From the NCBI RefSeq assembly GCF_006864135.1, contig NZ_SADV01000008.1:62001-126000 (forward strand): a stretch of DNA of 64,000 bases. Direction: 5' to 3'. Made by a program: the position numbers and the translations under genes. The notes under the pieces are model-generated. The model was not told the origin of the DNA and ran no database searches. It was given only the letters and a program-made list of their open reading frames with translations. Source of the DNA: Lysinibacillus sphaericus (GTDB taxonomy: Bacteria > Bacillota > Bacilli > Bacillales_A > Planococcaceae). Shown in pieces: positions 1 to 64,000 of the stretch (positions within the stretch are counted from its first letter, which is position 1; each line of letters begins with the position of its first letter).

Positions 1-487
1 CAATTGATTGCTCTCTTGATGGAGAAAATTGATCATCTATATTATTATCAGTTGTTCTATATAAAAATTTTAATGACTCATATACTTCCTTGTTATCACT
101 AAAACGTTCCTTTATCCACAATAAGACAAATTGTAATAGGACAATGGCATAAATAAGTGACAGACACTCATCTCCAAAAGATTTTTTCGACAAACGTTTA
201 AAGGAGTCGTCTTGTGTCACAACTTCGAATATGATTAAACGAATTGGATACAAGAGCGCATGTCCGCTGTTGATATATAATTTCTCTCGATCTTTATACA
301 TAGCGAACCAAAAATCCCTAACTAATGAGATAGATTTCCTTGTTGATAGGGCTAATTGATATTGGGTAAGCTCATGTTCAAGTGTTTCTTGTATAAGCTG
401 TCGAAATAGAAGTTCCTCACTCTCACTTACTAATAAGAGCGGTTTTTCTAATTTCGCCAAATCGATGTCGATACCGTTTATTAACAT
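1..487 (-). CDS. hypothetical protein, C-terminus beyond the left edge
   Basis: An open frame runs without a stop from the ATG at 487 down to position 1, so at least 162 codons are present and the C-terminus is missing. The start is supported by an AGGAAAGGGG ribosome binding site 6-7 bases upstream. The visible part begins MLINGIDIDLAKLEKPLLL, is rich in Leu, Glu and Lys, and contains a hydrophobic stretch around residues 115-128 (LIYAIVLLQFVLLW) within otherwise polar sequence. It looks like a soluble helical protein. I do not recognise the family. It lies directly downstream of a short coding remnant at 511-615 on the same strand, which suggests a small minus-strand operon leaving the window on the left. 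Confidence 0.7.
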   Translation of the reverse strand, partial: MLINGIDIDLAKLEKPLLLVSESEELLFRQLIQETLEHELTQYQLALSTRKSISLVRDFWFAMYKDREKLYINSGHALLYPIRLIIFEVVTQDDSFKRLSKKSFGDECLSLIYAIVLLQFVLLWIKERFSDNKEVYESLKFLYRTTDNNIDDQFSPSREQSI

Positions 488-510
488 TGAACTGCCCCTT
501 TCCTATAAAT

Positions 511-615
511 TCATACAGCATGGAATAAATCTTTATCATCACCATAACGTATAGTTAATTCCGTTACTTTTGATGCTTGAGCCATAATGCTTGCAAATAG
601 ATTTGCAATTTTTAA
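511..615 (-). pseudogene. short coding-like remnant upstream of the left-edge gene
   Basis: A minus-strand frame reads LKIANLFASIMAQASKVTEL and ends ...DKDLFHAV with TGA at 511-513. It is closed upstream by TAG at 616-618. An internal ATG at 585 would give only 24 residues and has no visible ribosome binding site. The amino acid composition looks protein-like, and the stop lies 23 bases before the next start, as in an operon. I read it as the C-terminal remnant of a decayed gene. A genuine tiny gene is possible but less likely. Confidence 0.25.
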
Positions 616-618
616 CTA

Positions 619-889
619 TATTTCGACAAAAATCTATAAATACCTTTTAAGTAAAAAGCCCTTTTTTTATTTTCGCACAATGAAACTTTATCACTACAAT
701 AACGGACTTCACGGTCTTCGCACGATAATCTATTAACATTTACAAAAAAAATCTGCAATACTTTTTAAGAACTTGAAACCCAATCACCCTCACAAAGCAG
801 AGTACTGTAAGAATTGGTGAATCAACCGCAAAAAGTAAGCAGATTCTAGTTGCTATATTATTTTAAAAAAATGTTCAAGCACTCTTTAA
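619..889. other. gene-free gap, nothing recognised
   Basis: AT-rich sequence with A and T runs and no open frame of note on either strand. I see no convincing terminator, repeat module or RNA motif. Confidence 0.4.
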
Positions 890-1408
890 TTATTTCGTCA
901 TTTCATTATCAACAAATACTTTTAATTGTTGTAAGCACTGTTTGACTGCACCTTTTTGTTCAAGCACAGCATTTCGTAATGATGATGTTTTCTCTTCATC
1001 CCCTACTACTTCACGATAAAGCGCAAAAATTGCTGATAATAATTGTTCATTCTCTTCTTGGTCAATGCTAGGTAAAGAATAGGCAGCAATCGTTAATAAT
1101 TGCTCAACTTTTTCAGGTGTTTTTTGTAACTCATTGGATGAATAATACGTTGATGCCGCTAAAAAGTAGCACAGCTTTGCACAGCAATCTATAAACAAAT
1201 GCCAATATGTATTGGCACTTGGTAATTCACCCGCTCTATCGTCTAAATACTCTTTATAAAATGTTGTAGCTTGTGTATACAAAGGATTTAGTTCTCTCAT
1301 AGCCTTTGGATAATTATTAGATGTATCCAAATAGTCAAATACAATATCATTCATTTTCTCTTGAAGTTTTACAATGTCTAAATGATCACGAATTACTTGA
1401 ATTTCCAT
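890..1408 (-). CDS. hypothetical protein, 172 aa
   Basis: The ATG at 1408 (MEIQVIRDHLDIVKLQEK) is chosen over an upstream in-frame start because GGGAGAGTGGG precedes it at the right distance. The protein is acidic and predicted helical, with a Cys/aromatic-rich segment in the middle (FIDCCAKLCYFLAASTYY). It has no signal peptide and no clear membrane segment. I do not recognise the family. It lies between two other unknown small minus-strand genes and upstream of the left-edge gene. Spacing to its neighbours is loose (more than 200 bases each side), so it is probably transcribed on its own. Confidence 0.65.
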   Translation of the reverse strand: MEIQVIRDHLDIVKLQEKMNDIVFDYLDTSNNYPKAMRELNPLYTQATTFYKEYLDDRAGELPSANTYWHLFIDCCAKLCYFLAASTYYSSNELQKTPEKVEQLLTIAAYSLPSIDQEENEQLLSAIFALYREVVGDEEKTSSLRNAVLEQKGAVKQCLQQLKVFVDNEMTK

Positions 1409-1620
1409 TTTCCCACTCTCCCATATTGTCATTTGTTTTCTAAACGTCATTCCTACTCCCCTAGGCAGTCCTGCACATCCAAACAAACTTTTTTATTATC
1501 TATTGGAATTATTAAAATTATAGCAATAAACCAAATAAAGAAGTGGGTACATGAAAAAAATAAGACAATTTAGTGAATTATTAGCATTTTGAGTACCGAA
1601 TGCGAACTATTTTAGTAGAA

Positions 1621-2007
1621 TTATATTTTTTGTACATAATCATCAAATAAAGATTGCTCTTTCGTTCGATCAATAATTTCTATTATACTTCCTTGAGCAT
1701 ATTTTTTTATTCTTTTTTGTGGCATATAAAAATAGGCCGTATTTGTAATTAACCACTCACTAAGTGTTAGTTCATTACCTGGCTGTTGATTTGTCAATAT
1801 ACGTTTATGTCGAAGTATATCCGCCATTTTATAGAAACCATCTGATAGCTCGTAGGCCGAAACATCAAAATTAAAAATAGGACTAACAACTTGTCCAACA
1901 TCAAAAATGTGAATTGTTTGCCCTTCTTCATCAATAGCTAATTCTACTGTACTAATTTCATCGAATAGATTTAAGCCCCTATATTCCATTTGATAGATTT
2001 GCTCCAT
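1621..2007 (-). CDS. hypothetical protein, 128 aa
   Basis: The start is the ATG at 2007, fixed by a near-perfect AAAGGAGGCG ribosome binding site; a longer in-frame start at 2073 lies upstream of that site and is rejected. The protein begins MEQIYQMEYRGLNLFDEIS. Alternating hydrophobic residues in the first half suggest beta structure, and the C-terminus is charged. No motif, signal peptide or membrane segment is visible. The function is unknown. No neighbouring gene offers a clue beyond two other unknown genes downstream. Confidence 0.65.
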   Translation of the reverse strand: MEQIYQMEYRGLNLFDEISTVELAIDEEGQTIHIFDVGQVVSPIFNFDVSAYELSDGFYKMADILRHKRILTNQQPGNELTLSEWLITNTAYFYMPQKRIKKYAQGSIIEIIDRTKEQSLFDDYVQKI

Positions 2008-2144
2008 AATAAAACGCCTCCTTTTATAGGTTCTACAGCAAATGTTGAAGGAGTCGTAATATGTCTCTTCCACATAAATTGTATAGATATTCTAATAAAT
2101 ATCGTAGATCCCTTTTTTACAACGTTCCTATTGTAACATAGAAA

Positions 2145-2175
2145 AAGTAGCTGTCTTCAAACGAGACAGCTACTT
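2145..2175 (-). terminator. intrinsic terminator downstream of the tcdA side
   Basis: Perfect 11-bp arms AAGTAGCTGTC (2145-2155) and GACAGCTACTT (2165-2175) with a 9-base loop. Read on the minus strand they are followed by TTTTT. It would stop transcripts coming from tcdA through the repeat region. Confidence 0.7.
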
Positions 2176-2189
2176 CCATAAAATGGCCA

Positions 2190-2585
2190 ATCACCATTAC
2201 TAAGGGTGATTTCGTTCCACTTTTATTTTATCGAAAAATTATTTAAGCTTATCGAAAAAATTATTGTTAATTTATCGATGAAAGTTTTTGAATTTATCGC
2301 CTCACTTAAGCAATTATGCCTCGGCATAATTGCGTGCGAAAGCGCAGTAACTTATTTCCTATTCAGTGACATCCGTCGGAGGCTTAACTTCTTTCTGCGA
2401 ATGTTCGGGCAACCGCTGAAAAGTGATTTAGAACAGCATTCTCTCACACCTAAAGAGGTGGAATACTTCTCTGGACCTGTCGCTACTCTTTCGGTACAAA
2501 AACACTTGTAGCTAACGCTTCGCTTTCGCTACAGAAATAATTGCTGAAAGAAGTTATATTTATCGACATAACAGATTTTTCAAAG
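2190..2585. repeat. dispersed intergenic repeat block (copy 1)
   Basis: This gap between tcdA and its downstream terminator contains modules that recur elsewhere in the window. They are a palindrome AATTATGCCTCGGCATAATT (2312-2331), the module CAGTGACATCCGTCGGAGGC (near 2364-2383) and ACGCTTCGCTTTCGCTACAG (near 2515-2534). An accidental plus-strand open frame of 101 codons covers 2206-2511, but it consists of repeat sequence and has no ribosome binding site. Confidence 0.7.
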
Positions 2586-2590
2586 TTGTA

Positions 2591-3352
2591 TTAGCCTTGT
2601 ACACGTGTAATTTTTACATCTTTTAAGATTGTATTCACTACCCAGCTGGCAGCAATTAAGCCTGCCACTGAAGGAACAAAGGCATTGGAAGATGGAGGCA
2701 TTTTTGCTTTACGAATAGCTGCATCCGGTTTTCCGACATGCTCTACGACATCTGGACGAACAACAATAGGACTCTCATCTGAGAACACAACCGTTACTCC
2801 TTTATGAATACCATCCTTACGTAATTTTGTACGGATTACTTTAGCCAATGGGTCCGTATGCGTTTTAGAAATATCTGCAATTTTGAAACGAGTTGGATCC
2901 ATTTTATTGGCTGCACCCATGCTAGATATCATCGGAATATTACGCTTTAGACATTCCTTCATAATATGAATTTTATACATCACAGTGTCACTCGCATCAA
3001 TGACATAATCTATGCCCTGTGCGAAAAATTCCTCATATGTTTCCTCCGTGTAAAACATATGCATATCAATTACTTCACATTCTGGATTAATATCAGCAAT
3101 ACGTTCTTTCATGACACCTGACTTAGATTTTCCGACCGTTGAAAGATAGGCAACTAATTGACGATTAACATTCGTAATATCTACATTATCCTTATCCACT
3201 AAAATAATGCGGCCAATACCACTTCGTGCACAAGCCTCAGCAGCAAATGAACCTACACCGCCTACACCAAGAATGGCTACCGTTGTATTTTTTAATTTTT
3301 CGAGTCCCTCTGTTCCTATTGCGAGCTCATTACGAGAAAATTGATGTAACAT
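2591..3352 (-). CDS. tcdA: tRNA threonylcarbamoyladenosine dehydratase TcdA
   Basis: A 253-aa ThiF/E1-like enzyme that ATP-dependently dehydrates t6A to cyclic t6A at position 37 of ANN-decoding tRNAs in the cytoplasm. The nucleotide-binding loop GVGGVGS is at residues 29-35, followed by a DKDNVD segment, an NRQ motif near 64 and DASD near 117. The Cys pairs of Moe/Thi-type E1 proteins are absent, as is usual for TcdA. The length is normal. The ATG is preceded by GGAGAG. In Bacillus subtilis the homologue yrvM lies just beyond aspS and 6S RNA. Here the amino-sugar cluster separates them, which marks that cluster as an insertion or a lineage-specific arrangement. Confidence 0.93.
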   Translation of the reverse strand: MLHQFSRNELAIGTEGLEKLKNTTVAILGVGGVGSFAAEACARSGIGRIILVDKDNVDITNVNRQLVAYLSTVGKSKSGVMKERIADINPECEVIDMHMFYTEETYEEFFAQGIDYVIDASDTVMYKIHIMKECLKRNIPMISSMGAANKMDPTRFKIADISKTHTDPLAKVIRTKLRKDGIHKGVTVVFSDESPIVVRPDVVEHVGKPDAAIRKAKMPPSSNAFVPSVAGLIAASWVVNTILKDVKITRVQG

Positions 3353-3385
3353 CCTTACACTCTCCGTCTATTGAATTTTTAGTAC

Positions 3386-3422
3386 GCTTTAACGGACAGT
3401 AATATACATTGCCCGTTAAAGC
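3386..3422. repeat. 10-bp perfect inverted repeat upstream of tcdA
   Basis: GCTTTAACGG (3386-3395) and CCGTTAAAGC (3413-3422) are perfect inverted repeats around a 17-base spacer. No T-run follows on either strand, so a simple terminator is unlikely. It lies 33 bases upstream of the tcdA ATG and could act as an mRNA leader hairpin or an operator. Confidence 0.5.
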
Positions 3423-3569
3423 CCGATTGGTGATCATGGATAATACACCCCACTAATCACTTTATTAGTAAACCTAGTTAAATACTAAGATAAAATCAAA
3501 CCTATCTTACATTTTATTACGATATTCATCAAGTAAAAATTATAATTAAAAAAATGAAGTATTCCTACT

Positions 3570-3800
3570 AAATCAATTATGCCTCGGCATAATCGTTGCT
3601 GTCGCTTCGCTTTCGTACAGATAAACAATGCGTCTCGTATTGGCTTTGTGCTTTAGCCTGCGGATGTTTTTTGCACGAAAGCGTAGCGGCGTGATGCAGG
3701 TCAGTTAGCTGTTATCACATGAATACAATGATTTTAGGCTAACATCCATTAGTAACTCCTTTCCAATTCCGTGACATCCACTGAAAGAATTTATGTAAAG
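3570..3800. repeat. dispersed intergenic repeat block (copy 2)
   Basis: Contains the palindrome ATTATGCCTCGGCATAAT (3576-3593), the GTTGCTGTCGCTTCGCTTTC module (near 3595-3614), an inverted copy of the same module (GCACGAAAGCGTAGCGGCG near 3672-3690) and TTCCGTGACATCC (near 3767-3779). No plausible gene lies in this 545-base gap. Confidence 0.7.
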
Positions 3801-3853
3801 TTTGACTTGAGCCGTTAAAAATCTAAATGTTTCCAGCTTAAAGTAAAAAATTT

Positions 3854-3885
3854 AGGCAATTGAATAAATCGTCATCCAATTGCCT
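3854..3885 (-). terminator. terminator of the sugar kinase gene
   Basis: AGGCAATTG (3854-3862) pairs with CAATTGCCT (3877-3885). On the minus strand the stem is followed by AAATTTTTT. It lies 13 bases after the kinase stop. Confidence 0.8.
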
Positions 3886-3897
3886 TTAGTCTTAACA

Positions 3898-4872
3898 CTA
3901 TTCTTGTTCATAATTTTTGGAGAAACATGCCGCAAAATCTAAGCCGAGCTGGGCATTTATTTGCTTAAAAGCCGCAATTACCGCCCCGCCGATCGGTTGT
4001 AAAATTGGTGCCATAAATTGCAATGGTATTTTGTCAGCCTGTGCGAATTGCTGTAATTTCGGTAAAAAATATGCTTCGTTATTAAAAACGCCACCCACTA
4101 ATACGACAGGCACGTCCCCTTCCTCCCAAGTCATATGAGCGTAACATGCTTTAATTGCCACATAATATTTCTTACAAGCATCCTCAATGATCTGAATAGC
4201 AACACGATCACCTTCTTCTGCCGCATCGAAAACATATTTACTTAACGGTGAAATCACGGTCCGAGGATGCTCTTCTCCATATATACACTCTATTAATTGT
4301 GGTACATTTTCTACAGAAAAATAACGCAATATGACAGCTGTCAAAGCTGTTGGGTCTCCGCGTCCATCATAGCTTTGAAAAATAGCCTTCAGCACTTGAA
4401 TACCTAAATCATAGCCACTGCCCTCATCATCAAAAAGATAACCCCAGCCACCAACTCTATGAAAGCGTTGCTCACGATCGTAGCCCATTGTAATAGCGCC
4501 TGTCCCTGCAATTTGCACAATACCTGCCTGCCCAAGTGTGCCTGCATAAAGTGCAATTAGAGCATCATTATCAACAATCACATGAGCTGTCTTAGGAACG
4601 TATTGACGTACTATCGATTCTACAACATCTTCAGCCTGTAGCTCCTTAACGCCAGCCATGCCAGCAAAACAACTATCTATGGCAGCAAATACTTGCGGAT
4701 TTTGTTGTTGCAAATTTTGTAGTATATCATGAATCGTTGACTTAAAAATTGGAATACCCATAGCTGTTGGGTTACTACGAGTCGTTACTACTTTAGCATA
4801 AACATTGCCCAATTCATCACAAATGACTGCTGACGTTTTCGTTCCACCACCGTCAATCGCTAATACAATCAT
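3898..4872 (-). CDS. BadF-family N-acetylglucosamine / N-acetylmuramate kinase
   Basis: A 324-aa member of the BadF/BadG/BcrA/BcrD ATPase family, the fold used by NagK- and MurK-type kinases. It probably phosphorylates GlcNAc and/or MurNAc at O6 in the cytoplasm. The actin-like phosphate-binding loop DGGGTKT is at residues 7-13. An internal GTGAITMG loop and a C-terminal GG.FNN segment also fit the ASKHA fold. AAAGGAG precedes the ATG. It follows mupG on the same strand, separated by a hairpin, and would handle the free sugar released when MupG cleaves MurNAc-6P-GlcNAc. Whether GlcNAc or MurNAc is preferred cannot be read from the sequence. Confidence 0.8.
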   Translation of the reverse strand: MIVLAIDGGGTKTSAVICDELGNVYAKVVTTRSNPTAMGIPIFKSTIHDILQNLQQQNPQVFAAIDSCFAGMAGVKELQAEDVVESIVRQYVPKTAHVIVDNDALIALYAGTLGQAGIVQIAGTGAITMGYDREQRFHRVGGWGYLFDDEGSGYDLGIQVLKAIFQSYDGRGDPTALTAVILRYFSVENVPQLIECIYGEEHPRTVISPLSKYVFDAAEEGDRVAIQIIEDACKKYYVAIKACYAHMTWEEGDVPVVLVGGVFNNEAYFLPKLQQFAQADKIPLQFMAPILQPIGGAVIAAFKQINAQLGLDFAACFSKNYEQE

Positions 4873-4942
4873 ATCCTTACTCCTTTCTCGTCAATTTCAC
4901 CTTAGCTGTTCCTCAAAAAAACATCTGCTTGCTAAAGATAAA

Positions 4943-4979
4943 AAGGGATTAAGCACTATCTCTAATGGCTTAATCCCTT
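4943..4979 (-). terminator. hairpin terminator between mupG and the kinase gene
   Basis: AAGGGATTAAGC (4943-4954) and GCTTAATCCCTT (4968-4979) form a perfect 12-bp stem, followed on the minus strand by TTTATC. It should reduce read-through from mupG into the kinase gene, which has its own ribosome binding site. Confidence 0.7.
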
Positions 4980-4985
4980 CTTCTG

Positions 4986-6071
4986 TCACCATTTCGTAAA
5001 GCCAAATGATGCCCAAGGCTGAATATGTGCTAATAAAAATTGTTCTTCTTCTACAACTCTTGCCACAACATTTGTCGATCCGGCATTCGGCATTTCCTTT
5101 AAAACAATTTGGAGCTCACCCTTATAACGTACATCTAAATTATTATCGATTGTCACATCGCCCAATTTTAATAGGTGGGTATCATGTACAGGGAAGTCAC
5201 CATTTTTATATTTAACACGAGATTGCGTACTACGGATCACATAATCCGAAACATCACCACGATTAAAATGGGGCTCCTTAAAAAGGATGGCTTCTTCTAA
5301 AATAGACGTTTCAATTGACTGCTCAACTTTCAGCTCTAGCTTATGGCGATTTAATTGACCTAACGCACGTATTTCTTCCTCAGAAGCATACATATTGCCG
5401 ATAATACAATCATCTATTAAACCAGTGTGCCATAAATCCTTTGCTTGCACAGTAATTGGAAGATGACGATGCTCTTCTAATGTAGGCAATCCATGCTCTG
5501 TTTCTTCCCAAGGTCCGAACATCGCATGCTGTGATGAAATCATGGCTGCTGTACGAATATGATTTGCTTTAAATTTTTGAGATGTTTGTAAAAAATGTTG
5601 ACGTGATAAACCTGTGAAACGTCTCGGATAAAAATTATGACAGCCAATAATATTATCTTTATTCGGTTGATAGGATACTATATTTTCTACATATTTAGTA
5701 CCGTTACTAATATTTAATTCTATTTTTAAATTACTTGCATCGAGCGACATAAACGCTTCTTCCTGGCCAGAAAAACCCATATCTAAGCGCAATGCCGCTA
5801 AATGATAATGCTCCTTAAAGTAACCGATATCTTTATACGTTAAGCCTAAATCTTCAAAAACAGCTGGTGCAATATCAGCAGAAATTTCAAAGCCAAGCTG
5901 CTGCCCAAATTTATTGATTTGTTGTAATTTTTGTCGTTCCTCATCGTTATTTAAGGACATAAGACATGTAAATATTCGATCAAAACCATTGTCATGAGCG
6001 AGCTGAACATATCGCTTCATATCGTCTAGTGTACTATGCTGAGGATATAGTGAAATCCCTAATCTTTTCAA
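4986..6071 (-). CDS. mupG: 6-phospho-N-acetylmuramidase MupG (DUF871)
   Basis: A 361-aa DUF871 protein, the family of Staphylococcus aureus MupG, which hydrolyses MurNAc-6P-GlcNAc in the cytoplasm during murein recycling. A TIM-barrel N-terminal part (starting GISLYPQHST) and a beta-barrel C-terminal domain are recognisable, and the length is normal. The start is TTG at 6071, with GGAGGT 8 bases upstream and no ATG near. It sits 25 bases downstream of the PTS IIC gene on the same strand. This suggests that the PTS imports the disaccharide MurNAc-GlcNAc as its 6-phosphate and MupG splits it. The role is assigned from the family plus context. Confidence 0.88.
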   Translation of the reverse strand: MKRLGISLYPQHSTLDDMKRYVQLAHDNGFDRIFTCLMSLNNDEERQKLQQINKFGQQLGFEISADIAPAVFEDLGLTYKDIGYFKEHYHLAALRLDMGFSGQEEAFMSLDASNLKIELNISNGTKYVENIVSYQPNKDNIIGCHNFYPRRFTGLSRQHFLQTSQKFKANHIRTAAMISSQHAMFGPWEETEHGLPTLEEHRHLPITVQAKDLWHTGLIDDCIIGNMYASEEEIRALGQLNRHKLELKVEQSIETSILEEAILFKEPHFNRGDVSDYVIRSTQSRVKYKNGDFPVHDTHLLKLGDVTIDNNLDVRYKGELQIVLKEMPNAGSTNVVARVVEEEQFLLAHIQPWASFGFTKW

Positions 6072-6096
6072 TTTAAATACCTCCGTTAGCTCACAA

Positions 6097-7425
6097 TTAC
6101 ACTTCTACTTTTTGACTCTCTAATTTTGTAACTTGCTGTTCTTTTTGAGCCTCTGCTTCAGCAGCCCGTAGTTCATTCTGCTTTGCCATGCGGTTGGCCA
6201 TTGAAATGAACGGTAAATAAATACATACCGCGACTACAATTAAGACAATACTAAGGGCAGCTCCTTGCCAAGATTGAGTTGCTAAGAAACCATTAATAAT
6301 CGGTGGCGTTGTCCATGGTGGTGACACCGTAGCTGCTGGCACAAAGCCCCACTTCGTTGCAAAGAAAGCAATGGTTACGTTCACCATTGGTGTCAAAATA
6401 AACGGTACGAATAATACTGGGTTTAACACAATTGGAAGACCGAAAAGTAATGGTTCATTAATATTAAAAAGACCTGGTGCTGCGGACAGCTTTCCGACGG
6501 TATTATATTGCTTATTCTTTCTAGCAAAAATGAAAATGGCGATAATAAGTGCTATTGTCGTACCGGAACCACCCATATTGATGAAGGCATCAAAGAATGG
6601 TTTATTGACGATGTATGGCGCTATTTCCCCAGATGAAATTGCTTCAACATTTTTTTCTATAGCTGGTAAATTGATCGTTTGCATAAACGGTTCGATAATG
6701 TTAGCACCATGAACACCTAATGTCCATAAAAACGTAGGAATAAATGCTAAAAGTAATGCCGCAACCCATGAATTCGTTAAGCCCATAAACGGCTCTTGAA
6801 CGGCTGAGTAGAACGAACCGACAATATCAGGAATATCAAAGCCTGCCGAAATAATTGTACGAACTAGAGCAAATAAACCAATTGTAATAATAGCAGGTAA
6901 TAATGCGGCGAAAGATTTTGAAACAGCCGGTGGTACTCCATTCGGCATTTTAATTAGTAACTTAGGATTGCCAGTCAATTTACAAAATAATTCAGTTGAC
7001 AGCAATGCAATAATAATGGCAATAAATATACCACCTGTACCTGTCGTTAACCCTGTTAATCCACCTTCACCAAAAGTACCGAACGTCAAATAAGTTGAAA
7101 AGCTGATCACACCGGCAGAAAGTCCATCCTTGTCGTAACTTTTTGCAAGATGGTAAGCAATTGTAAAGGCTAATAACAAAGAGATAATTCCAAATGTTGC
7201 TCCCCAAACATTGCCGCCCCACTGTGTCCAAGTTTCATGCTTCCAGATGGCATCGAGCGCATTTTGATAGAATTTGATAGGCAAATTATTAACAAGAACC
7301 GCAAGTGACCCAACAATTGTCAATGGCATGATTGTAATAAAGCCATCTCGAATGGCAACTAAATGACGCTGATTCCCTACTCTAGCTGCGACTGGTACAA
7401 ATTTTTCTTCTAAAAAACGGAACAT
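6097..7425 (-). CDS. PTS EIIC, lactose/cellobiose family
   Basis: A 442-aa integral membrane permease of the Lac/Cel PTS family (CelB/ChbC-like) with about ten hydrophobic segments. It has the conserved FNINEPLLFGLP sugar-site loop and a C-terminal charged tail. The ATG at 7425 (MFRFLEEKF) is preferred because AAAGGGAG lies 8 bases upstream; a GTG three codons earlier sits inside the spacer. This family usually imports beta-linked disaccharides. The linked mupG, GlcNAc kinase, nagA and nagR point to an amino-sugar disaccharide such as MurNAc-GlcNAc or chitobiose (inference). The substrate itself cannot be read from sequence. Confidence 0.85.
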   Translation of the reverse strand: MFRFLEEKFVPVAARVGNQRHLVAIRDGFITIMPLTIVGSLAVLVNNLPIKFYQNALDAIWKHETWTQWGGNVWGATFGIISLLLAFTIAYHLAKSYDKDGLSAGVISFSTYLTFGTFGEGGLTGLTTGTGGIFIAIIIALLSTELFCKLTGNPKLLIKMPNGVPPAVSKSFAALLPAIITIGLFALVRTIISAGFDIPDIVGSFYSAVQEPFMGLTNSWVAALLLAFIPTFLWTLGVHGANIIEPFMQTINLPAIEKNVEAISSGEIAPYIVNKPFFDAFINMGGSGTTIALIIAIFIFARKNKQYNTVGKLSAAPGLFNINEPLLFGLPIVLNPVLFVPFILTPMVNVTIAFFATKWGFVPAATVSPPWTTPPIINGFLATQSWQGAALSIVLIVVAVCIYLPFISMANRMAKQNELRAAEAEAQKEQQVTKLESQKVEV

Positions 7426-7471
7426 TTCACACACTCCCTTTACGTTTTTATTGTGACATCAAGGCTTGATG

Positions 7472-7792
7472 CTATTCCCCTTTGATTCGTTCGTACAACT
7501 CAATCATTTCAGTTGCTAAATCACGAAACGTGATGGCATTCATTAAATGATCCTGTGCGTGAATTAACAACATTGATACTTCTACTTTTTCTCCCCTTGC
7601 TTCTTGTGACAGTAGAGCCGTCTGAGAATGATGCGCTTCAATCAATGCTTCGTTAGCTACCTGTATTTTTTCCTTTGCTTCTTGAATCTGGCCATTTTTT
7701 GCTAGCTGGATAGCCTCCATACATTCACTTCTCGTATTACCACTATGCACAATCAGTCCCATAATGGATTCCATCAAAACTGTTTCTTCCAT
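7472..7792 (-). CDS. PTS EIIA, lactose/cellobiose family
   Basis: A 106-aa helical PTS IIA component. The phospho-accepting histidine lies in the conserved LIHAQDHLM motif in the C-terminal half. A second family motif, EAHHSQTALLSQEA, lies before it. The ATG at 7792 (MEETVLM) is chosen because AAGGGGG lies about 8 bases upstream; a longer frame would run back into the IIB gene. It takes phosphate from HPr and passes it to IIB. It lies 13 bases after the IIB stop, so IIB, IIA, IIC and mupG form one minus-strand transcription unit. Confidence 0.88.
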   Translation of the reverse strand: MEETVLMESIMGLIVHSGNTRSECMEAIQLAKNGQIQEAKEKIQVANEALIEAHHSQTALLSQEARGEKVEVSMLLIHAQDHLMNAITFRDLATEMIELYERIKGE

Positions 7793-7805
7793 TGTCGCTG
7801 CCCCC

Positions 7806-8117
7806 TTAACCAATCAACTGTAACGCTTGATTTAAAACATTTTCGCCATTCATCATGCCGTAATCCGCCATATTAATGACATCAATCGGAAAATTCATTG
7901 CCTTGTATTTTTTTTCAAATGTTCCTTTTAAGTAACGTACTTGTGGACCTAGTAGCAGCACATCCACCGTTTTAGTAGCTAATACTTTGTCAACCTCACC
8001 TTCAGCAATCGCATAAATATCTGCCTCAATATTTTGTTCTTGTGCAGCTTTTTGCATCTTTGACACTAATAAACTAGTACTCATTCCCGCCACGCAAACT
8101 AGCATAATGTTTTTCAT
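7806..8117 (-). CDS. PTS EIIB, lactose/cellobiose family
   Basis: A 103-aa PTS IIB with the phospho-cysteine at residue 8 (MKNIMLVCVAGMSTSLLV), the P-loop-like signature of the cellobiose family. The start at 8117 is fixed by AAAGGAG 7 bases upstream; the in-frame ATG at 8135 lies before this site and is rejected. It is the first gene of the IIB-IIA-IIC-mupG unit and directly follows a promoter region with NagR-type and cre-like sites. Confidence 0.88.
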   Translation of the reverse strand: MKNIMLVCVAGMSTSLLVSKMQKAAQEQNIEADIYAIAEGEVDKVLATKTVDVLLLGPQVRYLKGTFEKKYKAMNFPIDVINMADYGMMNGENVLNQALQLIG

Positions 8118-8182
8118 AAAAGCACTCCTTTTCATGATAAGATCGTCTTTTTAACTAACTTTATTTTTATGATTTTTTAACT

Positions 8183-8197
8183 ATGAAATCGCTTTCT
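8183..8197. promoter_or_regulatory. cre-like catabolite-repression site
   Basis: ATGAAATCGCTTTCT fits the CcpA consensus WTGNAANCGNWNNCW at every fixed position. It lies just downstream of the predicted -10 box of the PTS operon, a position where CcpA would block initiation or elongation. It is assigned from consensus only. Confidence 0.55.
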
Positions 8198-8204
8198 TAT
8201 GATG

Positions 8205-8233
8205 AGAATAGCATCAATTGGTATATACCACAA
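8205..8233 (-). promoter_or_regulatory. predicted sigma-A promoter of the PTS/mupG operon
   Basis: On the minus strand the -35 TTGTGG (8228-8233) and -10 TATTCT (8205-8210) are separated by 17 bases. The -35 match is modest. The NagR-type operator overlaps the -35 and spacer, which supports the placement. Confidence 0.5.
8217..8232. promoter_or_regulatory. NagR (dre-type) operator of the PTS operon
   Basis: ATTGGTATATACCACA closely resembles the GntR/HutC-family NagR/DasR box (Bacillus type ATTGGTATAGACAACT). It contains the symmetric core TGGTATATACCA. The same type of box precedes nagA at 14328-14343, so both transcription units are probably repressed by the NagR encoded here and induced by amino-sugar phosphate. 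Confidence 0.75.
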
Positions 8234-8408
8234 TATACTTTTTACACCATTTATTCCCTTATAGAAAGACTTTAAAAATTGGGCTATAACTCTGTTACAG
8301 ACTACAGAATGGATTCACCTTACTGGTATAGTCCAGAAAAAAGTTCAAAAAAATTTAATTTTTCAGAACCAACTACATTCATACCTACTTTTTCAATATA
8401 TACACGAC

Positions 8409-9584
8409 TTAAAAGTATTCATAGAATGCGGGTTTATTAGAGGGTAACGCTTGCTGCCAGCGATCAATAATGTCTTCAGCCAATTCTTCATTTGCATACA
8501 AGGCAGCATCCTTTACAGAAAGATAGCCCACCATCATCGCTGAAAAAAGATTAATTGGTAATGTTAACATATGCACTTTTGGGCTAGAATTTGTCTCAAT
8601 TATCGAGACATCTCCACTTTTATTTATTTTATATGCGTGCTCATTCCAGCTACAAAATATATCTTCAATTTGAATATATAACGGCTCCTGAATATCGCCC
8701 CACGGATAATGTTGCATGAACATCAAAGCATCTACTATTCTTACCATCACATCCTGAACGACTTCCTTTTTAAACTGTGGTTCTTTAAAATAAAAGCCAA
8801 ATTGATGGTTGTTTGAAGTAACTCCTTTAATGTTACTCACACTCGCTGCATGAGACGTTATAAAACGCCAAATCGCTTGTTCTGCTAGTAAATCCTCAGC
8901 TATAAAATCATGAATCTCAAACGTTCCATCTTGAATGATATAGCGAATATAACCTGCAATACTATCATCCTTAAAATATGCCGCAAAATGACTATCAGGC
9001 ATCCTTCTCTCTATTCTTTTCCACCAAGCATCATCTCGTAACATACTTCCATTATTGAACAACGCCTGTGCATTATGAAAATCTTTAATCGCCTGAAAAA
9101 GATCACGATCTGGCCACTCAAAGCTCATACGTTTTACTACGTCCAGCTGCTTTCCGAAAGAAGGAAACAGCATTTGCGGAATGGTGTAACATAGCTTTTC
9201 AACAAATAACTCCCAGCCGAAGTAACGATAAAAGGATACCGAAAATGGTGCTAACACAGATATGCTCTGCCCATTCTCTCGCATTTTCTTCAGGGCCTCT
9301 GTCATAAGCTTTTTGATAATACCTTGTTGCCGATACTCAGGATATGTTGCAACAAAACCAATTCCGCCCATCTTATAATTTTCACCATGAATTGTTATAT
9401 TTAGTGGCAATATGAATAACTGTCCAACTACTTTATTTTCATCGTAAGCACCCAATGTTGTACTATGCTCAATCCAATAGTGAAAATCATCGCGCCGCGC
9501 ACCCGTATACTTATTAGGAAAACAATAATCTCTTAATTGATGTATTTGTAAATAATCATTTGGCGGTATTATTGTTATTTCCAT
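8409..9584 (-). CDS. GNAT acetyltransferase, Eis-like with C-terminal sterol-carrier-like domain
   Basis: A 391-aa protein with the Eis-type layout. An N-terminal GNAT domain (about 1-150) carries the acetyl-CoA segment FVATYPEYRQQGIIKKLM, with the Q/RxxGxG-like QQGI. A second GNAT-like domain follows, then a C-terminal SCP2-like domain from about 290. The family acetylates amines or lysines; the substrate is unknown. AGGGGTGATC precedes the ATG. It is cytosolic, with no membrane segment. It lies between the PTS operon and ptsI on the same strand, but 273 bases with the PTS promoter separate it from the IIB gene, so the PTS operon is transcribed independently. A role in amino-sugar metabolism is possible but unsupported. 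Confidence 0.78.
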   Translation of the reverse strand: MEITIIPPNDYLQIHQLRDYCFPNKYTGARRDDFHYWIEHSTTLGAYDENKVVGQLFILPLNITIHGENYKMGGIGFVATYPEYRQQGIIKKLMTEALKKMRENGQSISVLAPFSVSFYRYFGWELFVEKLCYTIPQMLFPSFGKQLDVVKRMSFEWPDRDLFQAIKDFHNAQALFNNGSMLRDDAWWKRIERRMPDSHFAAYFKDDSIAGYIRYIIQDGTFEIHDFIAEDLLAEQAIWRFITSHAASVSNIKGVTSNNHQFGFYFKEPQFKKEVVQDVMVRIVDALMFMQHYPWGDIQEPLYIQIEDIFCSWNEHAYKINKSGDVSIIETNSSPKVHMLTLPINLFSAMMVGYLSVKDAALYANEELAEDIIDRWQQALPSNKPAFYEYF

Positions 9585-9625
9585 ACGCTAGATCACCCCT
9601 TCTCCATACTGAATATTCGCGCAAT

Positions 9626-11344
9626 TCAAGATAAACTTAATAGATTATTTTTGACATATTCCTCGACCTCTGAGGCCGTAGATAGTTGTAAAATGCGCTC
9701 ATTATGTGGTGTTAGCTGATGTTTGGAAAGCTTAGCGAGATGTGCACGAGTCTTTAATATAGAGGAAGCACTCATGGAAAACTCATTTAATCCAAATCCT
9801 AGTAAAATCGGTAACGCTATTTCATCTGCTGCCATTTCACCACACATACCTACCCATTTTCCATGATGCTGTGCTGCATCAATGACATTTTTTATCAGTC
9901 TTAAAACAGCAGGATGATACGGTTGATATAAATAAGAAACATTTTCGTTCATGCGATCTGCTGCTAACGTGTATTGGATTAAATCATTTGTACCGATTGA
10001 GAAAAAATCTACTTCCTTTGCAAATACATCTGCAATGATGGCTGCCGATGGAATTTCAATCATCATTCCTACTTCTAACTTTTCAGATATAAGGTATCCA
10101 TCACTCTTCAAACTTTGTTGTTCTTCAAGCAATATTGCCTTCGCCATTTTAAATTCGTCCAATGTAGCAATCATCGGAAACATAATTTTTAAATTGCCGT
10201 AAGCGCTTGCTTTTAGTAATGCACGAATCTGTACACGAAATATTTCTTGTTGAGTTAAACTAATCCGAATTGCACGATAGCCAAGAAATGGGTTCATCTC
10301 ATCAGCAAGCTTTAAATATGGTAGATTTTTATCGCCACCAATATCTAATGTCCGAACAATCGTTGGCTTGCCTTGCATTTTCTCTAGTACACTTTTATAT
10401 GCTTGAAACTGCTCCTCCTCAGTTGGTAGCTCCTGACGTTCCATATATAAAAACTCTGTTCGAAACAGGCCGATACCATCTCCGCAAGCATTGATGACCA
10501 TATCCGCATCTTCAGGGTTTCCTATATTCCCTGCAATTTCTACTGAAAAACCATCTGCACTCAAACTTGGTAATGAACGATAGCGAAGAAGTTCTTCATT
10601 CTCCTCATTGTGTAAATTCTGTTGCTGCAAATAAAAGCTAGTTATTTCCGATGAAGCGTTGACAAAAATCTTGCCATTTGTCCCATCTAAAATAATTGGT
10701 GCTCCATGTTGAATACGTTCCGTGGCATTTTTCGTCCCAACTACCGCTGGAATCTCTAACGTTCGTGCGAGAATAGCAGAATGAGATGTTTTGCCACCAT
10801 TATCCGTTATAAACCCTTTGACATACGTTGTATCTAGCATCGCAGTCATGGACGGTGTTAAGTCTTTAGCAACGATAATAACATCAGAGGTTAAACGATT
10901 CATATCAACCATTTCAACCCCTAACAAATGGGTTAATACCCGTTTAGATACATCTCGAATATCTGCAACTCGCTCCTGCATATAGACATTATCAAGCCCT
11001 TCAAACATTGCAATGAACAAATTCGATACTTCGTTTAATGCAAATTCGGCATTCACCCCAGATTGAATTTTCGCTTCAATAGATGAAAGCATTTCAGGAT
11101 CTTCTAGCACTAATAGATGTGCCGCAAAAATAGCCGCCTTGTCAGCACCGAATTTCTCTTGCGCTATTTCATGGATTTCTTGTAGCTCCACTTTCGTTTT
11201 TACAATAGCTGCCTTAAATCTTTCTAGTTCAGCATGGACATCAGTAATCTTAACTTTTTCAAAAGTTAGATCTGGTTCCTTTAAACAATATGCATTTGCA
11301 AAGGCAATGCCTCGAGAAACAGCAATTCCTTGTATTTCTAACAT
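9626..11344 (-). CDS. ptsI: PTS Enzyme I
   Basis: The 572-aa cytosolic phosphoenolpyruvate-protein phosphotransferase that phosphorylates HPr. The N-terminal swivelling domain carries the active histidine at residue 188 in GGKTSHSAILART. The C-terminal PEP-utiliser barrel includes GIGLFRTEFLYM, the metal-binding MIEIPSAA segment and GMCGEMA. The length is normal. The ATG overlaps the last codons of ptsH by 7 bases, so the two genes are translationally coupled. A ptsHI pair inside an amino-sugar cluster suggests that this is the main or only sugar class the organism takes up by PTS (inference). Confidence 0.95.
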   Translation of the reverse strand: MLEIQGIAVSRGIAFANAYCLKEPDLTFEKVKITDVHAELERFKAAIVKTKVELQEIHEIAQEKFGADKAAIFAAHLLVLEDPEMLSSIEAKIQSGVNAEFALNEVSNLFIAMFEGLDNVYMQERVADIRDVSKRVLTHLLGVEMVDMNRLTSDVIIVAKDLTPSMTAMLDTTYVKGFITDNGGKTSHSAILARTLEIPAVVGTKNATERIQHGAPIILDGTNGKIFVNASSEITSFYLQQQNLHNEENEELLRYRSLPSLSADGFSVEIAGNIGNPEDADMVINACGDGIGLFRTEFLYMERQELPTEEEQFQAYKSVLEKMQGKPTIVRTLDIGGDKNLPYLKLADEMNPFLGYRAIRISLTQQEIFRVQIRALLKASAYGNLKIMFPMIATLDEFKMAKAILLEEQQSLKSDGYLISEKLEVGMMIEIPSAAIIADVFAKEVDFFSIGTNDLIQYTLAADRMNENVSYLYQPYHPAVLRLIKNVIDAAQHHGKWVGMCGEMAADEIALPILLGFGLNEFSMSASSILKTRAHLAKLSKHQLTPHNERILQLSTASEVEEYVKNNLLSLS

Positions 11345-11607
11345 TCCTCACCAATTCCTTTTGAAACCATTACTTCTGTTATTGTTTGAAAAAGCTTCTC
11401 GGCATCAGATCCCTTTGCTGAAATTTCTACAATGCTTCCAGGTGCTACCCCTTGTGCCATAACGCCCATAATCGATTTTAAATTGACCGATTTCTCTTTA
11501 TAGGTTAACTGAACGTCACACTCAAACGGTGTTACAGCCGTTACCAGTAATGCTGCTGGTCTAGCATGTAGTCCCTCTGGCGCAGTTATTTTAAACATTT
11601 TCTTCAT
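11338..11607 (-). CDS. ptsH: HPr phosphocarrier protein
   Basis: An 89-aa HPr with the EI-phosphorylated His14 in GLHARPA and the regulatory Ser45 in LKSIMGVM, equivalent to HPr Ser46 of other Firmicutes. It can therefore serve both transport and HPr-kinase/CcpA signalling. GGAGGGATATAG precedes the ATG. It lies 17 bases after the SIS-protein stop and overlaps ptsI. The cre-like site at 8183 would connect this HPr-Ser-P to the PTS operon. Confidence 0.93.
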   Translation of the reverse strand: MKKMFKITAPEGLHARPAALLVTAVTPFECDVQLTYKEKSVNLKSIMGVMAQGVAPGSIVEISAKGSDAEKLFQTITEVMVSKGIGEEC

Positions 11608-11624
11608 CTATATCCCTCCGCATG

Positions 11625-12344
11625 TCATTTAAAGTTAATACGATGTTGATAACTGGTAATCATAGCCTCATTATGAGACAAATCAGCATCAACATTATTA
11701 CTTTTAAAAACTGGTAATATTTTGTCAGACAAAGCCATACTCTCTATGATTTCACTAAATAATGCATTTAAAATAAATGAACCGATCACTGTAGAGGATG
11801 GTGCATACTGTATGTCATGGTGATGCAGCAAACCATCTCCTATTGGTATATGCGTATCGATAACTATATCTACTACATCCTCTAAGCGCTGTCCACTTTG
11901 ATGACGGGTCGGCTGTTCGCAATAGGCAAGAGATTGCAGGGACATGACTAGCACTCCTGTTTCTTTCGCTAAAAAAGCCACATCTAACGGTGCTTGATTT
12001 CGTCCGGATGTTGAAATAACAATGCAAACATCATGTTCATGAAAATCAAAATGATTTTTATACTGTTCAATGATAGTCGGGTCCTTCTCGTTTTTAGATG
12101 ATGTCATTGCTCCTGCATGTAAAGTTAAAGGTTCAATAATGATAGGACGTACAGGTACAAGTCCTCCCGCACGATAAAATGCGTCCTGTGCTAAAAGATG
12201 AGAATGGCCACAACCAAATAATTGGACAATTCCTCCGCATTGAAGCCTTTTGACAATTAATTGTGCTGCCTCTTTTATTTGGGCATATTCTTGCTCCCTC
12301 ACGACCTGCATTAACTTTTGTATTTCTAAAAAATATGCATCCAT
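11625..12344 (-). CDS. SIS-domain sugar phosphate protein (UPF0309-type)
   Basis: A 239-aa single SIS-domain protein. Its sugar-phosphate loop QLFGCGHSHL (about 41-50) and STSGRN motif match the UPF0309 family, often found beside GlcNAc kinases and GntR regulators. The start at 12344 is taken because AAAGGTGATCC precedes it and it leaves a 4-base gap after nagR; the longer frame would overlap nagR by 77 bases. The family function is not established. In this context it could act as a MurNAc-6P etherase or an amino-sugar phosphate isomerase, since neither a typical MurQ (about 300 aa) nor NagB is in the window. That is inference. Confidence 0.75.
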   Translation of the reverse strand: MDAYFLEIQKLMQVVREQEYAQIKEAAQLIVKRLQCGGIVQLFGCGHSHLLAQDAFYRAGGLVPVRPIIIEPLTLHAGAMTSSKNEKDPTIIEQYKNHFDFHEHDVCIVISTSGRNQAPLDVAFLAKETGVLVMSLQSLAYCEQPTRHQSGQRLEDVVDIVIDTHIPIGDGLLHHHDIQYAPSSTVIGSFILNALFSEIIESMALSDKILPVFKSNNVDADLSHNEAMITSYQHRINFK

Positions 12345-12348
12345 TGGA

Positions 12349-13083
12349 TCACCTTTTAATTTCACTAATGAATTTGTATCGATCAGCTCGATAAGTACTT
12401 CGCACAAGCTCGAACGGAACTCCATCAGATAAATAACTTGTACGTTTAATAATTAACACAGGTGCAGTATGATTAATTTGCAAAAATTTACTATCCTCTT
12501 TTGGAACAATAGCTGCCTCCATTTGCTGAATAGCATTTCCAATTTTTTGATGGAATTTTGCTTCGATTAACGCATACAATGACCCCATTATTTTCTTTTC
12601 ATCTAATTCTGGATATACTTTCACAGGAATATACGTTCTTTCGATTGCCATTGGCTTGGAATCTGCACTACGGATTCGTACAACGAAGAACACCTCTTCG
12701 CCCGGCTCTAACATTAAATCTCTAGCAATATCAATTGGTGGTACGATTTTTTCAAAGCGTAAAACTTTACTGCTTGGTTCCATCCCTCTAGCCCGCATAT
12801 CCTCTGTGAAACTTGTTAATCCTTTTAGTGGTTGTTCTAATTTTGGATTAGCGACATATGTACCTCTCCCTTTTTCACGATACAGCAATCCGCTATTCAC
12901 TAAATTTGTGATTGATTGACGAACAGTCATTCTACTAACATCAAACTGCATAGAAAGCTCTCGCTCAGAAGGTATATTTTCACCGATTTTGTATTCTTCT
13001 AAATAAATACGTTGTTTAATGATTTCCTCTATTTGTATATAGATAGGTATATGAGAATTTTTATCTAACAAGTGTTGCACCAT
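12349..13083 (-). CDS. nagR: GntR/HutC-family repressor NagR
   Basis: A 244-aa regulator with an N-terminal winged helix-turn-helix (about 10-75, including IPSERELSMQFDVSRMTVRQ) and a C-terminal UTRA effector domain. It matches NagR/YvoA, which binds dre boxes and is released by GlcN-6P or GlcNAc-6P. The start at 13083 is fixed by AAAGAGG 8 bases upstream and lies 19 bases after the nagA stop; an in-frame start 22 codons earlier would run into nagA. Two matching operators are in the window, at 8217-8232 and 14328-14343. Confidence 0.9.
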   Translation of the reverse strand: MVQHLLDKNSHIPIYIQIEEIIKQRIYLEEYKIGENIPSERELSMQFDVSRMTVRQSITNLVNSGLLYREKGRGTYVANPKLEQPLKGLTSFTEDMRARGMEPSSKVLRFEKIVPPIDIARDLMLEPGEEVFFVVRIRSADSKPMAIERTYIPVKVYPELDEKKIMGSLYALIEAKFHQKIGNAIQQMEAAIVPKEDSKFLQINHTAPVLIIKRTSYLSDGVPFELVRSTYRADRYKFISEIKR

Positions 13084-13102
13084 CCTTATCGCCTCTTTAC
13101 TT

Positions 13103-14260
13103 TCATTTCTCAAATACAACTTTACCCCGACAAATAGTTTTTTGTACATTTAAATGTTCATCAAGTAATACAAAATCTGCATCATATCCTTCTGCAATAT
13201 GACCTTTCGTTGCAAGCTGTAATTGCTTAGCAGCATTCGTAGAGGACATTGCGACAATTTCCTGCAATGAGCAATCGGTAACTGCTTTTATATTTTTTAC
13301 TGCCTGCTCCATCGTTAGCACACTGCCCGCTAAAGCCCCATTAGATAAATGAGCCCCATCCTTAGAAACATGAACGGTTTGACCACCTAAATCATAATCA
13401 CCATCATGTAAGCCTTTTGCCCGCATCGCATCTGTAATTAAAATGATACCATTCGCTCCTTTCATACGATACGCTAGCTTTACAGCCTGAGGATGGCTAT
13501 GCACGAAATCAGCTATAATTTCAGTCTTCACCTGATCTTCTAATAGCACTGCACCAACGACACCCGGTTGGCGATGATGGAAAGGGCGCATTTGGTTATA
13601 TAAATGTGTGGCCTGCCTTACTCCCAATGCTACTGCCTTATCCACTTCCTCAATTGATGCGTCAGAATGGCCAATGGAAGCAATAACATTTAAATCTTTT
13701 AACGATTCAATAAACGTAAAGCCTCCCTCTACCTCAGGCGCAATTGTAACTTGTTTAATGCGTTGCTTACTTATTTTCTGCCAGAATGTAAATTGCTCAG
13801 CAGACGGTAATATAATGTATTCTATTGGCTGAGCTCCTGCCCGTTTTTTCGATACATATGGCCCCTCTACATGTATACCTAATAAGCTTGCCTCATCATC
13901 ATTATTTTCAAATTGAGCAACGTTGGATAAAGCGCTTTCAATCGCTTCTATAGATTGCGTCATTGTAGTAGCAAGGAAGCCTGTAACGCCTTCTTGTACT
14001 AAAGAACGTGCCATTTGATGTAATGCTATTTGTGTAGCGTCCATCACATCATGTCCAGCTGAGCCATGTATGTGCATATCAATATAGCCAGGTAGTAGTA
14101 TCCAATTTTTATCTTTGCCATTAATATAATGCTCAGCCTGATCAGATAAGTTATTACTTATTTTAATAATTTTACCATTATTAATAAATAAATCGCCCTT
14201 AAACGGTGCTTCATCATGATTGACTATCGTAACATTGGAAATTAAAAGTGTATGCTTCAA
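13103..14260 (-). CDS. nagA: N-acetylglucosamine-6-phosphate deacetylase
   Basis: A 385-aa amidohydrolase that converts GlcNAc-6P to GlcN-6P and acetate in the cytoplasm. The metal motif HIHG is at about 63-66. HVEGPY, IGHSDA and ITDAMRA segments carry the remaining metal and catalytic residues. The start is TTG at 14260 with AGGGGGTGATC 5-6 bases upstream; a GTG three codons earlier lies inside that ribosome binding site and is rejected. It is first in the unit nagA-nagR-SIS-ptsH-ptsI and sits behind a NagR operator. No nagB follows it, so GlcN-6P deamination must be encoded elsewhere. Confidence 0.93.
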   Translation of the reverse strand: MKHTLLISNVTIVNHDEAPFKGDLFINNGKIIKISNNLSDQAEHYINGKDKNWILLPGYIDMHIHGSAGHDVMDATQIALHQMARSLVQEGVTGFLATTMTQSIEAIESALSNVAQFENNDDEASLLGIHVEGPYVSKKRAGAQPIEYIILPSAEQFTFWQKISKQRIKQVTIAPEVEGGFTFIESLKDLNVIASIGHSDASIEEVDKAVALGVRQATHLYNQMRPFHHRQPGVVGAVLLEDQVKTEIIADFVHSHPQAVKLAYRMKGANGIILITDAMRAKGLHDGDYDLGGQTVHVSKDGAHLSNGALAGSVLTMEQAVKNIKAVTDCSLQEIVAMSSTNAAKQLQLATKGHIAEGYDADFVLLDEHLNVQKTICRGKVVFEK

Positions 14261-14320
14261 ATAGATCACCCCCTAATCTTTTTTGAGGAGCTTGCTGAAG
14301 TTACCAAGCTATCATTCAAC

Positions 14321-14343
14321 TTGGTATAGTTGTCTATACCAAT
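14321..14343. promoter_or_regulatory. NagR (dre) operator of the nagA operon
   Basis: The minus strand at 14343-14328 reads ATTGGTATAGACAACT, the Bacillus NagR/YvoA box. It lies in a palindrome with 9-bp arms, TTGGTATAG (14321-14329) and CTATACCAA (14334-14342). A TATAAT lies directly against it (14342-14347 on the minus strand), so binding would cover the promoter. The exact -35 is not clear. Confidence 0.85.
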
Positions 14344-14404
14344 TATATGACACTTTTACAAAAATAAAAAGTATTTTTTATATTTTCTAAATTTTTTAGT
14401 TTTA

Positions 14405-14572
<168 letters not shown>

Positions 14573-14716
14573 CCTACCAATATGTTGAATACGATCACAT
14601 TGGATATTCGTATGTTCTATAATCTCGGAACGAACCCGTATAAATTCATTTTTCCATTCATTATCATAGGGCACAATTTTCACTTCATGCATTTTCAAGC
14701 CAAGAATCATTGTCAT
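14573..14716 (-). pseudogene. GrpB-family (UPF0157) gene truncated by a repeat
   Basis: The N-terminal 47 residues (VKIVPYDNEWKNEFIRVRSE ... RIQHIG) match the start of GrpB-like nucleotidyltransferase-fold proteins, which normally continue HIGSTS and run to about 170 aa. The start ATG at 14716 has AGAGGACAA before it. After HIG the frame enters the dispersed repeat and reads low-complexity Ala-Thr sequence, so the catalytic part is lost. It is a clear remnant; the missing 3' part was not found nearby. Confidence 0.75.
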
Positions 14717-14795
14717 TTGTCCTCTACAATTAACAAATTTGTTCTATTATAAATCATCCTATGCAGTTGTCTTTTTGAATAACCATTTTTTCGCA

Positions 14796-14823
14796 CTAAA
14801 AAAGGAGCTAATTTTATGCTCCT
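14796..14823 (-). terminator. terminator downstream of 6S RNA
   Basis: AGGAGC (14803-14808) and GCTCCT (14818-14823) form a short stem, followed on the minus strand by TTTTTTT. It lies about 25 bases beyond the 3' end of the 6S RNA and would end its primary transcript. Confidence 0.7.
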
Positions 14824-14845
14824 CTTTGTGGTTATTTACTATGTA

Positions 14846-15050
14846 TGACGAATCCCGATTGTGCCGTTATGCCAAGAAACATTCGTCTTGAACCCGCAAT
14901 TCGCAGGGGGGTGCCCGCTTTGCAGCTTTAAACGTCCCGCTCCGCGTGGGGCTTGTTTGCGACTACAAAATGAAGGCTCCCGTTTCTAATGTGTTCGGTC
15001 AAAACTGTTAAGTAGAGCTAGCAATTAGACAAACACATCAGGATTCGTAT
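14846..15050 (-). ncRNA. ssrS: 6S RNA
   Basis: The ends pair as the closing stem: ACGAATCC at the 5' side (minus strand 15048-15041) with GGATTCGT at the 3' side (14855-14848). The sequence just inside the 5' end, CCTGATGTGTTTG, followed by TTTTGACCGAACA, resembles Bacillus 6S-1 (bsrA), and the 3' half is GC-rich and hairpin-forming. The length of about 200 nt fits. It also has the Bacillus position, directly downstream of aspS on the same strand. It would fold into a mimic of an open promoter and bind sigma-A RNA polymerase in stationary phase. It has its own promoter and terminator. Confidence 0.85.
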
Positions 15051-15057
15051 TACAGTA

Positions 15058-15086
15058 ATAATAGCATCTTTTATCTGACAATTCAA
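15058..15086 (-). promoter_or_regulatory. promoter of 6S RNA
   Basis: Minus-strand -35 TTGAAT (15081-15086) and -10 TATTAT (15058-15063) with a 17-base spacer. Initiation about 7 bases downstream falls at the start of the 6S closing stem. Confidence 0.65.
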
Positions 15087-15133
15087 TCTATTTTCTTTAA
15101 AAAAATCTACCTCCTTGCGAAAACGCAAAAAAA

Positions 15134-15171
15134 CCTAGATTCTCAACAAATTTTGCTAGAGAATCCAGGTA
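15134..15171 (-). terminator. terminator of aspS
   Basis: ACCTAGATTCTC (15134-15145) pairs, with one G-T wobble, with GAGAATCCAGGT (15160-15171). On the minus strand it is followed by seven T. It begins 15 bases after the aspS stop. Confidence 0.85.
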
Positions 15172-15185
15172 TTTAGAAGTATTCA

Positions 15186-16955
15186 TTATCTTTTAAATGT
15201 TTTAATTGCTAAATTTAGCTCATTCAATTGTTCTGAAGAAACTTCACTTGGTGCATTTGTTAATAAGCAGCTTGCACTTGCTGTTTTCGGGAATGCAATT
15301 GTGTCACGTAAGTTAGTGCGGCCAGCAAGTAGCATTACGAAGCGGTCAAGACCAAATGCTAAACCTCCATGTGGCGGTACACCATATTCAAATGCTTCTA
15401 ATAAGTAGCCAAATTGGGCTCTTGCTTCTTCTTCTGTGAAACCAAGTAAATTAAACATTTTTTCTTGTAATTCACGTTCATAAATACGTAGTGAGCCTCC
15501 ACCAAGCTCATAGCCGTTCAATACGATATCGTATGCTTGCGCGCGGACAGCTGAAGGATCAGTTTCCATTAATGGAATATCTTCATCAAATGGACGTGTG
15601 AATGGATGGTGCGCTGCATAATAGCGACCGTCTTCTTCAGAGTACTCTAATAACGGCCAATCTGTGATCCATAGGAATGCAAATTCTGATTCGTTGATTA
15701 AGCCTAAATCTTGACCTAATTTCGTACGAAGTGCACCTAAAGATGCTGCTACAACAGATGCTTTATCAGCAACGAATACTAAAATGTCGCCCACTTCAGC
15801 TTTCATTCGTTCGATTAATGCAGTTGCTAAAGCTTCGTCAAAGAATTTTGCAATTGGTCCGTTTAAGCCTTCTTCCGTTACTTTTAACCAAGCCAGACCT
15901 TTTGCTCCGTAAATACCAACGAATTTTGTTAGTTCGTCCATGTCTTTACGAGAGTATTTGTCTGCCGCGCCTTTAATGTTGATACTCTTTACTTGCTTGC
16001 CCTGTGCTACTGTATCAGCAAACACTTTGAAATTACAGCCATCAAAAATATCATTTAAAGCAACTAGCTCTAAGCCGAAACGTACGTCAGGTTTATCTGA
16101 GCCGTAACGATCCATAGCTTCTTGATATTTCATACGTTGGAATGGAGCAGGGATATCAATACCTTTTACTTCTTTCATAACTGCTTGGATTAAGCGTTCG
16201 TTCATTTCAATAATTTCTTCTTGCGTTAAAAAGCTTGTTTCAATATCAACTTGTGTAAACTCTGGTTGACGGTCAGCACGTAAGTCTTCATCACGGAAAC
16301 AACGTGCGATTTGGAAGTATTTTTCGAAACCAGACACCATTAATAATTGCTTAAATAGCTGTGGTGATTGTGGTAGTGCATAAAATTCACCTTCATGAAC
16401 ACGTGATGGTACTAAATAGTCACGAGCTCCTTCTGGAGATGATTTAGTTAAAATTGGTGTCTCTACTTCTAAGAAGCCTTCGTTTTGTAAGAAGTTACGA
16501 ATTGTACGAGTAACGTCTGAACGCATTTTGAAAGTGTCAAACATCACAGGACGACGCAAGTCAAGATAACGATATTTTAAACGTAAATCTTCGGATACAT
16601 CTGTGCGATCTTCGATTTGGAATGGTGTCGTTTTTGCCGTATTAATAACGACTAATTTTGTTGCTTCTACTTCAATTTTGCCGTTTGGTACATTTGGGTT
16701 AATTTGATCTTCTGCGCGAAGAATAACTGTCCCTTCTACTTCAATTACGTACTCACTACGCACTTTATCGGCTAGAGCATGTGCTTCTGCAACATCAGGA
16801 CTAAATACTACCTGAGTGATTCCAGTACGATCACGTAAATCAATGAAAATTAAACCACCTAAGTCGCGACGACGTTGTACCCAACCTTTTAGTACGACTT
16901 TTTCGCCTTTTAATGCTTCTGAAAGTTCATTACTAGCATGTGTTCTTGTTGCCAT
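15186..16955 (-). CDS. aspS: aspartyl-tRNA synthetase
   Basis: A 589-aa class II synthetase of bacterial type. It has an N-terminal OB anticodon-binding domain (about 1-105, with [20 protein letters not shown]), the catalytic core with motif 2 [16 protein letters not shown], a GAD insertion (about 300-400) and motif 3 [12 protein letters not shown] near the C-terminus. It charges tRNA-Asp in the cytoplasm. GGAGG precedes the ATG. It follows hisS by 260 bases, a gap with part of a dispersed repeat (near 16984-17010), and shares the usual hisS-aspS order of Bacillus. Whether it shares the hisS T-box transcript cannot be decided from sequence. Confidence 0.97.
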
Positions 16956-17214
16956 TATTTAATTCCTCCAAAATTTATTTGGCTCATCACCATAACTTAG
17001 GGTTGATTTATCCACATGACATACGTTTTCATAAAATGTCATCCCCCATTTTCGGTGATGAACCGTTTGTTTTACTTATGTAGCATACAGTTCCTACTAA
17101 GTAGTGAATGGATGCCAAGGAAAATTTGCAGTTCATTAGATGAATTATCTGTCCAAATGACGAACAGATAATCCTGTATTGATTTATAAACGATTTATGT
17201 TTTAACAGATTCGC

Positions 17215-18480
17215 TTATTGTTTTAATAGATAGTTCACTAACTCTGAGAACGCTACTTTTTGTTGTTCACCTGATTCCATATGTTTAACAGTAGCTACTT
17301 GCTCTTCAAGCTCCGTTTCGCCTAAAACAATCGTATATTTTGCACCTAAACGGTCTGCTGATTTCATTTGAGCTTTCATTTTGCGATCTAAATAATCCAT
17401 TTCTGTGGAAATGCCCTTAGCACGGAAGGTACTTGTTAATTCTACAGTTTTCAGCTTCGCTTCTTCGTCCATAGCAATCATATAGACGTCGAGTCCTGAT
17501 GCTGTGTCTAATTCAACACCTTCAGCTTCAAGCGCAAGTAACAAACGCTCAATACTTAATGCGAAACCGATACCTGGTACTTCCGGTCCACCAATTTCTT
17601 GTACAAGGCCATTATAGCGACCCCCACCACAAAGTGTAGTAATGGCTCCAAAGCCAGAAGCCGTTGACATAATTTCAAAAGTCGTATGATTGTAATAATC
17701 AAGACCTCTTACAAGATTTGGATCGACCTCATACGAAATTCCCAATGCATCTAAATAAGTTTTAACTTGAGCGAAATAAGCTGCTGACTCCTCTGTTAGG
17801 AAATCAGTTAATGCAGGTGCCGATTGCATTAATGGGTGCTCACGGTCTACCTTACAGTCTAAAATACGCAGTGGATTTTTTTGTAAACGATTTTGGCAGT
17901 CTGAACAAAACTCATGAATATGTGGTTCGAAGTGTTGTAACAGTGCTGTACGGTGTGTATTACGTGTTTCTTTGTCACCAAGTGAATTAATGACTAATTT
18001 TAAATCCTTTAAACCTGCTGATTCATAGACATCCATTGCTAGTGCAATAACTTCTGCATCAATCGCTGGGTCAGCTGAACCAATTGCTTCTACTCCAAAT
18101 TGAACAAATTGACGGTAGCGCCCTGCTTGTTGACGTTCATAACGGAACATTGGTCCTAAATATGAAAGCTTTACTGGTTGATCAGGTGCACCAAACATTT
18201 TATGCTCAACATAAGCACGAACTACACCAGCTGTATTCTCCGGACGTAATGTTAACGAACGGCCACCGCGATCTTCAAAAGTATACATTTCTTTTTGAAC
18301 AACATCTGTTGTTTCACCGACACCACGTGCAAATAAATCTGTTTGCTCAAAAATTGGTGTGCGAATTTCATTGTAGCGATAGACACGACAGATATCACGG
18401 ATAACCGCTTCTATCTTTTGCCATTTTTCTGATTGACCAGGCAAAATATCTTGTGTCCCTCGTGGCACTTTAAAACTCAT
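17215..18480 (-). CDS. hisS: histidyl-tRNA synthetase
   Basis: A 421-aa class II synthetase. Motif 2 is [14 protein letters not shown], the histidine-specific motifs are [14 protein letters not shown] and GGGRYNGL, and motif 3 is [14 protein letters not shown]-terminal anticodon-binding domain covers about 330-421. The length is normal. AAAGGAGG precedes the ATG. Expression is controlled by the T-box leader immediately upstream. Confidence 0.97.
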
Positions 18481-18547
18481 AGAAAAACCTCCTTTATAAA
18501 TTGCTTATGAGCAAGCTGTCTTCTGGACTTCTCTCGTTTTTTGTCCA

Positions 18548-18834
18548 CAAAAAAAGCCCTCGCCTCCTTGCGTTTTGCAAGGGACGAGAGCTGTACAAGC
18601 TTCCGCGGTTCCACCCTAGTTGACGCATCAAATTCATGCGTCCTCCTCCTAATCGGATAACGGCCGATTCCGTTTTTTCCTACTAAGCATTACTGTTCAG
18701 AAAAAAGCCTCTCAAGTGTTATTCACAATATACATTTTTGTAGGAAAGATTTCAGCCTAGGTCTTTCCCTCTCTTCTCCAATAGAGGTATATGCTACTTG
18801 CTTGGTCATAAGCGGTTAATCATTTTTTGATTAC
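18548..18834 (-). promoter_or_regulatory. T-box riboswitch leader of hisS
   Basis: The minus strand carries the T-box motif AGGGTGGAACCGCGG (18617-18603), preceded by a stem with GACGCATG/CATGCGTC-like arms. It is followed by a terminator whose stem (18556-18591) ends in a run of seven T. Uncharged tRNA would pair with the T-box bulge, stabilise the antiterminator and switch on hisS. The specifier (His or Asp) could not be placed with confidence by eye. Confidence 0.9.
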
Positions 18835-18839
18835 CCTTT

Positions 18840-18868
18840 ATGTTAGTCACAACAAAAGGCAATGTCAA
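18840..18868 (-). promoter_or_regulatory. promoter of the hisS T-box transcript
   Basis: Minus-strand -35 TTGACA (18863-18868) and -10 TAACAT (18840-18845) with a 17-base spacer, placed just before the T-box leader. Confidence 0.7.
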
Positions 18869-18980
18869 CTGTTTTTATTTTTTTTACAATACATTCGATA
18901 AAATAACAAATTCCATTACCTTTTTCCCACGAATTCTATTACTAAAGCATGGTAAAATAGCACAAGATAGGAGGAATCTG

Positions 18981-20567
18981 ATGAGGACAAAACTTTTAAA
19001 TATTAGTATCATCTTCGTACTAGTGTTAATGATCGCGATTCCAAGTATGAATAATATTCAAAGAGCACTAGCAGACACCAGTGATTTAAAAGTAACTGGA
19101 ACGATTCTTTATTTACGTGAGGGACCTGGACTGTCTTATCCAATCATTACGACATTAGATGAGGGTGATTCGCTAACTTCTATTAGTCGTGAGGGTGACT
19201 GGATTCAAGTAAGAGCAGGCGATTACGAAGGCTGGGTAGCATCTTGGCTAACAGCTTCAATAAATGATAAACAAACGGTTGATAAAACGTTGATTTCACA
19301 AGTCGATCGTCTAAATATTCGTACTGAGCCTGACATATCTTCAGCAGTTCTTGGACAATTATCAATAGGCAGCCAAGCTAAACTCATTGAAAAAAATGGC
19401 GAATGGGCAAAAATAGATTGGAACGGACTAGTTGGATGGGTATCTACAGACTATGTTACAATCAATGACCTACCTGAAAAAAAGGTTACGGCTGAGGCTG
19501 ATGAACCTAAAGTTGAGGTATCTACAAAAAAAATCAACAAAGATACAACATTTACAGTTTTAGTGGATTCACTTAATGTGCGCCAAAATCACGACTTAAA
19601 TGCTAAAAAAATAGGAACAGCTTCAAATGGACAAACCTTTAAAGTGCTGGCTCAAGAACATAACTGGGTAAAAATTCAATATAACGATAATAAAGCAGGT
19701 TGGGTTTATAGCTTTTATGGTACTTTTTCAAATAAAGAAAAAACGACATCAAAATCTGCTTCTTCTTCCTCAGAGCTTGAATCTGTCACAATCATTTATA
19801 ATGGGACAAACCTACGGACAGATTCAACAACAACTGCTGATGTTGTTGCACGTGTAGATGCTGGTGAAACCTACCCTATTGTAGGTGCTAAAAATGATTT
19901 TTATGAAATACAAGTAGATGACAAAACTGCATTTGTAGCGAACTGGGTCGTTACTACTACTTCGTCGAGCAAAGCTACTACTGCTATAAAAAAAGATAAA
20001 TCTGAACCACGCAAGAAAGGTACTTTAAATGGGCTAACGATTGTCGTAGATGCTGGACATGGAGGAAATGATCACGGCACTACCGGACAACGAGGCACAA
20101 ATGAGAAGGAAGTTACATTGAAAACGGCATCTCTTCTTGCTTCAAAGTTGAGTGCTGCTGGGGCAAATGTTGTCATGACTAGAGAATCTGATGAATATAT
20201 TGCACTCCGTAAACGCGTATCAATTGCGCACCAGTATGAGGCAGATGCTTTTATCAGTATTCATTATGATGCAACAGACGATAGCTCCATTAATGGCTTC
20301 ACCTCATATTATATGAACAGTAATCAACAAGGTCTTGCAGAGGCAATAAATAAAGGACTTTCCAATAAAATCGATTTAAAGAATCGTGGTACCCAACAAG
20401 GAAATTATTTAGTTCTACGAGAAAATCGTCAACAAGCTGCCCTCATTGAGCTAGGCTACTTAAGTAATGGTAGTGAGGAACGTGTTATTACAAACGCTAA
20501 ATTCCGTGAACAAGCTACTCTAGGTATCTACCAAGGTATTTTAAATTACTTTAACGAAGATCAATAA
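18981..20567 (+). CDS. secreted N-acetylmuramoyl-L-alanine amidase with SH3b repeats
   Basis: A 528-aa cell-wall hydrolase. The signal peptide (about 1-32) ends near QRALADTSD. Four bacterial SH3 domains follow between about 35 and 375, each with an LN(V/I)R- or LYLRE-type start and a W.W/GWV end. A Ser/Thr linker leads to an Amidase_3 domain (about 390-528) with the zinc residues in VVDAGHGGND, a conserved Glu in TNEKEV, SIHYDA and the catalytic Glu in ALIELGYLSN. It should cut the MurNAc-L-Ala bond. The ATG at 18981 has GGAGGAA 6 bases upstream; an in-frame upstream start lies outside that. It matches the Bacillus yrvJ position between dtd and hisS, but on the opposite strand. Confidence 0.92.
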   Translation: MRTKLLNISIIFVLVLMIAIPSMNNIQRALADTSDLKVTGTILYLREGPGLSYPIITTLDEGDSLTSISREGDWIQVRAGDYEGWVASWLTASINDKQTVDKTLISQVDRLNIRTEPDISSAVLGQLSIGSQAKLIEKNGEWAKIDWNGLVGWVSTDYVTINDLPEKKVTAEADEPKVEVSTKKINKDTTFTVLVDSLNVRQNHDLNAKKIGTASNGQTFKVLAQEHNWVKIQYNDNKAGWVYSFYGTFSNKEKTTSKSASSSSELESVTIIYNGTNLRTDSTTTADVVARVDAGETYPIVGAKNDFYEIQVDDKTAFVANWVVTTTSSSKATTAIKKDKSEPRKKGTLNGLTIVVDAGHGGNDHGTTGQRGTNEKEVTLKTASLLASKLSAAGANVVMTRESDEYIALRKRVSIAHQYEADAFISIHYDATDDSSINGFTSYYMNSNQQGLAEAINKGLSNKIDLKNRGTQQGNYLVLRENRQQAALIELGYLSNGSEERVITNAKFREQATLGIYQGILNYFNEDQ

Positions 20568-20568
20568 A

Positions 20569-20596
20569 AATCCATTATACCTCTGCATAATGGATT
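20569..20596. repeat. REP-like palindrome after the amidase gene
   Basis: AATCCATTAT (20569-20578) and ATAATGGATT (20587-20596) flank ACCTCTGC. The core resembles the GCCTCGGC palindromes at 2312, 3576, 49298 and 57014. It starts right after the amidase stop and may help terminate or protect the transcript. Confidence 0.55.
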
Positions 20597-20611
20597 GTGA
20601 GATAAATTAAT

Positions 20612-20658
20612 AATAAGCTGCAAAGGACAGTAGACTAGTACTTCCCTTGCAGCTTATT
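20612..20658 (+). terminator. terminator of the amidase gene
   Basis: AATAAGCTGCAAAGG (20612-20626) pairs almost perfectly with CCCTTGCAGCTTATT (20644-20658), followed by TATTTTTT. Confidence 0.85.
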
Positions 20659-20782
20659 TATTTTTTACTAGTTATAACTCTTCCTCGATAGAAGTTATGG
20701 AACTGAATCAATTCTAAGTTATGGCATTTGGTGTTTACCCTCAGTTTTCACTGTCAAGTACTTACACTTGCTAAAACGAAAA

Positions 20783-20821
20783 AAGGCCTCCAACTCACAT
20801 TCTAAGAGTATAGAGGTCCTT
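20783..20821 (-). terminator. terminator of the DUF2642-like gene
   Basis: AAGGCCTC (20783-20790) pairs with GAGGTCCTT (20813-20821), leaving one bulged base. On the minus strand a T-run follows (TTTTTTCG). It begins 7 bases after the downstream gene's stop. Confidence 0.65.
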
Positions 20822-20828
20822 TATGCGC

Positions 20829-21044
20829 TTATTTTTTCATTGTTGCTAGCGTAACCCATACAATTTCCTTCATACTTATGAATAATGGCGTACGGTTAAC
20901 CCCTAAAACAATATCATCAGGTAATACAGAAATTAATTTTCCTTGCTGAATATTTTTCTTAGTTTGCACTACAATTGCCTGATCAATCATCATATTAAGA
21001 GTTTCATATAAATATGGATTTGATATGCTTCCTATCTGCGTCAT
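20829..21044 (-). CDS. small DUF2642-like protein, 71 aa
   Basis: A 71-aa protein beginning MTQIGSISNPYLYETLNMMI. Its second half (QGKLISVLPDDIVLGVNRTP then LFISMKEIVWV) fits the short beta-rich DUF2642 pattern seen in small spore-related proteins of bacilli. The match was made by eye. An AGGAAGG-like ribosome binding site precedes the ATG region. It has its own terminator and is convergent with the amidase gene. The function is unknown; a spore-associated role would be a guess from the family. Confidence 0.65.
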   Translation of the reverse strand: MTQIGSISNPYLYETLNMMIDQAIVVQTKKNIQQGKLISVLPDDIVLGVNRTPLFISMKEIVWVTLATMKK

Positions 21045-21117
21045 CCTTAATACACTTCCTTCCTACAAAACTAACCATACTATTTAATGTATGAAGGAAT
21101 CATAGGAAATGTACCAT

Positions 21118-21558
21118 TTATTTAGATTCAAGAAGTATGGTGATAGGGCCATCATTTGTCAGTGCCACATCCATCATTGCACCAAATATTCCTTTTTCCA
21201 CATGTAAACCGTGTTCACATAAGGCATTATTAAAAGCCTCCCATAACGGTTCTGCAACTTCTGGTCTTGCGGCACTTGTAAAACTTGGACGATTCCCCTT
21301 TTTCGCATCTCCATACAATGTAAATTGTGAGACGGATAGAATAGCCCCTCCATGCTCTAAAATAGAATGATTCATTTTTCCATCAGCATCTTCCCAAAGG
21401 CGGAGATTTGCTACTTTTTTCGCTAAATATTCAACATCCTCTTGCGTGTCCCCGTGTGTAATACCAACCAGAAGAACATAACCGCTATCAATAGCTCCCG
21501 TTACTTTTCCGTCAACCGTAACAGAGGCTGCTTTACTACGTTGTAAAACTACTTTCAT
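21118..21558 (-). CDS. dtd: D-aminoacyl-tRNA deacylase
   Basis: A 146-aa DTD that removes D-amino acids (and Gly) from mischarged tRNAs. It shows the family's cross-subunit motifs [10 protein letters not shown] (around 75-85) and the C-terminal NDGPITI, which carries the Gly-Pro motif. The length is normal. It lies 85 bases downstream of relA on the same strand, the conserved Bacillus order. Confidence 0.95.
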
Positions 21559-21643
21559 TTTTTAAAACCTCAATTCTCCTATTGTATGCACCAGAAGTTC
21601 CATTTTCGGTACATAACAAAGTTGCTTCTGCCCAACCATCCAA

Positions 21644-23839
21644 TTAGTTAATAACACGTTGTACTGAATATATATCAGGTGTTTGCTTAATACGTTCCAC
21701 TACTTTATGCAAATGCGAAATATTTGAAATCGAAATCGTTAAATGAATCGTTGCCATTTTATCACGATCTGCACGACCACTCACTGCTAAAATATTCGTT
21801 TTCGTTTCGCTAACAATTTGCATGATTTCATTTAAAATTCCTGGTCTATCGAAGGCTGAAACTTCAATATCGACAGGGTATTCTTTTTTCTCTGGAGTAA
21901 GTCCATGTTCCCATTCAACTTCTATTAAGCGCTCCTGCTCATCATCAACTTGAATATTTGGACAGTCCGCACGGTGTACTGAAACACCTCTTCCTTTCGT
22001 AATGAAGCCTACAATTTCATCTCCAGGAACTGGCGTACAACAACGTGAAAGTCGAATAAGCATATTGTCGATATCTTTTACGATAACACCCGATTCTGTC
22101 CGTTTTTGTGGAATAGGATTTTTCATTTTTTGTTCAATTTTTTCTAGCGCTTCTTCCTGTTCACGCTCTTTGCGACGTTTTTCAGCTAAGCGATTTACAA
22201 CTTGCTGAGCTGTAATTCCATTCATACCAACAGCTGCATATAAATCTTCTTCATTTGTATAGTTGAATTTTTCACAAACTCGCTTCAAATTGTCCGCTGA
22301 CATTGTTTCTTTTACATCAAAACCTTGAGCACGGATTTCCTTTTCTATCATCTCTTTACCTTTGATGATATTTTCCTCACGAAGATGACGTTTGAAAAAC
22401 TGCTTTATTTTATTTTTCGCCTGTGAGGATTGGGCTATTTTCAGCCAATCGCGACTCGGACCAAATGATTGCTTAGACGTTAAAATTTCAATAATATCTC
22501 CCGTTTTTAACGGTGTATCAAGTGGCACCATTTTACCATTGATTTTCGCGCCAATTGTACGATTTCCAACTTCTGAATGCACACGGTATGCGAAGTCGAT
22601 AGGTACAGAGCCTGCTGGTAATTCAATGACATCTCCTTCAGGCGTGAAGACATAGACCATATCAGAGAATAAATCAAATTTTAAAGATTCCATAAACTCT
22701 TCAGCATTAGAAGATTCATTTTGGAATTCTAAAATTTCTCGGAACCACGTTAATTTTTGGTCGACATTTTGTTTTTCATTATCAACTTTTTTACCTTCTT
22801 TATACGCCCAATGCGCTGCAATCCCGTACTCGGCAATTTTATGCATTTCCTTCGTACGAATTTGAACTTCTAGCGGGTCACCATAAGGACCAATTACTGT
22901 TGTATGCAGGGATTGATATAGGTTTTGTTTTGGCATCGCAATATAATCTTTAAAACGTCCTGGCATTGGCTTCCATAATGTATGCACAATCCCAAGTACG
23001 GCATAGCAATCTTTAATACTATCGACAAGTACACGAATGGCTAATAAATCATAAATCTCGTTGAATTGTTTCTTTTGTAACACCATCTTACGATAAATAC
23101 TGTAAATATGTTTTGGACGACCATAAACATCTGCTTCAATTTCAACATCTGTAAGCTGTGACTTCATCTCACCCATTACATTATCTAAATATGCCTCACG
23201 CTCATCACGTTTTTTCTTCATAAGACTGACAATGCGATAATATTGCTGTGGATTTAAATAACGAAGTGCCGTATCCTCAAGCTCCCATTTAACAGTCGAA
23301 ATCCCAAGACGATGCGCAAGTGGTGCAAAAATTTCAAGCGTTTCTTTAGAAATACGGCGTTGTTTTTCGGCAGGTAAATGCTTTAACGTGCGCATATTAT
23401 GTAGGCGGTCTGCCAGTTTAATCAAAATGACACGAATATCCTGCGCCATAGCTACAAACATTTTTCGATGATTTTCTGCTTGTTGCGCTTCTTTAGATAA
23501 ATATTTAATTTTCCCTAGCTTTGTTACACCGTCTACAAGCACCGCAACCTCTTCGCCGAATTCGTGAACCAAATCGTCACGCGTAAAATCCGTATCCTCA
23601 ACAACATCGTGTAAAAAACCAGCCGCAACTGTTGCAGGATCCATTTGCAATTCAGCTAAAATACCAGCTACTTGAACAGGATGAATAATATACGGTTCAC
23701 CTGAGCTTCGGAATTGCTCAATATGGGCATCCCTTGCTAATTCATATGCTTTTTTCACGAATGCGACATTTTCCTCATTCATGTAGGATTTGACTAACTC
23801 AAAAACGTCCTCGGGAGTCAAAATTTGCTCTTTCGCCAT
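21644..23839 (-). CDS. relA: bifunctional (p)ppGpp synthetase/hydrolase Rel
   Basis: A 731-aa long RSH enzyme. The HD hydrolase domain (about 25-200) is intact, with HDVVEDT at 77-83. The synthetase domain (about 230-370) has YQSLHTTV and the EVQIRT motif. TGS (about 390-455, [14 protein letters not shown]), helical and zinc-finger-like parts (CCTPVPGD) and a C-terminal ACT domain follow. It makes and degrades the stringent-response alarmone on ribosomes. The length is normal. In Bacillus apt lies immediately upstream; here about 16 kb of accessory genes separate them. Confidence 0.97.
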
Positions 23840-23994
23840 AACATGTCCACCTTGCTCGTCAAATTTTTCAGATTAGATATAAACTTAATTGTATAAAATA
23901 TTATGGGCTATTGTAAAGTAACTGTGTCATTTTGTTTAGTTATTCTCGTGAACAATGTGAGAAATGGGAAATATATTCTAGGAAATGAATAAAA

Positions 23995-24026
23995 AGACCC
24001 TTTGCGAATGTATCCGCAAAGGGTCT
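23995..24026 (-). terminator. terminator of psuG
   Basis: Perfect 12-bp arms AGACCCTTTGCG (23995-24006) and CGCAAAGGGTCT (24015-24026), followed on the minus strand by TTTTTA. Confidence 0.9.
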
Positions 24027-24046
24027 CTTTCTATATCCGTAGTTAA

Positions 24047-24961
24047 TTAGCTTAACTTATTATACGCTACAGCAATTTTTGACCCAACTATCGCATTATT
24101 TTTTACTAATGCAATATTGGCATCAAGGCTTTTACCTTCTGTTAATTCTTTAACTTTTCCAAGTAAGAATGGTGTCACGTTTTTACCGTGAATACCGTTT
24201 TCTTCTGCTTCTACTAAAGCTTTTTCAATGATTCCTGTAATGAATGAATTCTCAAGAGCTTCAGTCTCTGGAATTGGATTAGCAATGACAGCTCCACCTT
24301 TTAAGCCTAATTGCCATTTGGCACGTAGCATTTCTGCCACTTCCTCTGGCGTATCAATCTTGAAGTTTACATCAAAACCACTTTGGCGTGTATAGAATGC
24401 TGGTAGCTCATCTGTACCGTATCCAACAACTGGTACACCTTTTGTTTCAAGATATTCTAAAGTTAAACCAATATCTAAAATTGACTTAGCACCCGCACAA
24501 ATTACAGCAACATTTGTTTGCGCTAATTCTTCTAAATCTGCTGAAATATCCATTGTTGTTTCTGCACCACGATGTACGCCACCGATACCGCCAGTTACAA
24601 AAATTTCAATATTAGCTAGCTCAGCACAGATCATTGTTGCTGCTACAGTTGTTGCTCCTAATTTTTTTGTTGCTAAAAGATAGCCTAAGTCACGACGAGA
24701 TGCTTTTGCTACGCCTTGAGCATTACCGAACATTTCAAGTTCTTCATCTGATAAACCAATTTTAATTTTACCATCGATTAAAGCAATTGTTGCTGGTACT
24801 GCACCATTATCACGAACAATTTGTTCTACTTCACGTGCTGTTTGAACATTTTGTGGATATGGCATTCCGTGAGAAATAATTGTTGATTCTAATGCTACGA
24901 TTGGTAAGCCTTTTGCTTGTCCTGCTTTTACTTCTTCTGATAATACGATGAATTCTTTCAT
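24047..24961 (-). CDS. psuG: pseudouridine-5'-phosphate glycosidase
   Basis: A 304-aa PsuG that splits pseudouridine-5'-phosphate to uracil and ribose-5-phosphate. Conserved segments are [14 protein letters not shown], a [11 protein letters not shown] loop and a C-terminal part with NPIPE. The start at 24961 has GGAGGAATAAC before it and lies 4 bases after the psuK stop, so the pair is coupled; a longer in-frame start would overlap psuK. With PsuK it forms the two-step pseudouridine salvage pathway. Confidence 0.93.
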
Positions 24962-24965
24962 GTTG

Positions 24966-26057
24966 TTATTCCTCCATTTCACTGTTTAACAAATCAACTG
25001 ATAGCTCAGGTCTTACTGTATATTGGGATGCAAGCGTATTTTTGGCATTCGTTAAGCCTGCATCAATACATGTTGCAAAGGATTGCCCAGTAAGCCAGCT
25101 GTGGATTACAGCACTTACAAAGGCGTCCCCGGCACCTGTTACATCTTCAATTTTTTCTATAGCTTTCGCCGCGTAATGACTTGGCTTCGTTGTAACGGAA
25201 GCTGCATACACACCCTTGCTACCCGCTGTAATAATTACCTGGTCAGCACCTAAAGTAAGAAGTTGCTGTAAAGCCTTTTCATAATGCACAGAGTTTTCGA
25301 TTTTATGACCAACAATCGTCTCTGCTTCATCTGTGTTACAAATAAACCATGTTACACCTTGCAACGTATCAGGTAATCGATTCATTTTTGGCGAAGATAC
25401 CGGTACGATGACAAACGGAATGTCACGGGCAATTGCAACCTGCTGTATGTAAGCCACTGTTTCCTTTGGACAGTTCAAGTCCATAATAAAGCAGCCTGCG
25501 TTCATGAGCATTGCCTCATGTTTTTTTAGCAAACTTGGCAATAAAAGATCATATACTTCCATATTTGCTACCGCTAATGCTAGCTCGCCCTGCTCATCCA
25601 TAATCGCAGTATAGGAACCAGTTGAAGCGTCTGGTAACTGCTCCACATAACGTAAATTCATAAATGGCTCTGAAGCTTCTTGGATCACTTGCCAATCAGC
25701 ATCTTTACCGGCAGTAGTCAGCAATGTTACTTGATGATTTAATCTGCCTAAGTTTTCAGCAATGTTTCGTCCAACACCACCTACACTAAATGAAGAGCTT
25801 GCAGGATTGGATGTACCAAACTGGACATTCCCCTTCACATGAAATTTTCGGTCAAGATTGGCTCCACCGATACAAATGATTTCATTTTCCTCAGGCAAAA
25901 TATACGCACGGCCTACAATTTTCCCCTGTTTCGTCAAGCTCGATACTAAATTAGCAAGGACTGGTCGAGACAGATTCATCTTATCGGCCATCTCTTGTTG
26001 AGACATAAACGGATTCTGGCGAATTAATGCAAGGACCGCCTGTTCCCTTTCATTCAT
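24966..26057 (-). CDS. psuK: pseudouridine kinase with N-terminal winged helix
   Basis: A 363-aa PfkB-family kinase. The first 55 or so residues form a winged-helix motif ([20 protein letters not shown]), a layout common in PsuK-like kinases, so the protein may also bind DNA. The kinase domain starts at about 60 ([13 protein letters not shown]) and has the PfkB signatures [10 protein letters not shown] and [12 protein letters not shown], the latter with the catalytic Asp. It phosphorylates pseudouridine for PsuG. The upstream gap to the MFS gene is filled by repeats. Confidence 0.88.
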
Positions 26058-26209
26058 AGCATCACCTTTTGTTATATTTGTTTATATTATAAACTTTTGT
26101 TTGGTCAGTGTCAAAAATTTTTTTAATGAAAAAAGTTGAAATCAATATGATATAGGCTTCAACTTTTTAGTGATAACTATTGCCTCAATGGAATTAAGGT
26201 GTCGTGTAT

Positions 26210-26520
26210 AGAAGGGGTGCGAAAGCGAAGTGTAACGTAGCAACAGCAACAAATGTTTGCTGCGTGTGAAATCAATAGCGGCGGAAATTCGGGTTTTGCG
26301 GCGTTCTTTTCTTGGTTAGCGGCGCAATTTTATGCTTTAGCGGCGTTCTTCCTTCGGTTAGCGGCGAATTCAAATATTAGCTGGACAAATGTTTTCTGTG
26401 TGAAAGCGAAGCGACAGTAACAAATGTTTTCTTTGGAAAACGAAGCAATAGTGAAATAGCTGACAAATTTTTGGGAACCGACGATAGTCAAGAGTCTCGC
26501 TCTAAGCAAAGCGAGTAACT
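26210..26520. repeat. repeat block with five phased GCGGCG units
   Basis: GCGGCG occurs at 26278, 26298, 26319, 26340 and 26361, giving spacings of 20, 21, 21 and 21 bases. Units 2 and 4 are near copies (GCGGCGTTCTT...GGTTA), so the pattern is a 42-bp dimer. It is flanked by inverted copies of the dispersed repeat: GAAAGCGAAG...CAACAAATG near 26220-26255 and GAAAGCGAAGCGACAGTAAC near 26402-26421. ACAAATGTTT(T/G)CT occurs three times. No gene is seen in this 468-base gap. Confidence 0.75.
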
Positions 26521-26525
26521 AGTTA

Positions 26526-27782
26526 TCAAATATTGGCATGATGAGGCGCTTGTTTTTTCACGATGATGACAAACAAACTTGCCAATGCACAGAACATTCC
26601 AGCAAGGAAAAAAGCCCAAGTATATGAATTGAAAAACTTATAAATGAGGCCTCCACCATAGGCAGCAACTGCAGCTCCTGCTTGATGTGATGCGAAAATC
26701 CACCCATAAATAATGCCACTTTTATTCGTACCAAAAATTTGTCTAGAAATACTAATCGTTGGAGGTACTGTAGCAATCCAATCTAATCCATAAAATATTG
26801 TAAAGATTGTCAGTAAAGTTAGCGACCCTTGCATTAATGCATACGGGAGTAAAAGCAGAGACGTTCCTCTTAAAAGGTAATACCAAAACAATAACCATCG
26901 ATTATCAAAACGATCAGACAGCCACCCGGATAAAGTAGTCCCTACAAGATTAAACACTCCCATAAAGGAAAGAAAGGTTGCAGCGGTTACTAAAGGGACA
27001 CCAAAGCTAATACAGTAAGAAACAAAATGAGTACCAACTAACCCACTAGTTGAAAGTCCACAAATAAAAAAGCTTCCCGCTAATAGCCAAAATTCTTTCT
27101 TCCTTATTGCCTCAAATAAACCATTAAAAGCAATACTAATCGGATTTTTCTTATGATTCTCTTGTTGCACTTCTAGATCTTCTTCCAGTCCATAAGGAAG
27201 AATCCCTATATCCTGTGGTTTATTTTTCATAAATATTGAAATAGCGACGAACATAACAATACTTAGAATAAGCATTAATCCAATCGCCCATCGCCAAGAA
27301 TAATATTCAATAATAATCGCCAATAATGGTAAGAGAATTAACTGCCCTGTTGCAGTACTCGCCGTTAAAATTCCTACTGCCAACCCTCTACTTTTCACAA
27401 ACCAATGATTAGCTACATAAGGACTTAACACCGTTAAAAAAAGACTTGCTCCTAAACCAATAATACCGCCCCATATAACGATTAACTGCCATGATTGAGT
27501 CATGAAAAGCGTAAGCATCATGCCAATGAATAATGTAGCCATCGCACCTAGCATCATTTTCTTTAAACCCGCTATTTCTAGTAACGCCGCCATAAACGGA
27601 CCCGAAAAACCATATAAAAATATACTCACTGCAAAAGCTAAAGCAATTATAGATCGATCCCAATTAAATTCTTTTTCAAAGGAGTCTATAAAAACTCCTG
27701 ATGACGACATTGTAATCCCTGCAACAATAATTGAGAAAAAGGTTACGACTAAAATAAACCAGCTATAATGAATACGCCTCAT
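26526..27782 (-). CDS. MFS transporter, oxalate/formate-antiporter-like
   Basis: A 418-aa, 12-segment major facilitator protein. It has an N-terminal WFILVVTFFSI segment, the GFSGPFMAALL loop and a central cytoplasmic loop (about 195-220). The overall pattern resembles the OFA/monocarboxylate group, which exchanges organic acids; the substrate is unknown. It is divergent from a MarR regulator across 236 bases that hold two palindromes, so repression by that regulator is likely. AGGTGTC precedes the ATG. Confidence 0.8.
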   Translation of the reverse strand: MRRIHYSWFILVVTFFSIIVAGITMSSSGVFIDSFEKEFNWDRSIIALAFAVSIFLYGFSGPFMAALLEIAGLKKMMLGAMATLFIGMMLTLFMTQSWQLIVIWGGIIGLGASLFLTVLSPYVANHWFVKSRGLAVGILTASTATGQLILLPLLAIIIEYYSWRWAIGLMLILSIVMFVAISIFMKNKPQDIGILPYGLEEDLEVQQENHKKNPISIAFNGLFEAIRKKEFWLLAGSFFICGLSTSGLVGTHFVSYCISFGVPLVTAATFLSFMGVFNLVGTTLSGWLSDRFDNRWLLFWYYLLRGTSLLLLPYALMQGSLTLLTIFTIFYGLDWIATVPPTISISRQIFGTNKSGIIYGWIFASHQAGAAVAAYGGGLIYKFFNSYTWAFFLAGMFCALASLFVIIVKKQAPHHANI

Positions 27783-27846
27783 CTTGACACCTTCAATTCT
27801 TATAAGATTTTTTAATATGCTCTTTAATGAAAAAGATTACAGCTCA

Positions 27847-27906
27847 ATTATATGTATATGCATGTAATACTAGGGTAAATGACTTCCTAAAATCATGTAT
27901 ATACAT
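27847..27906. promoter_or_regulatory. two candidate MarR operators
   Basis: 27847-27868 is a 22-base near-palindrome (18 of 22 positions symmetric, ATTATATGTAT... type). 27895-27906 is a perfect 12-base palindrome ATGTATATACAT. Both lie between the divergent MFS and MarR genes and share the TATGTATAT core. Confidence 0.55.
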
Positions 27907-28018
27907 ATATAATCTTAGTAATCACTTTTATCACTGTCAAGAAACATTTTCCAAATTAACAAAATAAATCAATAGGGCTACTATAATAGTGAACCAACTC
28001 GAAAAGGGGTACGGAGCA

Positions 28019-28465
28019 ATGAAGAATATAAATTATACACAAATATGTGTATGTGCAAACCTTCGAAAAAAAACGCGGCTCGTGACACAATTTTATGATA
28101 ATTTACTACAGCCAACTGGCTTAAAAGTTACACAATACTCAATGCTAGCAAATATTGATCTTCAACAAGCAGTTTCCATTAGTCGACTAGGTGAAATTTT
28201 ACTGCTCGATCAAACAACCATTACACGTAATATTAATTTGTTAAAGCGAAATGGCTATGTAGATTTAACAAGAGATCCGCAAGATGCTCGAGCAAAGGTC
28301 ATTACACTAACTGATAAAGGGGTTGAAAAATTAAACGAGGCTGCTCCAATTTGGCAAGATATCCAAGAAAGAATTATCAATGATATCGGCTTAGAAAAAT
28401 ACAATGATTTTTATGAAACATTGAAAATTATCCAAAAAATAATTCAATCTTATGATGAAGAATAA
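28019..28465 (+). CDS. MarR-family regulator
   Basis: A 148-aa winged-helix regulator. The DNA-recognition helix region reads SISRLGEILLLDQTTITRNINLLKR, followed by the wing DPQDARAKVITLTDKG. The ATG at 28019 follows GAAAAGGGG at usable distance and is preferred over the GTG ten codons upstream. N-terminal Cys9 and Cys11 (QICVCANLR) could sense oxidants or electrophiles, but this is speculative. It probably controls itself and the divergent MFS gene. Confidence 0.85.
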   Translation: MKNINYTQICVCANLRKKTRLVTQFYDNLLQPTGLKVTQYSMLANIDLQQAVSISRLGEILLLDQTTITRNINLLKRNGYVDLTRDPQDARAKVITLTDKGVEKLNEAAPIWQDIQERIINDIGLEKYNDFYETLKIIQKIIQSYDEE

Positions 28466-28485
28466 AAAACGAACCTAAACAAAAG

Positions 28486-28523
28486 AATCCATTTTGAAAA
28501 ATGATTGTTCAAAATGGATTTTT
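28486..28523 (+). terminator. terminator of the MarR gene
   Basis: Perfect 13-bp arms AATCCATTTTGAA (28486-28498) and TTCAAAATGGATT (28508-28520), followed by TTTC. Confidence 0.85.
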
Positions 28524-28559
28524 CATATTATTATGTATGCCAATAAAGTATAGCTCTTC

Positions 28560-28645
28560 AACAAAACGTGGGGTTGATTTCCGTTCCGGCTGGGCGCTTT
28601 GTTGCTGTCGCTTCGCTTTCGCACAGGATAAAACATTATTTTTGA
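28560..28645. repeat. dispersed intergenic repeat (unexpanded copy)
   Basis: GTTGATTTCCGTTCCGGCTG, then GGCGCTTTGTTGCTGTCGC, then TTCGCTTTCGCACAGGATAA. It is the same order of modules as at 14405-14572, but with a single TTGCTG unit. Confidence 0.8.
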
Positions 28646-28715
28646 CATATTTTCATTTTCTCCTTTTTGCTTGCAAAAGGATTGTGATTCACAATTCCTT
28701 TGGTCATTGGCTCGA

Positions 28716-28958
28716 TCATTTTAAATCGTCAATTAAACTAATGTATTCTTGTACTGCATTATCTGTACTTAAAAATGTGGTTGCTATCATATAATTAAGC
28801 TCCTTTATTAATCGAATTAATCCCGATAGTTTTATAAGTTGGCATGGATTTTCATAAAGTGAGAAGCTTCCTACTTCTGATAGCAACTCAACTATTGTCG
28901 CGTCTCCTAAACCAGGAACTGAAAACAGTATTTCATATTCAATTGTTATTTGTGCCAT
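28716..28958 (-). pseudogene. IS110-family transposase remnant
   Basis: The minus-strand frame contains VPGLGDATIVELLSEVG and YENPCQLIKLSGL. This is the signature of the C-terminal (transposase_20) domain of IS110/IS116/IS902 transposases, around the conserved 'PGIG' helix-hairpin-helix. Only about 50 residues match, followed by unrelated or deleted sequence, and the N-terminal DEDD domain is absent. It lies between the MarR gene and the RiPP-like cluster and is evidence of past mobile-element activity there. Confidence 0.7.
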
Positions 28959-29242
28959 TGCTGCTAATTAATCAAAGTATTAGGCTTTTATTTCTGTCTA
29001 AAGCGAACTTCGGTATAATGAGTGGTTTACTATCATCATCATATCTTATATAACCACATTTCTTCATGAAATCGTCAGTAAGTCTAGAATTCCCCAATGA
29101 AGGTATTCTTATCACATTCAAGATTTCTATCTATAACAAATATCCTTGGATTTAACCTTTAGTCCTTAGTTCTCCTACATATCATGTACTCGACCACCTC
29201 TGGTTTGCAGCCATATCAATCAAATTCAAAACTATTTTTTCA
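28959..29242. other. gap without an intact gene
   Basis: Short minus-strand frames interrupted by stops (one reads FMKKCGYIRYDDDSKPLIIP) suggest decayed coding sequence, but nothing can be named. Confidence 0.35.
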
Positions 29243-29704
29243 CTAGTTTTCACCTTCGAAAATTGGCTCCAAGTAATACTGCGGGTATGCCTCCATTAAG
29301 TTCAAGAGAAATCTATTTTCTGTAACGAATGTTATTTCATGACGATGTGTATTATTTTTGATCCACGCTATTGTATTATGTACATTAAGAGTACTCACTG
29401 ATTTTTTTAAAGTATTATCAGAAAGGTTACTTTCTAAAATATCTTTATTTGATAAAATGCTATTGAATAAGGTACTCTTACCTCCATTAGGCGTGTAATG
29501 ATTAGAGTTAAATAGTGCTTTTGATTTTACTCCAGCTTTACCTACTTTTAAAAATATTGAGTCAATCTCAAAAATATAAATACCAACAGCACCATTTGGG
29601 AGAGAATTAGGATTATGTGGTGCAGGTAAGTGAGAATAAGAAAAATCGTTAATAGATAAGCTAAACTTTCTACAGAACTCGGTTAAAAAACGAAAAGTAA
29701 ACAT
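29243..29704 (-). CDS. GIY-YIG-like protein, 153 aa
   Basis: A 153-aa protein. The segment GAVGIYIFEIDSIFLKVGKA (about 38-57) resembles the paired 'GIY' and 'YIG/KIG' strands of GIY-YIG nucleases. A possible catalytic Glu lies in NLMEAYPQYY near residue 138. The match is by eye and moderate, and the central region is unusually polar. No strong ribosome binding site precedes the ATG. It is codirectional with the RiPP-like cluster but separated from it by a terminator, so it is probably not part of that operon. Alternatives are a defence-type nuclease or a decayed gene. Confidence 0.5.
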   Translation of the reverse strand: MFTFRFLTEFCRKFSLSINDFSYSHLPAPHNPNSLPNGAVGIYIFEIDSIFLKVGKAGVKSKALFNSNHYTPNGGKSTLFNSILSNKDILESNLSDNTLKKSVSTLNVHNTIAWIKNNTHRHEITFVTENRFLLNLMEAYPQYYLEPIFEGEN

Positions 29705-29743
29705 AATTATTTGGTACTTTTTATAGAATATAAAATAAAAAAG

Positions 29744-29769
29744 CTGAACCCATATAATTACAGGCTCAG
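29744..29769 (-). terminator. terminator after the PqqD-like gene
   Basis: CTGAACC (29744-29750) pairs, with one G-T, with GGCTCAG (29763-29769). On the minus strand CTTTTTTATTTT follows. It closes the minus-strand set of the RiPP-like cluster. Confidence 0.7.
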
Positions 29770-29800
29770 ACTTTAGCTTCTAATTAAAAGCCTAATAAAA

Positions 29801-30070
29801 TTAAATATTTTTAATGGCTTTTTTTTCATATAAAAATTCAACGAATTGGATTATCTCTTCTTTGTGAGAACCTTCTTCTATGAAATATTCCGCCTCTATC
29901 TGTTCTATGACTTGACCTAAATTCTTGTTTCCATCAATCAATTCCCAAATATTGTTAGCTGTATCATTTAGTTCGAACGCAGCCCCATCGCCAAATAATA
30001 CATTTTTTTTTGAAATATTTCTAACTCTAAAATTCAAATTCTGCTTGAACACAATATCTTCTGTAAACAT
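29801..30070 (-). CDS. stand-alone PqqD-like RiPP recognition protein
   Basis: An 89-aa protein matching the PqqD/RRE pattern. N-terminal strands (VFKQNLNFRVRNI) are followed by the FELNDTANNIWELIDG signature at about 31-46, then helices ending in VEFLYEKKAI. Such proteins bind the leader of a ribosomally made peptide and hand it to modifying enzymes; the lasso B1 protein is one example. The ATG directly follows the nucleotidyltransferase stop (TAAATG) with GGGGGG 7-8 bases upstream, so the two are translationally coupled. It is the last gene of the set headed by the putative precursor at 34319-34396. Confidence 0.8.
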   Translation of the reverse strand: MFTEDIVFKQNLNFRVRNISKKNVLFGDGAAFELNDTANNIWELIDGNKNLGQVIEQIEAEYFIEEGSHKEEIIQFVEFLYEKKAIKNI

Positions 30071-30898
30071 TTACATACCCCCCAAATTTTTTCCTGCTTT
30101 ATTAACAACATTATTTATGAAATATAAACAATCTTCTATTTTTTTTTCATAAGTTAAATCTGTGTCACCACCAAAATATAATTCATTAAATTGCATTAAT
30201 ATTTTTTGGGATTCATTATCTAAATCACTATGTTTTTTTAAAAGTGTATAAGCCCATTTTTCTCTGTCCAATGAAATTTTCCTACTATATAGATAGACTG
30301 AAACGGCCGTAATAAGTGTATTTTTAGCAAGTATAAGACTTGTTTCTTGTTCACCTTTAATTAGATTACCCATTATATCATCATACGTATTATCAATCGT
30401 ATTAATATAGCATCTTGCCATTAATCTAAAATAGTTATCCATATTAATTTCTGCTTTATATTCGCCATACATATGCTCATTGTAAATTGGTTCACTTACA
30501 ATAAACCTATGTAAAAATGAAGATAAATGCTCAAAGTCAGTACCATCTATTGATAATAGGTTTAATGTTCTTTTTGTAGAATCACTAAAATCTATTGAGT
30601 TAAGCTGTTTTAACAATGAATTAACAGTAGAAAGTGACCAATATTCTATGTCACAACCTATGCCCTCAATGTCTTCAAAGGATATCTTTAAAGCATTATG
30701 GTCATAAACAATACTTGGATCACTCTTCAACCTCTCAAAATCATTTACAACTACGAATACATCCAAATCTGATTTTGTATTTCCAATCCCTTGTATAAGT
30801 GATCCGCTCAAAAATACAAAGTCATTTGAACAAAAATTAACCTTTTCTAAAATCTTTTCTTTAGCAATTTTTTTAGATATTGGCAATAGTTCTATCAT
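30071..30898 (-). CDS. pol-beta-type nucleotidyltransferase
   Basis: A 275-aa protein with the minimal nucleotidyltransferase motif GSLIQGIGNTKSDLDVFVV (32-50). G32-S33 and the metal ligands D44 and D46 are intact, and a third carboxylate may be D63 or E64 in the CDIEYW region. A helical C-terminal half (about 135-275) resembles substrate domains of this superfamily. It could transfer a nucleotide to the peptide or to a small molecule. Nucleotidyltransferases are known as tailoring genes in some Firmicutes lasso clusters, but this one is not clearly of that type. AAAGGGG precedes the ATG. It is coupled to the PqqD-like gene. Confidence 0.75.
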   Translation of the reverse strand: MIELLPISKKIAKEKILEKVNFCSNDFVFLSGSLIQGIGNTKSDLDVFVVVNDFERLKSDPSIVYDHNALKISFEDIEGIGCDIEYWSLSTVNSLLKQLNSIDFSDSTKRTLNLLSIDGTDFEHLSSFLHRFIVSEPIYNEHMYGEYKAEINMDNYFRLMARCYINTIDNTYDDIMGNLIKGEQETSLILAKNTLITAVSVYLYSRKISLDREKWAYTLLKKHSDLDNESQKILMQFNELYFGGDTDLTYEKKIEDCLYFINNVVNKAGKNLGGM

Positions 30899-30911
30899 TA
30901 TTTTTCCCCTT

Positions 30912-31700
30912 TCAATAAATATCTAGGGTTGCTTTTTCCCTAGACTTCTTATCAGTGTATCGTAATAATAGATAACCCAAAATCATATATATTAGACCTA
31001 TTAATAATTCTTTAGCAAGCAAATCGATGACTTGATTAGAGAAGTTTCCATTTACAATCATTTTAGAAGCCTCTATACCTCTTGTTAATGGTAAAAAATA
31101 AGGAATGCCAGAAAGAGCTGTTGGAAGATTATTCAACGGGAATAATGCACCAGTAAAAATCATTAATACAAAAACACTAGTATTTAATACTAAATTAACA
31201 TCACTTGTAATAAGCCCAGCACTACTTATAAATAAACCAATTCCCATTGCAGAGAACATTGCAATTACTATACAAAGAATTAAAAGTGGGAAATTGGTGT
31301 TTTCAAAATTCAAATCAAACAAAAGATAACCAGCTATTAAACCTATAGCTACTGTAATTGTAGCATCAAAAATATGGATGAAAGCTCTACCTATTAATAT
31401 TAAAAAATTATTTGTAGGCGAAATCATAAGTAAGCTGAGTGTTCCAAAACTTCTCTCGCTAACCAGTACAGCTCCTACTCCAAATAATGAATTATACATA
31501 CTAAGAATAAAGCAATTCCCCAAAACCCAAGGTGTAAGATCCTGAGAATCATTTACATAACTCGCTAAAAGAACGAAAAAAATGAGCTGCATAATTGGGG
31601 TAACTATTTTTACTAAAATATAAATCTTAGGATCTAAGAATCCATATAATGATTTATATGAAAGTATTGACTGGTGAAGGAATCTGCTTATCGAACTCAT
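30912..31700 (-). CDS. ABC-2 type permease (second subunit)
   Basis: A 262-aa membrane protein with six predicted segments and the ABC-2 pattern: an N-terminal cytoplasmic helix, GTLSLLMISPTNNFLIL in the first cytoplasmic loop, and a final LTRGIEASKMIVNG loop before the last helix. It pairs with the preceding permease and the ATPase to form an exporter, probably for the modified peptide or as self-immunity. It starts next to the stop of the other permease. Confidence 0.85.
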   Translation of the reverse strand: MSSISRFLHQSILSYKSLYGFLDPKIYILVKIVTPIMQLIFFVLLASYVNDSQDLTPWVLGNCFILSMYNSLFGVGAVLVSERSFGTLSLLMISPTNNFLILIGRAFIHIFDATITVAIGLIAGYLLFDLNFENTNFPLLILCIVIAMFSAMGIGLFISSAGLITSDVNLVLNTSVFVLMIFTGALFPLNNLPTALSGIPYFLPLTRGIEASKMIVNGNFSNQVIDLLAKELLIGLIYMILGYLLLRYTDKKSREKATLDIY

Positions 31701-32486
31701 TTAATGTACCCCCAAAGTACCTTTTATTCTAGTTTGATTGTTAATTTTTTTAAATAAAATGATTCCAATTAATAAATTTATTAAACTAATAATTAGAATC
31801 CAAAACATATACGATGAAAATTCCGAATAATCATTAATTCCTATCATGCTTGTTCTTAATAATTTCACTGCCCAGGTCGGAACTAATATATACGAAAAAT
31901 ATTGAATGAAATTCGGTAAAATAGATACAGGAAAAATCACTCCACATAATATGTAGACTGGATATTCCATTGAATTCATTAACATTCTTGCGTTCCTAGA
32001 AAGTGTAAATATTGACGCTAGTAACATTGAAATGATAGAAAAAGAAATTAATACTACAATAAATGATATTAAAAATTCTAACGGATGCTTAATTGATATT
32101 TTTATTCCAAATAAAATCACTAGGAATAATACATTTAAAACCATTGATAATACTCCAAAAAACACATTTCCTAAGACTTTTCCTAAAAATATCAAACGAA
32201 AATCACTTGGAGTTGCAGTAATAGTTTCTAATGTACCCATATATCGCTCTCTTTCAATATCTCCAGCAGATGAAAAGAGTATCGAACTCCATAAATTCAT
32301 GATTCCAGTTCCTATAACAATATACTCTCCAACATTTATCTCTTTTGATTCCTTGAACATAAAATAAAACAAAGTAGAATATAAGATAGGTTGCAATATA
32401 ATAATAAATCTGAAGGTTGGACGTGTGAAAGACTGCTTCATTTGTAATACTAGACTTGATATTATTATTTGTAATATTTTTGACAT
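31701..32486 (-). CDS. ABC-2 type permease (first subunit)
   Basis: A 261-aa protein with six predicted membrane segments and the ABC-2 loop ERERYMGTLETITATPSDF. The ATG at 32486 (MSKILQ) is preferred because GGTGAT lies 6 bases upstream, although an in-frame start four codons earlier overlaps the ATPase stop. Two different permease subunits suggest a heterodimeric DrrA/B-like or multidrug-type exporter. Confidence 0.85.
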   Translation of the reverse strand: MSKILQIIISSLVLQMKQSFTRPTFRFIIILQPILYSTLFYFMFKESKEINVGEYIVIGTGIMNLWSSILFSSAGDIERERYMGTLETITATPSDFRLIFLGKVLGNVFFGVLSMVLNVLFLVILFGIKISIKHPLEFLISFIVVLISFSIISMLLASIFTLSRNARMLMNSMEYPVYILCGVIFPVSILPNFIQYFSYILVPTWAVKLLRTSMIGINDYSEFSSYMFWILIISLINLLIGIILFKKINNQTRIKGTLGVH

Positions 32487-32497
32487 TTTAATCACCA

Positions 32498-33463
32498 TTA
32501 CCTTATATACTCCAGGTAAACATCCTCTAAAGTAGGCAATCTTATTGTCATGTTAGTAATCACTTGTTCACCTAAGATGTCTACAATATTAGATATTACT
32601 TTGTAAGGAAATAAACTGTGTATTTCAATTTTTGTTGCATCGACTAATTCAGTTAGTATTACTTCTTTCACGGAATTTAAGGATTTTATCTTATCAACTT
32701 CCACTTGTTTAACTTCGTTTACAGCCAGCTCTATTATTGGTGTCTTATTGAGGTTTATTTTCAAATTCTCTGGTGTATCTAAGGCTAGACACCTGCCCTT
32801 GTTTATAATAGCTATCCTGTCACATAATTCATCAGCTTCCTGCATATAGTGAGTTGTTAAAATTATTGTTTTTCCATCTCTAGAAAGAGTTTTAATAATA
32901 TCCCTTAATTCTCGAGCACCTACAGGGTCTAAACCAATTGTTGGTTCATCCAGAAATAAAATTTCTGGTTCATTAATTAGCCCTCTAGCTATTTGTAGCC
33001 TTTGTTTCATTCCTTTTGAAAAAGTTTCAACTCTTTCGTCAGCCCGTTCGGATAAACCAACTAAATCCAACAGTTTATCTATACGCTCTTTTTTTATTTT
33101 ATTATCAATTTTATAAAGATCTGCAAAATAACTTAGATTTTCTCTTGCTGTAATTCTCCAATATAAATTTCTTTCTCCCCCATAAATAAAGTTGATTCGA
33201 GGTCTAATAAAACTTTCCTCTCCAAAAGGACTATGTCCTAAAACCTTTACCTCACCGGAACTAGGAGCCAACAAAGTAGTAAGAATTTTAATTGTAGTAG
33301 TCTTGCCTGCACCATTTGGTCCCAGTATTCCAAATACCTCCCCTTTTTTCACAGAAAAGGAGAGAGAATTAATAGCTTTAGTAAACTTTTTTTTCGAGTT
33401 CAATAAACCTACTTTAGTTTCAAAATCTCTTGTTAAGTTTTTAACCTCAATGATATTAGACAT
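32498..33463 (-). CDS. ABC transporter ATPase
   Basis: A 321-aa nucleotide-binding subunit. Walker A is GPNGAGKT (about 49-56). The signature is the non-canonical FSKGMKQRL usual in ABC-2 drug exporters, and Walker B is ILFLDEPTIGLDP with a following H-loop TTHYMQEADELCDR. A C-terminal 80-residue extension is typical of DrrA-like subunits. The ATG at 33463 has GGGAGAG 6 bases upstream. It energises the two permeases that follow. Confidence 0.92.
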   Translation of the reverse strand: MSNIIEVKNLTRDFETKVGLLNSKKKFTKAINSLSFSVKKGEVFGILGPNGAGKTTTIKILTTLLAPSSGEVKVLGHSPFGEESFIRPRINFIYGGERNLYWRITARENLSYFADLYKIDNKIKKERIDKLLDLVGLSERADERVETFSKGMKQRLQIARGLINEPEILFLDEPTIGLDPVGARELRDIIKTLSRDGKTIILTTHYMQEADELCDRIAIINKGRCLALDTPENLKINLNKTPIIELAVNEVKQVEVDKIKSLNSVKEVILTELVDATKIEIHSLFPYKVISNIVDILGEQVITNMTIRLPTLEDVYLEYIR

Positions 33464-33475
33464 TTCCATCTCTCC

Positions 33476-34204
33476 CTAGTCTTTTGAATCTCTATTAATA
33501 ATACAAATACTCTTAATACTCTGAATTACATGAGTTGAATTATAGGTTAAGTGAGCAATTATTGAGGGAATTATCGACCCTGAAAATAGAAAAAGAAATG
33601 AAGAGAATACTCCAAATACAATTTGAATAACAAAATCAGGTTGGCTAAAATTATTAGACCATTTTGTTGCATAATGTGAAAGCATAAACAAATATGAACT
33701 AATAAGTACATTTATTATTAAGATAAGGATGGAATTTTGTTTATTTAATACAAAATATCTAAAGAATAATTCTTCAGAAATTGCGCCACCAATAAAAGTA
33801 TATATATTCATCATATGTTGAAATTTATTACCTGAAAGTGTTAACTGTATGTAATCATTTGATAACACCAATCTCCAAACGGATATTTTAGGTATTATAA
33901 AGAGCAAACCTAGAATAAACCCCAATAAATACCACCAAATAGACAGGATTGTAAACGAAAAATCCCAAATAATTAAAAAAGGAACCATCAGTGGTAAGAT
34001 ATACATACTTCTTCTTATAAAAGTAATTAGCGCTCTCTCGTTTTCAGCATAGATTCTTTTTGCATTTCCGACACATAAAAAAGTAAATACCCAGAAAAAT
34101 AAAATCAATAAATAATAGGAGTCAATAAAGTAGGCAAACATAGAAAGTAATAATACGGTTCCCCACAACACGTTCTCCTTTTTATTCAACACTAAATCAT
34201 CCAT
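33476..34204 (-). CDS. CPBP-family intramembrane protease
   Basis: A 242-aa protein with about seven membrane segments. It carries the three motifs of the Rce1/CPBP (type II CAAX protease) family: EELFFR (E144, E145, R149), H177 in LSHYATKW and HLTYN (H218, N222). In peptide clusters these proteins commonly trim leaders or give immunity. Here it is first in the exporter set, 30 bases before the precursor terminator, and lies next to the peptide gene, so removal of the leader is a reasonable guess. The ribosome binding site is weak (AAAGGATG, about 15 bases upstream). Confidence 0.8.
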   Translation of the reverse strand: MDDLVLNKKENVLWGTVLLLSMFAYFIDSYYLLILFFWVFTFLCVGNAKRIYAENERALITFIRRSMYILPLMVPFLIIWDFSFTILSIWWYLLGFILGLLFIIPKISVWRLVLSNDYIQLTLSGNKFQHMMNIYTFIGGAISEELFFRYFVLNKQNSILILIINVLISSYLFMLSHYATKWSNNFSQPDFVIQIVFGVFSSFLFLFSGSIIPSIIAHLTYNSTHVIQSIKSICIINRDSKD

Positions 34205-34233
34205 ATATTATATTTTCATCCTTTAACTAGTAA

Positions 34234-34276
34234 AAAGTTAGAGTAGAGCTCAAAAATTGCGCTATACTCTAACTTT
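34234..34276 (-). terminator. terminator/attenuator between peptide gene and export genes
   Basis: AAAGTTAGAGTA (34234-34245) and TACTCTAACTTT (34265-34276) are perfect 12-bp arms, with a further AGC/GCT pairing inside. On the minus strand TTTT follows. Placed right after the short peptide gene, it would make most transcripts end there and give the peptide a higher dose than the processing genes. Confidence 0.85.
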
Positions 34277-34303
34277 CCTTTTTTAAAAATGTGGTTGTTA
34301 ACT

Positions 34304-34331
34304 ACTAGTTACTAGTTACTAGTTACTAGTT
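34304..34331. repeat. four tandem ACTAGTT heptamers over the peptide stop codon
   Basis: ACTAGTT repeats four times without change (34304-34331) and continues ACT. The minus-strand peptide gene ends inside the array (ACT AGT AAC TAG). Because the unit reads stops in all three frames, changes in copy number hardly alter the peptide. Confidence 0.9.
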
Positions 34332-34396
34332 ACTTCCAATGCAAGTGCAGATGGTAATTTAATTTCAACTGCTTTAGGCGCTGTATACTTTTTCAT
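34319..34396 (-). CDS. putative RiPP precursor peptide, 25 aa
   Basis: ATG at 34396 with a perfect GGAGGTG ribosome binding site 6 bases upstream, behind a good promoter. It reads MKKYTAPKAVEIKLPSALAL followed by EVTSN and a TAG stop. The start (KKYxxPxxxEI) resembles the YxxP leader motif that lasso-type B1/PqqD proteins bind, and such a protein is encoded downstream. If residues 1-12 or so are leader, the core would be short and hydrophobic and end in Asn. There is no Cys and only one Glu after the leader, so lanthionine, sactionine and Cys-heterocycle chemistry are excluded. No homologue is recognised. It is a strong candidate from structure and context, not proof. Confidence 0.72.
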   Translation of the reverse strand: MKKYTAPKAVEIKLPSALALEVTSN

Positions 34397-34425
34397 GTTC
34401 TCACCTCCACAAACGGTATATACAA

Positions 34426-34454
34426 AGAATAACTTTTTTTCATATATTTGTAAA
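34426..34454 (-). promoter_or_regulatory. promoter of the peptide gene
   Basis: Minus-strand -35 TTTACA (34449-34454) and -10 TATTCT (34426-34431), spacer 17. Initiation near 34419 would leave a leader of about 23 bases with the GGAGGTG site. Confidence 0.65.
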
Positions 34455-34523
34455 TACATATTTTCATTTTTTTGAAAAATCACTCTAATTAGACAACTAA
34501 TATTTACAAATAAGTTTTAAAGT

Positions 34524-34534
34524 GTTAGTCTAAC
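34524..34534. promoter_or_regulatory. small dyad in the divergent promoter region
   Basis: GTTAG-T-CTAAC is a perfect dyad 36 bases before the plus-strand start at 34570. It is a candidate operator or -10-proximal site for the divergent set; no regulator gene is obvious in the cluster. Confidence 0.35.
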
Positions 34535-34569
34535 TGTAATAAATTAGCAAATTTGAGAGGAGAAGTCAT

Positions 34570-35523
34570 ATGAACAAAGATGTTAGTTTTATTCTATTGT
34601 CTCCGGATGCAGTAAAGCAAGATTTAATTTTCTTTATATTGGAAGAATTGGAAAAATTCGATATCCTCCCTTTAAGGATAAAATATTTAAATATTAAATT
34701 ACCTATATTAGAGAAATTATATGGACATCAAATTAACAAAATGACGCCGAATTGGTGGCTAGTTGAAAAGTTATTTACATTAGATAGGAGTGCAGCGCTA
34801 TTACTTAAAGATAATTCTCCTGAAGAAAGGGATTTGAGTGAATTTTTAACAAAAATAAAAGGTGTTTCTGATCCATCAAATCTCTCTAATAGTTCTTTAA
34901 GAGGAAAATTTAATGCTGAAAATAGAGTAATTAACTTAATACATACACCAGATGATGTTAATAAATGTTCAAGTGAAATTACTAACTTTTTTTCTAAACA
35001 GGAACTAAATATTGAAATATATAACAATGATGTTTCATCGTTTTTAAAGCTCGAATTATTACGAGAACAAATTGAATCGTACAAGCTTTTGGATTTCTAT
35101 TTAACACTTTCTCGTTTGAAAAGAAGAATATTATTTTTAATAATGCAAGATGAATTTAAAGACTATCACCATTTATTAATGACAACATTCCTAGAAGAGA
35201 CTGAACTCTATAAATCTGTATTAAAGAAAGACAATAGAATTAGACTAACACCCAAAGTAGACAAGATATTAGTAACTCAAAAAAGTTATATTGATTTTAT
35301 AGTAGATACACATCCTTTAAGCGATCTATTAAAAAAATTACTTTTATTACCCTACTCTCTCAAAATAAATATATATGAAGAATTTGATAAGAATAAGTAT
35401 GAATTTGGAGCTTTTATGACGGAATGGGAAATGTTGACTATTCAGAGTGCTGTTGCACTTCCAATAGAAATTATATTCGGAGGTAAAAACCATGAAATTA
35501 CGAAAAACGAAGAATTTTGTTGA
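34570..35523 (+). CDS. nucleoside-diphosphate-kinase-like protein with extra C-terminal domain
   Basis: A 317-aa protein. Residues 1-142 follow the NDK fold: an opening LLSPDAVKQDLIFFIL, LRGKFN near 110-114 and the active-site histidine segment INLIHTPDD with H125. The N-terminal lysine of the NDK 'KPDA' motif is replaced by serine (SPDA), and the Kpn-loop region differs, so normal NDK activity is doubtful. Residues about 145-317 are a helical domain I do not recognise. AGAGGAG precedes the ATG. The gene overlaps the next one by 32 bases, so translation is coupled. It could be a repurposed phosphotransferase acting in the peptide or small-molecule pathway. Confidence 0.7.
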   Translation: MNKDVSFILLSPDAVKQDLIFFILEELEKFDILPLRIKYLNIKLPILEKLYGHQINKMTPNWWLVEKLFTLDRSAALLLKDNSPEERDLSEFLTKIKGVSDPSNLSNSSLRGKFNAENRVINLIHTPDDVNKCSSEITNFFSKQELNIEIYNNDVSSFLKLELLREQIESYKLLDFYLTLSRLKRRILFLIMQDEFKDYHHLLMTTFLEETELYKSVLKKDNRIRLTPKVDKILVTQKSYIDFIVDTHPLSDLLKKLLLLPYSLKINIYEEFDKNKYEFGAFMTEWEMLTIQSAVALPIEIIFGGKNHEITKNEEFC

Positions 35524-36205
35524 TTTAAAAATTGATTACGTAATCAAACTAGGTGGGAGTCTAATAGCAAATATAGATGAAGCTCAAAATTTAGCTAAAA
35601 CATTAATTAAAATTAGTGAGAACAATAGAATAGTTATTTTCCCTGGGGGTGGACCTATTGACAATCTTATAGAAAAAATAGATAAACAGTTTACATTAAA
35701 TGAAATTACACATCACCAAGCATGTGCACGAGCTCAAGATCAAACTGGGTTAATATTTGCCAATTTTAATCTAGATTTTTTTGAAACAACTGATAACTTT
35801 TCAGGTATAAGAGATATTCTTGATAGGGGGAAAATCCCGGTATTACTTCCTTCAAAATTAATTTTTATGCTAGATCCATTTGAAAAGAGTTGGAGTATAT
35901 CCTCCGATTCAATGGGCGCATACTTTTCATTTTTATTAGAGGCTAAAAAGTTTTTGATTTTGACAGATGTTGATGGGATTTATAATAAAGATCCTAATCA
36001 AAATATAGACTCAAAATTACTCTCTAGAATATCTGTTAAAAGTTTAAATAGTTTAGGTCATACTTCAGTAGATGAAACTCTTAGTAGTTTTTTATTAAAT
36101 GCAGAAATGTGTTGTTGGGTTTTGAATGGTTATAATTACAACAATCTCATAGATTTCTTTAATCAAAAAGATAATGCGATATGTACGGAGATTTCTTACA
36201 ATTGA
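35492..36205 (+). CDS. amino-acid-kinase-fold protein (MfnE-like)
   Basis: A 237-aa AAK-superfamily protein. It has KLGGSL at 19-24, PGGGPIDNL at 51-59, and later WSISSDSMGAYFSFLL and ILTDVDGIYNKDP nucleotide-site segments. The layout and the HHQACARAQDQTG segment recall the MfnE/uridylate-kinase-like branch rather than aspartate or glutamate kinase. It should phosphorylate a phosphate, carboxylate or phosphonate group; the substrate is unknown. GGAGG 9 bases upstream supports the start inside the NDK-like gene. Confidence 0.75.
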   Translation: MKLRKTKNFVDLKIDYVIKLGGSLIANIDEAQNLAKTLIKISENNRIVIFPGGGPIDNLIEKIDKQFTLNEITHHQACARAQDQTGLIFANFNLDFFETTDNFSGIRDILDRGKIPVLLPSKLIFMLDPFEKSWSISSDSMGAYFSFLLEAKKFLILTDVDGIYNKDPNQNIDSKLLSRISVKSLNSLGHTSVDETLSSFLLNAEMCCWVLNGYNYNNLIDFFNQKDNAICTEISYN

Positions 36206-36225
36206 TATGAATGGTGGGAATTAAA

Positions 36226-37527
36226 ATGGCTTTAAAATTCCTAATGGAAAATATAAACGAAGAACTATTGAAATTAAATACACATTTTTTTAATCCAACA
36301 GAAGATGTTGTTATGGTTAATGGGAAAGGTATCTACCTTTATGATGAAAAAGGTAGAGAATATATTGATTGTGCAGCTGGCACATTTAACTTAAGTTTAG
36401 GTTACAGCCATCCAGATATTTTAGAAGCTGTTAGAAAACAAGCTGAAAATTTAATTCATGTCACGTCAAGTTACATGACTGAACCAGTAGCTAGACTCGT
36501 TGAAAAATTAGTCGAAATTACCCCACAAAGCTTAACAAAAATCCATTTAAAGGTATCTGGGGGATCCACAGCAAATGAAGGTGCAATTAAAATGGCCCAA
36601 AATTATAATGGCAAGAATGGAGTAATATCACTATTTAGATCACATGTAGGGCAAACTATATATACAATGAATGCCTCTGGGTTATCTTTTAGAAGGGAAC
36701 CATTTCAAGGCTTATTATCTACTGGGATTACTCACGTCCCTCCCGCATATTGTTACAGATGTTTTTATAATCAGCATCCAGATACATGTGGTATGCAGTG
36801 TGTTGATCGTATAAATGACTTCATTGATTATGCAAGTACTGGTAATATTTCAGCAATGATTGTGGAACCGATACTAGGAAATGGAGATAACATAGTTCCT
36901 CCTATGGACTATTTTAAAAAATTAAGGAAATTGGCTGATGAGAGGAATTTTGCACTTATATTTGATGAAATTCAAACTGGCATAGGTCGTACCGGACATA
37001 TGTTTGCAGCTGATTATTACTGTGTTGAGCCAGATATAATGACAATAGCAAAAGGATTAGGGGGATCTGGATTTCAAATTGCAGCAATAGCTGCAAAGCC
37101 AGAATATTCAAATATGGATGGGCATCATCACTCTTTTACTTATGGTTCTAATGTGCTGGCCTCTGCAGCTGCTTTAAAAACAATAGAGATTATTAACACA
37201 CCCCTTTTTTTAGCAAATATAAAAGAAACGGGTAACTATATTGTTTCATACCTCAAACGTTTACAAGAAAAATATCCGTTTATTGGCGATGTTAGAGGTG
37301 TAGGTTTAATGATTGGATTTGAAATAGTAAATGAAAAGGGTGAACCTGACACAACCTTAACTAACCAGATTAAAAAGCATGCTTTTTATAACGGATTGTT
37401 AATGAGAACATCTAGATATGGCTTTGGAAATGTAATAAAAATAAGGCCTGCCCTTACGTTAACCTTACAAGAAGCAGAAGAAATATGTTCGCGTTTAGAA
37501 AAGACATTTGAAACAACAATGAGATGA
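36226..37527 (+). CDS. class III (PLP) aminotransferase with four-cysteine insert
   Basis: A 433-aa fold-type I aminotransferase. It has SGGSTANEGAIKMA (111-124, PLP phosphate site), IFDEIQTGIGRTG with D247, and the Schiff-base lysine K276 in IAKGLGG. The family moves an amino group between an omega-amine or amino acid and a keto acid. At 175-192 it has YCYRC...TCGMQC (C176, C179, C188, C192), a CxxC-x8-CxxxC pattern that could hold zinc; a similar Cys insert occurs in some relatives. The ATG at 36226 has GGTGGG 7 bases upstream. It is 20 bases after the kinase gene, in one operon. Confidence 0.88.
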   Translation: MALKFLMENINEELLKLNTHFFNPTEDVVMVNGKGIYLYDEKGREYIDCAAGTFNLSLGYSHPDILEAVRKQAENLIHVTSSYMTEPVARLVEKLVEITPQSLTKIHLKVSGGSTANEGAIKMAQNYNGKNGVISLFRSHVGQTIYTMNASGLSFRREPFQGLLSTGITHVPPAYCYRCFYNQHPDTCGMQCVDRINDFIDYASTGNISAMIVEPILGNGDNIVPPMDYFKKLRKLADERNFALIFDEIQTGIGRTGHMFAADYYCVEPDIMTIAKGLGGSGFQIAAIAAKPEYSNMDGHHHSFTYGSNVLASAAALKTIEIINTPLFLANIKETGNYIVSYLKRLQEKYPFIGDVRGVGLMIGFEIVNEKGEPDTTLTNQIKKHAFYNGLLMRTSRYGFGNVIKIRPALTLTLQEAEEICSRLEKTFETTMR

Positions 37528-37617
37528 CTTTTAACTCTTAAATCAGATAACTTTAAAAATAAAGTAATGATATCAAAAAAGAGTGATAAAAATTCGTTTA
37601 TAAAGTGAGTGATAAAT

Positions 37618-38277
37618 GTGATACATGCAATCATTTTTGATTTTGATGGCACTATCGTTGATACTGAATCACTATGGTTCCAAGTATTTAAAGAGATCCT
37701 TGAGCATGAGTATAAAATTGAACTTCCGTTACAAAAGTTTGCAAAATGTATTGGTACGACAGACGATGCTTTATTTGAGTATATTCAAGGTCAATCCACT
37801 GAAAAATTTAATCATGATGAATTCATGCTAAAAGCGAAAAAAAAGATGCAATCCTTAAAGAAAACTCTAGTTCTTAGAGAAGGCGTTCATGACTTAATTT
37901 GTGAAATAAAAAGCTTAGGGTTAAAGCTAGGAATTGCATCTAGTTCAAGCCGTTTATGGGTCGAAGAATTTTTAATAATATTCAATCTACATCATCTATT
38001 CGATGTCATTAAGACAAGTGAGGACGTTCAAAAAGTAAAACCAGATCCGTCCTTGTACACTAGTGTGGTTGAGACTTTAGGCATTAATCCAAATGAAGCA
38101 ATAGCAATCGAGGATTCCGTTAATGGTTCATTATCAGCTATACGGGCTGGGATAAAATGTATAGTCATTCCTAACCAAGTAACAAATTTCTTAACTTTTC
38201 CTGAAGAAGTAATACGTTTTGATGATTTCTTTCATCTAAATATCAAGAGCTTGGTAGAGCATTCAAAATCTAATTAA
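37618..38277 (+). CDS. HAD-superfamily phosphatase
   Basis: A 219-aa subfamily IA HAD enzyme, similar in layout to beta-phosphoglucomutase-like and YhcW-type proteins. It has the nucleophile motif IFDFDGTIVDTE, an alpha-helical cap, motif II IASSSSR, the motif III lysine in KVKPDPSLY and motif IV AIEDSVNG. It would remove a phosphate from a small molecule. The start is GTG at 37618 with GTGAG 8 bases upstream (a GTG at 37609 is the alternative). It lies 90 bases after the aminotransferase and is last in the plus-strand set, possibly dephosphorylating a product of the kinase-like enzymes. Confidence 0.82.
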   Translation: MIHAIIFDFDGTIVDTESLWFQVFKEILEHEYKIELPLQKFAKCIGTTDDALFEYIQGQSTEKFNHDEFMLKAKKKMQSLKKTLVLREGVHDLICEIKSLGLKLGIASSSSRLWVEEFLIIFNLHHLFDVIKTSEDVQKVKPDPSLYTSVVETLGINPNEAIAIEDSVNGSLSAIRAGIKCIVIPNQVTNFLTFPEEVIRFDDFFHLNIKSLVEHSKSN

Positions 38278-38359
38278 AAATACGTATTTTGGGAGTAATT
38301 TAAATTTAGTTAGACACTGTTATTTTATACAGCTTGATCATTATGAGTTCGGTATTGAA

Positions 38360-38402
38360 TGCTGCACCTCGCTGTTAGACACAATCTAACAATTGGAGGT
38401 GC
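38360..38402 (+). terminator. terminator closing the plus-strand set
   Basis: CTGCACCTC (38360-38368) pairs with GAGGTGCAG (38394-38402), with an inner TTAGA/TCTAA pairing, and is followed by TTTTAC. Confidence 0.75.
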
Positions 38403-38569
38403 AGTTTTACTATAGGGAATTATCAAAAAGAAAAGAATCACCTACTCCAGCTACCAACTGAAAGTGCTTTGAAGGTATTTCTTGTTACTTTTTTGTATGC
38501 CTCTAAATTGAATTTGGGCATCAGCAACATTAGGTAACTGAATTTCTAACTTAAAATATCTATTGTTAC

Positions 38570-38780
38570 TTTGTCGTACAGATAAAACATTTGTTGCTGT
38601 CGCTTCGCTTTCGCACAGAGCAAAGCTTCCTGTTGGCGTCCGATGAGCCGCTTCACTCGCGGTGCTCGCGGCAGGGTGTCGGGCCAACAGATGTTTTTTG
38701 CGCGAAAGCGTAGTGCAACGTAGCGACAGCAGCACGATGTTGGTCACGAAGGCGTTATCATAGGACGTGATGTGATGGTT
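38570..38780. repeat. dispersed intergenic repeat block with inverted halves
   Basis: TTGTTGCTGTCGCTTCGCTT near 38590-38609, GAGCAAAGCTTCC...GGCGTCCGATGAG (to about 38647), and then the inverted module GCGCGAAAGCGTAGTGCAAC near 38700-38719. Stretches such as GCCGCTTCACTCGCGGTGC are short palindromes. The 686-base gap 38278-38963 holds this block, one terminator and no plausible gene. Confidence 0.75.
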
Positions 38781-38963
38781 TTAGCCTTCGTTCCACTAAT
38801 CACTGATCCCCAATGAGTCGCCCATTCCCCACTACAATCAACTTTTCCGCTTAGCATTTATCTTCTGACATGTTACTCTATTTCATAGTGAAAATATGTA
38901 GCAATATGAGCAAATATATATTCATAAATCTATTCTGTTTGATTATAGGATAAAAAGTAACAG

Positions 38964-39821
38964 CTAGCATAGTTCCCCTTTTGACAAGATAATTGCTTGC
39001 CCTCCTACCATAACTCTTGGATTATTTTTATTTATTAATTTTGTTAGGATGTTAGAAGGTCTACCCATACTATGTCCTTGAAGGAACGAGTACTCTTGAT
39101 CAAATTCATTTAGTATGTGGTTATGAAAAAGATAATAAGTTAATGCCCCATTTGAAGTACCTGTTGCGGCTTCCTCATCAATACCGTATAGTGGGCAAAA
39201 GTTTCTACTCTCCGCTATCCCATCTTCTGTGTCGAGTGTAAATGCATGAACGCCCCCCACTTTATTGATCTTTGTATATTCAGCAAGTTCTTTAAAATTA
39301 GGATTTAACGCATACAAATCATCCTTTGTTTTAATAGGAAGCATTATATCCCAAAGACCCGTACTGACAGCTTGAGGCACTAAATTGAAATTTATATCTC
39401 CTATTTTGCTTTTATCAATTTTAAAAAGGTACGACAAATTATCATAATCATCAAATATTTTTCCTAACTGAGGTTCAGCTTGCTCCATCATTATAAATGA
39501 TTGATTCACTTCAACAGCAAGTGTGCCGGCGAGTGTTTTCATAAAATATGTATTATTATCTTCAATAGCACAACTGTCTAATAATGCCTTGAAGGATGCA
39601 ATAGTTGCATGTCCACAAAGTTCAACCTGTACAGTCGGTGTAAAAAACTTTATGTCAAAATTTTTATTGTCTATTTTTTTAATAAATGCTGTTTCTGAAA
39701 AACGAACTTCTGCAGCAAATTTTTGCATAAACTCTTCATCTAAATTTTCATGGATCACTACGCCTGCTGGATTACCGCCAAATTTTGTTGCTGTAAAAGC
39801 ATCAATTACATAATATGACAA
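38964..39821 (-). CDS. PhzF-family isomerase-like protein
   Basis: A 285-aa PhzF/YddE-type protein with a diaminopimelate-epimerase-like fold. It starts YYVIDAFTATKFGGNPAGVV, with the catalytic Glu in the conserved ETAFI segment (RFSETAFI), and has LCGHATIAS near 70. The function is unknown for most members. The start is TTG at 39821 with AAGGGAGAG 6 bases upstream. It lies between the RiPP-like block and apt; nothing ties it to either. Confidence 0.88.
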   Translation of the reverse strand: MSYYVIDAFTATKFGGNPAGVVIHENLDEEFMQKFAAEVRFSETAFIKKIDNKNFDIKFFTPTVQVELCGHATIASFKALLDSCAIEDNNTYFMKTLAGTLAVEVNQSFIMMEQAEPQLGKIFDDYDNLSYLFKIDKSKIGDINFNLVPQAVSTGLWDIMLPIKTKDDLYALNPNFKELAEYTKINKVGGVHAFTLDTEDGIAESRNFCPLYGIDEEAATGTSNGALTYYLFHNHILNEFDQEYSFLQGHSMGRPSNILTKLINKNNPRVMVGGQAIILSKGELC

Positions 39822-39898
39822 AGCTAACTCTCCCTTACTTTTGAATTTAAAAGTTTTTAATGCTTACTATATCGATTAATCTCTTTATATTAAAAAAA

Positions 39899-39919
39899 AC
39901 GCCACAAAAATGTGACGCT
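39899..39919 (-). terminator. terminator downstream of apt
   Basis: ACGCCACA (from 39899) pairs, with one G-T wobble, with TGTGACGC (to 39918). On the minus strand TTTTTTTT follows. A dispersed repeat lies between it and the apt stop. Confidence 0.7.
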
Positions 39920-39944
39920 TTTCATATTATTGTATGACTCTTCT

Positions 39945-40020
39945 GCGAAACGAGAGATTGATTTCCGTTCCGGCTGAGCGCTTTCCCAGGGGGACGTCAA
40001 TCTTCACTTCAATCAACCAA
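39945..40020. repeat. dispersed intergenic repeat (short copy)
   Basis: ATTGATTTCCGTTCCGGCTG, then AGCGCTTTCCCAGGGGGACG, then TCAATCTTCACTTCAATCAA. The opening module is shared with the copies at 28565 and 48985. Confidence 0.75.
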
Positions 40021-40028
40021 ATCCTGTT

Positions 40029-40541
40029 TTAATATTCAATAAGTGTTTTTATGTTTAAGTCGCCTATTTTTTCACGACCATTCAGCTCTTTTAACTCGAT
40101 TAGGAAGGCACAACCAACAACTTGACCGCCTAATTGTTCAACTAAACGCACTGTCGCTTCAACTGTACCGCCAGTCGCAAGTAAATCATCACAGATTAAT
40201 ACTTTTTGCCCTGGTTTAATCGCATCTTTGTGCATTGTTAGCGTATCTTTACCGTACTCAAGACCGTAGTCAGCACTTATCACTTCACGTGGTAATTTTC
40301 CTGGCTTACGAACAGGCGCAAAACCAATTTCAAGCGCATAAGCAACTGGACATCCGATAATGAAGCCACGAGCCTCAGGACCTACCACAATCTCAGCACC
40401 TAATTCTTTTGCGTAACTTACGATTTGGTCTGTTGCATATTTGTATGCAGCACCATTATCCATAATTGTTGTAATATCTTTGAAGCTAATGCCCTCTTTC
40501 GGCCAGTTTTCAACCGTTGTTACGTATTGCTTTAAATCCAT
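40029..40541 (-). CDS. apt: adenine phosphoribosyltransferase
   Basis: A 170-aa salvage enzyme that makes AMP from adenine and PRPP. The PRPP loop is [13 protein letters not shown] (about 118-130), and the hood motif is [16 protein letters not shown]. The length is normal. It is 33 bases downstream of recJ, the usual pair. relA, normally next, lies about 16 kb away. Confidence 0.97.
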
Positions 40542-40574
40542 GTTATTGTTCCTCCTACGAAACTTAATCGTATA

Positions 40575-42893
40575 TTAATGTAATCGTTCATCAAACCATT
40601 GTTTTAATTCTATATAAGGGGCATATACTAGCTTCTGCTCCATTTCAATCTGTTCTGAACGCTGTTTGTAAGACGGTGCCTCTGTAAGTGCCTGTTTCGG
40701 TGCATTCACGTTGACAGTCGTCAGTCCACTCTCCATTTTAACAAAATCAAGTTCAAAAAACACCTGTGTCATAAATTTTAATGCATCTAACGGCCAACCT
40801 GTATGTTTGGCTAATTCCGCCAAATGCATATTTAATGGAAAGGCAGGGCGATTTTTTAAAAACTTATAATACCAGGAGAATTGCTCACGTGTAGGCAATC
40901 CATTGAAGTACTGAGAATCAGGCATGTAAAAATGTGCATATATACGGGAAGGAGCTGTTTTTCGTAAGACACTTTCTAACATTTGAACATTTTGTGGCAA
41001 ATCCAGTAGGATGATATAATTGCTTTGTTCTACATTTGAAAGCGTAGGATCCACTGTTAGGATTGGTACACCAATTAGCGACTGGTAATAGGTAACCGTT
41101 TCTGAACGGAAGGCGATAAATGTTGCCTCCTCTTTTGGAACCGTATTTAACCAGCGGGATGTTTGGCGAATACCACGAATATCAAATAATTGCCATTCAG
41201 TCGTTTGGACATCCTCTATCATAAATTGTGCTTTTTTACGTCCTTGCCATTCGTTAATTTGTAAATCCCCTGTAAATGATACTTTAATTCCATATGTTAA
41301 TTCGTCGTGTAAATGTCCTTTATTGAATCCGACACTATCCAATTTTTCATAGCCATCCGTCAATTCCATTTTTATATGATTTTCTGCTGCTCCAATTTTC
41401 CGCATGGAGGATATCTCCACATCTTCGAGCACATAAACAGGCTTCGGAAAATCAGTACCATATGGACCCAGCGTCGAAATTTCTTCAATGGCATCTGCTG
41501 AAATTTCATCCATTTTTAGCGGTATGTCAATATTGAGTACAGGTGTCAATTGTTCCTCTGATAAACACGCTCTTGCTTGATCATCTAAGCGTGATCTTAA
41601 CTCATCCACATGCTCAATCGATAATGTCATCCCTGCTGCCATAGGATGCCCACCAAAATGAGGTAATATATCTCGATTCTTCGCTAATTCATTATATAAA
41701 TGGAAGCCTTCAATACTACGAGCTGAGCCTTTAGCTGTTCCTTTTTCATAGTCTAGTGACAGTACAATCGTAGGACGATAATAGAGCTCTACAAGACGGG
41801 ACGCGACGATCCCTACTACCCCAGCATTCCAGCCTTCTCCAGCAATAACTAAAACGAGTGAATTCCCGATTTTTTTATCTGATTCAATGAGAGCAATCGC
41901 CTCATCTGTAATACTCTTTACAATGTCTTTGCGTTCACTATTACACGTATTAAGCTGCTTCGCTAATGCTGTTGCTTTAGCATTATCCTCAGCCATTAAT
42001 AGCTCGACGCCAGGCGCCGCTTCTCCTAGTCGACCAACTGCATTTAAGCGCGGTCCAAAGTAAAAACCGATTGTTTCTTCGTTAATTTTTGCTTGCTCTG
42101 CACTGGCTACTTCACACAATGCTTGTACCCAAGGGCTGAGTGATCGGCGCATTTCTTCTATTCCTCGTTTTACTAGGTAGCGATTTTCATCAACTAATGG
42201 TACTAAATCCGCTACTGTTCCAACAGCTACGTATTCAATTAAATGCGTTGGCAGTTCTCCATATAGAGCATGCGCTAACTTAAAAGCTACCCCCACACCT
42301 GCAAGCTCGCCAAATGGATAATGTCCTTCTGGTATACGAGGATGTAAAATAATATCAGCAGGTGGTAATTCATCGCCTGGTTCATGGTGATCTGTAACGA
42401 TAACATCCATACCTAGTTCCTTCGCGACACGAATCGGTTCAATACCCGAAATACCATTATCAACTGTTATAATTAACTGAGCGCCCTCTTCATGTGCTTC
42501 ACGAAATAGCGCTTCATTCGGTCCATAGCCGTGAATAAAACGATTCGGTATTTTAAACGATACATCGGCACCGAGATCAAGCAACACATTCAGCATGACT
42601 GTCGTGCTAGTGACACCATCCCCGTCGTAATCGCCATATACTAAGATTTTCTCTCCATTATCAAGCGCTTGCTCAATACGTGCTACAGCTTCTGCCATAC
42701 CATGCATTAAAAACGGGTCATGGATACTTGCTTCTGTCATATTTAATAAGCTCTCTGCGTCCGCAGTTGTTTCACAGCCACGCGCAGCTAAAATTTTTGC
42801 TGCAATCGCAGAAAGTTGTAGGTCATTTTGTAATGTTTGGACAAGCTTAGCGTCTGGGCGCTCTACCTGCCATTTCTTTTTTGATAGAATCAT
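40575..42893 (-). CDS. recJ: single-stranded-DNA exonuclease RecJ
   Basis: A 772-aa DHH-family 5'-3' exonuclease for repair and recombination. The catalytic Asp motifs are VYGDYDGDGVTS and TVDNGISG, with DHH in VTDHHEPGDELP, then the DHHA1 segment with GGHPMAAGM. An OB domain and the Firmicutes-specific C-terminal RecJ domain (about 570-772) account for the length, which is normal for bacilli. It is transcribed with apt. Confidence 0.96.
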   Translation of the reverse strand: MILSKKKWQVERPDAKLVQTLQNDLQLSAIAAKILAARGCETTADAESLLNMTEASIHDPFLMHGMAEAVARIEQALDNGEKILVYGDYDGDGVTSTTVMLNVLLDLGADVSFKIPNRFIHGYGPNEALFREAHEEGAQLIITVDNGISGIEPIRVAKELGMDVIVTDHHEPGDELPPADIILHPRIPEGHYPFGELAGVGVAFKLAHALYGELPTHLIEYVAVGTVADLVPLVDENRYLVKRGIEEMRRSLSPWVQALCEVASAEQAKINEETIGFYFGPRLNAVGRLGEAAPGVELLMAEDNAKATALAKQLNTCNSERKDIVKSITDEAIALIESDKKIGNSLVLVIAGEGWNAGVVGIVASRLVELYYRPTIVLSLDYEKGTAKGSARSIEGFHLYNELAKNRDILPHFGGHPMAAGMTLSIEHVDELRSRLDDQARACLSEEQLTPVLNIDIPLKMDEISADAIEEISTLGPYGTDFPKPVYVLEDVEISSMRKIGAAENHIKMELTDGYEKLDSVGFNKGHLHDELTYGIKVSFTGDLQINEWQGRKKAQFMIEDVQTTEWQLFDIRGIRQTSRWLNTVPKEEATFIAFRSETVTYYQSLIGVPILTVDPTLSNVEQSNYIILLDLPQNVQMLESVLRKTAPSRIYAHFYMPDSQYFNGLPTREQFSWYYKFLKNRPAFPLNMHLAELAKHTGWPLDALKFMTQVFFELDFVKMESGLTTVNVNAPKQALTEAPSYKQRSEQIEMEQKLVYAPYIELKQWFDERLH

Positions 42894-43078
42894 CTTTTCA
42901 CTTCCTCACGAAAGCTATTATACCGAAAATCTAGCCTAGCCGCACTATCTGTCAGAATGATAGTTTTATCCATCAGATTTTCAATTCAATCCGTCATTTT
43001 TACTAAACTACTCGAATGATAGAAGTCAGAGCGACGGATAGAACCGTTAAAGCCTTGGGTATCAGTCTCAAAAGAAAA

Positions 43079-43105
43079 AAGCCTACTCCATTAAAGAGTA
43101 GACTT
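43079..43105 (-). terminator. trp operon terminator overlapping the trpA stop
   Basis: AAGCCTACTC (43079-43088) and GAGTAGACTT (43096-43105) pair with one G-T wobble. On the minus strand TTTTTT follows. The last codons and TAA of trpA form part of the stem and loop. Confidence 0.85.
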
Positions 43106-43882
43106 CTGAAACACATCTTTTGAAGCAGACACTAACGCCTCAATTTTCTCCAAATTACCTTCATGCAATGCTGTCACGATCGCACTGCCAACGATTACAC
43201 CATCACTAAGTGCCCCCATATTTACCACTTGCTCGGGCGTTGAAATTCCAAAGCCAGCTAGTACTGGTATTTGACTTGCTTTACGTAAACGAGCAAAATG
43301 ATCATGTAAATCATTCGCAAAGGTTGTACGAGCCCCTGTGATTCCATTGACTGTCACAGCATAGACAAAGCCTTGACTGGCAGCTGCGATACGTGCAATT
43401 CGCTCTGGAGGACTTGTTAACGATACAAGTTGAACGATGTCGATACCATGAGGATTTAATGTATCACATAAAACGGCGCTTTCTTCAAGTGGTACATCAG
43501 GAACGATTAATCCTTTAACGCCCCCCGCTACACAAGCTTTCGCAAAAGCCTCTAACCCAAAAGCTAAAACAGGATTAAAATAAGTCATAACAACTAACGG
43601 AACTTGAATTTCTTTTTTTAATGAAGCTAATACTTCTAGCACTTTACGTAATGTCACACCTTCTGCTAAAGCCCGTTCACCTGCTTGCTCTATCGTAGGT
43701 CCATCCGCTACAGGATCCGTGAACGGTATACCAACTTCAATAGCCGTTACAGCCATTTGCTGTAGCTTCAAAATCGTAGGCTTCAAAGTTTCTAGCCCCC
43801 CATCGCCGGCCATAATATATGGTATAAATGCTTTATTCCCAGCGATTTTCGCTTCTTCAATTGCCTGTTGTAGTGTTGTCAT
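43091..43882 (-). CDS. trpA: tryptophan synthase alpha chain
   Basis: A 263-aa TIM-barrel subunit that cleaves indole-3-glycerol phosphate to indole and G3P. The catalytic Glu lies in [16 protein letters not shown], which also holds the second catalytic Asp region. A phosphate-binding GFGIS and VGSAIV follow. The ATG overlaps the trpB stop (ATGA). It is the last gene of trpEDCFBA. Confidence 0.96.
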
Positions 43883-45090
43883 AACATATCTCCTCCTAAT
43901 ACTTTACGGACAGTATGAACATCTTTATCTCCTCGGCCAGATAAGCACACAACTATTATGTCATCTGTAGACATTGTCTTCGCAAGTTTTGCTGTATAAG
44001 CAATGGCATGAGAGCTTTCTAGTGCAGGTAGTATACCTTCTGTTCTACACAGTAACTGCAAACCCTCAAGTGCTTCATTGTCTGTAATCGAATCAAATTT
44101 AACGCGCCCAATATCATGTAAATAACAATGCTCTGGGCCCTTCCCTGGATAATCTAGACCAGCTGAAATAGAATGTGCTTCTTGCACGAAGCCATTTTCA
44201 TCTTGTAATAAATACATGTATGCACCGTGTAAAACGCCTAGCTGTCCACCGGCAATTGCTGCTGCATGCTTTCCTGTCTCAATACCACTACCAGCAGCCT
44301 CTACCCCGTATAGCGCAACAGTTTCATCGTCGACAAAAGGATGGAACATACCGATTGCATTACTACCACCACCTATACAAGCAACAACTGCATCTGGTAA
44401 ACATCCTTCCTTAGCTAAAATCTGCTCTCTAGTTTCAACACCAATTACACGCTGGAAATCCCTCACGATTTTCGGGAATGGATGTGGTCCTAAAGCTGAG
44501 CCTAAAATATAATGAGTATCTTCAACATTTGTCACCCAGTAGCGCAGCGCAGCATTGACAGCATCCTTTAATGTTTTTGAACCTGTTTCTACAGACTCTA
44601 CTTTTGTACCGAGTAACTCCATGCGAAACACATTCAACTGTTGGCGTTTTATATCTTCGGCACCCATAAATACAACACATTCAAGATTCAATAATGCGCA
44701 TGCAGTTGCCGTGGCCACTCCATGCTGTCCTGCACCTGTTTCTGCCACTATTTTCCTTTTGCCCATTCGTTTGGCAAGAAGCGCTTGACCAATCGCATTA
44801 TTAATCTTATGGGCTCCAGTATGATTTAAATCTTCACGCTTTAAATAAACCTTCGCGCCGCCTAGCCCTTTTGTTAAATTTTCTGCGTAATACAATGGCG
44901 TCTCACGACCGACGTATTGTTGTAAATAATAGGCCAATTCCTCAGTAAAAGTTCGATCATTCATTGCCTCATCATGGGCCGTCTCTAATTCCAACAAAGC
45001 GGTCATTAATGTTTCCGGAACAAATTGTCCACCAAATTTTCCATAACGACCTTCCTTTGTCGGTACACTATTTGCAATTGAATTCACCAT
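43879..45090 (-). CDS. trpB: tryptophan synthase beta chain
   Basis: A 403-aa PLP subunit that joins indole and serine. The PLP lysine lies in [13 protein letters not shown], the phosphate loop is GGGSNAIG, and GAGQHG is the indole-site segment. The ATG overlaps the trpF stop (TAATG). Confidence 0.97.
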
Positions 45091-45704
45091 TATGCTCTCC
45101 CCTTCTCCACTGCCTGTAAAAATGCATTTATTTTGGCTATGTCTTTTACACCGTCTGTCTCTACACCACTCGATACATCTACCATAAATGGCGACACAAG
45201 TGATACTGCTTCTTCTATATTTTCAGCTTGCAAACCACCTGCTAAAATTAGCTTTTCTCGCGGAATCCCTACCGTCTCTAAAAGGGTCCAATCAAACGTG
45301 TGACCACTACCACCTTTAAAATCTGTCCCTGGTGCATCAAATAAGTAATAGTCTGCATCATATTTAGCAGCAGCCTGAACATCTTCAACACCTCTTACAG
45401 ACAAAGCTTTAATGGCCGGATAACCTTGCTGACGAATAAACTCCGGAGATTCTTCTCCGTGGTACTGCACATAATCTAATGGCACACTTTCTACCGCTGT
45501 GCGTAATTCCTCTACGCTTGGATTGACAAAAACACCGATTTTTAAAACGCCCTCCGGTACATGTTTAGCTAGTTGCTGTGCCTGTTCAACCGTCACTCGT
45601 CGTTTACTTGGCGCAAAGACAAAACCAATGGCATCCGCTCCTACCTCTATTGCTGCCTGCACATGCTGTTGTTCCTTCAGTCCACAAATTTTCACCTTCG
45701 TCAT
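45090..45704 (-). CDS. trpF: phosphoribosylanthranilate isomerase
   Basis: A 204-aa TIM barrel. The catalytic Cys is in VKICGL at the N-terminus, the Asp is in [14 protein letters not shown], and [10 protein letters not shown] and VDVSSGVE are phosphate-binding loops. It overlaps trpC by 4 bases (ATGA) and trpB by 1. Confidence 0.96.
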
Positions 45705-46492
45705 ACAGATGCACCTACCTTATTGACCTGTAAACTTTTTAGCCTAGTACCTGCATCACCACTGCGCATTAATGACTCACCTACAAGAACGCCACTAGCT
45801 CCCATAGCCGCCACAGCTTTAGCGTCTTCTTGCGTCCAAATCCCACTTTCACTTATTAAAACTTTCTCTTCTCCGAACGGAAAACCTTCTGCAATTTCAC
45901 GTGTTCGCTCTAAGTTCACTTCAAACGTACGTAAGTCTCGATTATTGACGCCAATCAGCTTGGCACCAATTGCAATAGCACGTTCAAGCTCCTCTAAATC
46001 GTGCACCTCCACTAAGACCTCTAGATTTAAGCTTATTGCATAGCTATATAAATCGCGTAATGCCTCATCTGTTAACGCGGCTACAATTAGCAAAATAATA
46101 GATGCACCTGCTGCCTTTGCAAATCGAATTTGAACACGCTCAATCATAAAGTCCTTACAAAGAAGTGGCGTTTGAACAGCATTTGCAACTGCGGCTAAAT
46201 CATCAAAGGAGCCTTTAAAAAACTTTTTATCTGTTAAAACAGAAATGGCCGCCGCTCCAGCTTCTACATAAGTTTTTGCCTGCGCCACTGGATCTGCCCC
46301 TTGCGCGATTAGCCCCTTTGAGGGGGAGGCACGCTTCATTTCAGAAATAACCTGTAATGTCTCAGCTTTTCTCAATCGTTCAAATAAAGACGGTCGTAGC
46401 TTTTCTGTAAAATTAGCTAACGGGTCGGGCTGTTCAAGTAAAGCACTAACTTCTATCTTTTTTTGTTCGAGAATTTTATTTAAGATATTCAT
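45701..46492 (-). CDS. trpC: indole-3-glycerol phosphate synthase
   Basis: A 263-aa TIM barrel. It has VISEMKRASPSKG with the catalytic Lys and Glu region, LCKDFMI, VEVHDLEEL and LIGVNNRDLRTFEV. It overlaps trpD by 4 bases (ATGA). Confidence 0.96.
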   Translation of the reverse strand: MNILNKILEQKKIEVSALLEQPDPLANFTEKLRPSLFERLRKAETLQVISEMKRASPSKGLIAQGADPVAQAKTYVEAGAAAISVLTDKKFFKGSFDDLAAVANAVQTPLLCKDFMIERVQIRFAKAAGASIILLIVAALTDEALRDLYSYAISLNLEVLVEVHDLEELERAIAIGAKLIGVNNRDLRTFEVNLERTREIAEGFPFGEEKVLISESGIWTQEDAKAVAAMGASGVLVGESLMRSGDAGTRLKSLQVNKVGASV

Positions 46493-47520
46493 TGTTGGAC
46501 CTCCACTCTGTTAATATGTTCACTATAAGCAACGACTGCCTCTAATTTTTGAAGGGCACGCCCGCTGAAAATACTATCCTTCGCCATTTCTACACCTTCT
46601 TTAACGGTTTCAGCAATTCCATAGCTGAACAACCCAATACCAGCATTCAATAAAACTGTGTCAAAGCAAGCACTTTGTTCACCAGCTAATAATTTACGCA
46701 TAATTGCGGCATTTTCATCTGCATTGCCTCCACGAATGGCCTCTATTGGTGCATAGCTGAGACCCGCATCCTCTGGAGTTAAAGAAAAAGGAATCAAGTC
46801 TCCTTTATCTACTAAGACAAAAGTATTTTGGCCAGCTAATGACGCCTCGTCTAAACCTAGTGGCCCAGAAACGACCATTGCACGTTTACGCCCGAGCATT
46901 TGTAATACGGAAGCATACTCCATGACAAAATTCGGACGGTTAATGCCGGTAAATTGCGTCGATAAAGGCACTGGATTCGTAAGTGGACCGACAAGATTAA
47001 ATATAGTTGGCTTGCCTAGTGCGCGACGTACCTCGCCAAGTCGCCTTAATTTTGGATGGACATTTGGAGCATATAAAAAGGCAATCCCTTCTTTCTCTAA
47101 TAGCTCAATAGTTTGTTCAATGGAAATATTCGTATGAATACCGAGTGCTTCCAAAACATCAGAGCTTCCTGATGCCGAAGAAATTTTACGATTGCCGTGC
47201 TTCGCCATTTTGACACCTGCCCCTGCTAACACAAAGGCGCAAGCCGTACTTATATTAAATGTATTAAGACCGTCACCACCAGTGCCGCAATTATCCATAT
47301 AGACACCTGCTTTTACTGGTACGTCTAGTGCAAACGAACACATAATGGTAGCTAATGCCGCTACTTCATGTGCTGTTTCACCTTTGGCAGATAATGCCGT
47401 TAAAAAGCTTGCGATTTCTTCCTTCGGTGTGTCATCTTGGAACATCCATGTTGCTGCCTGTAGCATTTCCTCATACATTAAATGCTCTCGTTGTTGTACT
47501 TTTTGACGAATACCTTCCAT
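46489..47520 (-). CDS. trpD: anthranilate phosphoribosyltransferase
   Basis: A 343-aa enzyme that joins anthranilate and PRPP. The PRPP loop is GTGGDGLNTFNIST, with the KHGNRKISSASGS and NLVGPLTNP motifs. The ATG overlaps the trpE stop (TAATG) and uses the GGAGGT inside the end of trpE as ribosome binding site. Confidence 0.96.
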   Translation of the reverse strand: MEGIRQKVQQREHLMYEEMLQAATWMFQDDTPKEEIASFLTALSAKGETAHEVAALATIMCSFALDVPVKAGVYMDNCGTGGDGLNTFNISTACAFVLAGAGVKMAKHGNRKISSASGSSDVLEALGIHTNISIEQTIELLEKEGIAFLYAPNVHPKLRRLGEVRRALGKPTIFNLVGPLTNPVPLSTQFTGINRPNFVMEYASVLQMLGRKRAMVVSGPLGLDEASLAGQNTFVLVDKGDLIPFSLTPEDAGLSYAPIEAIRGGNADENAAIMRKLLAGEQSACFDTVLLNAGIGLFSYGIAETVKEGVEMAKDSIFSGRALQKLEAVVAYSEHINRVEVQQ

Positions 47521-48884
47521 TAATGTGAACCTCCTTCTTTTTCAAGTAGCTGCAAAAATTCCTGTTCGTCCTCTTTTATTTGTTTTAAACTTTCATCGAC
47601 ATTTGTGTATTTGGTCACCGTTACAGTTGTTTGCATATGCATCGTTTCATTTTCTATGACAATGGATTTCCCTGTTAAAGCAAAATCAAGATGACCGTTA
47701 AAACCAATAAATCCAAGTGCTCCTCTTAAAGTTTGACTAGATTTTTCTAAATAGTCCTTTGCCTGATCCTTCGGAATAACTGTTGATGCAAAGGATGGTA
47801 ATGTCGCAGCTAATACATCAAGTGCATGAAGCATCGGTAATACTTGTCCTTCAACTCTCGATGTCATGTGTAATGCATGCTTTGAACGCTCAATTCTCAT
47901 CGCCTCTATGATTTGAATGGAATCTCTGAAGCACACAGACTGTAATTCTTGTCGCACGGCAGAAACAAGTACAGCATGTGACTTCCTAATATTTGTGTTT
48001 TCATAGAGCTTTCGTTCATGTTCTAAATCTTCACCTTTTGTGGAACCTCTAGGAAATGTCCCCTCTGTTGGTGTCGCAATCACACGCTCACCTTTTACAC
48101 GAATTAGGCTTTCAGGAGATGTTCCTAAAACAACATGATCCTCAAACTCGACATAATACATATACGGAGCAGGTTGTTTTTTACGCAATTGACGATATAA
48201 AGCGAAAGCATCTCCTTGTAAATTTGCTAACAAACGCTTTGATAGGACGGCTCTTGTAATATCTTCATCTAATGTAGCTTTGATAGATGTTAGAGTTGTT
48301 ACAAATTGTTCATTCGTAGACGATTCAAAAGGTTCATAACTACAACTTTTATCCTCATCCTCTCTACCTTTTAAAAGCTGCTCCGCCAACTCCTCTAAAT
48401 TTGGTTCTTTTTTTTCTGCATCAATATTCGTATAAATTAAAGTAACCTCATCTGTTACATGATCAAACACAATGACTGTCTCATACACATGGAAATGCAC
48501 ATCTGGTAGCTGCACTTTATCCTGATCAGTCGATAATATCGTTATGGCATCATGACCAACATAGCCAACAGCTCCGCCTGAGAAGGGGAATTGTATCGTA
48601 TTGGAAATGCGTGGCATTAATCTTTTCAATAATACAAACATGTCGCCCTTATGTGTATAGGTGTTTCCGGTCTTATATGAATATTCCTGAATTTCATCTC
48701 CAAAGCCTTTATACGTTTTTCTTGGATTAGCACCAATAAAAGAAAAACGACCTGCTCCTTCATGCTGCGCTGAACTTTCAAGTAAGAATTTAAGCCTTCC
48801 CTTTAGGCGTCTAAAAATTAAAATCGGTGTTAAAGAATCAGCATTAATCGTTTTCATTTTTGTTCTCGAACTCGTCGATTGCAT
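47520..48884 (-). CDS. trpE: anthranilate synthase component I
   Basis: A 454-aa chorismate-using subunit. The Trp-binding N-terminal LLES segment is followed by the C-terminal chorismate domain with GTSPESLIRV, PTEGTFPRG, SKHALHMTSRVEG and GALGFIG. The ATG at 48884 (MQSTSSR) has AAAGGAG about 10 bases upstream; a frame 12 codons longer is rejected. No trpG follows, so the glutaminase subunit must be encoded elsewhere, as in Bacillus where PabA is shared. Confidence 0.95.
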   Translation of the reverse strand: MQSTSSRTKMKTINADSLTPILIFRRLKGRLKFLLESSAQHEGAGRFSFIGANPRKTYKGFGDEIQEYSYKTGNTYTHKGDMFVLLKRLMPRISNTIQFPFSGGAVGYVGHDAITILSTDQDKVQLPDVHFHVYETVIVFDHVTDEVTLIYTNIDAEKKEPNLEELAEQLLKGREDEDKSCSYEPFESSTNEQFVTTLTSIKATLDEDITRAVLSKRLLANLQGDAFALYRQLRKKQPAPYMYYVEFEDHVVLGTSPESLIRVKGERVIATPTEGTFPRGSTKGEDLEHERKLYENTNIRKSHAVLVSAVRQELQSVCFRDSIQIIEAMRIERSKHALHMTSRVEGQVLPMLHALDVLAATLPSFASTVIPKDQAKDYLEKSSQTLRGALGFIGFNGHLDFALTGKSIVIENETMHMQTTVTVTKYTNVDESLKQIKEDEQEFLQLLEKEGGSH

Positions 48885-48974
48885 AATTACCAAGCTCCTT
48901 TTCTTAAAAATCCACTGCACTTGGACTTACAAATGTTTAGCAGCTGAATCGTTTTTTTGTTGAATATAAAGGAT

Positions 48975-49060
48975 CAGCATCATAGTGTGGGTTGATTTCC
49001 GTTCCGGATGGGGCCCTTCCCTGTGGGCGTCCAGCCTCCACTCCGATCGATTTTTTTACA
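48975..49060. repeat. dispersed intergenic repeat (short copy)
   Basis: GGTTGATTTCCGTTCCGGAT, then GGGGCCCTTCCCTGTGGGCG, then TCCAGCCTCCACTCCGATCG. It lies between the trp T-box terminator and trpE. Confidence 0.75.
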
Positions 49061-49096
49061 TATCCTAGCTTTTGGTGGTATAAAACAATAAAAAAA

Positions 49097-49572
49097 GTCC
49101 TCTGCAAAAAGGATTTTTCCTAATTGCAGAGGACGATCAAGACCGCGTTGCCACCTCATATTAGAGCATATTTGCTCTCCCTTATGTGCTCAACCTTAGT
49201 TCGTCAATAAAATTGACATACCTTTTTCATTAATGGCAAAAAGATTTGTCTAAGTCGAAGCACCCCCTATAACGTGGGGAATCCGTTCGCTATAATCAAT
49301 TCCGCCTTGGCGTAATTACATCCAGAGGCATTCATTTCGTTCAGTAGATGTTTGTAAACCCACTGGATGAAAATAATTAGCGACTCTCATAAGTCCATTC
49401 ACATAAGCTACAAATCAGTTCGCACCATCCACTGACTCTCTAAATTGCCCACTTATGCTACTACTCTTATTCAACAATTTCTCAGCTATTCTCATCTAAA
49501 CTCAGCTCATCTGTTCTAAGGCTGACCTCGCTCCCGAGACCAACTACCTTGTATCGAACAAAAAAGTTAGCC
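49097..49572 (-). promoter_or_regulatory. T-box riboswitch leader of the trp operon
   Basis: The T-box motif AGGTGGCAACGCGGTC is on the minus strand at 49156-49141. The terminator stem is GTCCTCTGC (49097-49105) with GCAGAGGAC (49126-49134), and T-runs follow. Stem I elements AGAGAGTCAGTGG and GGTGCGAAC lie near 49447-49420. TGG at 49397-49395, followed by A, sits where the specifier is expected and fits tRNA-Trp. The gap between stem I and the antiterminator is unusually long because it contains a repeat (49298-49369). Confidence 0.88.
49298..49369. repeat. REP-like palindrome and hairpin inside the trp T-box leader
   Basis: AATTCCGCCTTGGCGTAATT (49298-49317) matches the palindrome family at 2312, 3576 and 57014. 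It is followed by CATCCAG (49319-49325) and CTGGATG (49363-49369), which can pair. It lies between stem I and the T-box. Confidence 0.75.
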
Positions 49573-49574
49573 TT

Positions 49575-49603
49575 ATTTTATGCCAAACTTTTAAAATTGT
49601 CAA
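49575..49603 (-). promoter_or_regulatory. promoter of the trp operon
   Basis: Minus-strand consensus -35 TTGACA (49598-49603) and -10 TAAAAT (49575-49580) with an exact 17-base spacer, directly before the T-box leader. Confidence 0.85.
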
Positions 49604-49711
49604 TTAATTCAGAGAAAAAGGAAAAAGTTGAAAGGACTTTTGAATTTATATAAATAGGAAAAATCACCTTCTTTATGCATCAATAAAAGGGAGTAAACTA
49701 CCTACTTTTGA

Positions 49712-49760
49712 GAATTTACTATAACTTGACCTCGTAAGAATATCAAGTTATAGTAAATTC
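49712..49760. repeat. 18-bp perfect inverted repeat upstream of the chemoreceptor gene
   Basis: GAATTTACTATAACTTGA (49712-49729) and TCAAGTTATAGTAAATTC (49743-49760) are perfect inverted repeats with a 13-base spacer. They lie 43 bases before the start codon and lack a T-run. Confidence 0.85.
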
Positions 49761-49803
49761 ATACCATTGATTTTCTAATATATTAAAGAAAGAAGGAACA
49801 AAT

Positions 49804-51492
49804 ATGTCCGTTCAGAAAAAACTAAATATAGGTTTTATTTCATTCATTTGTTTACTCTTATTATCAAGTATTATTGCTTTTTTTCAATTTAAGTCGGTTG
49901 AGGGAGACATAGTAGAGGTACTAGATTACCGAATCGTACAAATTCAATTAACAGATGAAATACAACAGCAGCTTGCCTCACAGGGGCTTTTTTTACGTTC
50001 CTATATTCTAAATAGTAAGGATGAGACAACAAAATCAAATTTAGAACGTTATGAAAAACTATTATCAGAAACCATTCAAGAGCTTTCAGGTATTGTTCGT
50101 TCCGATTACACAAAAAATATTATGAAGCAAGTAACCGATTTACAACAAGATTTACTAACAAGTTCTGATAAAGCAGTGCAAGCATTTAATAGTGGAAATA
50201 CAGATTTAGCCTTATCATACATAAATGGAGAAGTTACAAAAAGCAACAAAGAAATTTACACACTGACAAATGATTTATTAACTTATCAAGACGAACAGCT
50301 GCAAGAGGTTAAAAGTAGTGTTGTCCAAACAGTTACGCGAGCTATTATTATTTCAATTGTCTTACTTGTTATAAGTGCAATTGTTGGTTTATATTTTATG
50401 TATTTTGTAAAACGCTCCATCATTCAACCACTTCGTAAAGTGATTCATGCAGCCGATACGTTAGCACACGGTGACTTAACAATTGCTCAGCTGGAACATA
50501 ACTCAAAAGATGAGATTGGTACACTTGCCACAGCAGTGAATGCGTTAAAACAGAATTTATCTGTCCTACTTAAAAATGTTCAGGACAACGCTACACAATT
50601 ATCTGCCGCTTCTGAAGAGCTTTCCGCTAGCACGGTAGAAGTGACAACAACTACAAGCGACATCTCACATCGAGTACAAGACACGTCAAACCATATAGCT
50701 TCATCTGCTAGTGCCTCTCAACAAAGTGCTCTAGCTATGGATGAAACAGCTGCTGGTGTACAACGAATTGCTGAGGCTACTCAAAATTTGCATCACAATG
50801 CTATAAATATGACGCTGCTTGCCAATACCGGAGGGAAAACTATTACGACTGCCAAGGAGCAGATGGATACAATTTCTGAGTCAACTACACAAATTGCCGA
50901 TTTAACGCAAAAGCTAAGTAAGCAATCTGAAGAAATCGGGCAAATTACAAAAGTAATTACGGCTATTACTGAACAAACAAATTTACTGGCGCTCAATGCT
51001 GCCATCGAAGCAGCACGAGCTGGTGAGCACGGCAAAGGCTTCGCTGTTGTAGCAGATGAAGTACGAAAGCTTGCTGAAGAATCCAAGCAATCTGCTGGCC
51101 AAATTGTTGCCCTTACAAATGAAATTCAAACGGATACAAGAAATGTTGCAGCTGCTGTGCATGAAGGATTAGTATCTGTCCAGGATGGTGTAGCAAAAAT
51201 TCATGAGGCCGGTGATGCATTTGATTCTATTACAGCGTCTGTGCAAACATTTACTGACCAAATTGAAGATATATCAGCCACTTCGGAACAAATCTCAGCT
51301 AGTACTGAAGAGGTAGCTGCCTCTGTAACAGAAATTGCAAATGGGGCAAGTATTTCAGCGAGCAATTCACAAATCATTGCTGAAGCAGTAGAAGAGCAAG
51401 CTGCAACAATGCAGCAGGTGAATGAGGTAGCTGAGGAATTAAGCAATAACGCTCAGCAACTCCAAGCATTACTACTGCAATTTAAACTTTAA
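49804..51492 (+). CDS. methyl-accepting chemotaxis protein
   Basis: A 562-aa transmembrane chemoreceptor. TM1 is at about 10-30 and TM2 at about 178-202. The helical periplasmic part between them resembles a four-helix-bundle (4HB_MCP) sensor. HAMP covers about 203-255, followed by a long coiled-coil signalling domain with the hairpin tip [20 protein letters not shown] and [15 protein letters not shown]. The ligand is unknown. AAAGAAGGA precedes the ATG. It has its own transcript and points away from the trp promoter; its presence implies a motile cell. Confidence 0.95.
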
Positions 51493-51499
51493 CGTCTTT

Positions 51500-51600
51500 C
51501 AGCGGGTGTCCAAACATCTGCTGCTGACGCTTCGCTTTCGCGCAAAAAACATCTATTGGCCTAAAGTCTCCGGCGGATGTCACGGAATTATGGGGCGAAA
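51500..51600. repeat. dispersed intergenic repeat
   Basis: Contains GCTGACGCTTCGCTTTCGCG (near 51523-51542) and, inverted, GGCGGATGTCACGGAATTAT (near 51572-51591), both modules shared with other copies. Confidence 0.75.
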
Positions 51601-51612
51601 TTAATAAAATAA

Positions 51613-51652
51613 AAAGAATCTGCTGCTTTCCAAAGAAAGCAACAGATTCTTT
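51613..51652. terminator. bidirectional terminator between mcp and secDF
   Basis: AGAATCTG (51615-51622) and CAGATTCT (51643-51650) plus inner TGCTTTC/AAAGCA pairing, with a T-run on the plus strand and A-run before it. Confidence 0.8.
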
Positions 51653-51660
51653 TTTTAAGA

Positions 51661-51693
51661 AAACAGGGAAAGAAATGTTTCCTTTCCCTGTTT
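51661..51693 (-). terminator. terminator of secDF
   Basis: Perfect 12-bp arms AAACAGGGAAAG (51661-51672) and CTTTCCCTGTTT (51682-51693), starting 12 bases after the secDF stop. On the minus strand TCTTAAAAAAA follows, so the T-run is weak. Confidence 0.6.
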
Positions 51694-51705
51694 TAAAGAC
51701 TTATG

Positions 51706-53973
51706 TTAAACAGTAGGTTCGTCAGTACCCCATTGTTTTTTCTCTTTTTTGTGTATTTGCCCATCTGATTTTTTCATTTCACGAACTTTAAGTGAATACC
51801 AGATTTGTGCAGCAATACAAATGGAAGAATACATACCTGTGATTAAACCAATCAATAACGCGATTGAGAAGTTTTGAATCGACGGTGCACCTAAAATAAG
51901 AAGTGACACAGTAACGATAATAACCGTTAACACTGTGTTAACAGATCGACCCATCGTTTGACGTAATGATTTGTTAACGATATCCGCTAACACTTCACGG
52001 TCTTTAATCGTATCATATCGATCTAAGTTTTCACGCATCCGGTCAAACGTAACGATCGTATCGTTAATCGAATAACCGACAATCGTCAGTACAGCTGCAA
52101 TAAACGTAATATCGACTTCTAAGCGCATAAAGCTAAATACAGCAACTATTAAGAATACGTCATGTAGTAACGAGACAATTGCTCCAATACCCATGCGCCA
52201 TTCGAAACGAACCGCTACATAGATAATGATACCAATAGCCGCAAGAGATAATCCTTTAATAGCATTTTTCACAAGCTCTTTACCGACAGTTGGTGATACT
52301 GTACTTATGCCTGGCTCATGACCATATTTTTTGCCCGCTTCTTTTTTGAATTTTAAAATTTCTGCTTGCGATAGATCATCTTTATAACGGATAACCGCAG
52401 AGTTGTTCTTTTCACCTGCCAAAACGATATCGTCAGACGAGAAGCCAATGCTATCTAAGTATTTAGATACTTCTTCTTTAGTTAAAGTTTGATCCGCTTC
52501 AATTTGAACACGAGTACCACTTTGGAAATCAATACCAAGGTTTAGACGGAATATACCAAGAACCACTAAACCGGCTACAAGGATAGCTAATGAGAATGTA
52601 TAGAATTTCTTACGGTTGTGTACAAAGTCAAAACGATCAAATTTCGTTGATAAATCTAATGTTCCAATATTTTCATCTAAGCTATGCTGTTTAGATTTGG
52701 CAATACCAAACCACGCTGAATTGTTAAAATAGCCACTGTTGACTAGTAAACCTAATAGTACACGAGAACCCCAAACAGCAGTTAAGAAGCTTAGTAAAAT
52801 ACTAATAATTAAAGTTGTTGCAAACCCTTTTACAGAGCTTGTCCCGAATTGGAATAATACAGCAGCTGCTAATAATGTAGTTAGCTGTGCATCAACAATT
52901 GCTGATAAAGACTGCTTCGAGCCAATTTGGAATGCTTGTTTAACTGAATAACCTACTCGTAGTTCTTCACGAATACGTTCCGCTGCTAAAATATTCGCAT
53001 CAACTGCCATCCCTATACCGAGCACGATAGCTGCAATACCCGGAAGTGTTAACACTGCATTAATCCAATCGAATACAACTAATACTAGGAAAGTGAAAAT
53101 CGCAAGTGTAATAATGGATATAAAGCCAGGTAAACGATAGTAGAATAGCATAAATAAGAATATTATTACTACCCCCACAACACCTGCCAAAATTGTACTT
53201 TTCAGTGCTTGGTCACCAAATTGTGCACCTACTGAAGTAGAATAAATCTCATTAAGCTTTACTGGTAGTGCTCCAGCATCTAAAATACCCGCTAGATTTT
53301 TTGTTTCTTCAACTGTGAAATTCCCGCTAATCATTACATCTGTTGTATTTAATGTTTGGTTAACTGTTGCTGCAGATGCATAGCGAGGCTTCGCTTTTTG
53401 TGATTCAGCTTTATATGAATCAACACCTTCTTCAAAGTCTAACCATACAACGAGTAAATTTTGACCTGCTGGTTTAGCGGCAATTTTACTAGTTATATCA
53501 GCAAATTTCTTTCCATCTTTTAATGTTAGGGAAACAATTGGACGATTTTGCTGGTCAAAGGAATCCTTAGCGCCACCTGGCTTTAAGTCATTACCATCCA
53601 GCAATATATTGTCATCGACATCACGGAATGTTAAATTTGCAGTTGTAGACAATAATTTACGTGCTGATTCTTGGTCTTCGACACCCGCTAATTGCACACG
53701 AATACGATTTTTGTCTTCAACCTGAATGCTCGGTTCACTTACCCCGATAGCATTTACACGTTGGCTAAGAGCTGTTGCTGTTGCCGACAAAACACCCTGT
53801 GTAATTTCTTCTCCCTTGTGTAATTCCTTCACCTCATAAAGAACCTCAAACCCGCCTTGTAAGTCAAGACCTAGCTTAATGTCCTTTAAGACGCCGCCTA
53901 CAGTCGTACCGATGGTTGCTGTAAAAATAACCATTAGTAGTACGAATGCAACTATACGACTTTTTAGTTTCAT
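51706..53973 (-). CDS. secDF: SecDF protein-translocation subunit (fused)
   Basis: A 755-aa fusion of SecD and SecF, the usual Bacillus form. Each half has six membrane segments and one large extracytoplasmic domain. SecD motifs are DLQGGFEVLYEV and GIGMAVDANILAAERIREEL; SecF motifs are LGIDFQSGTRVQIE and GYSINDTIVTFDRMREN. It uses the proton gradient to help proteins leave SecYEG. The length is normal. A small hairpin lies just before its ribosome binding site. Confidence 0.97.
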   Translation of the reverse strand: MKLKSRIVAFVLLMVIFTATIGTTVGGVLKDIKLGLDLQGGFEVLYEVKELHKGEEITQGVLSATATALSQRVNAIGVSEPSIQVEDKNRIRVQLAGVEDQESARKLLSTTANLTFRDVDDNILLDGNDLKPGGAKDSFDQQNRPIVSLTLKDGKKFADITSKIAAKPAGQNLLVVWLDFEEGVDSYKAESQKAKPRYASAATVNQTLNTTDVMISGNFTVEETKNLAGILDAGALPVKLNEIYSTSVGAQFGDQALKSTILAGVVGVVIIFLFMLFYYRLPGFISIITLAIFTFLVLVVFDWINAVLTLPGIAAIVLGIGMAVDANILAAERIREELRVGYSVKQAFQIGSKQSLSAIVDAQLTTLLAAAVLFQFGTSSVKGFATTLIISILLSFLTAVWGSRVLLGLLVNSGYFNNSAWFGIAKSKQHSLDENIGTLDLSTKFDRFDFVHNRKKFYTFSLAILVAGLVVLGIFRLNLGIDFQSGTRVQIEADQTLTKEEVSKYLDSIGFSSDDIVLAGEKNNSAVIRYKDDLSQAEILKFKKEAGKKYGHEPGISTVSPTVGKELVKNAIKGLSLAAIGIIIYVAVRFEWRMGIGAIVSLLHDVFLIVAVFSFMRLEVDITFIAAVLTIVGYSINDTIVTFDRMRENLDRYDTIKDREVLADIVNKSLRQTMGRSVNTVLTVIIVTVSLLILGAPSIQNFSIALLIGLITGMYSSICIAAQIWYSLKVREMKKSDGQIHKKEKKQWGTDEPTV

Positions 53974-53993
53974 TTATAAATCCTCCTCGAATT

Positions 53994-54014
53994 GTGTAAG
54001 GCAATTCCTTACAC
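53994..54014 (-). promoter_or_regulatory. leader hairpin before secDF
   Basis: GTGTAAGG (53994-54001) and CCTTACAC (54007-54014), 8-bp perfect arms, end about 6 bases before the GAGGAGG ribosome binding site of secDF. It could affect translation start. The rest of the 346-base gap up to comN shows nothing except the comN terminator. Confidence 0.45.
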
Positions 54015-54224
54015 TACAAACAAGTATAATAGCAAGTCCTTTTGAAACGTTTATTCCTCCTTTTCCTTTAGAATAATGTTGCCTGTGCTTCAAAAAGGTT
54101 GCTCTACTTATTTCAATCGTTCATAACGCGCAAATTTATCCCTGTATTTGTATAGGTGTAATCCCCCCAAATTTACAAAAGTTATTAGGCGGTTTTTGAA
54201 TAAATATACTTATACAAATAAAAA

Positions 54225-54260
54225 AAGCGCAACACACTCATTATGAAACACGTTGCGCTT
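54225..54260 (-). terminator. terminator of comN
   Basis: AAGCGCAAC (54225-54233) and GTTGCGCTT (54252-54260), followed on the minus strand by TTTTATTTG. Confidence 0.8.
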
Positions 54261-54319
54261 GGTGTCAATTCAACACTTTTAGTATTCTTTTATTATTTGA
54301 CAAATTTCACACTTTCTTC

Positions 54320-54628
54320 TTAAGTTTTAACCGGACCAAGTAGCATTTTTAACTCTTCCGTATTCAATTCTGTAAACCAATCATTACTTTGTAAAAATTC
54401 TACTTGATTAAATGATACGATATCGGACGGTGATACTGAAAAAATAGTGGAGATAATTTCATGTAAACGTAATTGTTCAATATTTTTTTTGCGCCATTTT
54501 TTTTCTATACAGAAACGCCATAGCTCTTCTGCTGTAATCGCATCGTATTGATAATGTTTAAACTCTTCCATCTTACTATCAATTGCAGGACGAATTTTTT
54601 CAAATAGTTGCTCATACTGCATACTCAT
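54320..54628 (-). CDS. comN: ComN-type post-transcriptional regulator
   Basis: A 102-aa small helical protein of the ComN (YrzD) family, which in Bacillus subtilis acts post-transcriptionally on comE mRNA and binds DivIVA. Conserved segments are AEELWRFCIEKKWRK and LRLHEIISTIFSVSPSDIVSF. It lies between spoVB and secDF, the same place as in Bacillus. It has its own terminator. Confidence 0.88.
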   Translation of the reverse strand: MSMQYEQLFEKIRPAIDSKMEEFKHYQYDAITAEELWRFCIEKKWRKKNIEQLRLHEIISTIFSVSPSDIVSFNQVEFLQSNDWFTELNTEELKMLLGPVKT

Positions 54629-54721
54629 TTTGAATCATCTCCAATCAAAGTTGTATCGTAAGACATGTCTGCATACAAATAGTGTAAATGAATTTTTGTG
54701 GCTTGAGAAGGGACGGATGGC

Positions 54722-56239
54722 ATGAGTTCTTTTGTACGGGGTACACTATTTTTAATGTTCGTAATTTTTTTATCGAAACTCTTTGGCTTCTTTTATAGAA
54801 TGCAGTTTATGCGTATCGCTGGTGAAGAGGCAGTCGGCATTTATATGACCGTCTATCCGGCGTTCATTTTCTTCATCTCACTCATTCAACTTGGACTACC
54901 TATCGCTGTGGCAAAAATTGTAGCAGAGTTACTAGCAAAAAACAAACGCGAGGGCATCTTTGGTGTTATGCGTACGGCTATACTTTGGTCATTTATTGGA
55001 ATGATCATCTTTATGCCGATTGTTGCACTTACAATACCATATATTTCGTCTACTCTTTTACATAATGAACAAACAACATTCACGCTTTGGATTGCACTCT
55101 TTGCTGTACCAGTGGCAGTTGGTTCTGGATTATTGCGCGCTTATTTACAGGGTATTGCGAAAATTACACCAACAGCTTGGTCTCAAATGATTGAACAAAT
55201 TATTCGCATTAGCTTCATCACATTTACACTGCCTTTTGTCGCTGCCTATGATAACGCTGCCGTTACAGCAGCCACTGCTATGGGTATTACGCTTCTAGCT
55301 GAAGTTGTTGCTTTCTTGTATTTGTGGATGCATTATATTGTCTCAAAGAAAAAATTATTGACACGGAAAAACAAAATCGAGGCTTATCCTGCCTCCCCGA
55401 TGTTGCGGATTGCCCTTCCTTCTGCAGGAAGCAGGCTATTTGGATCTTTTACTTGGTTTTTAGAGCCGATCATTTTTTTAAAGGCTTTAACAATGGCTGG
55501 ATTAACGGCCTCCGCAGCAACAATTTTATATGGGGTTATTTCGGGTGTACTAGTCCCACTATTATTATTCCCAGCCTTTGTATCTGCTGCACTTTCGATT
55601 GTCCTTATACCGGCTGTTAGTGATGCCGTTGCACGCCAGCATATACCACTCCTACAGGAACGCATTTCTGTATCATTGCGACTATCATCCTTAGTGGGCT
55701 GTGTGGCTGCTACGTACTTTTTCGTTCATGGAGACGACTTAGCTATAAAGCTCTTTCACTTACAAGAAAATCGTGGGTATGTGAAAATATTGGCCCCAAT
55801 TTTTTATTTTTATTATATACAAAGTCCATTGCATTCTATATTACAAGCAATCGGTGAGGCTCGTGCAGCAATGATGAACTCCATTTATGGTGGTCTTGGT
55901 AAACTCTTTGTTATGTTCGTACTTGCTTCTCAGCCTGGAATACAGGAAAAAGGTGCTGTTGTAGCAATTGGCTTTGGCGTTTTATTAACTTCATTCTTGC
56001 ATATTGCAACAGTAAGACAGCGCAAAAATTTGCGTGCTGGCTTTAGAATGTTTGTAGTGCCATATAGCTGCTTTATTGCTGTTTGTGTTACTCAGTATTT
56101 CCTGATGCAAATAATGCCACTGCCTTTTATTTTAAGTAGCTGTGTAACCTTGTTTTTACTATTTACTTTCTTACTATTTACCAATCAGTTGCGCATAACT
56201 GATTTGCGCTACCTTCGTAAGCTGGCCAAGAAAGTTTAA
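54722..56239 (+). CDS. spoVB: stage V sporulation protein B (lipid II flippase-like)
   Basis: A 505-aa MATE/MVF-like polysaccharide-transporter-family protein with about 14 membrane segments. It is needed for spore cortex synthesis, probably moving lipid-linked cortex precursors. It begins RGTLFLMFVIFLSKLFGFFY with YRMQFMRIAGEEAVG, the family signature. Divergent from comN, as in Bacillus. Its stop overlaps the end of the DUF421 gene by 4 bases. Confidence 0.93.
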   Translation: MSSFVRGTLFLMFVIFLSKLFGFFYRMQFMRIAGEEAVGIYMTVYPAFIFFISLIQLGLPIAVAKIVAELLAKNKREGIFGVMRTAILWSFIGMIIFMPIVALTIPYISSTLLHNEQTTFTLWIALFAVPVAVGSGLLRAYLQGIAKITPTAWSQMIEQIIRISFITFTLPFVAAYDNAAVTAATAMGITLLAEVVAFLYLWMHYIVSKKKLLTRKNKIEAYPASPMLRIALPSAGSRLFGSFTWFLEPIIFLKALTMAGLTASAATILYGVISGVLVPLLLFPAFVSAALSIVLIPAVSDAVARQHIPLLQERISVSLRLSSLVGCVAATYFFVHGDDLAIKLFHLQENRGYVKILAPIFYFYYIQSPLHSILQAIGEARAAMMNSIYGGLGKLFVMFVLASQPGIQEKGAVVAIGFGVLLTSFLHIATVRQRKNLRAGFRMFVVPYSCFIAVCVTQYFLMQIMPLPFILSSCVTLFLLFTFLLFTNQLRITDLRYLRKLAKKV

Positions 56240-56871
56240 GATTCTTTCAGCTGGATATGAAGCCGATCTTCCTCCCAAACACAAAAAAATACAGTGTTAC
56301 TATCCGTAATATTATTTTTAGCAAGCTCTGCCATTAACCAATCAGTATCTTTATGCAAGACCTTTAAATGCCTATCCTGAATATCACCGTCGATAATAAG
56401 TGGGTAAACAAATGCCTTTTCATCTTTTTGGTATACCGACAAATTGCCGGAGGGCTCTAGATAGGCATAAGCAATATCTGTAACGGAAGCATTTCCGTTT
56501 TCGCGTAATTGTTGACACAAATCATCTAAATTATAGCGTTGCTTGCGCATTTCACTTTCTAAAATGACACCATCTCTTATAAGCATTACTGGATCACCAT
56601 CAACTAGGTCACGGAATTTTTTATTTTTGAGTGAAATATATGCAGTTATTATTTGAATGAAAAACAATATGATGATTGGCAAAATTACATTAAATAATGG
56701 ACTTTCGAAATCATCAAGTGCAAATGCAGCAACCTCAGCCATTAAAATGGATACGACTAAATCGATTACAGACAATTCGCCGACCTCACGTTTACCCATT
56801 AAACGAAAAATTATTAGGATAAACACATATAAAAAGCATGTTCTAAAAATAATCGTAAAATATTCTTCCAT
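56236..56871 (-). CDS. DUF421 (YetF/YrbG-type) membrane protein
   Basis: A 211-aa protein. Three membrane segments (about 5-90) include FRLMGKREVGELSVIDLVVS, the DUF421 signature, and a cytoplasmic C-terminal domain follows with VMLIRDGVILESEMRKQRYN. Family members influence germination and spore properties in bacilli, though their biochemistry is unclear. The ATG at 56871 has GGGGGTGAC 3-5 bases upstream; the longer frame starts before it. It is convergent with spoVB and overlaps it by 4 bases, matching the Bacillus spoVB-yrbG pair. Confidence 0.88.
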   Translation of the reverse strand: MEEYFTIIFRTCFLYVFILIIFRLMGKREVGELSVIDLVVSILMAEVAAFALDDFESPLFNVILPIIILFFIQIITAYISLKNKKFRDLVDGDPVMLIRDGVILESEMRKQRYNLDDLCQQLRENGNASVTDIAYAYLEPSGNLSVYQKDEKAFVYPLIIDGDIQDRHLKVLHKDTDWLMAELAKNNITDSNTVFFCVWEEDRLHIQLKES

Positions 56872-56928
56872 GCAGTCACCCCCATACAATAAGGTGACCG
56901 TATACGTTACTTTTTATACAAAAAAGCC

Positions 56929-57004
56929 TTGTCAAAAATGAATTCTGCATTTTGACAAAGCTATAAATATGGTATAAGGCGTTGTCCGCTTTTTGGACAA
57001 CGCC
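56929..57004. terminator. two hairpins between the DUF421 gene and yajC
   Basis: The first is TTGTCAAAAATG (56929-56940) with CATTTTGACAA (to 56958). The second is a perfect 10-bp stem GGCGTTGTCC (56978-56987) and GGACAACGCC (56995-57004), followed by TTTAAG. Both could end transcripts from the yajC side. Confidence 0.6.
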
Positions 57005-57013
57005 TTTAAGATT

Positions 57014-57290
57014 AATTTCGCCTTGGCGCAATTGCGTCCGAATTTTGAATTGTGCAGGCACAATTCATTCCTTTGAAAATCCGTGACATCCGCCGTAGGC
57101 TTTAGACCAACGTGATGTTGGTCACTCAGTCGGTGTTACTGTCACTGTCGCACAAATAACTTGCCACAAGACGTGGCGTTCTTAGACTGAGTTCCTCTAT
57201 TTCAGTAGGTTTTTGGCATGCCCACGGAAAAGGAATCTCTACCCTATTCATCTCATTTTAAGATGCGGAAATTTTCTACTGAAAGAAGAT
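57014..57290. repeat. dispersed intergenic repeat block
   Basis: Contains AATTTCGCCTTGGCGCAATT (57014-57033), ATCCGTGACATCCGCCGTAG with GCTTTAG, ACCAACGTGATGTTGGTCAC (an internal palindrome) and CACTGTCGCACAAATAAC. No gene is plausible in this gap. Confidence 0.75.
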
Positions 57291-57295
57291 AAATA

Positions 57296-57559
57296 TTAGT
57301 TATTTACAATACGTCCGATTGCCTGACGATCAAATTTTACGCGCACATTGTCTGCGATTTTTAATGTTATAGTTGTGTCCTCAATTGAGTCAATCTCACC
57401 ATGTAAGCCACCGATTGTAATAACTTTATCTCCACGTTGCAAATTAGTCTGCATATTTTGTGTTTCCTGCTGTCTCTTTTTAGCAGGGCGGATTAAAATA
57501 AACCACATTGCAACGAACATGATTAAAATCATGATTAAGCCAGAATATTGTTCCATCAT
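57296..57559 (-). CDS. yajC: preprotein translocase subunit YajC
   Basis: An 87-aa protein with a single N-terminal membrane helix (about 7-24) and a cytoplasmic domain with the LQRGDKVITIGGLHGEI motif. It associates with SecDF. AAGGGGG precedes the ATG pair. It lies after tgt in the conserved order ruvA-ruvB-queA-tgt-yajC. Confidence 0.95.
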   Translation of the reverse strand: MMEQYSGLIMILIMFVAMWFILIRPAKKRQQETQNMQTNLQRGDKVITIGGLHGEIDSIEDTTITLKIADNVRVKFDRQAIGRIVNN

Positions 57560-57723
57560 TTTTGCCCCCTTTCCAATTCTTAATTAGTATAGACTATTCC
57601 ACCATAAAAAAGCGACGGACAAGCCCAAAATTTTTCTATATTACTAATATTTTTTCTAAGATAGACAATTTTTTGCTAGAAATATTCACATTTCACACAA
57701 ATTTACATGACTTTTTACTAATA

Positions 57724-58887
<1,164 letters not shown>

Positions 58888-58922
58888 TTATCTAAAGTAA
58901 AAACAGTACTCCGATTTTTTCT

Positions 58923-59966
58923 TTATTCTCCTTTTGGACGAATAAACATAGCATCACCAAAGCTAAAGAAACGATATTTTTCTTCTACAGCTTGATGATA
59001 TGCACTTAAAATTGTTTCTCTTGTTGCAAGCGTACTAACAAGCATTACAAGGGTAGACTTTGGTAAATGGAAGTTTGTGATTAAACCATCTACAATAGTA
59101 AATTCATATCCCGGATAAATGAAAATAGACGTCCAACCTTGTTCTGCTCGCACTTCGCCTTTATATTTAGAGCCGATAGTTTCTAGTGTACGTGTAGAGG
59201 TAGTACCAACTGCAATCACTTTTCCACCATTACTCTTTACTCGATTTATGATAGATGCGGTTTCTTCCGTTACACTATAAAATTCAGCATGCATTTCGTG
59301 ATTTTCAATTGAATCTACGCTTACGGGACGGAAAGTTCCAAGTCCCACATGTAAAGTGATAAATACAACTTCGACCCCTTTTGCTTTTACTTGCGCTAAT
59401 AATTCTTCTGTAAAATGCAAGCCTGCAGTTGGTGCTGCAGCTGAGCCACGCTCTTTTGCATAAACGGTTTGGTAACGATCCTTGTCCTCTAATTTTTCAC
59501 GAATATATGGAGGTAGTGGCATCTCACCAAGTTGCTCTAAAATTTCATAAAAAATCCCATTATATTTAAACTCAAATGTACGCCCACCATGATCAAGCTC
59601 TCCTGTACAAGTAGCTGTCAGTAAGCCATCTCCAAATGTTACAACTGTGCCGACTTTTACACGTTTGGCTGGTTTAACAAGTGTTTCCCATTCATCCGTA
59701 CCTGCCATTTGCTTTAATAGCAGTACTTCTATATGAGCACCCGTTTCCTCTTTAACGCCCATTAAACGAGCTGGTAAGACCCTTGTATCATTTAACACAA
59801 GGCAGTCTCCCGCTTGTAGCTCATCTAAAATATGAGCAAAATGATGATGCTCTACATTTTTCGAGCCTGGCGTCACTACCATTAAACGACTAGCTGTACG
59901 GTCCAAAAGTGGTGTTTGTGCAATAAGCTCTTCTGGCAATTCAAAATCAAAATCTTCTACACGCAT
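58923..59966 (-). CDS. queA: S-adenosylmethionine:tRNA ribosyltransferase-isomerase
   Basis: A 347-aa QueA that adds the ribosyl part of SAM to preQ1-tRNA to give epoxyqueuosine. Conserved segments are [33 protein letters not shown] and GTTSTRTLE. It lies 18 bases after ruvB and 54 before tgt, in one transcription unit. Confidence 0.97.
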
Positions 59967-59983
59967 GAAAATACTTCCTTCTT

Positions 59984-60988
59984 CTAGGTTTGTTGGGGAT
60001 ATTCATATCCAAAATGTTCGTAAGCTGAATGTGTTGCCACACGTCCACGTGGCGTACGCTGTATAAAGCCAATTTGCATCAAATATGGCTCATACACATC
60101 TTCAATCGTTACACGTTCCTCGCCTATAGATGCTGCCAGCGTATCTAAGCCTACAGGGCCACCACGGAAGCGCTCAATCATATTGGTCACAAGTTTATGG
60201 TCAATATGGTCAAGCCCTCTAGGATCGACTTGTAATAGCTCAAGCGCTTGCTTAGCAAGTCCCTCCGTTATCATACCATCTCCGAGCACCTGTGCATAAT
60301 CTCGCACTCGTTTTAGCAAACGGTTAGCAATACGGGGTGTACCACGCGAGCGTGTCGCCATTTCAAGTGCTGCTACTTGCTCAATCTCAACAGCAAATAA
60401 ATGCGCACTACGTACAACAATTTCTGCAAGTGACGTATTATCATAATACTCTAACCTCAACAACACGCCAAAGCGATCTCTTAAAGGTGCTGATAATGCC
60501 CCAGCTCTTGTTGTTGCACCAACGAGTGTAAATGGCGGTAAATCAAGTCGTACAGAACGCGCTTCAGGGCCTTTACCAACGACAATATCTAAACAAAAAT
60601 CCTCCATCGCAGGATAAAGCACCTCTTCTATGGCACGAGGCAGGCGATGAATTTCATCGATAAATAGCACATCCCCTGGTTCCAGTGAGCTTAAAATAGC
60701 TGCTAAATCTCCAGGACGTTCGATCGCAGGGCCGCTAGTCATGCGCACATTGACATTCATTTCATTAGCAATAACAGCAGCTAATGTAGTTTTACCAAGT
60801 CCAGGCGGTCCATATAGCAGCACATGATCTAAACTTTCCTGACGAAGCTTTGCCGCTTCAATGAAAATTTGTAAATTCTCCTTGACCTTATGTTGACCAA
60901 TGTATTGTGCTAATCTTTGTGGCCGTAAAGATAATTCAAACTGTTCATCATAGCTACCTGCCTCACTAGCAATCATACGTTCAGACAT
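59984..60988 (-). CDS. ruvB: Holliday junction branch-migration ATPase RuvB
   Basis: A 334-aa AAA+ motor. Walker A is GPPGLGKTT (about 60-68), Walker B is FIDEIHRL, sensor I is GATTRAG, and a C-terminal winged helix ends FIQRTPRGR. It forms the hexamer that moves Holliday junctions with RuvA. It lies 19 bases after ruvA. Confidence 0.97.
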
Positions 60989-61006
60989 GTACTTCCCCCC
61001 CTTTCA

Positions 61007-61627
61007 CTATTTTAACTTTAATAGCAATTGTAAAGCTTGTTTCATAAATGCATCTGTTGTTTCAAGCTTGTCATTTTCTTCGAGCTGTGGACGTATTTTT
61101 TCTAATTCTTTTTCAGAATAACCAAGTGCCATTAAGGCAAGAATAGCTTCTTCAAGCTCATGTTTATATGGATTCACACCAAATAACGGTAGCTCATCTT
61201 CTGTACTTGGTAGCTCAATAGTCTCCAACAATCCGCCAAGTTTACCTTTTAAATCTAGAATCATTTGACGTGCCGTTTTCTTACCCACACCAGGAAATTT
61301 CACTAAAAATGATTCATCTTCTCGTTCAATGGCACTGATAACCTGTTGCGGGTTCCCAGTAGCTAAAATAGCAAGTGCACCCTTCGGTCCAATTCCTGAC
61401 ACTAAAATAAGTTTACGAAACAGTTCTCGTTGATCTAAATTTGGAAAGCCATATAACACTTGTGCATCCTCACGTACATGCAAGTGAACAAAAATTTGTT
61501 GTTCAAGGGCCGATGTCCGGAACGCAAATGGATTTGGTGTATTTAGCTGCCAGCCAATCCCTTGTTGTTCAAGGACGATATACTCAGGAGTTATACGCTT
61601 TACTTGTCCTTTTAAATAATCATACAT
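61007..61627 (-). CDS. ruvA: Holliday junction DNA helicase RuvA
   Basis: A 206-aa RuvA. It has an N-terminal OB fold (starting MYDYLKGQVKRI), two helix-hairpin-helix motifs (VSGIGPKGALAIL and FPGVGKKTARQMI) and a C-terminal three-helix domain that binds RuvB. The ATG at 61627 has GTGAGGG 7-8 bases upstream; an in-frame start seven codons earlier lies before it. No bofC is adjacent. Confidence 0.95.
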   Translation of the reverse strand: MYDYLKGQVKRITPEYIVLEQQGIGWQLNTPNPFAFRTSALEQQIFVHLHVREDAQVLYGFPNLDQRELFRKLILVSGIGPKGALAILATGNPQQVISAIEREDESFLVKFPGVGKKTARQMILDLKGKLGGLLETIELPSTEDELPLFGVNPYKHELEEAILALMALGYSEKELEKIRPQLEENDKLETTDAFMKQALQLLLKLK

Positions 61628-61722
61628 TCTATAATCCCTCACAATCATCGTCTTCGATTATAGCATATTACGAACGAATGCTCGACTATAAGAAATAACA
61701 CAAGTAGTCGTTCACATAACAA

Positions 61723-61748
61723 AAATGACCGCCAAAAGACGGTCATTT
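61723..61748 (-). terminator. terminator of the APH-fold gene, overlapping its stop
   Basis: AAATGACCG (61723-61731) and CGGTCATTT (61740-61748), followed on the minus strand by TTGTTATG after a short T-run. The TGA stop (61745-61743) is part of the stem. Confidence 0.75.
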
Positions 61749-62540
61749 CTTTATCATTTTATCAATATCGTACCACAGTTTTGGCCAATATGTGAGGGCC
61801 CGTTTTGTAAATGGCACTAAATAATCTAAAAATACCAGTTGTTGATTTAATGGTAAATCCACTGCAAAAAGCCATTCACGTAATAGCTCATTTGGATATT
61901 TTAAACGATGTAGCTTTTTTTTATCTAATCGTTTCAACTCTGGTAGCTCAGCAAATATTTTACCAAGGTCATAATCTACGGCAGGTAATACACGATGTAA
62001 CCATAAAATGTATTCATCATCTGCTTCCCCAAGGTGAGCCAAATCAAAATCAATTAAACGTAATTCCCCATCTGAGCACCATAAAAAATTATGATGGACG
62101 ACATCTCCATGTAAAAGCGTTGTTTCTTTTTCAGCTACATCTTCCTGAGCGATTAGCTGTAACGATTTCTCACTATAATGTAAAATTTGATTGATTTCTT
62201 CTTTTGTTAAAAATGCACGAAATTCATTCCGTCTGCTTTTAAAACGCATATGACGCATTTGCCATTTTAAAAGCTGTGAATAGGTGTGCAAACCTGGCAC
62301 CCGCTGCCAAGCAATTTTTTTATGTGTATCATGTAATGTATTTAAGAGCTTTAGTGATTCCTTCCGATCCTTTTTATGTGCAAAATTAGCACTATGACTT
62401 CCTTCTTGCCAATCTTGCACGATTAAATACTCATCTTCACTTTTCATTAAAGGTAAGATTAGCGAGGGCTCCAGATGTCCAAGTCGTCGATGTATAGCCC
62501 TTACCTTTTCCGCTATTTCTATCTGCTTTGCTCGTTTCAC
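61743..62540 (-). CDS. APH-fold kinase-like protein, possibly spore-related
   Basis: A 265-aa phosphotransferase-family (APH/choline kinase fold) protein. It has the catalytic-loop motif LLHGDVVHHNFLW (about 142-154) and the metal motif LIDFDLAHLG (about 161-170). The N-terminal lobe is short and the usual glycine loop is not obvious, as in CotS/YutH/YsxE-like proteins of bacilli. Its place between ruvA and a SafA-like coat gene fits a spore role, but this is inference. No clear ribosome binding site is visible, and the start could be slightly different. Confidence 0.72.
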   Translation of the reverse strand: MKRAKQIEIAEKVRAIHRRLGHLEPSLILPLMKSEDEYLIVQDWQEGSHSANFAHKKDRKESLKLLNTLHDTHKKIAWQRVPGLHTYSQLLKWQMRHMRFKSRRNEFRAFLTKEEINQILHYSEKSLQLIAQEDVAEKETTLLHGDVVHHNFLWCSDGELRLIDFDLAHLGEADDEYILWLHRVLPAVDYDLGKIFAELPELKRLDKKKLHRLKYPNELLREWLFAVDLPLNQQLVFLDYLVPFTKRALTYWPKLWYDIDKMIKK

Positions 62541-62610
62541 AAAATAATTTTTGGATTGATATTTATACTTCCAAATATTAGGTTTTACTTCTTCAATGAT
62601 ATACGCTTTT

Positions 62611-63648
62611 TCACCATCGATAAGGCGTCATCCCGCCTGGAGAAAAATGCGGTGACATCCATGGTCCTACCGAAGCATGTGGCATATGGCAATGTGATGG
62701 ACATGGCATTGGGCATGGTGGTGGACATGGCGGTGGACAGTAACATGGGTCCATTTGCCACGTCGGCATCATGGCTGGTTGTGCATGACAACCACATGGC
62801 TGTTCCATTTCCGGCATTTGCTGATATTCAGGGCTCATAGGGAAGAATGGAGATGTACTAGATTCTAAGAAATCTCCCGCCCCAGCAACTTTTTCGCATC
62901 CCGTTTCACATGATGGTTGCTCTGGCATTGTATACGCCTCAACTTGCGGTTCCATAGGCATTGGCATTGGCATTGGCATCGGCATCGGCCAATACATATG
63001 ATGATGCACTGGCTGATGGCAGCTTGCACAATGTGGTACTGCAGGCATTTGTGGCATGATAAAAATCGGTTGCGGCATTGGTGCTGGTGGTGGCGCCTCC
63101 GGTTGGGCTACGGGCTGTGGTTGTATTTGAATTGGAGAAACATTTTGCTCTACACTTGGCATGACAACGTTTTGATTCCAGCTAAGCTCAACAGGCGCTG
63201 GCTGAGGCATCGGCATTGGCATTGGATAAGGAATTGGAATCATCTGTGGTTCTGGCATTGGTGGCGGTGGTACAATAATTGGTGGTGGCGTTGGTCTTTG
63301 CACCTCTTTTTCTTTAACGTGCCTTGTAGGTGACTCCTTGTGCATATGCTCTTTGTGCATGTGCTCCTTATGCCCCTCCCTATGGGATTCTCTCTGGCCT
63401 TCTCTATGTCCACCCTCTCTATGTCCTTCCCTATGTCCTTCCCTATGCATTCCCCAATCTGTTTCTCGATGATGTTCTCTATGTGGTTCTTTGTGTATTT
63501 TTTCAGGTAGGATAATTTCCATGCCCGGTACAATATAATCTGGATTAGCAAGATGGGCATTCAGCCGCTTTAAATCTTCAAACGAAACTCCGTACTCTTT
63601 CGCAATCTTCCACAACGTGTCTCCCTTTTGGACAATATGAATACGCAA
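62611..63648 (-). CDS. safA: SafA-like LysM spore coat protein
   Basis: A 345-aa protein. An N-terminal LysM domain (about 2-49, HIVQKGDTLWKIAKEYGVSF) binds cortex peptidoglycan. A His/Glu/Arg repeat tract (about 55-110, units such as EGHR and KEHMH) comes next. A long Pro/Met/Gln-rich region follows, with PMPMPMPQPAP and MPMPMPMPMPM, and then a Cys-containing C-terminus (CGCHAQP, CYCPPPCPPPCP). The start is TTG at 63648 with GGGAGG 6 bases upstream; a start ten codons earlier lies before that site. In Bacillus subtilis SafA organises the inner coat. The position near ruvAB and next to niaR matches. Confidence 0.85.
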   Translation of the reverse strand: MRIHIVQKGDTLWKIAKEYGVSFEDLKRLNAHLANPDYIVPGMEIILPEKIHKEPHREHHRETDWGMHREGHREGHREGGHREGQRESHREGHKEHMHKEHMHKESPTRHVKEKEVQRPTPPPIIVPPPPMPEPQMIPIPYPMPMPMPQPAPVELSWNQNVVMPSVEQNVSPIQIQPQPVAQPEAPPPAPMPQPIFIMPQMPAVPHCASCHQPVHHHMYWPMPMPMPMPMPMEPQVEAYTMPEQPSCETGCEKVAGAGDFLESSTSPFFPMSPEYQQMPEMEQPCGCHAQPAMMPTWQMDPCYCPPPCPPPCPMPCPSHCHMPHASVGPWMSPHFSPGGMTPYRW

Positions 63649-63788
63649 TTTTTTCCTCCCTTCCTCTCTTCGTATCATATGTTCAATGTTTCATTTGGAT
63701 ACAAAAATTTCACGCAGTTAGAAATGCTTCATGGTACACTAGTTTTAAGGAAAACTGCTTCCTTTATTACAAGCAGAGGTGATCTCTT

Positions 63789-64000
63789 ATGAAAAAAATG
63801 TTAGGCGAAGAACGCCGACTGCAACTCCTAGCACAACTAAAAAAAAGCGCAGCACCTATAACAGGGACGGACCTAGCTAAATTCGCTAATGTTTCTAGAC
63901 AAGTCATTGTCAATGATATGACATTATTAAAGGCTAGAAATGAACCTATTATTGCAACTAGCCAAGGATATCTTTATATGCATCAGGAACAATTACAGCA
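63789..64000 (+). CDS. niaR: NiaR-type transcriptional repressor, N-terminal part
   Basis: The first 70 codons of a regulator cut by the right edge. It begins MKKMLGEERRLQLLAQLKKS, followed by a helix-turn-helix (TGTDLAKFANVSRQVIVNDM) and a wing ending ATSQGYLYM. This matches NiaR (YrxA), the niacin-responsive repressor of NAD synthesis and niacin transport genes. AGAGGTGATC precedes the ATG. It is divergent from safA, as in Bacillus, where the nif/nad genes lie beyond. Confidence 0.85.
   Translation, partial: MKKMLGEERRLQLLAQLKKSAAPITGTDLAKFANVSRQVIVNDMTLLKARNEPIIATSQGYLYMHQEQLQ

Follow-up and report, generated by a model that had tools for sequence, protein, structure and literature searches.

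A conserved short-peptide, PqqD-like protein and nucleotidyltransferase cassette in Lysinibacillus sphaericus, RiPP-like but of none of the classes tested

A 64,000-nt stretch of Lysinibacillus sphaericus DNA (hereafter, the window) carries a group of genes between positions 29801 and 38277 that raises the question of whether a very short peptide, a set of transferases and an exporter belong to one biosynthetic system, and of what kind. The first-pass annotation had read this group as a RiPP-like cluster fitting no class that it recognised. Open reading frames were found where it had placed the genes (Table 1), and the families were assigned through Pfam; the nucleotidyltransferase (NTase) was recognised by its predicted fold, its NTP_transf_2 score of 19.7 bits lying below the Pfam cut-off of 21.

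Table 1. Features of the cluster in the window, in order of position
Feature	Position	Strand	Basis
PqqD-like stand-alone RRE protein	29801..30070	-	Pfam PF05402, 43.4 bits (cut-off 23.4)
Pol-beta NTase with HEPN-like helical domain, ANT/kanamycin-NTase fold, GS...D44xD46	30071..30898	-	Pfam, predicted structure
ABC-2 permease 2	30912..31700	-	Pfam
ABC-2 permease 1	31701..32498	-	Pfam; 51% identical to L059 permease
ABC exporter ATPase, DrrA-like (below DrrA model cut-off)	32498..33469	-	Profile scans
CPBP (Rce1-like) intramembrane protease	33476..34204	-	Pfam, 53.9 bits
Hairpin and T run 3' of peptide, putative terminator/attenuator before operon	34233..34277 (about)	-	Folding
Precursor peptide gene MKKYTAPKAVEIKLPSALALEVTSN, 25 codons	34319..34396	-	Sequence, motif scan; YxxP leader, short C-terminal core
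RBS GGAGG of peptide gene	34404..34408	-	Sequence; ends 7 bases before ATG
NDK-like kinase with C-terminal extension	34570..35523	+	Pfam NDK, 41.6 bits
Amino-acid-kinase-fold kinase (AA_kinase), nearest MfnE model	35492..36205	+	Pfam, NCBIfam
Class III PLP aminotransferase/racemase-like enzyme (Aminotran_3)	36211..37527	+	Pfam
HAD phosphatase	37609..38277	+	Pfam

Searches with the NTase led to 11 plasmid records and 11 genomes besides the window's own genome, and loci were retrieved from 10 of the records (a second R. leguminosarum record was left out) and all of the genomes. An Exiguobacterium plasmid and a genome contig of equal length were taken as one. This gave 20 distinct loci beyond the window: 13 with a PqqD-like protein and seven in which none was seen (L039/L057, L043, L044, L046, L062 and L063, each with an NTase relative, and L047, which is unannotated and served in the motif scan only). 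The window and the 13 make up the 14 loci referred to below, in each of which a PqqD-like protein accompanies a related NTase, and which range from Bacillota to Streptomyces (Bacillota and Actinomycetota). The PqqD-like protein was assigned by Pfam in the window, L034, L058, L059 and L061, from record annotation in L038, L040, L042 and L045, and by eye in L041, L060, L069, L070 and L071, with alignment in addition for L041 and L060.

All 14 loci encode a peptide of 18–26 residues with an invariant Y-x-x-P and a strong ribosome-binding site (RBS), so that the 25-codon gene picked out at first pass is one of a type. A first, looser scan had yielded the peptides of L040, L041, L045, L058, L059, L060 and L061. 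The strict motif (M[KRQ]{0,2}x?YxxP, length 18–30 aa, plus an RBS-like stretch) was built from four loci: the window, L034, L038 and L042. It produced 12 matches in 11 PqqD+NTase loci, at least one per locus and always the assigned peptide, but none in eight NTase loci without a seen PqqD (these include Acinetobacter L028, found through its kinase), and none in 30 other loci (231 kb, excluding short loci overlapping NTase loci and loci under 2 kb). When these loci (20 kb in the case of the window) were shuffled ten times by a first-order Markov model, each shuffle gave 0, 1, 2 or 3 matches. The RBS filter matters, because without it the counts were 28 in the 11 loci against 1 in the NTase loci without PqqD, 3 in the other loci and 7–15 per shuffle. 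Of the later additions, L069 and L070 matched the strict motif at the expected place, while L071 fails it and carries MNKPYKKPKLKKVTAPAASQKL behind AGGAGGTG instead; the only L071 match with an RBS (7991–8071) was rejected as false, being antisense to another gene. The peptide directly precedes an asparagine-synthetase gene in L040 and L045, and lies about 5 kb from the NTase in L040 and L041. A hydrophobic stretch is kept in most cores; the C-terminal residue, Asn in the window, is not conserved. Judged by this sequence conservation, the short ribosomal peptide gene is real and part of the cassette.

The terminator that had been claimed after the peptide was recovered by folding as a strong hairpin with a T run (z -4.9 in one folding, -4.1 in another); a simple terminator scan did not pick it up. 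Strong hairpins (z -2.7 to -5.8) stood 3' of the peptide in eight of the 10 loci folded, the exceptions being L071 and L042 (L040, L041, L045 and L069 were left out of the folding).

On the minus strand of the window, the peptide is followed by the CPBP protease, the ABC ATPase, two ABC-2 permeases, the NTase and the PqqD-like protein. This whole order recurs in L059 and L070. The earlier reading was right in that PqqD, CPBP and exporter form one unit, with the NTase central. The order in L059 rests on Pfam (CPBP, PqqD, NDK), BLASTP (NTase, one permease) and inspection by eye (ATPase, second permease), and that in L070 was read by eye. The L059 and window proteins are 39% identical for PqqD, 42% for CPBP and 48% for the NTase. 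The NTase adjoins PqqD, or has only the peptide in between, in the window, L038, L040, L042, L058, L059, L061, L069, L070 and L071; the exporter is of ABC-2 or MFS type across the family. Since the peptide occurs in 14 of 14 loci and the window order in two, the cassette was confirmed as RiPP-like and as belonging to none of the classes tested; the peptide/PqqD/NTase cassette itself is well supported.

The absence of a familiar class was borne out by profile scans (Pfam/NCBIfam), in which none of the 10 window genes reached the cut-off of a lasso B2/C, radical SAM, Lan or YcaO family. The conserved short precursor and the RRE/PqqD protein (PF05402), with predicted binding between them, are those of an RRE-dependent RiPP. 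The PqqD-like protein scored below the lasso B1 models (NF033536, 33.4 bits, cut-off 80; NF033530, 13.8 bits, cut-off 70) and the PQQ-biosynthesis equivalog (TIGR03859, 38.8 bits, cut-off 46). Lasso systems have a PqqD-like B1 protein and leaders of the YxxP type, as in the cassette. Some, namely paeninodin and pseudomycoidin (PsmK/PsmN), are tailored by kinase and nucleotidyltransferase, a nucleotidyltransferase homologue decorating a phosphorylated peptide (PMC9266682). However, neither a B2 transglutaminase-like peptidase nor a C asparagine-synthetase-like cyclase was present among the 10 window genes, and nothing in the peptide suggested a lasso core. Daptides (PMC10036551) resemble the cassette as RRE-guided RiPPs that employ ABC exporters and a class III aminotransferase (PF00202). 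They differ in that the 10 window genes included neither an oxidative decarboxylase nor an alcohol dehydrogenase or methyltransferase, the window peptide does not end in Thr, and the aminotransferase was not seen in the 13 other cassette loci.

The third comparison concerned microcin C. Unlike the present clusters, mcc clusters are not known to carry kinases or nucleobase pathways. No ThiF family, expected of a ThiF-like MccB, was found among the 10 window genes (Pfam/NCBIfam), which have a stand-alone PqqD and an ANT-fold NTase instead, and also a CPBP protease. The likeness lies in a ribosomal precursor of very small size, the presence of a nucleotidyltransferase and an exporter, a suspected nucleotide-type payload, and immunity-like genes (GNAT, LD-carboxypeptidase, tRNA synthetase) near some relatives; in producers of microcin C, the GNAT MccE2 and the L,D-carboxypeptidase MccF give protection (PMC9239234). 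A plasmid-borne TrpRS and a GNAT stand near the NTase in Corynebacterium L042; in L039 the neighbours include AlaRS genes as well as an S66 LD-carboxypeptidase. As L039 has no YxxP peptide and no PqqD was seen there, its immunity evidence comes from an NTase relative only. The 10 cluster genes could be placed in none of the lasso, daptide, PQQ and microcin C systems.

The structure model of the NTase (pLDDT 94.4) has a pol-beta palm with GS..DxD and a helical C-terminal domain, as expected of a predicted ANT fold. Its best solved matches among those listed were ANT(4')/kanamycin NTases (1kny, 6p06), although the Foldseek and VIA-align listings do not show every NTase family. The likeness is one of predicted fold and motif, whereas identity in the Foldseek alignments is 13–16% and the neighbours of the window NTase are peptide biosynthesis genes. 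G32, S33, D44 and D46 were invariant in 38 aligned sequences, from 44 NTases found (six were left out). Close relatives of the NTase are known from Bacillus mycoides, Paenibacillus dendritiformis, Viridibacillus arvi and Sutcliffiella horikoshii. Alignments with the nucleotidyltransferases of L028 (E 0.02) and L023 (E 0.24) were not significant by BLASTP, and these therefore count, on sequence, as analogues only. A defence role for the cluster, as MntA/HEPN toxin-antitoxin or otherwise, was rejected: PADLOC gave a weak HAD match only, with no NTase match at E 1e-3, and the NTase scored 14.6 bits against the MntA model NF047752 (cut-off 60).

The divergent genes are of a different character. 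The NDK-like gene is the second NDK match in its genome, alongside a normal copy. Canonical NDKs have Lys before 'PDAV'; Ser replaces it in the window protein, and its activity is therefore not certain. A search of the phylum found NDK matches in 45 of 398 genomes, those other than the window's own being 22–37% identical, mostly within the NDK domain. The amino-acid-kinase-fold protein is related to MfnE (methanofuran kinase) but not the same (NF040622, 156 bits, cut-off 300). The two best solved relatives of the aminotransferase are racemases, and it may act as an amino-acid racemase. L059 also has a HAD gene (35% identical).

In other loci the remaining genes vary, with nucleoside mono/diphosphate kinases as a common theme and nucleotide pathways in several. 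Mono/diphosphate kinase families scored above the Pfam cut-off in nine of the 14 loci (window, L034, L040, L042, L058, L059, L061, L069 and L071); the L041 match fell below it (20.5 of 27), L038 had an AAA_18 P-loop protein only, with no clear kinase of this kind, and inspection of ORF lists or annotation showed none for L045, L060 and L070. The nucleotide pathways, within or next to the cassette, comprise two OMP-decarboxylase-family proteins beside pyrC/pyrD/pyrK-like ORFs (the latter by eye) in L034, two thymidylate synthases and a NUDIX protein in L058, a PurH fragment in L061, and in L069 LarC (Ni_insertion) with AIRC and PP-loop proteins, read as LarB and LarE. L038 has a DegT protein (by eye).

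The favoured reading, in which our confidence is evenly balanced, is that kinases make a triphosphate from which the NTase moves a phosphoryl moiety onto a PqqD-bound peptide, giving a microcin C-like product by means of unrelated enzymes. The precursor would consist of a YxxP leader, bound by the stand-alone PqqD/RRE protein, and a core of about 8–12 residues. Payload enzymes would first yield R-P, a phosphorylated compound of low molecular weight; in the window, the class III PLP enzyme would add an amino group or set a stereocentre. A mono-to-diphosphate kinase (MfnE-like in the window, thymidylate-kinase types elsewhere) would then give R-PP, and an NDK (a specialised second copy in the window, a cluster or housekeeping NDK elsewhere) R-PPP. 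Fourthly, the PqqD-guided NTase would put R-P on the core of the peptide, releasing PPi; lastly, CPBP would remove the leader, the HAD protein trim phosphates and the ABC-2 exporter secrete the conjugate. The cassette, its conservation and the protein families are observed and the ANT fold is predicted, while we infer the leader binding, the five steps, the transfer chemistry, the identity of R and a Trojan-horse (microcin C-like) antibiotic role.

Of the observations above, the peptide in 14 of 14 loci, the recurrent gene order, the kinases in nine loci, the nucleotide pathways, the NTase model with its invariant residues, the immunity-like genes and the second NDK copy speak for this reading. 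Against it speak the five loci without a clear mono/diphosphate kinase, the trio or kinase-NDK pair in loci with no cassette seen, the NTase relatives without a seen PqqD (L039, L043, L044, L046, L062 and L063), the position of the peptide in L040, L041 and L045, its variable C-terminal residue, the L039 context and the Ser of the NDK-like protein. The NTase could also act on a small molecule rather than on the peptide. The peptide would then be modified otherwise, and the NTase would confer self-resistance through ANT-like reversible nucleotidylation of the finished (aminated) antibiotic in the producer, with HAD or CPBP activating it on export. The predicted fold, closest to aminoglycoside and lincosamide NTases that modify antibiotics, and the amine-making enzymes of the window and L038 agree with this, but the NTase keeps its place next to PqqD, or one peptide gene away, in ten loci whatever the payload genes, and the mono/diphosphate kinases and NDKs would have no obvious role; this explanation is considered unlikely.

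A second alternative holds that the peptide/PqqD/NTase/CPBP/ABC cassette is the chance neighbour of a divergent, unrelated cluster (NDK, MfnE-like kinase, class III aminotransferase, HAD) that makes a separate small molecule. The NDK/kinase/aminotransferase trio is present in L023 and L025, where no PqqD-like ORF was found in the ORF lists (read by eye) and no YxxP peptide with an RBS (one match without RBS in L025); short ORFs upstream of the nucleotidyltransferase gene there look unrelated. A kinase-NDK pair with an aminotransferase, and no cassette seen, occurs in Roseibium L031. Moreover, reading through the ORF lists and annotation of the other 13 PqqD+NTase loci brought up neither an amino-acid-kinase-fold kinase nor a class III aminotransferase. 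A PqqD search of four genomes (G593, G543, G647 and that of L025) and two plasmid records returned the window's own only, a weak result as it overlooked the known G647 PqqD. On the other side, L059 has an NDK gene on the strand of PqqD and only 54 bases after it, L040 has an NDK as well, payload genes differ by locus as expected of members of a system, and a nucleotidyltransferase (PF14907 in L023) precedes the trio in both L023 and L025. Separate neighbours are considered rather improbable. Neither a viral nor a plasmid origin of the trio was upheld, no relative of the NDK-like protein emerging from a pattern-based scan of viral contigs or from tblastn against plasmids.

Since there are loci in which the trio is present but no peptide of this type was found, the trio of the window is probably linked to the peptide, though with less certainty than the cassette. 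Its presence in L023 and L025, the pair in L031 and the quite different enzymes that accompany the cassette elsewhere make it more likely that the trio supplies a variable payload than that it defines the chemistry. The first-pass annotation is thereby partly supported: of the kinase-, nucleotidyl- and aminotransferases that it had taken to carry out or supply the modification, the NTase is central and the trio probably exchangeable; and where it had said that the cluster reading would fail if the two gene sets occurred independently and no short peptide was conserved here, the trio in loci with no cassette seen goes partly against the reading, but the conserved peptide favours it.

The last alternative makes the peptide a removable scaffold, with pearlin and LysW-type carrier pathways as precedents, and the exported product peptide-free; cores that are very short and little conserved, payload genes that vary, a CPBP protease and enzymes resembling LysW-carrier chemistry (which uses amino-acid-kinase-fold and class III aminotransferase enzymes) fit it, but no amino-acid-to-peptide ligase was found among the 10 window genes (Pfam/NCBIfam) and most cores retain the hydrophobic stretch, making it very improbable.

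The favoured transfer onto a PqqD-bound peptide may be extended, tentatively and with some doubt, to a general route to 'peptidyl-R-phosphates', in which each cluster makes its own nucleotide-like molecule, dedicated kinases activate it and an ANT-fold NTase loads it on a PqqD-held peptide of about 20 residues. Possible payloads would include a modified pyrimidine, purine, pyridinium mononucleotide, aminocyclitol or amino-polyol. This would be an independently evolved second solution to the microcin C Trojan horse; its payload would be exchangeable, and its targets would probably include several aminoacyl-tRNA synthetases or nucleotide enzymes. No description of this gene combination was found in the open-licence PMC literature. 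If the reading is true, the products of the cassette form a new class of peptide natural products in which none of the enzymes known to join peptide and nucleotide takes part, and the cassette defines a RiPP class with a simple genomic signature (YxxP 20-mer, PqqD, ANT-fold NTase and CPBP/exporter). Nucleotidyltransferases of the antibiotic-resistance type would gain a possible biosynthetic relative, and the payload genes, suggestive of unusual nucleotides, would mark candidate Trojan-horse compounds with predictable payload chemistry.

Relatives of the window's pol-beta nucleotidyltransferase (NTase) were sought in several sets of genomes. Its family gave matches in 2 of 261 genomes, its own included, and so the route to genome G647; a profile run against 398 genomes of its class gave eight matches, again including its own, and 100 genomes from the genus to which G903 belongs gave five, two of them already known. 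Plasmids supplied further loci. Besides the window, 20 distinct NTase loci were obtained (gene neighbourhoods labelled L0xx), 13 of which also encoded a stand-alone PqqD-like protein (PqqD), making 14 PqqD+NTase loci with the window. The first-pass annotation had tied its reading of a RiPP-like cluster to a short peptide gene conserved at this place, and all 14 loci carried one, of 18–26 residues, with YxxP near the start and a strong ribosome-binding site (AAAGGAGGTGAT in five of them). A strict motif, modelled on the window, L034, L038 and L042, fitted 13 of the 14 loci, the L071 peptide being picked out by reading. Combined with a ribosome-binding site, this motif had no match in 8 NTase loci where no PqqD was seen or in 30 other loci, 0–3 matches per shuffle in ten shuffles, and one false match, in L071; without the ribosome-binding site filter it was far less specific (28 matches in 11 loci, 7–15 per shuffle). 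The peptide lay 27 to 5565 bases from the NTase, and L040 (4994) and L041 (5565) were the weakest cases because of this distance.

The window (G000:C70:62001-126000) lies within a 5.12-Mb genome, and the gene list previously given for the cluster proved correct by ORF and Pfam analysis. Past the peptide gene and its hairpin, the minus strand encodes a CPBP protease, an ABC ATPase, two ABC-2 permeases, the NTase and PqqD. This order, peptide included, recurred in L059 and L070 (the latter by eye); identity between the window and L059 was 48% for the NTase, 39% for PqqD, 42% for CPBP and 51% for the first permease. CPBP was present in 11 of the 14 loci, identified by Pfam or record annotation in the window, L034, L038, L041, L042, L059 and L061, and by eye in L058, L069, L070 and L071; none was seen in L040, L045 or L060. 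RNA folding, applied to 10 of the 14 loci, gave a strong post-peptide hairpin in 8, which fits high expression of the precursor together with read-through into the operon. The cassette and its peptide family are well supported, and searches of the open-licence PMC literature listed no paper recognised as describing this gene combination. A transposase-like tail left of the cluster hints at past mobility.

Coordinates of features in the window and at related loci
Location	Position	Strand	Feature
Window	14848-15047	-	6S RNA
Window	18577-18818		T-box leader
Window	28716-28958	-	ORF resembling IS110-type transposase tail (by eye), left of cluster
Window	29243-29704	-	153-aa ORF downstream of PqqD, GIY-YIG-like start (by eye); no PADLOC match
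Window	about 34233-34277	-	Strong hairpin and T run (RNA folding), second in transcription order
Window	34319-34396	-	Peptide gene, 25 codons, first in transcription order
Window	38729-38800		Bacillaceae-1 sRNA, just right of cluster
Window	49126-49483	-	T-box leader
Window	57107-57201	-	Bacillaceae-1 sRNA
L023	4471-6780	-	769-aa protein after trio, resembling a caspase by eye (H...C); no Pfam match above cut-off
L024 (G543)	8391-9095		Intact kinase ORF; NDK tail match of 41 residues only
L025 (Virgibacillus LDC-1)	4816-6006		Aminotransferase ending early beside transposase-like ORF (by eye)
L058	10953-11066	-	Second, longer YxxP peptide candidate ahead of second NTase, MKEYKKPKLILVKKINDIKYEKPLLKQTKMPVATMLI
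L069	6710-9403	-	LarC with LarB-/LarE-like genes (nickel-pincer nucleotide synthesis; AIRC and PP-loop proteins read as LarB and LarE) adjoining RiPP-like cassette

The genes accompanying the 14 PqqD+NTase cassettes differed locus by locus. At nine loci, mono- or diphosphate kinases were found with Pfam scores over the cut-off; the match in L041 was below it (20.5 against 27), L038 was uncertain, and none was seen in the fetched stretches of L045, L060 and L070. Among the NTase loci where no PqqD was seen, L039, L043, L044 and L062 show a similar tendency; L046 is a phosphonate cluster, and L063 looks unrelated.

Payload genes and peptides at NTase loci
Locus	PqqD	Payload or neighbouring genes	Peptide
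L034 (G647)	yes	CPBP; two OMP-decarboxylase-family proteins, thymidylate kinase, class V aminotransferase, AroM; pyrC/pyrD/pyrK-like ORFs adjoining (by eye)	MKKSYVKPSAKKVTCPQAILAHVVAS and MKKMYVKPTAKKVNCPQAIIAHVKF, tandem
L038	yes	Myo-inositol-phosphate synthase, methionine adenosyltransferase (annotation); split DegT-like aminotransferase (by eye); SDR; AAA_18 P-loop protein	
L040	yes	NDK, phosphotransferases, AsnB	
L042	yes	Thymidylate kinase, 2OG oxygenase, plasmid-borne TrpRS, GNAT	MKKAYRKPEATKAEFGAIMAWPG
L045	yes		MRKYTKPTAKTISQGTVLRDNA
L058	three	Two thymidylate synthases, two thymidylate kinases, NUDIX, CYTH, PLP decarboxylase; second NTase	MYKAPKLKSVKLLAGMENA
L059	yes	NDK behind PqqD, methyltransferase, two radical SAM (one below cut-off), two HAD	MKKYTKPKAVKVQIPAALTHEA
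L061	yes	PurH fragment, inositol-monophosphatase family, thymidylate kinase; phosphoribosyltransferase match below cut-off	
L069	yes	Ni_insertion (LarC, 475 bits), thymidylate kinase, PfkB	
L070	yes		MKKYNKPKATEIKIPAALMHEQ
L071	yes	Thymidylate kinase, U32	
L039	none seen	Deoxynucleoside kinase, AlaRS genes (annotation); S66 peptidase	
L043 (Agrobacterium)	none seen	pyrF, dTMP kinase, dihydroorotate dehydrogenase, class III aminotransferase (annotation)	
L044	none seen	NDK	
L046 (Rhizobium leguminosarum plasmid)	none seen	NTase relative within phosphonate cluster: aepX, aepY, asnB, cytidylyltransferase	
L062	none seen	GTP cyclohydrolase I, PTPS/QueD-type protein, NDK	

The company of NMP-type kinases, NDKs and a pol-beta NTase would make sense if the kinases and NDKs raised a payload to its triphosphate (R-PPP) and the NTase moved R-P onto the peptide. 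Such a transfer would be the counterpart of the MccB step in microcin C, where AMP or CMP is transferred to the peptide (PMC9239234); PsmN, which may perform a comparable transfer in pseudomycoidin, is a possible second counterpart (PMC9266682). We consider this chemistry plausible, at about an even chance. In L040 and L045, where the peptide stands ahead of asnB, there may be amide chemistry in addition. The NTase, with its predicted aminoglycoside-nucleotidyltransferase fold, could instead be a self-resistance enzyme, the peptide being modified by other means; this is rather unlikely, the accompanying kinases and NDKs having no evident role in such a reading.

Divergently from the cassette, the window encodes an NDK-like protein, an amino-acid-kinase-fold kinase whose gene shares 32 bases with the first, a class III PLP enzyme (together, the trio) and a HAD phosphatase starting 81 bases beyond. 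The NDK-like gene is the genome's second NDK, alongside a normal one, and is very rare: five relatives besides itself were found among 5.8 billion proteins, the family had them in two other genomes of 261 (one a fragment), and none was found in viral contigs or plasmids. The protein keeps its histidine, in 'NLIHTPD', and has Ser before 'PDAV', where canonical NDKs have 'NVIHGSD' and Lys, respectively; it also bears a long conserved C-terminal extension. The kinase was nearest to the model of MfnE, by name a phosphate kinase (156 bits against a cut-off of 300), with 7qrh as a solved relative; at E 1e-15, 2 of 398 class genomes matched, its own included. Relatives of the two proteins occurred on contigs of matching size in four of five cases (2323, 32851, 6053, 8436), which suggests that the two genes move as a pair.

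At L023 and L025 both genes, joined by an aminotransferase, came after a nucleotidyltransferase (PF14907 in L023); L023 also had a large protein and an MFS exporter following the trio. Roseibium L031 combined a kinase-NDK pair with DegT and class III aminotransferases, a GMC oxidoreductase, GNAT and MFS proteins, while Acinetobacter L028 held together the kinase, NDK, a thymidylate-kinase-family protein, an aminotransferase and two D-Ala-D-Ala-ligase-type enzymes. These four loci suggest that the trio, or its kinase pair, is a payload module compatible with other partners; L025 and L024 seemingly contain decaying copies of the trio. The proposed link between the two gene sets was upheld in part: the peptide was conserved throughout, whereas the trio occurred at L023 and L025 with no PqqD-like ORF seen at either locus, the accompanying genome search for PqqD being too weak to exclude one. 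Two unrelated neighbouring clusters, a peptide cassette and a small-molecule set, are rather improbable, although these two loci speak in favour of that reading. The putative conjugate of peptide and nucleotide-like payload may act as a Trojan horse, a reading favoured by the nucleotide-related genes, the additional tRNA synthetases, and the GNAT and S66 proteins.
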